Origin: a virus
Virus record (IMG/VR): IMGVR_UViG_3300010151_000128
Span: 1-26,330 of that record
DNA length: 26,330 nt
Direction: 5' to 3' (one strand)
The notes below the pieces were generated by a model. That model ran no database searches. It saw only the letters and a program-made list of their open reading frames with translations, and was not told where the DNA came from. Below are positions 1 to 26,330 of this stretch, one piece after another (within the stretch, counting starts at the first letter, position 1; the number at the start of each line of letters is the position of its first letter). Position numbers and translations under genes: made by a program.

Positions 1-54
1 AAATCATGCGATGACGCTAATATTCCATGTACACAAGGCACACCGGATTGCTAA
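1..54 (+). CDS. 3' end of a Cys-rich protein gene (partial)
   Basis: An open frame runs from base 1 to a TAA at 52-54 and enters from outside the window. Its 17 visible residues hold three cysteines, the last being the final residue (spacing C-x6-C-x6-C-stop). The next gene ends almost the same way (C-x8-C-x5-C-stop), which suggests that the two are tandem relatives. The next ATG follows only two bases after this stop, so the pair is probably co-transcribed and translationally coupled. Function is unknown, and the fragment is too short for a firmer call. Confidence 0.5.
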   Translation, partial: KSCDDANIPCTQGTPDC

Positions 55-56
55 TA

Positions 57-1058
57 ATGAAAAACAAAAAAATAATCGACAAATTAAAGAAGAACCAAAA
101 AAGATATTTTGATCTTAAAAATAGAAGATTAAAAGAATCAACATGCTGTCGATATACTCTCAAAAAACACGACACATATAATACATTTAATGTGTCTCCG
201 AGTATGTCAGTCATGGACAACAGAGAGTGTCGGGACAAATCTGGCGGTAGAGATATTATATACGTACAAGATGAAATATTAGAAAATCATTATATTCTAT
301 TAAATACCATAGAAAACATTAAAGCCATCGCATGTGTTCATAAGAAAAAATGGCTACCAAACATAAACTCAACCGCTAAAGAAGAAAACATAATAACAAT
401 TGAAATTTCTGATTCTAATAATGCACAATTGTCGTGCGAACAGTGTGGAATACAGGGTGGGATTTCTACACCACAGAAAAATCCTCTTGGTGTAGAAATA
501 GAATCTACGAATTTATATATTATTGCATCTGATAATGAATTTAATCCCCAAAATTTTATTGATGATTATTCTGAAAATAATGAATTTATAAATTCAGATG
601 GTTTAAATTCTTCTGGGTATGGAACTCATGTTTCTGCAACCAGACAAGAATTATCAGATTTTGGTGAGTTTGGAAAGAATTATTTTTATAAATCGTGCGA
701 TAAAACAACACCGTGCTGTGATAATTGTTATTCTTATCCTAAGGGGTTCTGTATTTCTACACCAAAATGTAGATGGGAAAATGAAAATAATGTTAAAGTT
801 TTAAATTGTACACATGACAGTTTTTGTTTTGACAGGCTTATCGACATATCGAATAAATTCCCATCTGAGTTTTATATTTCTAATTTAGACACATCACAAA
901 AACAAACATGGAATTCCATAGTAAAAAACAAAAAAACATCCAATAATCAAAATACTTCTAGAAAGAAACTTTTTGTTACTGAATTACATAGATGCATGTG
1001 GTTCGATTGTAATTCAAATTCTCCAAATAGCCCCTGTAAAAAATATAATGAGTGTTAA
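57..1058 (+). CDS. Cysteine-rich protein of unknown function
   Basis: I do not recognise this 333-residue protein. It has 18 cysteines, many in pairs or close sets: CC near residue 30, CEQC near 128, a dense cluster of about eight around residues 210-260, and three in the last 18 residues. The N-terminus is lysine-rich with no signal peptide or membrane segment, so it probably acts in the cytoplasm or virion and may bind metal. I chose the ATG at 57 because it sits two bases after the upstream TAA; an ATG at 27 would add ten residues but would overlap the upstream gene. The Shine-Dalgarno signal is poor at both. Codon use is AT-rich like its neighbours. The C-terminus resembles that of the upstream partial gene. 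A structural or host-takeover role is possible, but nothing in the sequence decides it. Confidence 0.75.
   Translation: MKNKKIIDKLKKNQKRYFDLKNRRLKESTCCRYTLKKHDTYNTFNVSPSMSVMDNRECRDKSGGRDIIYVQDEILENHYILLNTIENIKAIACVHKKKWLPNINSTAKEENIITIEISDSNNAQLSCEQCGIQGGISTPQKNPLGVEIESTNLYIIASDNEFNPQNFIDDYSENNEFINSDGLNSSGYGTHVSATRQELSDFGEFGKNYFYKSCDKTTPCCDNCYSYPKGFCISTPKCRWENENNVKVLNCTHDSFCFDRLIDISNKFPSEFYISNLDTSQKQTWNSIVKNKKTSNNQNTSRKKLFVTELHRCMWFDCNSNSPNSPCKKYNEC
462..763. repeat. 11-bp motif in three copies (two direct, one inverted)
   Basis: ATTTCTACACC occurs at 462-472 and again at 753-763. Its exact reverse complement, GGTGTAGAAAT, is at 489-499. The first and inverted copies could form an 11-bp stem with a 16-base loop in the mRNA. 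The two direct copies encode the similar peptides GISTP and CISTP, so part of the repetition may come from an internal protein repeat. Confidence 0.6.
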
Positions 1059-1066
1059 ATTTGTCC

Positions 1067-1094
1067 TTGACAATTGTATTATTTAATGTATCAT
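1067..1094 (+). promoter_or_regulatory. sigma70-like promoter for the 1126 gene
   Basis: A perfect -35 TTGACA at 1067-1072 is followed after 16 bases by TATCAT at 1089-1094, five of six matches to the -10 consensus. Transcription would start near 1101, just ahead of the AAGGAG ribosome binding site at 1108-1113 and the ATG at 1126. It lies in the 67-base gap after the Cys-rich gene. It is the best sigma70-type match I found in the intergenic sequence of the window. Confidence 0.6.
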
Positions 1095-1125
1095 TTTATA
1101 AATTCTAAAGGAGAGTTTTATTAAT

Positions 1126-1782
1126 ATGGAAGAAAGTATGAATCAAACCCCACTTCCAGGCGAAGCGTCCAAAGAAAGGGGGTGCAACTGTGGTAAAAAT
1201 AAAAAGAAATTTAAAGAACAAGATCTTCCGGATCAAGGGGGATTCTTTAAAAAGAAAATGAGTATGGTCCAGAATTTTGCCACCTCTCTCACCTCCCGAG
1301 GACTTGGCAATAAAAAGATCAACAGAGCAACCAAACAATTAAGAGTTTTGAGTTGTATAGGAAATGAACACATGAACGGTGAACTTCCCCCATGTGAACA
1401 CTTATTGCCGAGTGAAGTTGAGGGTGGAGAAGGAAAGAAATATTGTGGTGCGTGTGGATGTGGAGACCGAAAAGGAACTTGGTTGATTGCAGATTCTAAT
1501 GAATATAGTAAATTAGATTATCCAAAAGTAACGTGTCCTCTTCAAATGCCTGGATTTACTAACTACAGACCAAGTACCCCAGAAGAAGCAGAAGAGCCTG
1601 AAACAAGAAAACATTACATCGAAAATATTTCCTACAAAGAAATGGAAAGAACTCCAGTAACTCTACCCGAAATGACAGAAGAACAGAAAAAAGCAATGGA
1701 AGAATCACAAAAAAGAATGGCAGAAGCCCAAAAAAGAAAAATAGAAGAAATGAAAAAGAAGAAAAAAGAGGAAAATAAGTAA
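1126..1782 (+). CDS. Conserved-looking phage protein with CGACGCG cysteine motif
   Basis: A 218-residue protein whose biochemical function I cannot name. Cysteines lie at residues 20, 22, 77, 90, 107, 110, 112 and 137. The core runs from SC77 through PPC90 to YCGACGCGD (106-114), then a KLDYP stretch and CPLQMPGF, which looks like a metal or Fe-S binding site. Residues about 165-218 are a highly charged Glu/Lys segment, probably helical or coiled coil, ending in a run of lysines. AAGGAG at 1108-1113 serves the ATG at 1126. The gene has its own promoter-like sequence in front and a strong terminator behind, so it can be expressed apart from the late genes. Similar Cys-motif proteins occur, as far as I recall, in marine T4-like phages, but I cannot confirm an identity. 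Confidence 0.85.
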   Translation: MEESMNQTPLPGEASKERGCNCGKNKKKFKEQDLPDQGGFFKKKMSMVQNFATSLTSRGLGNKKINRATKQLRVLSCIGNEHMNGELPPCEHLLPSEVEGGEGKKYCGACGCGDRKGTWLIADSNEYSKLDYPKVTCPLQMPGFTNYRPSTPEEAEEPETRKHYIENISYKEMERTPVTLPEMTEEQKKAMEESQKRMAEAQKRKIEEMKKKKKEENK

Positions 1783-1834
1783 AATATAGAGCAAAATTAA
1801 GAAGAATAAAGAAAAATATTTTATTATCACGAAG

Positions 1835-1868
1835 CAACAAGCACCTCTGTAGGGGTGCTTGTTGTTTT
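1835..1868 (+). terminator. Rho-independent terminator
   Basis: An 11-bp perfect stem, CAACAAGCACC (1835-1845) with GGTGCTTGTTG (1854-1864), is followed by TTTT. The inner TC/GG bases can extend the stem slightly. It closes the 1126 gene and separates it from the neck gene that starts at 1892. Confidence 0.85.
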
Positions 1869-1891
1869 ATACATATAATAGGAGATTTTAT

Positions 1892-2698
1892 ATGGCAAGA
1901 CCAACTTCAAGAGAAACACTTATAGAATATGCTTTTAGAACTCTAGGTTATCCAGTTGTTGAAATTAATGTTGATTACGAACAAGCCGAGGATCGATTAG
2001 ACGATGCCTTGGATTATTTCGTTGAAAGACATTTCGATGGCGTGGAAAAGGCATATTTCACATATAACGTCACAGCAGACGATGTAGCAAACAACTACAT
2101 TGACACAAATAATCTCGGGCCAGTGAACGGTTTTAGTGGAGATGGTCCAACCGGACAAGATATTGTGACTGTAACAAAGATATTTCAATTTGGTGATTTT
2201 GCAAATATTAACATGTTTGACGTAAGATATCAAATGGCTCTTATGGATTATTTTGGAATTAACAGAGGATTGGGTGGTAATAGTTCAATGGGGCTTGCAA
2301 GTTACGATTCGACAAAAAGATACATTAGCCTGCTGACCGATTTCTTTCAGCCCGAAAAGAATATCAGGTTCAGTAAGGTTACTAATAAATTACACATAGA
2401 CATGAATTGGGGACAGGAACTAAATGCCGGGGAAAGTTTAATAATAGATGCATACGTTAAATTAGATCCTAACACGTTCCCAGAAATATGGAACGACCGT
2501 CACTTAAAAAGATACTTCACGGCATTGGTAAAACGACAATGGGGCCAAAACCTTTCAAAATTCCAAGGAGTTCAATTGCCTGGTGGTGTTTCATTTAATG
2601 GAGATCAATTAATAGCACAGGGAGAAGAAGAAGTATTGAGAATTAGAGAAGAAATGAAATCTGAAGTTGAACTTCCCATTGATTTTATGACTGGATAA
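1892..2698 (+). CDS. 13: gp13 neck protein
   Basis: 268 residues. It matches the head-completion (neck) protein gp13 of T4-like phages, which with gp14 closes the filled head and makes the platform for the tail. The N-terminal region has the family's shape: a helix, TLGYPVVEINV, an acidic ED-rich helix, then ERHFDGVEKAYF, close to EYHFDGVNKGF as I remember it in T4 gp13. T4 gp13 is 309 residues, so this form is shorter. The start at 1892 is set by AGGAG at 1880-1884 (seven-base gap); the open frame extends upstream into the terminator but that part cannot be coding. It begins the late block and is followed after 16 bases by gp14, as in other T4-like phages. Confidence 0.9.
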   Translation: MARPTSRETLIEYAFRTLGYPVVEINVDYEQAEDRLDDALDYFVERHFDGVEKAYFTYNVTADDVANNYIDTNNLGPVNGFSGDGPTGQDIVTVTKIFQFGDFANINMFDVRYQMALMDYFGINRGLGGNSSMGLASYDSTKRYISLLTDFFQPEKNIRFSKVTNKLHIDMNWGQELNAGESLIIDAYVKLDPNTFPEIWNDRHLKRYFTALVKRQWGQNLSKFQGVQLPGGVSFNGDQLIAQGEEEVLRIREEMKSEVELPIDFMTG

Positions 2699-2714
2699 GC
2701 GGAGAACATCATAA

Positions 2715-3644
2715 ATGGCTCGCAACCCATATTTTAAAGAATATTCTGGTGAACAAAACGTCACCGAAGATATAACTATCGAAATCATAAAGATGATGGG
2801 GAAGGATATGATCTATATTCCCCGAACTCTTGTGAATGAGGATACCCTATTCGGTGAGGATGATATTTCAAAGTTCGATGATGGTTACGAAATTGAAATG
2901 TATATTGAATCGATAGACGGATTTTCCGGACGAGGTGATTTAATCGCAAAGTTTGGTCTAGAAATAAAAGACTCTATAATTTTACAGGTATCCAGAAAAC
3001 GTTTTGAAAATGCAGTCGGTGCATATGAAAATATCACCCGGCCAAGAGAAGGAGATTTAATTTACTTTCCTTTGAGCAAAACACTTTTTGAAATCAACTT
3101 CGTTGAACACGAAAATCCATTCTATCAATTAGGAAAACTATTCACCTACAAACTAACGTGTGAAACCTTCACTTATAATATGGAGGAGATTGACACCGGA
3201 ATCAGTGATATTGATACCGTAGAGGAAGAGAGAAAGAAATTTGCTATTGAACTCACTCTGGGGGATAGGATTAGTTCTAGCACCTATGTGAATTTCTTTG
3301 AGGGTGAAACTGTATATCAGGTTATTGGTGTTACTGGTGGTTCGGCGCTGTTGGAGAATGCTACTTCCACGGCAACTGCTACCAAATGGGATGGAGACAC
3401 AACTAAACTAACAATCACTAATGTGTCTGGTTCGTTCTCTACTGACACCGATGAAACTATTAAAGGTGCTGTGTCTAATGCAGAATATGAAGTATCTTCT
3501 AAGACTACCACAACTATTATTGTTCCACAAGAACCACAGGATAATGCACCGGCTGGTGATAATGACAATATAGAGTTAATTAGAGATATGGAAGACATCT
3601 TTGATTTTACTGACGTTGATCCTTTTTCAGAGGGCGGGTACTAG
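2715..3644 (+). CDS. 14: gp14 neck protein with inserted beta module
   Basis: 309 residues against 256 in T4. It is the second neck protein, which binds gp13 below the portal. Matching landmarks are MIYIPRTLVNEDTLFGED (T4: YYVPREYVSPDLIFGED), EGDLIYFPLSKTLFEINFVE and PFYQLGKL, all in the family's order. Near the C-terminus, about residues 195-275, lies a Gly/Thr/Val-rich, predicted beta segment (from NFFEGETVYQV to TTTTIIVPQ) that T4 gp14 lacks. The protein then returns to the usual acidic DVDPFSEGGY ending. Such FEGETVYQ...VSGSF modules resemble repeats I know from marine phage structural proteins. CGGAGA upstream supports the ATG at 2715. Confidence 0.9.
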   Translation: MARNPYFKEYSGEQNVTEDITIEIIKMMGKDMIYIPRTLVNEDTLFGEDDISKFDDGYEIEMYIESIDGFSGRGDLIAKFGLEIKDSIILQVSRKRFENAVGAYENITRPREGDLIYFPLSKTLFEINFVEHENPFYQLGKLFTYKLTCETFTYNMEEIDTGISDIDTVEEERKKFAIELTLGDRISSSTYVNFFEGETVYQVIGVTGGSALLENATSTATATKWDGDTTKLTITNVSGSFSTDTDETIKGAVSNAEYEVSSKTTTTIIVPQEPQDNAPAGDNDNIELIRDMEDIFDFTDVDPFSEGGY

Positions 3645-3681
3645 AAACAACACTTTAACAAGGATATAAAGAGGGCTACTG

Positions 3682-4422
3682 ATGTTTACTCAATTCTATA
3701 ATGAAGCAATTCGAAAACTCGTCATTGGGTTTGGTTCTCTATTCAATGATATTAATCTCGTTCATAAAAATTCTGATGGTACAACAAAAGAAACTATTAG
3801 AGTTCCGATATCATATGGACCAAAAGAAAAATTCATTAGAAGAATTCAAGAATCTAGTTCCATTTCAGATAATACGAAAGTTCACATATCACTTCCTCGA
3901 TTGGGTTTTGATCTTTTAAATTTCTCCTATGATCCTATGAGAAAAATCAACAAACTGGGAAAAACAAAAACAGCCTTGAGCAGTCCCCAAACAACTTTCA
4001 ATTATAGAGAAGTTCCATACACAATTACATTTGGACTATATGCATTCACCCGAACTATGGATGATAATTTACAAATAATTGAACAAATTACACCATATTT
4101 TAGTCCAGAATTTATCGTGTCTTTAAACGTAAATGAAGTAAACAAAAAAGTTGATATACCTATTATTTTAAATTCAGTTTCAACAGTCGAGGACTATGAA
4201 GGTAATTTTGATTTTAGAAGAAGTATTATAAGTAGTTTTGAATTTACAGCAAAAACATATGTTTATGGTCCCGAAAGAACCACTAAGGTTATTCTAGATT
4301 CTTATGTTGATATATTTGGTGTGACAGGAGATGCATGGCCAAGTATAAATGATGCACATGATGTTAGAGTGAGAGCAACCGGGTCTACGGCTGGTGAAAG
4401 GAGCGATGTATTCTATGAGTGA
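3682..4422 (+). CDS. 15: gp15 tail terminator / sheath stabiliser
   Basis: 246 residues (T4 gp15: 272). It forms the hexameric ring that caps the finished tail and contacts the neck. The start MFTQFYNEAIRKLVIGFGSLFNDI, the IRVPISYGPKEKF segment and the central PRLGFDLLNFSYDPMRK stretch, followed by VPYTITFGLYAFTRTMDD, are characteristic of gp15 and its relatives. The order 13-14-15-16-17-18 gives independent support. AGAGGG in front of the ATG at 3682 is the ribosome binding site. The end overlaps the gp16 start by eight bases, so translation is probably coupled. No unusual features. Confidence 0.9.
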   Translation: MFTQFYNEAIRKLVIGFGSLFNDINLVHKNSDGTTKETIRVPISYGPKEKFIRRIQESSSISDNTKVHISLPRLGFDLLNFSYDPMRKINKLGKTKTALSSPQTTFNYREVPYTITFGLYAFTRTMDDNLQIIEQITPYFSPEFIVSLNVNEVNKKVDIPIILNSVSTVEDYEGNFDFRRSIISSFEFTAKTYVYGPERTTKVILDSYVDIFGVTGDAWPSINDAHDVRVRATGSTAGERSDVFYE

Positions 4423-4876
4423 AAAGAAATCTGTTAATGAAAAATTATCGGATGCTCTCGATGTGGAATTTGAAGGTAAGGAAATAAAACCCGTACGGGT
4501 AATCAAAACACCACCAGAGGTAACAGATGATCTAAAGAAGAAACAATTAAACGCCGATTATGATCTTGCAAGAGATAATATGAGAGAGTTGATTGATACC
4601 GGTAAAGATGCCATTGAAGGCATCCTTAAAGTTGCATATGAGGGAGATTCTCCCAGAGCATATGAAGTAGCATCTCAAATGATAAAAAATGTTGCCGAGA
4701 TTAATCAGGACTTAATTTCTATTCATAAACAAATGAAAGAAATTAATAAAGAAGAGATTAATATCAACCAAACAAACAACAATTCAATTTATGTTGGTTC
4801 AACAAGTGATCTTCAAGACCTAATCAATCAGGCACGAAGCAGAACCAAGGCTTTAACGGACAATAATAATGGTTAG
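4415..4876 (+). CDS. 16: gp16 small terminase subunit
   Basis: 153 residues (T4 gp16: 164). The small terminase recognises replicated DNA and regulates the gp17 motor; it works as a ring of central coiled-coil hairpins. The identification rests on position directly before gp17, size, and a mostly helical, charged sequence with a long central helix (LARDNMRELIDTGKDAIEG and on) ending in an Asn-rich linker. Three starts are open: GTG 4394, ATG 4406 and ATG 4415. AAGGAG at 4398-4403 lies eleven bases from 4415 but only two from 4406, so 4415 is the better choice. The gene overlaps both gp15 and gp17 by eight bases. Confidence 0.82.
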   Translation: MSEKKSVNEKLSDALDVEFEGKEIKPVRVIKTPPEVTDDLKKKQLNADYDLARDNMRELIDTGKDAIEGILKVAYEGDSPRAYEVASQMIKNVAEINQDLISIHKQMKEINKEEININQTNNNSIYVGSTSDLQDLINQARSRTKALTDNNNG

Positions 4877-6530
4877 TAAAAAGGGTGGCTACTTGGGGAA
4901 TGTTAACCTCAAAGAAGCCGGTGTGAAAATAGACTTCACGAAAGAACAGGTCGAAGAATACGTTAAATGTTCACAAGATCCTGAATATTTTATTGAAAAA
5001 TACATCAAGGTAGTGTCATTGGACGAAGGTCTAATTCCATTCAATTTATATGATTATCAAAAAGAAATTGTAGATATTGCTCACGGTAACAGGTTTGTTA
5101 TTGCAAAACTTCCCAGGCAGAGTGGTAAGAGTTTGACTTTCATTTCGTACATTTTACATTATATTCTATTCAATCAAAATATGTCTGTTGCTGTTCTTGC
5201 AAATAAACAAGCAACAGCAAAAGAAATTTTAAGCAGGCTTAAACTTACATATGAATATATTCCAGTGTGGTTGCAACAAGGAATAATTGAATGGAATAAA
5301 AACTCCCTTCAACTTGAAAATGGTTCTAAAATTATTGCTTCTTCGACATCATCTAGTGCAATTCGTGGTGGTTCTTATAATCTCGTAATGCTTGATGAAT
5401 TCGGACACGTTCCAAACAACGTCGCGGAAGAATTCTTTAGTTCGGTATATCCGACTATCAGTGCCGGTCAAACAACTAAAGTATTCATGGTGTCCACCCC
5501 AAACGGTCTAAATATGTATTATTACTTCTGGAAGGGTGCCACCAAAAAAGAGGGAGAGCCCGGAAAGAATGAATATAAGGCAATTGAAGTAAATTGGAAC
5601 GAAGTTCCGCAATATCCTGGCGGGCCTCTTAGAGACGAAGCCTGGAAAAAGAAAACAATTGCCAACACTAGTGAGCATCAATTTAAAATTGAATTTGAAT
5701 GTCAATTTATTGGCAGCCAAAATACTTTAATAGAATCCGAAAAACTCAGAGATTTGACATATTCCGAACCTTTAATTAAGAATAATGATGGTCTGTGGAT
5801 ATATAAAAAAGCCAGAGAAGACAGAACATACTTCCTAACAGCAGATACCTCTAGGGGCCAGGGGAATGATTATAGTGCATTTTGTGTAATTGATGCTACA
5901 GAAATGCCCCATAAAGTAGTAGCACGATACCGAAATAATATTGTTTCCCCGATGGTGTTTCCTACGGCCATTGTCGCTGTGGCAAAACAATATAACGATG
6001 CCTACGTGTTGGTTGAAGTGAATGATATTGGCGGTCAAGTAGCAGATATTGTTCACTATGATCTAGAATATGAAAATATTCTCAAGTGTTCATCAAAAGG
6101 AGCAAAGGGTCAAACCATATCTTCTGGTTTTGGTAAATCAGGAACCAATATGAAAATGGGAGTCACGACAAGTGTCCCGGTTAAAAAGATTGGATGTTCT
6201 GTTTTAAAAAGTCTCATAGAAGAGGATAAATTAATAATTGAAGATATTGAAATAATCAACGAATTGACCACATTTGTTGCAAAAAAACAATCATTTGAAG
6301 CAGATGATGGACACACAGACGATTTAGTAATGTGTTTAGTCATCTATAGTTGGATGACAAGACAAGATTATTTTAAAGAATTGATAGACGGAGACGTTCG
6401 AACTGGTATTTACGAGGAAGAACTGGAAAGAACGAACGAAGAAATGGCTCCATTTGGATTTATTGAATTAGGAAACGAAAAAGACGACGGCGAATGGGAC
6501 GGGGAAGATAGGTGGTTTCAAGTCCCCTAA
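4869..6530 (+). CDS. 17: gp17 large terminase (packaging ATPase-nuclease)
   Basis: 553 residues (T4: 610). It pumps DNA into the prohead with its N-terminal ATPase and cuts the concatemer with its C-terminal RNase H-fold nuclease. The Walker A motif is LPRQSGKS at about 81-88, and the Walker B is LVMLDEFGHV with D176-E177. The nuclease acids are D326 in TADTSRGQGNDYSAF, D386 in EVNDIGG and the HTDD pair at 482-485, followed by LVMCLVIYSW. All catalytic elements are present, so it should be active. The ATG overlaps the end of gp16 by eight bases and its Shine-Dalgarno (AACGGA) is weak, consistent with coupling to gp16. Walker B ends in FG, where T4 has a different residue pair. Confidence 0.96.
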   Translation: MVSKKGGYLGNVNLKEAGVKIDFTKEQVEEYVKCSQDPEYFIEKYIKVVSLDEGLIPFNLYDYQKEIVDIAHGNRFVIAKLPRQSGKSLTFISYILHYILFNQNMSVAVLANKQATAKEILSRLKLTYEYIPVWLQQGIIEWNKNSLQLENGSKIIASSTSSSAIRGGSYNLVMLDEFGHVPNNVAEEFFSSVYPTISAGQTTKVFMVSTPNGLNMYYYFWKGATKKEGEPGKNEYKAIEVNWNEVPQYPGGPLRDEAWKKKTIANTSEHQFKIEFECQFIGSQNTLIESEKLRDLTYSEPLIKNNDGLWIYKKAREDRTYFLTADTSRGQGNDYSAFCVIDATEMPHKVVARYRNNIVSPMVFPTAIVAVAKQYNDAYVLVEVNDIGGQVADIVHYDLEYENILKCSSKGAKGQTISSGFGKSGTNMKMGVTTSVPVKKIGCSVLKSLIEEDKLIIEDIEIINELTTFVAKKQSFEADDGHTDDLVMCLVIYSWMTRQDYFKELIDGDVRTGIYEEELERTNEEMAPFGFIELGNEKDDGEWDGEDRWFQVP

Positions 6531-6566
6531 ATATCATTTTGTCTAAATAATAGTGACTATATTTAG
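6527..6566 (+). promoter_or_regulatory. Late-promoter-like repeats and hairpin before gp18
   Basis: CTAAATA occurs twice, at 6527-6533 and 6543-6549, 16 bases apart, and resembles the T4 late -10 element TATAAATA. The second copy pairs with TATTTAG at 6560-6566. Together with TAG 6551-6553 / CTA 6557-6559 this makes a small hairpin with one bulged A. The right arm reaches the first bases of the AGGAG ribosome binding site (6565-6569) of gp18. A start point expected near 6555 from the second copy would lie inside the hairpin and leave a leader of about 23 bases. Confidence 0.4.
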
Positions 6567-6577
6567 GAGAGATCTGA

Positions 6578-7876
6578 ATGGCAAGACCAAATGTTACAGT
6601 CATAATCAACGACCAAAGTTTTGTAATTCCCGGCACCGAGTCGGGGGGTGCTTTCCGAGCCGGATTTATTAGTGAAAATGGCCTCATCTCAAATCTTGGT
6701 CTGACATCAGAAAGAAGTAACGGAATTATGACAATATCCAACCTTCGTGATTGGTTTGGAAAGTTGTCATCACAAGACCCAATTGCCAGTGGTATGACTG
6801 CTGATGGAGTATGGCATCATAGTAATGTTCCGGGAGGTAACGCCACCGGGGGAACTGGAATGGAACGATGGCCCCAGGGACCAACAGGATCGTGGGAAGG
6901 CGAATGGTGGACCGTTCATAATTACCTCCAATATGGTGGTGTTGCTATTGTTGGATCTACAGGTGATGAAGAAAATACAGTTTCTTCGACAGATTCCCTT
7001 TCCAATAAACAAGTCGGGCTTGATGGTGTGGTTTGTATGTCTAGTCAATCAATAGGATTGACTATGGGTGGGGCTAGTATTGGTACGAAATATTATACAA
7101 ATACAACAGATATAACAAATGCTTCTGCGGTAGTAAATTTGCGAGAAGATTGTGTCGGTGTGTTCCCATATGAAACAGGGACCGCTGCGAACGATAGCGT
7201 TCCTGCGGAGCCAGCCGCTGATTCCGAGATTCCTAATAACGAATATGGAATTGCAATTTTTGGAGCAAAGAGATTTTTAGGCATAAGCAAAAATCCAGAA
7301 TCTGATATTTTAGAAATGAACTGTGCTCCGGATGTCGGTGGATGTTTAGCAAGAACAGATAGACTTGCTGATCCTTGGATGTCTCCAGCAGGATTCAAAC
7401 GTGGTGATATCTTAAATACAATCAGACTAGTCTATAATCCAACTGATGCCGAACAAGATACTCTTTTCGATGCAGACATTAATCCTGTGGTGGTTTATCC
7501 GGGTGAAGGTACTGTTCTCTTTGGAGATAAAACTCTAGCAGGTTCTACGTCATCTTTATCAAGAATTAACGTTTCTAGACTGTTCATATACCTAAAGAAA
7601 ATTGTTGGATCTGCTGCTCGATCTCTTCTGTTCGAAATGAATGATGAAGGAACCAGATCATCGTTTGTTAATACGGTATCTCCGTTGCTGAATAGAATCA
7701 AGGCCCGAAGGGGAATCTATGATTATAAAGTTGTTTGTGATGAAAGTAACAACACTTCGGATATAATTGATTCCAATCAATTTGTTGCTGATGTGTTTAT
7801 TAAACCGTCTAAATCAATTAACTTTATTAAAATAACATTCACAAACGTGAATACAGCAGTCGATTTAAATAGTTGA
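6578..7876 (+). CDS. 18: gp18 tail sheath protein (short form)
   Basis: 432 residues, against 659 in T4. It is the contractile sheath subunit that drives the tube through the host envelope. The C-terminal half matches T4 gp18 in order: CLARTDRLADPWMSPAGFKRG, ADINPVV, VLFGDKT, INVSRLFIYLKK, FEMNDEGTRSSF, GIYDYKVVCDESNNT, and the closing IKPSKSINFIKITFT strand. The N-terminal third keeps a WTVHNYLQYGGVAIV segment like the T4 MNFLQYG region. Most of the material between these is missing, which in T4 makes up the surface domains. This looks like a reduced but complete sheath, not a truncation, since both ends are intact. TTTAGGAGA precedes the ATG. Confidence 0.93.
   Translation: MARPNVTVIINDQSFVIPGTESGGAFRAGFISENGLISNLGLTSERSNGIMTISNLRDWFGKLSSQDPIASGMTADGVWHHSNVPGGNATGGTGMERWPQGPTGSWEGEWWTVHNYLQYGGVAIVGSTGDEENTVSSTDSLSNKQVGLDGVVCMSSQSIGLTMGGASIGTKYYTNTTDITNASAVVNLREDCVGVFPYETGTAANDSVPAEPAADSEIPNNEYGIAIFGAKRFLGISKNPESDILEMNCAPDVGGCLARTDRLADPWMSPAGFKRGDILNTIRLVYNPTDAEQDTLFDADINPVVVYPGEGTVLFGDKTLAGSTSSLSRINVSRLFIYLKKIVGSAARSLLFEMNDEGTRSSFVNTVSPLLNRIKARRGIYDYKVVCDESNNTSDIIDSNQFVADVFIKPSKSINFIKITFTNVNTAVDLNS
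7864..7871 (+). promoter_or_regulatory. Late-promoter-like octamer before gp19
   Basis: TTTAAATA overlaps the end of gp18 and lies 23 bases before the gp19 ATG. It differs from the T4 late element TATAAATA at one position. With T4 geometry transcription would start near 7877, upstream of the AAAGGAG site at 7882-7888. Short AT-rich words are common in this genome, so confidence is low. Confidence 0.35.
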
Positions 7877-7894
7877 CTTTAAAAGGAGAGAAAC

Positions 7895-8455
7895 ATGGTT
7901 GCTAGTTCAAATATAAGCACTTTTAGAAGTAATTTTAAAGGCGGATCCAGACCAAACCGTTTTGAAGTAAGTGGTAAAATTCCCACATCAACGCCTCAGG
8001 ATATCGACAATAGCAATACTTTTCTGATTAAAGCATCAACTATGCCTCCATCAACAATTGGAATTATTCCTGTCCCATATAGGGGTAGAATATTGAAAGT
8101 TCCTGGAGATAGACTCTTCATAGAATGGGACATTGTTATTATTGACGATCCAGGAAATGGTGCAGAGGGTTCCGACCTAAGAAATAAATTCGTCGAATGG
8201 TCCCACTTAATTAACAAACATGCCGAGAACACCCTCAACAATCAAAATTATTATGCCGATTGGAGCATTTATCAATTAGAATCTGGTGCGGATAAAGCCC
8301 TGAAAAACCGGAAAATAACTTTGCATAATTGTTGGCCCGTAGAAATTTCAGGAATTGAATTTAATCATGACATCCCAAATACTTTAGTTCAATGGAATGT
8401 TCGTATGGCATACGATTTCTGGACAACAGATGCACCGAGTGGTCCCAGGCCCTGA
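7895..8455 (+). CDS. 19: gp19 tail tube protein
   Basis: 186 residues (T4: 163). It forms the hexameric rings of the inner tail tube through which DNA passes. Family signs are RPNRFEVSGKIP near residue 20, ATTMPPS-type residues in the KASTMPPSTIGIIPVPYRGR loop, the KVPGDRLFIEWDIVI strand (T4: KINVAGDRTFDDWTVTV), NKFVEWSHLI, and a C-terminal LHNCWPVEISGIEFN followed by an AYDFW ending (T4: LALDYWE). The gene follows gp18 by 18 bases, as expected. AAAGGAG gives a clear start. The C-terminal PVEISGIEFN motif recurs in the protein at 14134-14676. Confidence 0.93.
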   Translation: MVASSNISTFRSNFKGGSRPNRFEVSGKIPTSTPQDIDNSNTFLIKASTMPPSTIGIIPVPYRGRILKVPGDRLFIEWDIVIIDDPGNGAEGSDLRNKFVEWSHLINKHAENTLNNQNYYADWSIYQLESGADKALKNRKITLHNCWPVEISGIEFNHDIPNTLVQWNVRMAYDFWTTDAPSGPRP

Positions 8456-8496
8456 TATACATATAGTGGTAGTTAAAATTATGGAGTTTTTGATAT

Positions 8497-10005
8497 ATGC
8501 CGATAGAATTATTTGGGTTTAATTTTGGTCGTAAAAAGGAACAAGAGGCTTCGGATCCGAAATCTTTTGTTGCACCTGACAGTTATGATGGTGCATTCAC
8601 CATAGACGCTGGTGGATTTTTTGGAACATATGTTGATTTTGCTGGTTCTATAAAAGACGAAAATCAATTAATAAACAGATATAGATCTCTGGCACTATAT
8701 CCAGAATGTGATAGTGCCATTGAAGATATTATAAATGAAGCATTAGTTTCAGATGAAAGTAAAGATATTGTTGATATTAATCTCAATCATATTAAACTTT
8801 CTGATAATATCAAATCAAAAATAACAAACGAATTTGAAAATATCCTTCGTATTCTAAACTTTAAAAATAAAGGCCATGAACTTTTTAGACGATGGTATAT
8901 CGATAGTAAATTATATTTTCATATAATAATAGATGATAATAATCCTCTAAGGGGGATATTAGAATTAAGACCCATCGATCCGACCAAAATTAAGAAAATT
9001 AGAAAAGTGGAAACCAAACAGGCCGCTGGTGCTAAAAATAATGTTCCGTTGGTAAATAATGTTGAAGAATTTTTTATCTATACAAACACCGACAAGGATT
9101 CCATTTATCAAACTACCAGTTCAGGAATTAAAATTCATACAGATTCTATCTTATATACCCATTCTGGTGTTGTGGATTCTGCATCAAAAAAGGTGGTCGG
9201 ATATCTCCAAAAAGCACTGCGACCATTAAATATGCTTCGTCAAATTGAAGATGCTGTTGTGATTTATAGAATATCCAGAGCACCCGATAGACGAATTTTT
9301 TATATTGATGTTGGAAATCTTCCGAAGCATAAAGCAGAACAATATCTTAAAAGTATCATGAATAAATATCGAAATAAATTGATATATGATTCTGCTACAG
9401 GTGAAGTTCGAGATGACCGAAACCATCTCCATATGCTTGAAGATTATTGGCTTCCACGAAGAGAGGGTGGCAGAGGAACTGAAATTCAAACCCTGCCCGG
9501 TGGCGAAAATCTCGGTGAAATGGAGGATGTGGATTATCTTCTCAGAAAATTATATAAATCCCTAAACGTCCCGATATCTCGTTTAGAGTCTGAAAATGGT
9601 TTTAATATGGGAAGATCTGCTGAAATTACCCGAGATGAAGTTAAATTCTATAAGTTTATCGATAAACTACAAAAAAGATTTTCTACCTTTTTCATTGACA
9701 TTTTAAGAATTCAACTCCTTTCTAAGGGCATTCTCACAGAAAACGATTGGATTACTGTTAAACAAGATATATCATTTACCTGGAATAAAGACAATTATTT
9801 CTCGGAAATGAAAGAAAACGAACTCGTAAGAGAACGTTTAGATATGTTAAATATTGTAAATGAATATATAGGTAAGTACTACTCTGTTGATTGGGTCCGA
9901 AAAAATGTTTTACAACAGGATCCAGATGAGATAGAGGAAATGGATAAACAAATCCAAAAGGAAAGAGATCTTGGGATCATTTCAGAACCGGAGGAAGAAT
10001 TCTAA
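8497..10005 (+). CDS. 20: gp20 portal protein
   Basis: 502 residues (T4: 524). Twelve copies form the portal at the unique head vertex, which starts prohead assembly and serves as the DNA channel for gp17. Typical segments are the early YRSLALYPECDSAIEDIINEAL helix, the FRRWYIDSKLYFHIIIDD strand, LRPIDPTKIKKIR, the RQIEDAVVIYRISRAPDRRIFYIDVGNLPK stem helix region, and the VPISRLESENGFNMGRSAEITRDE segment. TGGAG at 8482-8486 is the ribosome binding site. The next gene starts directly at the base after the stop codon. It looks complete and intact. Confidence 0.95.
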   Translation: MPIELFGFNFGRKKEQEASDPKSFVAPDSYDGAFTIDAGGFFGTYVDFAGSIKDENQLINRYRSLALYPECDSAIEDIINEALVSDESKDIVDINLNHIKLSDNIKSKITNEFENILRILNFKNKGHELFRRWYIDSKLYFHIIIDDNNPLRGILELRPIDPTKIKKIRKVETKQAAGAKNNVPLVNNVEEFFIYTNTDKDSIYQTTSSGIKIHTDSILYTHSGVVDSASKKVVGYLQKALRPLNMLRQIEDAVVIYRISRAPDRRIFYIDVGNLPKHKAEQYLKSIMNKYRNKLIYDSATGEVRDDRNHLHMLEDYWLPRREGGRGTEIQTLPGGENLGEMEDVDYLLRKLYKSLNVPISRLESENGFNMGRSAEITRDEVKFYKFIDKLQKRFSTFFIDILRIQLLSKGILTENDWITVKQDISFTWNKDNYFSEMKENELVRERLDMLNIVNEYIGKYYSVDWVRKNVLQQDPDEIEEMDKQIQKERDLGIISEPEEEF

Positions 10006-10623
10006 ATGAATAAATCAACACATACCATGCTAGAAGCACTAGCCCATGACGAGATGGATAGTTTTGCAGAAACATTTGATATTGCTTTAAAAGAAAAGGC
10101 TTCTTTTTATCTGAATAATGTATCAAAAACAGTAGCAAAGAATCTCTTCTTTGAAGATAAAATTGATGAAGATTATGGACGAACTGGTATTAATACCGGT
10201 GTTTATAAGTTTAATGATGAAGATGATGCTCAAAAATTCTTCGAATCTGCTCTTAACACGGGCATCACCAAAAAAGATATGAATGTTCAAGGTTCGAGTG
10301 TTCATGTCGGTGATATCGCAGATGCAGATATGGAAGAAAGTCTATATGAACTAGCAAAACAAATGAATGCTACATTCACAGAAGAGAACAATTCTTTTGT
10401 ATCAATTATCAATTCTGTGTTGTCTGAGGGGAACGATATTATAGTTTCTATTGGAGACGATTCTAGAGTTAAATTGACCCCAGGGATTGTCAACAACATC
10501 ACAAATCTTCACGATAGCCTAAATTTCGAAAATCAAACAGTTTTGAGGAACATGATATTTGAATCAAAATATTCATTTGATAGAATTTCGAATTTTGCAA
10601 AAGAATACTCAAGGGGAATCTGA
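10006..10623 (+). CDS. Putative prohead core protein (gp67/gp68 position)
   Basis: 205 residues, not recognised by full-length similarity. It sits between gp20 and gp21, where T4 carries the small prohead core genes 67 and 68. The N-terminal helix FAETFDIALKEKASFYLNNV, followed by VAKNLFFE, has the shape I associate with phage core proteins: a helix with an ALxxK element ending in a VAxxLF tail. Residues about 65-120 look like a small alpha/beta domain (KFNDEDDAQKFFESALNTG). The rest is acidic and helical. The start directly follows the gp20 stop, with GAGGAAG as ribosome binding site. It may be digested by gp21 during maturation. The core-protein call is an inference from position and pattern. 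Confidence 0.6.
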   Translation: MNKSTHTMLEALAHDEMDSFAETFDIALKEKASFYLNNVSKTVAKNLFFEDKIDEDYGRTGINTGVYKFNDEDDAQKFFESALNTGITKKDMNVQGSSVHVGDIADADMEESLYELAKQMNATFTEENNSFVSIINSVLSEGNDIIVSIGDDSRVKLTPGIVNNITNLHDSLNFENQTVLRNMIFESKYSFDRISNFAKEYSRGI

Positions 10624-10624
10624 T

Positions 10625-10963
10625 ATGCCATCAACCAAAAACCTAATTGAAAATGTATTAGATGATAATATCATTGGTGCTAAACAAACAATAACGGATA
10701 TTTTATATTCTAAAATGTCTGACATATTAGAACAAAAAGAAAAAGAATATATTCCTACTATGTTCGAGAAAAATAGCAACCCAATAGATGAAGCAAAGCG
10801 GGATTATAGTGAAAGAGAAACCATTTTTGGTATGACTAAAGATGAGTATATGAAACTTACGGATGAAATGAAGCGAAAAGTTAAAGAAAAATTCTACTTC
10901 GAAAAAGAACGAAAAATGAAGAAAAGGGAAAGAAGAACTCACAGTAAGAGAGTCTCCCAATGA
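10625..10963 (+). CDS. Putative small prohead core protein
   Basis: 112 residues. The open frame extends upstream to 10559 inside the previous gene, but the ATG at 10625, one base after that gene's TGA and preceded by AAGGGG, is the natural start. Near the N-terminus, ILYSKMSDILEQKEKEYI and MFEKN repeat the helix-plus-F pattern of the protein before it, fitting a gp67/gp68-like internal head protein. The C-terminus is strongly basic (KERKMKKRERRTHSKR). A basic tail suits contact with DNA or with the acidic scaffold. Its stop overlaps the gp21 start as ATGA, so the core protein and protease are coupled. Identification is inferred from context. Confidence 0.6.
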   Translation: MPSTKNLIENVLDDNIIGAKQTITDILYSKMSDILEQKEKEYIPTMFEKNSNPIDEAKRDYSERETIFGMTKDEYMKLTDEMKRKVKEKFYFEKERKMKKRERRTHSKRVSQ

Positions 10964-11607
10964 AACTAATTACCGAAATGACTGAGGATGTTGAATTTCT
11001 GACTGAAAAGGCAGAAAATGGTGAAAAGAATTATTTTATCAATGGGATTTTTATGCAAGCAGAGCAAAAAAATAGAAACGGGAGGGTTTATCCTGGTTCT
11101 ATTTTGATGAAAGAAGTCAAAAGATATAATTCAGAGTATGTATGTACAAGCAGAGCACTTGGGGAACTAAACCACCCGCAAGGCCCAACAGTTAATCTTG
11201 ACCGCGTTTCACATATGATTAAAGAACTTAACGGCTCTGGAAACGATGTCGTCGGAAAAGCCAAGATTATGAACACTCCCATGGGGTTGATTGTTCAAAA
11301 CCTCATGAATGAGGGTGCCAAACTTGGTGTATCTTCTAGGGGCATGGGTTCATTGAAAATGAACAATGAGGGAATCAACGAAGTCCAAAAGGATTTCATG
11401 CTTTCTGCGATTGATATTGTGGCAGATCCATCTGCTCCAGGGGCCTTCGTTGAGGGCATCATGGAGGGAAAAGAATGGATTTGGGATAATGGTATTTTAA
11501 AAGAAAAATCAATAGCAGAATATCATGCTCAAATTAAGAATACTAGCAGAAAAAGGCTAGAAGAAAAAACATTAAATTTGTTCAAGGACTTTTTATCAAA
11601 AGTTTAA
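10960..11607 (+). CDS. 21: gp21 prohead protease
   Basis: 215 residues (T4: 212). This serine protease of the herpesvirus-assemblin fold matures the prohead by cutting scaffold, core and capsid proteins at sites of the L/I-x-E type. The expected catalytic elements are visible: H72 in GELNHPQGP, S125/S126 in LGVSSRGMG, and the acidic/His partner region DRVSH (81-85), with AIDIVADPSAPGAF at 150-163. The N-terminal NGIFMQAEQKNRNGRVYP stretch is also typical. It overlaps the previous gene by ATGA. Its substrates gp22 and gp23 follow at once. It looks intact. Confidence 0.95.
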   Translation: MKLITEMTEDVEFLTEKAENGEKNYFINGIFMQAEQKNRNGRVYPGSILMKEVKRYNSEYVCTSRALGELNHPQGPTVNLDRVSHMIKELNGSGNDVVGKAKIMNTPMGLIVQNLMNEGAKLGVSSRGMGSLKMNNEGINEVQKDFMLSAIDIVADPSAPGAFVEGIMEGKEWIWDNGILKEKSIAEYHAQIKNTSRKRLEEKTLNLFKDFLSKV

Positions 11608-11644
11608 TTTTTATACATAAAATGAATTAAAGGAGTTTTTCCGT

Positions 11645-12664
11645 ATGTCAGAGAAGAATCAAGAAGAAAACAGCAATGTCAAATCAATTGCCGATTATAT
11701 TACTACCAAATATTCTAAGATGAATGAAGGTGGTCGAGATGCACAAGTTGAAATGGATGCCGATGGCAAATCGTCCTTCGATGCCGAAGGAAAAGGCCCA
11801 ATGCTTCCAGATCCTGAAAATGCTGATGTTGTACGAAATCGCAAATCAATTGAACCCAAGGGTTCTGTTGTTTCCTCAGAAGAAGAGGGTGATCCTGATG
11901 AAGAAGAAACTCGAAATGAACATAAATTAGAAGTTCTCTTTAGTGGAGAAGAACTCAGTGAAGAATTTAAAGAAAAGGCTGAGACTATCTTCGAAACAGT
12001 TGTTTCTGAAAGAGTTTCTGCTATTGAAACTTCGCTAAATGAAAAATATGAAACAAAACTTCAAGAGGGAACAGAAGCAATTCTAAACGATCTCTCTGAA
12101 AAATTAGATGATTACCTCAATTACGTCGTTGAGCAATGGCTCAAGGAAAATGAATTAATAATTGAGCGTGGGATTCGTTCTGATGTCACTGAAAACTTTA
12201 TCAATAATTTAAAGAATCTTTTTGAAGAAAGTTATATTGACGTTCCTGCTGAAAAATATGAACTGCTTGATGGTCTTTTTGAGCAGAATGAACTTCTCGA
12301 AAAGGAACTAAATAATCTTGTTCATAACAATAAGGAACTCGTTAATGAAATGAGTACCCTTAAGAAAATGGAAGTGTTTGCTGAAGTTTCAGATGGTTTA
12401 GCATCTACTGAAGTAGAACGTCTTGCATCTCTCACTGAAAGCATTTCAGAAGGAATTGATGCTGAAGAATTTAAAAGCAAATTAATCACAATTCGAGAAA
12501 GTTACTTTGATAGTAATGCTTCTACTGAAGTTACTAGCATTCAAGAACTTACCGAAGAAAGTACAGATCCAACAATCATAACTGAATCAACTAAACCATC
12601 GTTTAAGATGGATGGTTATGTCAGTACACTAAGTCGTATTTCAAAAGCCAACAAGGTATCATAA
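11645..12664 (+). CDS. 22: gp22 prohead scaffold (major core) protein
   Basis: 339 residues (T4 gp22: 269). It is the scaffold around which gp23 assembles and is destroyed by gp21. The sequence is highly acidic, Glu-rich and almost wholly helical after an N-terminal disordered part (about residues 1-95, rich in Asp, Glu, Ser and Gly). The helical core LEVLFSGEELSEEFKEKAETIFETVVSERV is the recognisable gp22 element, followed by WLKENELIIERGIR. Several L-x-E or I-x-E sites could serve gp21. AAGGAG at 11630-11634 serves the start. A CATAAAAT word in the leader is only a weak late-promoter match. The order 21-22-23 confirms the call. Confidence 0.9.
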   Translation: MSEKNQEENSNVKSIADYITTKYSKMNEGGRDAQVEMDADGKSSFDAEGKGPMLPDPENADVVRNRKSIEPKGSVVSSEEEGDPDEEETRNEHKLEVLFSGEELSEEFKEKAETIFETVVSERVSAIETSLNEKYETKLQEGTEAILNDLSEKLDDYLNYVVEQWLKENELIIERGIRSDVTENFINNLKNLFEESYIDVPAEKYELLDGLFEQNELLEKELNNLVHNNKELVNEMSTLKKMEVFAEVSDGLASTEVERLASLTESISEGIDAEEFKSKLITIRESYFDSNASTEVTSIQELTEESTDPTIITESTKPSFKMDGYVSTLSRISKANKVS

Positions 12665-12674
12665 GGAGAAAAAT

Positions 12675-14045
12675 ATGAGTTTTTCAGATACAACCCCCTT
12701 CGATGCTTTGGTAGAAAAGTGGACACCCGTTCTTGACCACAACGAACTACCATCAATCGAAGATAATTATCGTAAGAAAGTAACTGCTGCTATTCTTGAA
12801 AATCAAGAGCAGGCTCTTCGTGAGCAGGCTCTTCATGAAACAGCCGCTTCAACCAACGTCATGGGTGGTAACTTCAGTGACCCCCAAGTCGGCAGTGCAG
12901 GCAACCTTGCTGGTTATGATCCAGTATTGATTAGTCTTGTTCGTCGTTCTATGCCAAATCTTATGGCATACGACATTGCCGGTGTTCAGCCTATGAGCGC
13001 ACCAACTGGTCTTATCTTCGCCATGCGTGCAAGATATGATGGTCAGACTGGTAAAGAGGCTCTTTATCAGGAAGCATTTGCTAAGTTCTCTGGTGCAGGC
13101 AACACATCAGAAGGCGCTGCAACTGCTGAATCACAGGGCATCGATCCAACGGATTCTCCAGCACTTACTGGTTTCCGTGCAATGCTCACAGCAACCGGTG
13201 AAGGTCTTGGTGTTGATAGCGGTACACCGTTCAAGGAAATGGCATTTAGCATCGAGCGCGTAGCCGTACAGGCTAGAACCCGTGCTCTTAAGGCTGAATA
13301 TACCACTGAACTCGCACAGGATCTCAAGGCTGTTCATGGTCTTGACGCCGAGACTGAACTTGCTAATATTCTTAGCACCGAAATTCTCGCTGAAATTAAC
13401 CGTGAACTCCTTCGAACCATCTACACAAGTGCAGAATCGGGTGCCCAGCACAGTGATCTCGTCACTGGTGGTGGTACGTATGATCTTCTGCTTGATTCGG
13501 ATGGTCGTTGGTCCGCAGAACGTTTCCGTGGTCTCATGTTCCAAATCGAACGTGAATGCAACGTAATCGCCAAGAAAACTCGTAGAGGTAAGGGTAACTT
13601 TGTTATCTGTTCTTCGGATGTTGCTTCTGCTCTAGCAATGGGTGGTTTCCTTAACATCTCTCCAGCACTTAACGTTAACCTGGACGTTGATGATACCGGT
13701 AACACCTTCGTCGGTGTTCTGAACGGTAAGACTCGGGTCTATGTTGATCCTTATGTCCCATCGGGTGCTGATTTTGTCTGTGTCGGATATCGTGGCTCTT
13801 CGCCATACGATGCAGGTATATTCTACTGCCCATATGTTCCGCTCCAGATGGTGCGTGCAGTTGGTGAAACTACATTCCAGCCAAAGATCGGGTTTAAGAC
13901 TCGATATGGAATGGTCGCCAACCCATTCTCCAAGGGTTCAACTCCAATCTCTGGAGATGGTCTTGGTAACGCTGACAATGTTTACTACCGACTCTTCACA
14001 GTTGCTGGTCTACATGGTCACACTGGTGGCTTCTGGAACACTTGA
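12675..14045 (+). CDS. 23: gp23 major capsid protein
   Basis: 456 residues (T4 precursor: 521). It has the HK97 fold and forms the hexamers of the head. Family segments include GYDPVLISLVRRSMPNLMAYD, the GVQPMSAPTGLIFAMRARY stretch, a GLGVDSGTPFKEMAFSIERV segment, RALKAEYTTELAQDLKAVHGLD, and IERECNVIAKKTRRGKGNFVI. Residues 1-55 are a helical, charged arm ending in LHE; cleavage after E55 would match the gp21 site and the T4 cut after E65. Codons differ from the neighbours: many GGT, CGT, CTT and GTC, as expected for the most abundant protein. ATAAGGAG is a strong ribosome binding site. A terminator follows. Confidence 0.97.
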   Translation: MSFSDTTPFDALVEKWTPVLDHNELPSIEDNYRKKVTAAILENQEQALREQALHETAASTNVMGGNFSDPQVGSAGNLAGYDPVLISLVRRSMPNLMAYDIAGVQPMSAPTGLIFAMRARYDGQTGKEALYQEAFAKFSGAGNTSEGAATAESQGIDPTDSPALTGFRAMLTATGEGLGVDSGTPFKEMAFSIERVAVQARTRALKAEYTTELAQDLKAVHGLDAETELANILSTEILAEINRELLRTIYTSAESGAQHSDLVTGGGTYDLLLDSDGRWSAERFRGLMFQIERECNVIAKKTRRGKGNFVICSSDVASALAMGGFLNISPALNVNLDVDDTGNTFVGVLNGKTRVYVDPYVPSGADFVCVGYRGSSPYDAGIFYCPYVPLQMVRAVGETTFQPKIGFKTRYGMVANPFSKGSTPISGDGLGNADNVYYRLFTVAGLHGHTGGFWNT

Positions 14046-14070
14046 TTGTTCTAGAATGATCTAAGAAATA

Positions 14071-14104
14071 AAGGGGAGTCCTTCGGGACTCCCCTTTTTC
14101 TTTT
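14071..14104 (+). terminator. Strong terminator after gp23
   Basis: An 11-bp perfect stem, AAGGGGAGTCC (14071-14081) with GGACTCCCCTT (14086-14096), is closed by a TTCG tetraloop and followed by a T-rich tail. It ends the capsid transcript 26 bases after the gp23 stop. Confidence 0.92.
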
Positions 14105-14105
14105 G

Positions 14106-14113
14106 CATAAATA
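14106..14113 (+). promoter_or_regulatory. Late-promoter-like octamer after the gp23 terminator
   Basis: CATAAATA differs from T4's TATAAATA only in the first base and lies right after the terminator, where a new promoter would be needed for the next tail gene. The expected start near 14119 gives a very short leader beginning at the AAAGGAG site (14118-14124). Confidence 0.45.
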
Positions 14114-14133
14114 ATATAAAGGAGAATGTATAA

Positions 14134-14676
14134 ATGCCTAATTATGGATATACTGCTGGTGTTCCTGATTTAGATTATGTAAAAAATCCACGCCAACCAG
14201 ATAATAATAACTATCTGGCCAATAATTATTTTAAATTTGAATTTACTCGATTGCCCACAGTAACATACTTTTGTCAACAAGTAAATTTACCAGGAATCGC
14301 ATTTGATGTTGCAAGATTTCCAACAACTGCTGGCCTTCCCCATAAGACCCCAGCGGGGCAATATAACTACGACAATTTAAACGTATCGTTTATGGTTGAT
14401 GAAAATATGAAAAATTGGATTGAAGTTTACGAATGGATTCAATCTATTGGCATTCTGAATGATATATCGGATACTATTCCTCATAACGATAAATTCTCAA
14501 ATGCCGTCTTGACTGTAATGAGCAGTTCATATAAACCAAATTTAGAAATAACATTCTATGATGCATTCCCTGTTGCTTTAAGCGGTATTGAATTTAACTC
14601 AACACTTCCAGACACTATAGCAATCATTTCGACTGCTTCGTTCGCATTTAATTACTATACGGTAAAAACATTATAA
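14134..14676 (+). CDS. Second tail-tube-fold structural protein
   Basis: 180 residues. The C-terminal third, YDAFPVALSGIEFN followed by a beta ending FAFNYYTV, closely mirrors gp19 (PVEISGIEFN, eight of ten residues identical), so the tube fold is likely. The N-terminal NYFKFEFTRLPTVTYFCQQVNLPGI also matches the first strands and loop of tube proteins. The middle, VSFMVDENMKNWIEVYEWIQSIG, is typical of tube-like proteins in marine T4-like phages. Its place after gp23 is where cyanophage genomes carry the gene usually labelled gp3. Tube initiator (gp54-like) or tail terminator are alternatives. AAAGGAG serves the ATG. A late-promoter-like octamer precedes it. Confidence 0.85.
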   Translation: MPNYGYTAGVPDLDYVKNPRQPDNNNYLANNYFKFEFTRLPTVTYFCQQVNLPGIAFDVARFPTTAGLPHKTPAGQYNYDNLNVSFMVDENMKNWIEVYEWIQSIGILNDISDTIPHNDKFSNAVLTVMSSSYKPNLEITFYDAFPVALSGIEFNSTLPDTIAIISTASFAFNYYTVKTL

Positions 14677-14704
14677 TTGAAAATCTTATTTTTCGTGGTA
14701 TTAT
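14677..14704 (+). promoter_or_regulatory. sigma70-like promoter for uvsY
   Basis: TTGAAA (14677-14682) and TATTAT (14699-14704) are separated by 16 bases, each five of six to consensus. Transcription would start near 14711, about 12 bases before the uvsY ATG. It sits exactly at the change from structural to recombination genes, where a non-late promoter is expected. Confidence 0.5.
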
Positions 14705-14713
14705 AAAAATAAG
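14685..14713. repeat. 9-bp inverted repeat before uvsY
   Basis: CTTATTTTT (14685-14693) and AAAAATAAG (14705-14713) are perfect inverted arms around 11 bases. They straddle the proposed -10 element, and the right arm holds the first bases of the AAGGA ribosome binding site (14711-14715). It could be an operator on DNA, or a hairpin that hides the binding site on read-through transcripts. Confidence 0.55.
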
Positions 14714-14722
14714 GATGTCGCT

Positions 14723-15157
14723 ATGAACTTGAAAGATATTAAAAATATCGTCACTGAAGATTTAAAAATAGATGAATCTGAACTCGATTCAGAATCCCTA
14801 AAAACCCCACAATTACACAATAAATATCTTATAATTTACCTCGACGAAAAAATGATATTAGAAAAACTTCAATCGGATTTTAATGTCCTAAAGAAGAAGA
14901 AGTGGTTATATTATACAGGGAAAATATCCCAAGAAGAACTTGATAATCTGGGGTGGACTCCTTTTCAATTGACTGTTCTAAAAACTGATATTGATAAATT
15001 CATCGAATCTGATGACGACTATATTGAATTGTACCATAAAGTTGTTTTTCAAAAAGAAAAAGTTAAGTACGTAGAAAGCATTTTAAAGATAATAAACAAT
15101 CGCCAATGGTATATCAGATCTGCCATAGATTGGATTAAATTTACTCAAGGTGTATAA
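14723..15157 (+). CDS. uvsY: UvsY recombination mediator
   Basis: 144 residues (T4: 137). UvsY loads the UvsX recombinase onto gp32-covered single-stranded DNA. The match is by overall pattern: an N-terminal LKDIKNIVTEDLKIDESEL, then TPQLHNKYLIIYLDEKMILEK (T4: NNVMLYSKWLNKH), KKKWLYYTGKISQEE (T4: ARLDYYSGRG), LKTDIDKFIESD (T4: LSADKDVLKVD), and a C-terminal INNRQWYIRSAIDWIKFTQG helix (T4: IKSRGFAIKHIQDM). The protein is mostly helical. AAGGA at 14711-14715 sets the start. It abuts uvsW with no gap. Neighbouring uvsW strongly supports the call. Confidence 0.87.
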   Translation: MNLKDIKNIVTEDLKIDESELDSESLKTPQLHNKYLIIYLDEKMILEKLQSDFNVLKKKKWLYYTGKISQEELDNLGWTPFQLTVLKTDIDKFIESDDDYIELYHKVVFQKEKVKYVESILKIINNRQWYIRSAIDWIKFTQGV

Positions 15158-16645
15158 ATGACAGATATTGAAATAAAAACAATTGACAGTGTTTATTTGA
15201 AGATATTCTGTGAAAAGGATATAGCAAAAGAACTAAGTCAATTTTTTACCTTTAAGGTTCCCAATCACAAATACCACCCAGCATTCAGAAATAAAATGTG
15301 GGACGGCCAGATTAGATTATTCAATCTGCACAAAAAATCCTTATATGTTGGATTGATATCCTACCTATTAGACTTTGCAAGAGACCGAAATTACACAGTA
15401 AAATCCGACTTTAAAATACAAGAAAAACTAACACTAGAAAAAACAAAAGAATTTGTAGAGAATATATTAAAACCCACTGTAGATGGTAATTATATTAAAC
15501 CGCATGATCATCAGATTGATGCAATCAACCACGCCATAAATCATGAAAGGTGTCTTCTTTTATCCGCTACTGGGTCTGGTAAAAGTCTTATCATATATGC
15601 TCTGGTGAGGTACTATCTGAGCATTCTACCAAATAATTCTAAAATTCTAATAATAGTCCCAACAACCAATCTAGTAAGCCAAATGTTCAGTGATTTTGCT
15701 GATTATTCGTCCAAGAGCGATTGGTCTGTGAAAAAGTACTGTTATAAGATATTCCAAGGAGCGGATAAGAACACAAACAAGAGAGTCGTAATATCGACGT
15801 GGCAGAGCCTCTACAATCAGCCAGGAGAGTACTTTTCCCAATATAATGTAGTATTAGGGGATGAAGCCCATTTATACAAAGCAAAGTCCTTAACGGGGAT
15901 TATGGAGCATCTCAGGGCCTGTCCTTATAGAGTAGGCACAACAGGAACACTTGATAATTCTAAGACACATAAACTAGTGACTGAGGGTCTTTTTGGTCGT
16001 GTTTATAACGTGGCTTCTGCTAAAGACCTCATCAATAAGAATATTCTTTCCAACCTTCGTATTGAATGTATTACCCTACAATACAACCATGATGATAGAA
16101 ATGAAACCAAGAGAATAAAATATCACGATGAGATCAAGTGGTTAACAGAAAGCAAAAGAAGAAACGATTTCATTATAAATCTAACCAAAAACTTAAAGAA
16201 TAATACTTTAGTTTTATTTAATTATGTTGAAAGTCATGGAAAACCCTTGTATAATGCAATATCTAATCAGAACAAGGATAAGCCTTGTTTCTTAATACAT
16301 GGCGGAACAGACGTAGAAATGCGGGAAGATATAAGAAGGAAATTTGATAACGAAGAGAATGCGATATTAGTTGCATCTTACGGGACTTGTTCTACGGGTA
16401 TAAATCTCAAGAACATCCATAATATCATATTTGCTTCTCCTTCTAAATCCGTTATTAGAGTCCTCCAATCCATAGGCCGGGGGCTTAGGAAGTCTGATTC
16501 TAAAGAAGAAGTGAAATTATACGACATATCCGATGATTTGAGGTATATGAAATATATGAACCACACACTCAAGCACTTCAACGAACGGATTAAGATATAT
16601 AATAATGAGAGATTTGATTTTGAGCGGATAGAAATAGGATTATAG
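15158..16645 (+). CDS. uvsW: UvsW DNA/RNA helicase
   Basis: 495 residues (T4: 503). This superfamily 2 helicase unwinds branched DNA and R-loops, moves forks backwards, and in T4 shuts off origin-dependent replication late. Visible motifs: Q-like DHQIDAI (117-123), Walker A ATGSGKS (137-143), Ib/IVPTTNLVSQM, DEAH (235-238) in LGDEAHLYKA, GTTGTL (motif III), GTCSTGINLKN (motif V), and the arginine finger motif QSIGRGLRKS (motif VI). The N-terminal 100 residues match the small DNA-binding domain of UvsW (RNKMWDGQIRLFN). The start codon is directly after the uvsY stop. All motifs are intact. Confidence 0.95.
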   Translation: MTDIEIKTIDSVYLKIFCEKDIAKELSQFFTFKVPNHKYHPAFRNKMWDGQIRLFNLHKKSLYVGLISYLLDFARDRNYTVKSDFKIQEKLTLEKTKEFVENILKPTVDGNYIKPHDHQIDAINHAINHERCLLLSATGSGKSLIIYALVRYYLSILPNNSKILIIVPTTNLVSQMFSDFADYSSKSDWSVKKYCYKIFQGADKNTNKRVVISTWQSLYNQPGEYFSQYNVVLGDEAHLYKAKSLTGIMEHLRACPYRVGTTGTLDNSKTHKLVTEGLFGRVYNVASAKDLINKNILSNLRIECITLQYNHDDRNETKRIKYHDEIKWLTESKRRNDFIINLTKNLKNNTLVLFNYVESHGKPLYNAISNQNKDKPCFLIHGGTDVEMREDIRRKFDNEENAILVASYGTCSTGINLKNIHNIIFASPSKSVIRVLQSIGRGLRKSDSKEEVKLYDISDDLRYMKYMNHTLKHFNERIKIYNNERFDFERIEIGL

Positions 16646-16653
16646 GAGGGCAA

Positions 16654-17427
16654 ATGGGACAAAAAACATCATACAGAATCCTAAAACTGAAGAATGGGGA
16701 AGAACTTATTGCTTCTATTTGTGGTCAGGAAAAAAACAAACTGATCATAGAGCGTCCCATGTCATTCCATACAACATCTATGCAGAATTCATTTGGGGCA
16801 ATGCAGCATATGACTATTCTTCATAATTGGTTGGGTAATTCAGATCAATTGACAACTAAAATTCCCAAAGAAGAAATTCTAACTTTCTTAGATCCTTCTG
16901 AAGAAGCAATTAAACTATACGAAATTGAAAAAGAAAACGAAGACACTCCATTCACCCAAACTATAGATGAAGAATCGTTCAATTTATTTGATTTTATAAG
17001 AGACAATTTCTATAATGGGTCTCAGCAAGAAGAATCACCAGAACATTTTAATAATCTCTTAAGTGATCTTATGGATCTCAATAAAGATAAATTCCCAACA
17101 GAACCCATGAATCCTCTTATGGAAAATCCAACAGAAGAAAACAATTTAGAAGAGCATATGGAAAATTATATTTCTATGACTCTTTTCTTCCCACCAAAGG
17201 CACTGATGACCTTTGTTGATGCGGGCTTGTTGGATTTAGAAGATGTTAAAGATATGATAGACCAGATCAATCATAATCCTTCTAAAGATAAAAAAAGAAA
17301 AGACCGCACAAAACAAAAGAATAAAAAGCCCAATAAAAGAAAAGAACCAAAATCAGACCCAGAAGACATAGGGTATGGTAATAATTGGTATGATTGGAGT
17401 AAGGATTTAGATGATTATTTCAACTAG
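16654..17427 (+). CDS. LSm-like domain phage protein
   Basis: 257 residues. The N-terminal 80 residues, beginning SYRILKLKNGEELIASI and then KNKLIIERPMSF, have the strand pattern of the Sm/LSm fold (ligand strand KLKNGEEL, as in Hfq and Sm proteins). The match is not close enough to name a family. A helical, acidic middle follows, then a SMTLFFPPKALMTFVDAGLLDLEDV segment, and a C-terminal tail of about 40 residues that is lysine-rich and probably unstructured. The best ribosome binding site in the window, TAGGAGGG (16643-16650), overlaps the uvsW stop, so it is likely well translated. A gene between uvsW and gp55 is common in marine T4-like phages. An RNA-binding role is possible but inferred. 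Confidence 0.8.
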   Translation: MGQKTSYRILKLKNGEELIASICGQEKNKLIIERPMSFHTTSMQNSFGAMQHMTILHNWLGNSDQLTTKIPKEEILTFLDPSEEAIKLYEIEKENEDTPFTQTIDEESFNLFDFIRDNFYNGSQQEESPEHFNNLLSDLMDLNKDKFPTEPMNPLMENPTEENNLEEHMENYISMTLFFPPKALMTFVDAGLLDLEDVKDMIDQINHNPSKDKKRKDRTKQKNKKPNKRKEPKSDPEDIGYGNNWYDWSKDLDDYFN

Positions 17428-17435
17428 ATCAACAT

Positions 17436-17471
17436 CCCTTTATAGTATATTAAAGGGCCTCCTCCTTTAAT
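17436..17471. promoter_or_regulatory. Three-arm alternative hairpin before gp55
   Basis: CCCTTTA (17436-17442) can pair with TAAAGGG (17451-17457), and the overlapping ATTAAAGG (17449-17456) can instead pair with CCTTTAAT (17464-17471). The two stems share the middle arm and exclude each other. The second stem is 8 bp with a 7-base loop, GCCTCCT. There is no U-run after either, so this is not a plain terminator. It lies in the 116-base gap between the LSm-like gene and gp55. Confidence 0.5.
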
Positions 17472-17475
17472 TAGA

Positions 17476-17488
17476 ACAATACTATTGT
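17476..17488. promoter_or_regulatory. Dyad ACAATA-C-TATTGT upstream of gp55
   Basis: A perfect 6-1-6 dyad. A one-base loop rules out an RNA hairpin as such, so a protein-binding site on DNA is the likelier meaning, if any. It lies ten bases before the proposed -35 of gp55. Confidence 0.35.
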
Positions 17489-17498
17489 ATAGACTTAT

Positions 17499-17527
17499 TT
17501 GAACGTGTCAAGGAAAAAATATATAAA
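17499..17527 (+). promoter_or_regulatory. sigma70-like promoter for gp55
   Basis: TTGAAC (17499-17504) and TATAAA (17522-17527) are separated by 17 bases. The expected start near 17534 gives a leader of only about ten bases. No Shine-Dalgarno sequence is present in front of the gp55 ATG, so gp55 may be translated from an almost leaderless mRNA. Confidence 0.5.
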
Positions 17528-17543
17528 AAGTGAATAATACATT

Positions 17544-18071
17544 ATGGCGAAAAAAAGTAATCATTACATAGACAATGAAGTTTTCTTCGAAGAAATAAAA
17601 GAATGGAAAGTAATTGTAGTAGAAGCAGAGGAATCTGGAGAACCCAGGCCTCCAGTGAATAACTACATAGGAGAGTGTTTTCTAAAGATTGCAGAGCATC
17701 TTTCTTATAGACCCAATTTTATCAACTATCCGTATAGGGAAGAAATGATAAGTGACGGAATAGAGAATTGTTTAACATACGCTCACAACTTCAATCCAGA
17801 AAAATCAAAGAATCCCTTTTCATATTTTACACAGATTATATACTATGCTTTCTTGAGGCGAATCGAAAGAGAAAAGAAGCAAGCATATATCAAATATAAA
17901 TTAGCAGAAATAGCAAACGTAGACGGTAATTTGTCTTCGTGGGTTAGGAACAATTATTACGATAAAGATTCAGAGGATATTAATGATATAATGAGAGAGC
18001 ATTTTAATTTATCTAAAACGGACATGGAAAAATTTGAGCCAAAGAAGAAGAAGAAGAAGAAGAAGAAATGA
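17544..18071 (+). CDS. 55: gp55 late sigma factor
   Basis: 175 residues (T4: 185). It binds host RNA polymerase core and directs it to late promoters of the TATAAATA type. Family matches are YIDNEVFFEEIKEWK (T4: YVNNKELLQAIIDWK), IGECFLKIAEHLSYRPNFINY (T4: [21 protein letters not shown]), EEMISDGIENCLTYAHNF (T4: EMIADGIEASIKGLHNF), and KNPFSYFTQIIYYAFLRRIEREKKQ. T4 gp55 ends in a hydrophobic clamp-binding motif, SLDFLYE; here the C-terminus is NLSKTDMEKFEP followed by nine lysines, with no such motif. The lysines come from an AAG repeat that runs to the gp47 start. No Shine-Dalgarno sequence is visible before the ATG. Confidence 0.92.
   Translation: MAKKSNHYIDNEVFFEEIKEWKVIVVEAEESGEPRPPVNNYIGECFLKIAEHLSYRPNFINYPYREEMISDGIENCLTYAHNFNPEKSKNPFSYFTQIIYYAFLRRIEREKKQAYIKYKLAEIANVDGNLSSWVRNNYYDKDSEDINDIMREHFNLSKTDMEKFEPKKKKKKKKK
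18042..18068 (+). repeat. AAG microsatellite
   Basis: Eight AAG codons and one AAA encode the poly-lysine tail of gp55. The run directly precedes and touches the gp47 ATG, which has no other purine-rich binding site. It could therefore also act as a ribosome-attracting tract. Its length may vary between related phages by slippage. Confidence 0.9.
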
Positions 18072-19114
18072 AAATTTGTTTTTTGAATGATACCCATTTT
18101 GGCATCAGGGGTGATTCTCAAATATTCTTTGATTATTCTATGAAATTTTTTGATGAGGTTCTTTTCCCTTATTTGGATGAAAATAATATCAAAACTATTA
18201 TTCATGCTGGTGATCTGATGGACAGAAGGAAGTTTGTTAACTTTAATATTCTCCATCAGATTAGGGAAAGATTTATCACCAAACTCCATGACCGAAATAT
18301 AAATTTCCATTGTATATTAGGAAACCATGACGTTTACTATAAGAACACCAATAGAGTTAATTCAATTAAAGAATTGTTTGGAGATGACATAACCATATAT
18401 GACACACCCACTGTTGTGGATTTTGATGGGTTAAAACTTGCACTTCTCCCATGGGTAAATAAAGAGAATTATGATAATTCTTTAAAATTCATCAAAACAG
18501 CATCTGCTCCCATATTGGTAGGACATCTAGAATTAGATGGATATGAAGTTCTTCGTGGAATAAAACACCAAGGAGGAATGAATTCATCTTTATTCGATAG
18601 ATATGAAAAAGTTTTTTCGGGACATTTTCATTGTAAACAAAGCAGACATAATGTATATTACTTAGGAACACAGTATCAAATGACGTTTTCTGATATCGCA
18701 GAAACAAAAGGATTTCATGTGTTTAATACAGAAGATCGAAATATTGATTTTATTAAAAATCCACATAATATGTTTCATGTGTTGAGATATGACGACAACG
18801 ATGGTCCCCATAAAGTAACAAATATGAATTTTGAATACCTAGAAAATTGTTATGTTAAATTGTATATCGATTGCAGAAAACACCCAAACAGTTTTGATCA
18901 GTTTTTAGAGAAAATGTATTCATTCAATCCAGCAGATGTTAATATAATTGAAAATTTTGATGATTCAGATCCTAACGATAAGGAATTGGTTGATCTTGGA
19001 CAAGACACAATTACCCTTATAAATAACGAAATCAATTCGTCTGAAGAAATTTACGATAAAGATAAGATGAAAAAGATTATCAAAGACCTGTATATGGAAT
19101 CACTATCAATATGA
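18068..19114 (+). CDS. 47: gp47 recombination nuclease subunit (Mre11-like)
   Basis: 348 residues (T4: 339). With gp46 it forms the Mre11-Rad50-type complex that resects DNA ends and, in T4, degrades host DNA and feeds recombination-dependent replication. Metal-binding motifs of the calcineurin-like phosphoesterase fold are complete: DTHFG (8-12), GDLMDRR (48-54), GNHD (85-88), VGHLE around residue 154, and SGHFHC near 180. The C-terminal 120 residues are the capping/helical part. It overlaps gp55 and gp46 as ATGA-type junctions, so the three may be coupled. Confidence 0.95.
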   Translation: MKICFLNDTHFGIRGDSQIFFDYSMKFFDEVLFPYLDENNIKTIIHAGDLMDRRKFVNFNILHQIRERFITKLHDRNINFHCILGNHDVYYKNTNRVNSIKELFGDDITIYDTPTVVDFDGLKLALLPWVNKENYDNSLKFIKTASAPILVGHLELDGYEVLRGIKHQGGMNSSLFDRYEKVFSGHFHCKQSRHNVYYLGTQYQMTFSDIAETKGFHVFNTEDRNIDFIKNPHNMFHVLRYDDNDGPHKVTNMNFEYLENCYVKLYIDCRKHPNSFDQFLEKMYSFNPADVNIIENFDDSDPNDKELVDLGQDTITLINNEINSSEEIYDKDKMKKIIKDLYMESLSI

Positions 19115-20823
19115 TTATTGAGAGGATTAGGTGGAGGAATTTTCTCTCAACCGGAAATCATTTTATAGAGTTTGATCTGACAAAATCAAACACAACACTA
19201 TTTTCTGGAAACAACGGGAGTGGTAAGTCCACTTTTCTGGATGCTTTAACATTTTCACTGTTTGGTAAATCCTTTAGAAGAAATAATATACCACAATTAG
19301 TTAATTCTATTAACAACAAAAATTGTGTTACTGAGATTGAGTTTTCGGTTGGTTCAAATAATTTTAAGGTGGTTCGGGGACTGAAGCCAAAATTGTTTGA
19401 AATATACAAGAACGACGAACTCATACCGCAAGACTCAAAGTCAAAAGATTATCAAAAAATATTAGAAGAACAAATCCTTAAAATGACCTACAAATCATTC
19501 TGTCAGGTTGTAATTTTGGGGTCATCTAATTACATTCCATTTATGCAATTGACGGCATCCGATAGAAGATCCGTCGTTGAAACTCTATTATACATTGATG
19601 TATTTTCTTCTATGAATGGTTTATTAAAAATAAAACTATCGACTATTAGAGAAGATTTGCAAACAGTAGACCATAAGATTGAACTACTAAAAGAAAAGAC
19701 CAAGAACCAACAAAAAATAATTTCTACAATAGAAGACAGATCAAGCGAGTCGATTAAAGAATACAAAAAAGAAATAGAATATTCAAACAAACAAGTATCC
19801 GATTTTAAAGAAGAAGTAAAAGAATCTGAAGACAATATTGATTCTCTTCTATTAACAGTTTCGGATGAACAAAAACAAATTGATAAACTAAAAGAATTAG
19901 AAGACCAAACACAAGACACCAAGAGAAACATTAAATTGCACGAAAAGAATATTTCTTTTTATGAAAAAAACAATACATGCCCATCGTGTAGTCAAAACAT
20001 AAAAGAGTCATATAAAAATGACATTTTAAAAGATAATCAAAATAATATTAAAACATTGTCAGAAAATCTTTCTGATTTAGATGTTCTTATCGAGAAAACT
20101 GAAGGTAGACTACAGGAAATCGATAACATTATTAAGAAAATAAAGAAATTCGAAGATATAATTTCTGAAAGTAAAAATAATATATCCGCTACTATAAAGT
20201 ATATCTCCAGTCTTGACGACAAGATGACTTCGATTATTAATGAAAAAAATGAAATCGTTGAGGAGACACTTAAACTCAATGAACTTATAGAAGAAGCCCA
20301 AGAACAAATCGAGAAAAGAAAAGATTTAATTGATGATATGCATTATTATAATATAGGATCCAGTCTCCTGAAAGATACAGGAATTAAGTCTAAAATTATA
20401 AAGCATTATCTTCCAATTATGAATAAACTGATTAATAAGTATCTTTCAATAATGAATTTCTTTTGCCAATTTACATTAGATGAGAGTTTCAACGAAACCA
20501 TTAAAAGTAGATTTAGAGATGAATTTACTTACCAAAGTTTTAGCGAAGGGGAGAGACTCCGTATTGATTTATCTCTTTTGCTGGCTTGGAGAGAGATTGC
20601 ACGCTTAAAGAATAGCGTCAATTGTAATCTTTTGGTTTTAGATGAAGTGTTTGATTCTAGTTTGGATGCCGTTGGAACAGAGGAATTTCTAAATATATTG
20701 AAAGGGATGGGAAAAAAGGCAAATATATTTGTAATCTCTCATAAATCTGATACAATGAGTGACAAGTTTGACCGACATATCGTTTTTGAAAAGAAAAACA
20801 ATTTCACAAAGATCAAATCATAA
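19111..20823 (+). CDS. 46: gp46 recombination ATPase subunit (Rad50-like)
   Basis: 570 residues (T4: 560). An SMC/ABC-type ATPase that drives gp47. Walker A is GNNGSGKST (33-41). Two long charged coiled-coil arms (about 165-285 and 300-410) flank the zinc hook C290-PS-C293. The ABC signature FSEGERLRID is at about 477-486. Walker B is LLVLDEVFDSSLD with D511-E512, and the switch histidine is in VISHKSD near 544. All parts are intact and standard. The start overlaps the gp47 stop by four bases. A 17-base gap follows it. Confidence 0.96.
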   Translation: MIIERIRWRNFLSTGNHFIEFDLTKSNTTLFSGNNGSGKSTFLDALTFSLFGKSFRRNNIPQLVNSINNKNCVTEIEFSVGSNNFKVVRGLKPKLFEIYKNDELIPQDSKSKDYQKILEEQILKMTYKSFCQVVILGSSNYIPFMQLTASDRRSVVETLLYIDVFSSMNGLLKIKLSTIREDLQTVDHKIELLKEKTKNQQKIISTIEDRSSESIKEYKKEIEYSNKQVSDFKEEVKESEDNIDSLLLTVSDEQKQIDKLKELEDQTQDTKRNIKLHEKNISFYEKNNTCPSCSQNIKESYKNDILKDNQNNIKTLSENLSDLDVLIEKTEGRLQEIDNIIKKIKKFEDIISESKNNISATIKYISSLDDKMTSIINEKNEIVEETLKLNELIEEAQEQIEKRKDLIDDMHYYNIGSSLLKDTGIKSKIIKHYLPIMNKLINKYLSIMNFFCQFTLDESFNETIKSRFRDEFTYQSFSEGERLRIDLSLLLAWREIARLKNSVNCNLLVLDEVFDSSLDAVGTEEFLNILKGMGKKANIFVISHKSDTMSDKFDRHIVFEKKNNFTKIKS

Positions 20824-20840
20824 TAAATAATGGTAGAATC

Positions 20841-21191
20841 ATGACCAACAATAAAGTTTCCATCAGCACAAAGAGTAGCATGTCTTATAAAGAATATATC
20901 AAAGCAGGAATGGGTATATTATCTACTCGGCTGTCTTTGCGAATATATAAAACTGCATCTAAAGACGAATATCCGATATTTGAAAGGGGTAGGGACATTC
21001 GGGTTAAATTCTTTTGGGACAAAACTCCCATTTATGAATTTATAACCGACACCACTTTCTTTTATCAAAGAAACACAAACAAAGAAGATAGAATCCATAT
21101 GCGAGGGTGGGCGGATCTGAAACTTAGAATGCTTGAAGATGCTATTGAAAGAGGGAAAGAGGCATCTAAAAAGAACAAGAAAAATGGATAA
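20841..21191 (+). CDS. Small protein of unknown function
   Basis: 116 residues, not recognised. The N-terminus holds a Ser/Lys-rich start, then SYKEYIKAGMGILSTRLSLRIYK, a central strand-like DIRVKFFWDKTPIYEFITDTTFFY, and a basic C-terminal helix ending KEASKKNKKNG. There are no cysteines, signal peptide or membrane segment. The ATG at 20841 has only a weak purine tract in front, so it may be translated by readthrough from gp46, 17 bases upstream. Its end overlaps the next gene by eight bases. Its position between gp46 and RNase H suggests early or middle expression, but no function can be stated. Confidence 0.75.
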   Translation: MTNNKVSISTKSSMSYKEYIKAGMGILSTRLSLRIYKTASKDEYPIFERGRDIRVKFFWDKTPIYEFITDTTFFYQRNTNKEDRIHMRGWADLKLRMLEDAIERGKEASKKNKKNG

Positions 21192-21489
21192 AGTAAGTAA
21201 ATATAAAAGATATAATCCGGATGGTACTCTAAAAGTTTATCATAAGGATGATATTGTAAATTGGCATGGCGACACATTCGTCGCCACAAAAACTGTTTCT
21301 GGTTATGAACCGGATGAGGGGGAGGAATATGGATGGAATTTTATAAACGATAAAGAATCCATAAACCACTCCTCTCGAACTGCACCACCACCCAACCCCA
21401 ATCACGGTGATGAATGGTTGGATACTACCACAGGTTTGTTGATGAAATACATCGATGATGGATTTAATAAGCAGTGGGTCGAATTTTAA
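21184..21489 (+). CDS. Small two-module protein, structural-module-like
   Basis: 101 residues from the ATG at 21184; the frame extends upstream, but that overlaps the preceding gene. The first half, KVYHKDDIVNWHGDTFVATKTVSGYEP, then WNFI, has the pattern of a carbohydrate-binding-module-like repeat (GDxVxxxGxxYxA). After a proline-rich linker (TAPPPNPNHG) comes GDEWLDTTTGLLMKYIDDG and QWVEF, a motif that I know from phage tail and fibre proteins. Both modules are usually found in virion proteins, so their presence alone in a small gene among recombination genes is odd. It could be a virion decoration or a fibre-related accessory. The upstream AAGAACAAGAAAA tract is a weak ribosome site. Confidence 0.75.
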   Translation: MDKVSKYKRYNPDGTLKVYHKDDIVNWHGDTFVATKTVSGYEPDEGEEYGWNFINDKESINHSSRTAPPPNPNHGDEWLDTTTGLLMKYIDDGFNKQWVEF

Positions 21490-21506
21490 AATGAAGGAAT
21501 ATTGAA

Positions 21507-22346
21507 ATTATATTAATTGATAACAACCAGATCATGTTATCGTGTATTTTTCAGTTAATGGAATCAGAAGGTGAAATTAACAAAGAGATGCTACGACATC
21601 TGATATTAAATTCTTACAGAGTATATAAAAAGAAATTTGGAAAAGAATACGGAGAACTTGTCATTTGTAATGACAGCAAAGGTTCTTGGAGAAGAGAATT
21701 CTTCCCACAATATAAACAAAACAGAAAAGATAAAAGAAAATCTGATTCATTTGACTGGAATAATATTCATTCTTTGTTTGATGAATTGAGAATAGAATTT
21801 AAAGATACATTCCCATATAAGAACATTTCGGTTGATGCAGTAGAGGCCGATGATATTATTGCAATCTTATGCAGACATTATTATCAGGAAGAAAAAATGA
21901 TGATTGTGTCTTCAGACAAGGACTTCCAGCAATTACAACTGCTCAGTGGCATATCTCAATGGAGTCCATTACAGAAAAAAATGGTAGAGTGTGAAAATCC
22001 TAAAATATTTTTATATGAGCATCTTCTCCGAGGAGATCGAAGTGATGGTGTTCCAAACGTCTTGTCTGACGATGATACTTTTGTTGTTAGTGATAAGAGA
22101 CAAAAGAGGATGACAAAGAAAGTCGTCGCATCATTGTTTGAGGAAATTAAGTCTGGTGATATAGAAAAGCGAGATAATTGGAAGAGGAACAACAGACTTA
22201 TTAATCTTTTTGAAATACCAGAAGACACAGAGTCTAATATAATCGAAGAGTTCAGAAAAGAACTGGCGGGAAATCGAGGAAAAATTTTAAATTATTTTAT
22301 CAAAAATAAACTATCAACTTTAATGGAGGTCATAGAAGAGTTTTAA
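21507..22346 (+). CDS. rnh: RNase H / 5'-3' exonuclease, likely AUU start
   Basis: 279 residues if started at ATT 21507 (T4 RNase H: 305). It removes RNA primers and flap DNA on the lagging strand. Matches to T4: EMLRHLILNSYRVYKKKFG, WRREFFPQYKQNR, SVDAVEADDIIAIL (metal acids), MIVSSDKDFQQL, GISQWSPLQKKMV, LRGDRSDGVPN and IEEF at the end. The first ATG is at 21534 (MLSCIF), but the frame upstream reads ILIDNNQI, which matches the T4 LIDFSQIAL segment with its metal-binding Asp. No ATG, GTG, TTG or CTG exists in frame there. An AUU at 21507 lies eight bases after AAGGA (21494-21498) and would give M-I-L-I-D. The alternatives are translation from 21534 without the Asp, or an error in the sequence. 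Confidence 0.85.
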   Translation: MILIDNNQIMLSCIFQLMESEGEINKEMLRHLILNSYRVYKKKFGKEYGELVICNDSKGSWRREFFPQYKQNRKDKRKSDSFDWNNIHSLFDELRIEFKDTFPYKNISVDAVEADDIIAILCRHYYQEEKMMIVSSDKDFQQLQLLSGISQWSPLQKKMVECENPKIFLYEHLLRGDRSDGVPNVLSDDDTFVVSDKRQKRMTKKVVASLFEEIKSGDIEKRDNWKRNNRLINLFEIPEDTESNIIEEFRKELAGNRGKILNYFIKNKLSTLMEVIEEF

Positions 22347-22347
22347 A

Positions 22348-22536
22348 ATGAAAAATAAAAAAAAGAATAAATCAAAGAGTAATTTTTCTAATGAAGATTA
22401 TTCGGCAATTCGCGGGCGAGGAAACAAAAAAAATAAAAAGCGTTCTCGAAGACACACAGAAAAGAGATTCTTGGATGGATTATCGCGGGGAAACATTGAC
22501 CCATATCTATACCAAGATTATATTGAAAATGAATAG
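22348..22536 (+). CDS. Small basic protein of unknown function
   Basis: 62 residues. The first 40 are extremely Lys/Arg/Asn-rich (NKKNKKRSRRHTEKR), then GLSRGNIDPYLYQDYIENE, an acidic, Tyr-rich end. It starts two bases after the RNase H stop, with AGAAGAG upstream as ribosome binding site. The basic part suggests nucleic-acid binding; the C-terminal part could be a docking peptide. It sits between RNase H and the clamp. I do not recognise it, and I see no resemblance to T4 gp33. Coding status is likely from its tight spacing. Confidence 0.65.
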   Translation: MKNKKKNKSKSNFSNEDYSAIRGRGNKKNKKRSRRHTEKRFLDGLSRGNIDPYLYQDYIENE

Positions 22537-22564
22537 TTGATTTATTTTTAAATTTAATTACAAT
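22537..22564 (+). promoter_or_regulatory. Possible promoter for gp45
   Basis: TTGATT (22537-22542) and TACAAT (22559-22564) are separated by 16 bases, four and five of six to consensus. It lies in the 51-base AT-rich gap before gp45, and the start expected near 22571 precedes the AAGGAAAGG site (22572-22580). It could serve the clamp-clamp loader operon. Confidence 0.4.
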
Positions 22565-22587
22565 ACCTGAAAAGGAAAGGTTATATT

Positions 22588-23274
22588 ATGACAACACAAA
22601 CTGGAATGAAACTTTCAAAAGAAACTCTTAATGTTCTTAAGAATTTTGCAACGATTAATTCAAATATTTTAATTTCTTCTGGAAACCAAATTCGAACCGT
22701 CTCGCCCATGAAGAATATTATGGCAAATGCGACAATTTCAGAAGAATTCGATTGTGAATTTGGTATTTGGGATCTCCCAAAACTGTTAGGTACTATTAGT
22801 CTATTTTCTGATCCCACATTCTTCTTTGAAGATAATTATCTGTATATTGAGAGTTCTGGTTCGTCAGTCAAGTACTACTATTCAGATCCTCGTCTGTTAA
22901 CTACAACAGACAAGACTGTTAAGATGCCTACTCCTGTTGTTTCTTTTGAACTGACCAATTCTGCATTTAATGAAATTATGAAGGCATCAGCAGTTCTTCA
23001 ACTTTCTGATCTTCTTCTTCAAAGCAACAACGGAAACATTGAACTGGTTGCAGTCGATAAGACCGATATTACTTCAAATAATTATTCTATTGTTGTTGGA
23101 GATGATGCAGGCTCTTCAGATTATTCGTTTTACTTCAAGGCTGAGAATCTAAAAATTCTTCCCGGTGACTATTCAGTACGGGTTAGCGATATGGGAGTAA
23201 GTCAATTTACCAACAATGACATCGAACTTGATTATTGGATTGCACTAGAATCAGATTCCACATATACAGAATGA
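22588..23274 (+). CDS. 45: gp45 sliding clamp
   Basis: 228 residues, the same length as T4 gp45. The trimeric ring tethers the polymerase and, in T4, activates late transcription. It starts MTTQTGMKLSKETLNVLKNF and matches T4 MKLSKDTTALLKNFATINSG, with FATINSNILISSGNQIRT following. Further matches are FGIWDLPKLLGTISL (T4: VAIYDLNGFLGILSL), LKILPGDYSVRV (T4: MKMQPGNYKLLL) and the C-terminal YWIALESDSTYTE (T4: YVVALEADSTHDF). A six-residue N-terminal extension is present; AAGGAAAGG supports the ATG at 22588 over the inner one at 22606. Four bases separate it from gp44. Confidence 0.95.
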   Translation: MTTQTGMKLSKETLNVLKNFATINSNILISSGNQIRTVSPMKNIMANATISEEFDCEFGIWDLPKLLGTISLFSDPTFFFEDNYLYIESSGSSVKYYYSDPRLLTTTDKTVKMPTPVVSFELTNSAFNEIMKASAVLQLSDLLLQSNNGNIELVAVDKTDITSNNYSIVVGDDAGSSDYSFYFKAENLKILPGDYSVRVSDMGVSQFTNNDIELDYWIALESDSTYTE

Positions 23275-23278
23275 ACCA

Positions 23279-24220
23279 ATGACTAAAGAAAACTTTCTTT
23301 TTGTTGAAAAATACCGACCCCAAACTATATCCGATTGTATTCTTCCTGTTGAAATAAAAACAACATTTCAAGAAATGGTAAAGCAACATGAAATGCACAA
23401 TTTGTTGCTGTCTGGAAGTGCTGGTGTGGGGAAAACAACAGTAGCAAGAGCATTATGCAATGATGTTGGAGCAGATTACATGATAATCAACTGCTCTGAA
23501 GACGGAAACATTGATACTCTAAGAACCAAGATTAGAAATTTTGCAAGTACAATTTCTATTAGTGGAGATAAAAAGGTTGTGATATTGGACGAATTTGATT
23601 ATTCTAATTCTCAATCAACACAACCAGCACTGCGGGGATTTATCGAAGAGTTTGCAAATAATTGCAGGTTCATATTAACCTGCAATTATAAAAATAAAAT
23701 CATCGAACCCCTTCATTCTCGATGTACCAATATTACATTTAGCATTCCTAAAGAAGAAAAACCAACAATTGCTCTTGGTTTTCTTCAACGATTAAAATAC
23801 ATCTTAGACACCGAAAACATTTCATATGATGAAAAAGTTTTAGGTGAACTTATTATGAAATATTTTCCAGATTTCCGAAGGGTTATCAACGAAGTTCAAC
23901 GATATTCAGTGTTGGGGACCGTTGATACCGGAATTCTATCTTCTCTTGGGGATGTCCAAATAAAAACTCTTGTGGGAGCAATGAAAAATAAAGATTTCAC
24001 AGAAGCAAGAAAATGGGTTATTGAAAATTCGGACAACTCCCCCCAAGAAATTTTTAGAAAAATTTATGATGGATTATATGAACATTTCGTATCCTCAAGC
24101 ATCCCACAGGCTGTTTTAGTGTTGGCTGAATATCAATACAAAAATGCATTTGTAGCAGATCATGAAATTAACTTAGTTTCGTGTATAGTTGAATTAATGA
24201 TGAATTGTGAGTTTAAATGA
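23279..24220 (+). CDS. 44: gp44 clamp loader large subunit
   Basis: 313 residues (T4: 319). This AAA+ ATPase, as a tetramer with one gp62, opens gp45 and places it on primed DNA. It starts with FVEKYRPQTISDCILP, the RFC-box start. Walker A is GSAGVGKTT (46-54), Walker B is VVILDEFDYS with D104-E105, and the sensor/arginine finger region is CNYKNKIIEPLHSRC (the SRC motif near 147-149). The rest is the helical collar. It has no Shine-Dalgarno of its own beyond the gp45 end and is probably translated by reinitiation. It overlaps the following nuclease gene by four bases (ATGA). Confidence 0.95.
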   Translation: MTKENFLFVEKYRPQTISDCILPVEIKTTFQEMVKQHEMHNLLLSGSAGVGKTTVARALCNDVGADYMIINCSEDGNIDTLRTKIRNFASTISISGDKKVVILDEFDYSNSQSTQPALRGFIEEFANNCRFILTCNYKNKIIEPLHSRCTNITFSIPKEEKPTIALGFLQRLKYILDTENISYDEKVLGELIMKYFPDFRRVINEVQRYSVLGTVDTGILSSLGDVQIKTLVGAMKNKDFTEARKWVIENSDNSPQEIFRKIYDGLYEHFVSSSIPQAVLVLAEYQYKNAFVADHEINLVSCIVELMMNCEFK

Positions 24221-24774
24221 ATATAAAAAAATTATTAAACAAAGAAAACTTCTTAGGTATAATACGACTAGTAGAAAAACAGAGAATGTCTCTTTTTAGA
24301 TCACTAAAACGAAATGGAATAGAATTTTCAACAAAGACAAAATCGGAATTGGTTTCTCAGTTGTTTGAATCTGCTTTTTATAATCACTTTAACGATAAAA
24401 ATATAAACATAGAACGGGCCGGAAGTGATAGTCTCAAACCAGATATTTTATTTTCTGACACCAACACTCCTCTTGAAATAAAAACAACAAAAGGAGAGTA
24501 TTGGATCGGGGGGAGTTATTCTAAAAGAGAGGGAGATTTTCTGTTAGTATCGTGGGAAGAAGTTAACAGAAAACCAACGTATTTTGTCACACACGTTAAA
24601 CTAAGGAAAGATGATTGGGCAGATCAGGGGGACAAATTTTATGGGACCAAATTTACCAAAAAGGATCTTCTCAAAAATGAAACCAAGACAATTTTAATGG
24701 GAGAATTATCTGAAGCAAATGGTAAAATTAAACTGATTAAAGAATCAATCATAAATTTAGTTAAAAATAAATGA
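24217..24774 (+). CDS. PD-(D/E)XK nuclease inserted between gp44 and gp62
   Basis: 185 residues. The catalytic signature is classic: P75-D76, ten residues, E87-I-K89 (LKPDILF ... PLEIKTTKG), with E51 in the upstream helix SQLFESAFYNHF as a possible third acid. After it come SYSKREGDFLLVSWEEV and TYFVTHVKL strands, typical of type II restriction-enzyme-like folds. It overlaps gp44 and gp62 as ATGA at both ends, so it is an integral part of the operon, although T4 and the phages I remember have gp44 and gp62 adjacent. It could be a homing endonuclease, a host-DNA-degrading enzyme, or a restriction-like nuclease used in exclusion. No methyltransferase lies nearby. Exact function is inferred only at the fold level. 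Confidence 0.82.
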   Translation: MNIKKLLNKENFLGIIRLVEKQRMSLFRSLKRNGIEFSTKTKSELVSQLFESAFYNHFNDKNINIERAGSDSLKPDILFSDTNTPLEIKTTKGEYWIGGSYSKREGDFLLVSWEEVNRKPTYFVTHVKLRKDDWADQGDKFYGTKFTKKDLLKNETKTILMGELSEANGKIKLIKESIINLVKNK

Positions 24775-25145
24775 AATTAAGCGACTACCTTACAGCGATA
24801 AATTATACCAAAGAGTCTCTTTTGGACGAAGAATGTAACGTCAAAGATTATACTCCCTTTGTTATAAATAGGTGTTTGTCTTATTTTCCCGACACAATTC
24901 TTCATTCTAATTTGATAAATTTTCACAATACTGCTCCAAAAAAGATGCAGTTTGATTATTATGTCAACGTTTTAAGAAAAAGAAAAAGATATAGTAAATG
25001 GCTAAAGAAAGAAAACGAAGAAGAATTTCTTGCTGTGAAAGAATATTTTAAATACTCTGACTCAAAAACAAAAGATGTTATTAACATTCTCTCAAATGAA
25101 CAGAAATGTGAAATAATGTCCATTATTTCAACGAAAACACAATAA
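24771..25145 (+). CDS. 62: gp62 clamp loader small subunit
   Basis: 124 residues (T4: 187, so clearly shorter). It completes the gp44/62 loader. The recognisable part is DYTPFVINRCLSYFPD (T4: DYSKFMVENALSQFPE), NLINFHNTAPKKMQFDYYVN (T4: SDEAHFNYLMAA), then RKRKRYSKWLKKEN (T4: RGKRYGKWAKL). The C-terminal helix IINILSNEQKCEIMS-type segment corresponds to the loader contact. The start overlaps the nuclease stop as ATGA. The last 60 residues of T4 gp62 are missing, which is common in marine relatives as far as I know. A perfect TATAAATA at 24863-24870 inside the gene is probably chance. Confidence 0.9.
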   Translation: MKLSDYLTAINYTKESLLDEECNVKDYTPFVINRCLSYFPDTILHSNLINFHNTAPKKMQFDYYVNVLRKRKRYSKWLKKENEEEFLAVKEYFKYSDSKTKDVINILSNEQKCEIMSIISTKTQ

Positions 25146-25151
25146 ACATAT

Positions 25152-25166
25152 ATATTATGATAATAT
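25152..25166. repeat. 15-bp palindrome before regA
   Basis: ATATTAT-G-ATAATAT is a perfect 7-1-7 dyad in the 45-base gap between gp62 and regA. An operator-like site or chance in AT-rich DNA are both possible. There is no convincing -35 partner, so I do not call a promoter here. Confidence 0.4.
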
Positions 25167-25190
25167 GATTGATTTTTAAAGGATTAATGA

Positions 25191-25607
25191 ATGTGCGATG
25201 AATATGAAAAAGACGATGTGTTTAATGGTCTGGGGGTTGAAATAGAATTATCCGATAGAGATGATTTCTTGAAGATCAAAGAAACCCTCACCAGAATTGG
25301 AATATCATCCAGAAAAGAAAATAAATTATTTCAATCGTGCCACATCCTCCACAAGAGAGGAAGATATGCAATTATGCACTTTAAAGAAATGTTTATTTTG
25401 GATGGACTTGAAAGTACTCTAGGGGAAGAAGATATTGCTCGCAGAAATACCATTGCTCGACTTCTTGAAGAGTGGGAACTTTTAGAAATTTTAGACGAAG
25501 ATTGTTGTGATCCTGAAATTAGCATATCTAAGATTAAAATAATATCCCACAAAGAAAAGGAAAATTGGGAACTAATTCCTAAATATCATATTGGTAATAG
25601 AAAATGA
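25191..25607 (+). CDS. regA: RegA translational repressor
   Basis: 138 residues (T4: 122). RegA binds the start region of many early mRNAs, in T4 including gp44, gp45 and its own, and blocks translation. The match is very strong: DDFLKIKETLTRIGISSRKENKL, QSCHILHK, RYAIMHFKEMFILDG, EEDIARRNTIARLLEEWELLEI and WELIPKYHIGN, against nearly the same T4 text. The N-terminus has about 15 extra residues (CDEYEKDDVFNGLG, then VEIELS). AAAGGA at 25178-25183 supports the ATG at 25191; no inner start fits the T4 N-terminus. The stop overlaps the next gene (ATGA). Confidence 0.96.
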   Translation: MCDEYEKDDVFNGLGVEIELSDRDDFLKIKETLTRIGISSRKENKLFQSCHILHKRGRYAIMHFKEMFILDGLESTLGEEDIARRNTIARLLEEWELLEILDEDCCDPEISISKIKIISHKEKENWELIPKYHIGNRK

Positions 25608-26245
25608 ATTTTAAAATTATTAGTTATTATTGTGATGTGGATGATTCGAAATATTATGAAAAGTGCTATCATCGTCTAAAGAAAAAACTTGATGAATATG
25701 ATTATGATTATGATTTGGTTCAGTTGGAAAGTTTGGGTTCATATAAAGAAAATTGCAGGCGTAAACCAAAATTCATATTGGACAAATTAGAAGAGCATGA
25801 TACCAATATAATGTGGTTGGATATTGATACTATTCTAAAAAAACAAATGATTGAGGCTGAAAATCTTCCTGATGATATCGATATTAGTTTTGCATCTAAC
25901 AATAACGATATTGGTGGCTGTAAAGCATCTCCTATAATCATCAAAAATAATTATAAAAGTAAAAGGTTTTTAGAACAGTGGGCCGATAATGTTAATATGT
26001 CCAGAGAAGGGAATTACGAATGTTTTGACCACGAAGTGTTGTTTCATGCAGTACAAATAGCAGCATCATATTCAACTATAGCATTTCTAAATGAAACGTA
26101 TTGCACCTGGCCGGGAAAAGAGAATGAAAATACTGTAATTTTAATGGGGCTTTCAGATAACGAATCAAAAAAAGATTCTCTTAAGAAAATGGGAATGTGT
26201 GATAAAGTAATAGAACACCAAACTGTCGGTTTCTACGAAAAATAA
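25604..26245 (+). CDS. Glycosyltransferase-like protein (GT-A, DxD)
   Basis: 213 residues. FKIISYYCDVDDSKYYEKC at the start, a YDYDLVQLESLG strand, then HDTNIMWLDIDTILKK with D73-I-D75 form the usual start of a GT-A nucleotide-diphospho-sugar transferase. Further on, IDISFASNNNDIG, SPIIIKNNYKSKRFLEQWAD and FDHEVLFHAVQ fit the acceptor side (a DH pair near 143 may also bind metal). It probably moves a sugar onto DNA bases, host surface or virion protein; the acceptor cannot be read from sequence. It overlaps regA by four bases, so it may follow the same expression. Its 213-residue length is short for a typical enzyme, but no part looks broken. Confidence 0.8.
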   Translation: MNFKIISYYCDVDDSKYYEKCYHRLKKKLDEYDYDYDLVQLESLGSYKENCRRKPKFILDKLEEHDTNIMWLDIDTILKKQMIEAENLPDDIDISFASNNNDIGGCKASPIIIKNNYKSKRFLEQWADNVNMSREGNYECFDHEVLFHAVQIAASYSTIAFLNETYCTWPGKENENTVILMGLSDNESKKDSLKKMGMCDKVIEHQTVGFYEK

Positions 26246-26259
26246 CCAAGGACTATATT

Positions 26260-26330
26260 ATGAATAAAATTAAAGGAATAGGAATCCCCTTTAGTTGCCA
26301 CCAGTCTTCTTGCTCCAACAGGAAACCCAA
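26260..26330 (+). CDS. 5' end of a further gene (partial)
   Basis: An ATG at 26260, with CCAAGGA (26246-26252) in front, opens a frame that runs off the window after 23 codons. It contains GIGIPFSCHQSSC, two close cysteines. It is too short to classify. Its spacing of 14 bases after the glycosyltransferase gene suggests the same operon. Confidence 0.5.
   Translation, partial: MNKIKGIGIPFSCHQSSCSNRKP

Follow-up and report, generated by a model that had tools for sequence, protein, structure and literature searches.

Tail fibres decide which hosts a phage can infect. The described systems closest to the locus reported here are the T4-like phages of the Kyanoviridae, phage tail fibres with collagen-like starts, the collagen-like adhesin Lcl of Legionella, the cysteine-module proteins of Planctomycetota and the iRhom homology domain. 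Within the last of these, the extracellular domain of iRhom2 is described as stapled by 8 disulfides (PMC11248996, PMC12184519).

Here we analysed a stretch of 26,330 bases (the window, meaning the whole stretch), a linear virus fragment. Since the window is an entire IMG/VR record, we turned to further contigs of this phage for its left neighbour. A sequence-only reading had taken the cysteine-rich genes at its left edge for tandem paralogues encoding metal-binding or crosslinked virion proteins, an interpretation that our analysis partly supports. We put at roughly 0.6 the probability that this edge is the end of a tail-fibre/adhesin block, belonging to a marine, uncultured T4-like phage and encoding disulfide-braced, receptor-binding fibres.

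Results

The source of the window is a T4-like phage, as homologues of gp13, gp14, terminase, portal and major capsid protein follow one another in order. PHROG families named its neck, terminase, portal, capsid and tube proteins. Cultured marine T4-like phages supply the nearest matches to the capsid protein (60% for Methylophilales phage Melnitz). The gene that follows the major capsid gene (14134-14676) gave a PHROG tail tube match at E 4e-30; as the gene at 7895-8455 occupies the usual place of gp19, there may be two tube-like genes.

At the left edge, positions 1-54 of the plus strand encode KSCDDANIPCTQGTPDC and a stop codon, the C-terminal end of a cysteine-rich gene whose last residue is Cys. 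Contig L003 matches window positions 1-6385 at 100% and adds 9.9 kb; there the upstream gene is complete (L003:4167-9998), and its last 17 residues are those of the fragment. It encodes a giant fibre protein, P0002, of 1943 aa with 196 Cys. The next gene, encoding P0001 (57-1058, plus strand), starts two bases past the stop of the fibre gene; its product of 333 aa has 18 Cys, ends in Cys, begins with MKNKKIIDKLKKNQKRYF and shows by eye no hydrophobic N-terminal signal. The P0001 protein is identical in three IMG/VR contigs. Further along the same strand follow a gene for a 218-aa protein (1126-1782) and the genes for a T4 gp13-like neck protein (1892-2698; PHROG head-tail adaptor Ad2), a fixed neighbour of the block, and a gp14-like neck protein (2715-3644; PHROG head closure Hc2), whose best cultured match has 40% identity.

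Read across contigs, the order is baseplate-type genes, fibres of 994, 1159 and 1943 aa, P0001, the 218-type gene, gp13 and gp14. The genes left of the fibres are presumably baseplate genes, a label based on their position and the T4 gene order. Among them lies a gene for a 928-aa protein with 50 Cys that starts MTSYNGCCCDCYK (positions 3451-6237 of contig G001, the reverse complement of L009) and is absent from the module hits described below. A fibre block ahead of neck genes 13 and 14, adjoining the conserved 218-aa Cys protein, recurs in many IMG/VR contigs. At the other end of the window, the gene at 26260, suspected earlier of being a further cysteine-rich copy, turned out to continue in L358 and L360 as a protein of 292-300 aa that by eye resembles a glycosyltransferase. 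It belongs to a run of glycosyltransferase-like genes, also judged by eye, that begins at window position 25604 (window 26260-26330; L358:3115-9753; L360:3292-5557), an unusual number for a phage.

The two other fibre genes lie upstream of the P0002 gene in tandem and encode P0003 (1159 aa, 50 Cys) and a third fibre (994 aa, 32 Cys). P0002 and P0003 are paralogues (BLASTP E 5e-10); the idea of tandem cysteine-rich paralogues thus holds one step further left than where it had been placed. All three fibres start with Gly-X-Y collagen-like repeats, and the 994-aa protein combines this kind of start with one copy of the six-Cys module that is strung along P0002. By their Gly-X-Y repeats, the collagen-like starts matched tail-fibre families of PHROGs (best E 2.6e-6), and they scored below the Pfam cut-off for collagen (PF01391; 13.9 and 16.5 vs 27.2 bits). 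As a test for an Lcl-type adhesin, NF046116 of NCBIfam gave 14.6 and 17.3 against a cut-off of 500. In PHROGs and NCBIfam, P0002 and P0003 were matched by the collagen part, or weakly; across Pfam, PHROGs and NCBIfam, the fibres match only by that part or at chance level. At the C-terminal end, Lcl_C was matched below its curated cut-off (14.0 vs 34.9 bits) by the 994-aa protein and by one of 22 proteins (E 0.0058) that occupy the slot of P0001 in other phages of the group, hereafter slot proteins. By eye only, the 1159-aa protein and the remaining slot proteins also have Lcl_C-like ends.

With P0002 split at CC, the repeated unit reads G-x-C-C-x4-C-x7/8-C-x3-G-G-x8-C-x4-C and spans 36-40 aa (the GxCC module). 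Pfam held no match of this kind for P0002, P0003 or five repeat-rich stretches from other contigs. The module was likewise absent from the cultured phages searched: tblastn against 50,697 phage records, a method weak for Cys-rich queries, returned none with P0002 (E up to 1e-3) or with a multi-unit stretch from L232 (E up to 1). In IMG/VR, two scans by DNA pattern yielded at least 120 stretches each. At least two pattern units stood in one frame in 152 of 232 loci, a count that includes several loci per contig and other Cys-rich proteins fitting the loose pattern, and an HMM built from 177 units recovered 278 frames, spread over 193 loci, at E up to 1e-3. Among units with at most five gaps, all six Cys are kept in 392 of 429 viral and 369 of 387 bacterial ones, figures with a circular element, since those Cys were required by both the scans and the seed. 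The same pattern caught a distinct Cys-rich family in viral contigs (L034, L044, L051, L068 and similar), with proteins of 240-330 aa and CCCC clusters such as ACCCCEGTNGVCCQGTTC. Joint loss of Cys was also considered as a guide to disulfide pairing and set aside: only C3 and C5 were lost jointly, in 3 units, which is too few.

Modelled with AF2, a P0002 stretch of four units reached a mean pLDDT of 75.5 and a pTM of 0.41; its best-formed units (pLDDT about 90) are predicted to consist of a hairpin followed by a short helix and a strand, and its middle is poor (pLDDT <50 over most of residues 43-70). The nearest solved match in Foldseek was the iRhom extracellular domain (8snl; probability 0.96, rmsd 1.6 over 35 columns), a weak one at E 0.24-0.33. 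VIA gave Z 3.7 and rmsd 2.8 over 43 residues against iRhom, and HMMER a weak best E of 0.017. The Cys spacing agrees in the HMMER alignment, although a profile of one unit placed two other proteins just above iRhom (E 3).

The likeness to iRhom bears on whether the Cys of these proteins instead bind metal, zinc or iron-sulfur, in which case P0001 and the 218-type protein would be cytoplasmic metal-binding assembly or regulatory proteins. The missing signal peptides and the cytoplasmic assembly of phages would suit such a role, as would two arrangements also seen in metal sites, the CxxCxC cluster among the invariant Cys of the 218 family and the CCxxC cluster kept in P0001. The nearest structural match of the GxCC module, however, is disulfide-bonded, which speaks for disulfides rather than metal in the module, and the module also occurs in apparently secreted bacterial proteins. 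We regard metal binding as unlikely overall; P0001 and the 218 family themselves may be either disulfide-bonded or metal-binding. Of the two roles guessed at earlier, crosslinked proteins fit better than metal-binding ones, given the position in a fibre block, the collagen-like starts and the disulfide-stapled nearest structure.

P0001 itself is strikingly rich in Cys, with 18 where the 0.94% Cys of the 31 other window proteins would predict 3.1 (Poisson P = 6e-9). It is adjacent to the P0002 gene, and both products are Cys-rich and end in Cys, which is why the two had been read as paralogues with matching endings. The shared final Cys is real, yet the spacing matches loosely (C-x6-C-x6-C in the fragment vs C-x4-C-x8-C-x5-C in P0001). 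With the sequence extended to the left and the proteins aligned, no similarity was found past the last 17 residues: the best BLASTP E of P0001 was 0.08 against P0002 and 0.45 against P0003, neither significant, and P0001 contains no GxCC unit. Paralogy of P0001 and its left neighbour is thus refuted at the sequence level, and we hold it to be highly improbable.

P0001 belongs instead to a small conserved family of its own. The first locus set held no relatives, and the scan with the 218 family supplied two at the same place, just before the 218-type gene: L368 (43.6%; its frame open to the contig end) and L369 (38.6%). The three share 14 of the 18 Cys, the last residue included; Cys are conserved beyond other residues at a Fisher P of 1e-6, in a test that assumes independent sites and faithful metagenome contigs, either of which may be wrong. 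P0001 might also be a shortened, lineage-specific counterpart of the slot proteins, which have 450-880 aa, are Cys-rich and likewise follow the last giant fibre and precede the 218-type gene. Against this, the comparison of P0001 with a profile of 22 slot sequences (A1) gave an hhalign probability of 0.3%, and a three-sequence profile of the P0001 family finds no slot protein, leaving such kinship rather improbable. Neither P0001 nor the 218-aa protein has a match in the copies of Pfam, PHROGs and NCBIfam searched. As P0001 offers no fold or family, its role is read from position and Cys conservation, which suggest that it is probably a fibre-associated virion or assembly part.

The 218-aa protein has six invariant Cys (C77, C90, C107, C110, C112 and C137) among 31 aligned members. 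Its predicted model found no match in PDB or BFVD below E 2, and relatives are absent from the cultured phages searched and from PHROGs (0/31). A search with the family found them in at least 580 IMG/VR stretches. The gene is present in 48 of 50 loci with a gp13 relative, the exceptions being the comparison phages Melnitz and HTVC008M; about ten of these 50 belong to the phage of the window, and apart from the two comparison phages every locus was found via the window or the module. Less biased is a sample of the best 80 of the at least 580 stretches, which comprised 77 new loci, 38 of them with at least 3.5 kb upstream. Among these 38, gp13 was found in 37, GxCC units in 25 and a slot-type protein in 35, although the slot profile can also match fibre ends. 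Five loci (L419, L428 and L441-L443) have the 218 gene with no Cys-rich neighbour upstream in the stretch examined, and where visible show genes of 610-630 aa and 237 aa instead; they are a useful contrast for the role of the 218 protein. In a gp13 tree, with a midpoint root only, 30 loci including the window stand apart from six cultured marine T4-like phages (support 100/100, branch 0.84).

We compared near-identical contigs with G001 (L012) as the reference. G001 spans the 1943-aa gene; the window, L002, L004, L010 and L011 begin or end inside it, as strain variation or repeats would explain. Variation was confined to this gene but for one difference, in gp13 of L004, among the remaining shared genes compared (L004, L010 and L011: 1, 0 and 0). 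Within it, L004 differs by 46 nt in 5049 (28 nonsynonymous and 3 synonymous codons), L010 by 16 in 4710 (9 and 1), L011 by 11 in 3921 (5 and 1), and L002, near its contig end and with gaps, by 6 in 123 (4 and 1). Cys codons were unchanged throughout (probability by chance 0.02, again assuming independent sites and faithful contigs). At residues 664-704 a single alternative version is common to L004, L010 and L011, a pattern that resembles mosaic strains; the variation may stem from such mosaicism or from assembly, these being metagenome contigs. A search for the template of a diversity-generating retroelement found no further copy exceeding 23 nt in the fragmentary contigs examined. A change in repeat copy number between contigs had been suspected from match lengths and was dropped once the long matches turned out to include the neighbouring gene.

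Outside viruses, the module was found mainly in planctomycete proteins that appear to be secreted. A pattern search of bacteria, one genome per species, gave at least 120 stretches, and among the matches listed 69 of 80 were titled Phycisphaerae or other Planctomycetota; 109 of 120 of those loci passed the HMM at 1e-4, many encoding proteins whose starts look by eye like signal peptides. A 29-unit profile (A5) that itself contains Phycisphaerae units, run on samples centred on MAGs or strains titled Phycisphaerae and Bradyrhizobium, placed the module in 32 of 150 genomes of the Phycisphaerae-centred class, 9 of 246 of the corresponding phylum and 1 of 249 of Pseudomonadota, the last a partial, marginal match (E 9e-5, positions 2-25). 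The shared module suggests a planctomycete host.

Direct DNA links were sought by comparing window positions 1-20000 with 397 genomes (CRISPR/DNA link). Short weak matches appeared in 10 genomes, the two best both at window 18040-18072. Of these two, the one examined (L353) proved to be an AAG-type simple repeat; the short matches provide no evidence for a host. The psbA gene (PF00124) occurred in 0 of 47 records, mostly fragments, and so gave no sign of a cyanobacterial host. To our knowledge, planctomycete phages are hardly known, and our literature search, by titles and abstract starts and outside subscription journals and preprints, returned no T4-like planctomycete phage and no description of these fibres.

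Discussion

Taken together, these results are best accommodated by a block of disulfide-braced adhesins that are presumably carried on the virion. The collagen-like N-terminal stretch would probably form a trimeric stalk and the GxCC strings a shaft, each module being predicted as a small hairpin-helix-strand unit with disulfides; two of the three fibres, and the slot proteins of related phages, may end in a lectin-like tip of the Lcl_C/DUF1566 kind. If the modules are held by disulfides, the fibre would be a covalently braced shaft with variable loops and constant Cys. The cytoplasm in which phages assemble should be reducing; the simplest guess is that the disulfides would form by oxidation after lysis. 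A disulfide-braced fibre from a reducing cytoplasm would be a clear, testable puzzle.

More speculatively, the locus might belong to an undescribed, deep and abundant T4-like clade that infects planctomycetes (Phycisphaerae-like) with adhesins built out of the secreted six-Cys module of the host group itself, the disulfides closing only after lysis and the loops changing under selection while the Cys stay fixed. This broader scenario is doubtful as a whole. Even so, a repeat that the fibres of an uncultured clade have in common with proteins secreted by a single bacterial class gives a concrete host lead. As P0001 and the 218 protein are unmatched, and the fibres are matched only by their collagen part or at chance level, hundreds of contigs carry large unannotated genes of virion type.

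Among described phages, the Kyanoviridae (cyanophages, HTVC008M and Melnitz) have T4-like neck, terminase, portal and capsid genes in a similar order, yet the six cultured ones tested stand apart from the present loci in the midpoint-rooted gp13 tree, and the fibre blocks of Melnitz and HTVC008M contain neither GxCC units nor a 218 gene. Collagen-like phage tail fibres share with those of the window their N-terminal GPTGPTGP repeats, large size and position in a tail-fibre block, whereas the window's fibres, with 3-10% Cys, have a shaft of six-Cys GxCC strings, and convincing matches stop where the collagen ends. The Legionella adhesin Lcl follows the same general plan of a collagen-like part and a C-terminal Lcl_C-like stretch, but all matches lie under curated cut-offs and the phage fibres insert Cys modules in between. 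The iRhom homology domain resembles the GxCC module in its CC-C-C-C-C spacing and in a local fold match of 35-43 residues; it differs in belonging to a eukaryotic membrane protein with no tandem fibre, and the E-values are weak. The proteins of Planctomycetota/Phycisphaerae carry the same module, often in tandem and in apparently secreted form, and differ in being cellular proteins rather than phage fibres.

Follow-up and report, generated by a model that had tools for sequence, protein, structure and literature searches.

Bacterial genes known to start at AUU are, to our knowledge, few; among phages, gene 26 of T4 has an internal AUU start. The Escherichia coli gene infC, which encodes IF3, starts at AUU, the mechanism being discrimination of IF3 against this codon (PMC5472188), and E. 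coli pcnB is listed as a further gene with an AUU start (Binns and Masters 2002, as cited in PMC13009471). In Staphylococcus aureus, cvfC1 has a conserved AUU and a strong, extended Shine-Dalgarno sequence, and the non-canonical starts tested there gave approximately 10% of the reporter expression obtained with AUG (PMC13009471). The AUU start of Borrelia burgdorferi pncA (BBE22) restores an N-terminal catalytic aspartic acid that is lost in the annotated start (PMC13398362). In Streptomyces, sigR has a GTC start behind a very strong ribosome-binding site and is repressed by IF3 (PMC5472188).

The 5' end of the RNase H gene in the window

The window, by which we mean the whole stretch of 26,330 nucleotides that was analysed (IMG/VR record IMGVR_UViG_3300010151_000128), carries an RNase H gene whose reading frame extends above its first canonical start codon. 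RNase H is the phage enzyme that removes RNA primers. The features of the site are listed below.

21184..21489, + strand: upstream gene, 101 aa, with its stop codon 17 nt ahead of the AUU; ribosomes that re-initiate could come from it
21491..21505, + strand: short ATG frame (MKEY, then a stop), absent from other AUU lineages
21492..21494, + strand: in-frame TGA closing the RNase H frame upstream
21494..21498, + strand: Shine-Dalgarno sequence AAGGA, 8 nt before the AUU (duplex energy -5.7 kcal/mol)
21507..21509, + strand: putative AUU start codon, in alignment with the ATG start of RNase H from other phages (comparison)
21507..22346, + strand: T4-type RNase H (rnh) coding sequence as read from the AUU, 279 aa, M-I-L-I-D-N-N-Q (Pfam 5_3_exonuc_N and RNaseH_C; phmmer and Foldseek)
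21519..21521, + strand: GAT codon for the metal-binding Asp, equivalent to T4 Asp19 (alignment; 3h8s is the D19N structure)
21534..21536, + strand: first canonical in-frame start, ATG (MLSCIF), five codons past the Asp; not conserved as first start

The initial annotation had reported no ATG, GTG, TTG or CTG from the in-frame stop at 21492-21494 to position 21534, and this was confirmed base for base: after the TGA the frame reads AGG AAT ATT GAA ATT ATA TTA ATT GAT AAC AAC CAG ATC ATG. The placement of AAGGA (21494-21498) eight bases ahead of ATT 21507 is correct, and the short ATG reading at 21491-21505 is present as described. Positions 21487-21509 read TAA-A-ATG AAG GAA TAT TGA-A-ATT, a four-codon frame that is found in the window's lineage only, is separated by one base from the upstream stop on one side and from the AUU on the other.

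Analysis of the encoded protein revealed both family domains above the curated Pfam cut-offs, with 64.7 bits for 5_3_exonuc_N (cut-off 34.3) and 51 bits for RNaseH_C (cut-off 25). The T4 RNase H structure 1tfr was matched end to end by phmmer at E=1e-39. In this alignment the frame above 21534 encodes the first strand and the equivalent of T4 Asp19, which upholds the view that it is the counterpart of the T4 N-terminus with its essential Asp; GAT 21519-21521 aligns with the residue that is changed from D to N in 3h8s, the D19N structure of T4 RNase H. The acidic motifs EADD and SSDKDF are present together with the metal-binding Asp that ends the first strand, and this first Asp is found only in the AUU-started reading. 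A structure model built from the AUU start places residues 2-5 in the first strand, with a mean pLDDT of 86 over residues 1-10; the six PDB structures that match it best are all of T4 RNase H (TM about 0.7), at a moderate overall pLDDT of 68.5. Judged by domain, alignment and fold comparison, the window gene is a T4-type RNase H of the 5'-nuclease family. A start at 21534 would cost the protein its first strand and its Asp19 equivalent.

Start codons among relatives of the window gene

The comparison rested on 261 distinct RNase H genes whose 5' ends could be read, collected by seven protein-guided scans of the viral collection and one DNA pattern. At codon position -4 relative to the Asp, 202 of these genes have ATG, 37 have ATT (72 loci), 13 have GTG and seven have TTG, and ATA and CCT occur once each; ATC never appears at this position (0 of 261). 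The lone CCT has a GTG adjoining. The lone ATA belongs to L192 and the identical proteins of L191, L194, L195 and L197, which have one extra codon from start to Asp, with ATT at -5 behind GAGGTGCA and ATA at -4; the start of this group has apparently shifted by one codon and yet is still AUU. The nearest AUU relatives of the window are L154 (72% protein identity) and L155 (69%), and lineages at 48-55% identity are also among the AUU genes. The initial annotation had proposed comparing the same site in related phages. That comparison reveals ATT recurring where others have ATG, at the same codon in 36 further distinct relatives, and makes the AUU start at 21507 the best-supported reading.

Most ATT genes are without any canonical in-frame start upstream, the exceptions being the L005/L387/L390 type, L111, L171, L181 and L312. 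Genes of the L005/L387/L390 type have an in-frame GTG (in L390/L391 an ATG too) 9-11 codons above the AUU, whereas their relative L396 has none, and L111 has a GTG three codons above. Outside the window's clade, AUU stands at the same codon in L312, L326, L330 and L111 (DMNQ, DYSG and DFNQ types), and three of these four have a strong Shine-Dalgarno sequence.

Codon usage around the site was compared within the AUU group. ATT is present at codon -4 in all 28 non-redundant members, codon -3 is ATT in 15 and ATA in 13, and codon -5 is free (AAA, GTT, AAC, GAA and others); in the gene bodies of the same group isoleucine is encoded by ATT 333 times, by ATA 227 times and by ATC 173 times. When AUU genes were compared in ten pairs over the ten codons starting at -3, 28 differences were synonymous and 4 non-synonymous, none of them at a second codon position, which indicates that the stretch above the first ATG codes for protein. 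In many AUU genes an in-frame stop lies only a few codons from the AUU (three in L189). These comparisons suggest that RNase H is very probably translated from AUU 21507; initiation at the -3 codon (AUA or AUU) instead is formally possible. Mechanistically, we infer that ribosomes initiate with fMet at AUU 21507: the Shine-Dalgarno sequence AAGGA would set this codon in the ribosomal P site, and the initiator fMet-tRNA would pick the AUU because it has been placed there. The product of such a start would have a complete first strand and the metal-binding Asp.

In the window and seven genome records of related phages, a survey was made of 358 genes that each had an orthologue in two or more other records; RNase H was the only one whose homology reaches beyond every canonical start, and it does so in one genome after another. 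General use of AUU in these eight genomes was considered and rejected, as the other flagged cases could be put down to a gap in the assembly, an ORF that is cut short and one whose reading is ambiguous. The idea of an unusual initiator tRNA encoded by the phage was likewise rejected, as ARAGORN found only elongator tRNAs and one tmRNA-like match in three AUU genomes and the window.

The AUU start is also found in a cultured phage, Synechococcus phage BUCT-ZZ01 (ON615601.1; host S. elongatus PCC 7942), which carries ACAAGGAGAATCAAA-ATT-ATA-CTC-TTA-GAC at this site. Here the Shine-Dalgarno sequence AAGGAG is followed by AUU AUA CUC UUA GAC, and no canonical start is present from the in-frame stop to the Asp. 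The deposited record gives a 'hypothetical protein' from a GTG five codons past the Asp (L428:413-440); as read from the sequence, the AAGGAG-AUU start restores the catalytic Asp to the RNase H of this phage. In nine further isolates that were examined, a canonical codon (ATG, GTG or TTG) occupies the AUU position or adjoins it. In Synechococcus phage S-CAM3 (KU686198.1, L426:410-500) the RNase H is annotated 30 codons short, and an upstream ATG with the conserved MIIIDMNQ is present. Standard gene calling strips the catalytic Asp from the AUU-started RNase H enzymes. A DNA-level search among isolates gave no match, and no close relative was found among host genomes in GTDB contigs.

A lone contig without a start codon would normally point to an assembly or sequencing error, or to a recent mutation, that spoiled an ordinary ATG, and the short ATG frame at 21491 lies nearby. 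However, the identical site is present in a second, separately deposited contig (L002; 6,687 bp matched with one mismatch), which may stem from a related sample and is therefore weak evidence alone, and ATT is found in the 36 other distinct genes, drawn from many metagenome data sets and a cultured phage. Since AUU recurs in lineages diverged to 48-72% protein identity, the sequencing error that the initial annotation had weighed is excluded, and an explanation by error or recent mutation is almost certainly wrong. Translation from the downstream ATG at 21534, giving a truncated product that lacks the first strand and the Asp, has in its favour that this is the first canonical codon and that gene callers pick such codons, as in the BUCT-ZZ01 record. 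Yet the codons above it are conserved as coding, the first canonical codon differs in place in every AUU genome, the model has residues 2-5 in a strand at high confidence, and the Asp that would be lost occupies the T4 Asp19 position; the downstream start is thus very unlikely.

The position of the upstream gene, which in most of the lineages examined stops 11-21 nt short of the AUU, bears on two further explanations. One is that the N-terminus is made by ribosomal frameshifting, either from the upstream gene or, as the initial annotation had considered, from the short ATG frame at 21491. The closeness of the upstream stop in many lineages, the end of the window's short frame one base before the AUU and a U-run at the upstream stop of L003 would agree with this, but the RNase H frame of the window is closed by the TGA at 21492-21494, past the end of the upstream gene. 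Moreover, the upstream gene occurs in all three relative frames across the AUU lineages: it shares the RNase H frame in L154, L086, L162 and L178, the window, L003 and L085 have it in a second frame, and L005 has it in the third. As the upstream frames are inconsistent and the 21491-type ATG is missing in L085 and L086, a shift from the short reading is excluded, and frameshifting from either source is extremely improbable. Fusion with the upstream gene was also rejected because of the inconsistent frames between AUU lineages. The other explanation is termination-reinitiation, a recognised route in polycistronic operons (PMC2268962), in which ribosomes ending the upstream gene would restart at the AUU and the start would be mainly a coupling device; the 11-21 nt distance in many lineages is consistent with it. 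However, the sister AUU group L166/L181/L206 carries a sigma-70-like promoter of its own, 18-19 nt upstream of the AUU, with room left for GAGGTGCAAC-AUU, and thus a short leader with a Shine-Dalgarno sequence and no upstream gene on the transcript. Re-initiation as the main explanation is therefore unlikely; it could add to initiation at the AUU but does not replace it. The four-codon frame of the window could pass re-initiating ribosomes to the AUU.

Shine-Dalgarno sequences, promoters and the rate of initiation

For the AUU start at 21507 and its relatives, Shine-Dalgarno sequences were scored as the duplex energy with the 16S 3' end over the 18 nt upstream, and -5 kcal/mol or better was taken as strong. 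In the window's clade (the D-N-N/S-Q clade; 33 AUU and 79 ATG genes scored), a strong Shine-Dalgarno sequence is present in 31 of the 33 AUU genes versus 4 of the 79 ATG genes, and in 71 of the 218 other genes of the same loci (33-37%). The Fisher p values, which ignore common descent, are 8e-12 for AUU genes against their neighbours and 8e-10 for the depletion in ATG genes against theirs. Matches in AUU genes include AGGAG, AAGGA, TAAGGA and GAGGT at a spacing of 5-8 nt; L086 and L220 have weak ones. On a tree inferred from 208 sequences with the start codon left out, the AUU label needs at least 12 changes, six of them forced by well-supported branches, so that gains or losses of AUU have been numerous. 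When independent pairs are taken from well-supported branches, 3.5 speak for the link between AUU and a strong Shine-Dalgarno sequence and 0 against it (p about 0.125, an underpowered comparison), and the association after allowing for descent is suggestive.

Analysis of the ATG members of the clade revealed a TTGAC-TATAAT-type promoter ending 5-8 nt before the ATG in 30 of 79 (0.01 expected from shuffling), an arrangement from which a leaderless mRNA is predicted. Loci with such leaderless-type promoters include L200, L203, L204, L215, L224, L282-L285, L351, L353, L366 and L410. The same promoter is found close before the RNase H ATG in L073 and L076, which lie outside the clade. It also recurs in the sister AUU group, there at the distance of 18-19 nt given above.

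RNase H genes thus combine either a strong Shine-Dalgarno sequence with a weak codon or an AUG with little or no Shine-Dalgarno sequence, as expected if a low rate of initiation is selected. Inefficient initiation at AUU would result in a low rate of RNase H synthesis. The earlier proposal that the rare start keeps the amount of enzyme low fits this trade-off between start codon and Shine-Dalgarno sequence, and it seems reasonably probable that low yield is a selected property of the AUU start.

The AUU start of RNase H should, like other AUU starts, be sensitive to the level and fidelity of IF3. By analogy with those genes, dependence on IF3 in the host may regulate RNase H, a suggestion that we make tentatively and hold to be possible rather than probable. 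No IF3 gene was found in the 20 related phage records searched, and a phage-encoded IF3 was rejected on this basis. Repression by IF3 has been reported for non-canonical starts, for leaderless mRNAs and for re-initiation without a Shine-Dalgarno sequence (PMC2268962), which makes an IF3 dependence shared by all three start types possible, if speculative. RNase H initiation might then be kept on IF3-repressed routes, by AUU with a strong Shine-Dalgarno sequence, by a leaderless AUG, or by an AUG without a Shine-Dalgarno sequence near an upstream stop. We regard this wider proposal as doubtful; if true, RNase H synthesis would be tied to IF3 and ribosome state in infection through repeated, different sequence solutions.

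Comparison with known AUU starts

Overall, a conserved AUU start that holds RNase H translation low looks like the best reading of the comparisons. In a literature search that covered a minority of the subscription journals, no report of an AUU start in a phage RNase H was found, and we know of no case of recurrent gain and loss of AUU across a phage clade. In a widespread clade of T4-like phages, a core gene of replication appears to use AUU in dozens of lineages, and the RNase H of this clade alternates between AUU with a strong Shine-Dalgarno sequence and AUG without one. With a cultured cyanophage on a model host, start-codon weakness as a selected control of expression becomes directly testable.

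By its sequence-level features, all of which are present, the phage RNase H belongs to the same type as infC, pcnB, Borrelia pncA and cvfC1. With Staphylococcus cvfC1 it shares a conserved AUU and a conserved strong Shine-Dalgarno sequence; cvfC1 is an experimentally mapped cellular gene of low expression, whereas the phage RNase H is a replication gene known by comparison. It resembles pncA in that a truncated annotation loses a conserved Asp that the AUU start restores, although pncA is a single gene on a bacterial plasmid, for which a crystal structure and biochemical proof exist, and the phage case is one of sequence comparison. E. coli pcnB, as listed in the citing report, is a different gene, with translation limited by AUU as is proposed for phage RNase H. 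T4 gene 26, also a different gene, would be a phage precedent for an AUU start. The sigR gene is similar in its non-canonical start and strong ribosome-binding site, and its product is harmful in excess; it differs in that its codon is GTC with IF3 control demonstrated, whereas in the phage RNase H the codon is AUU and control by IF3 would follow by analogy. The infC gene likewise has an AUU start and is autoregulated because its product is IF3 itself, whereas the phage product is a nuclease and the 20 related phage records searched are without IF3.
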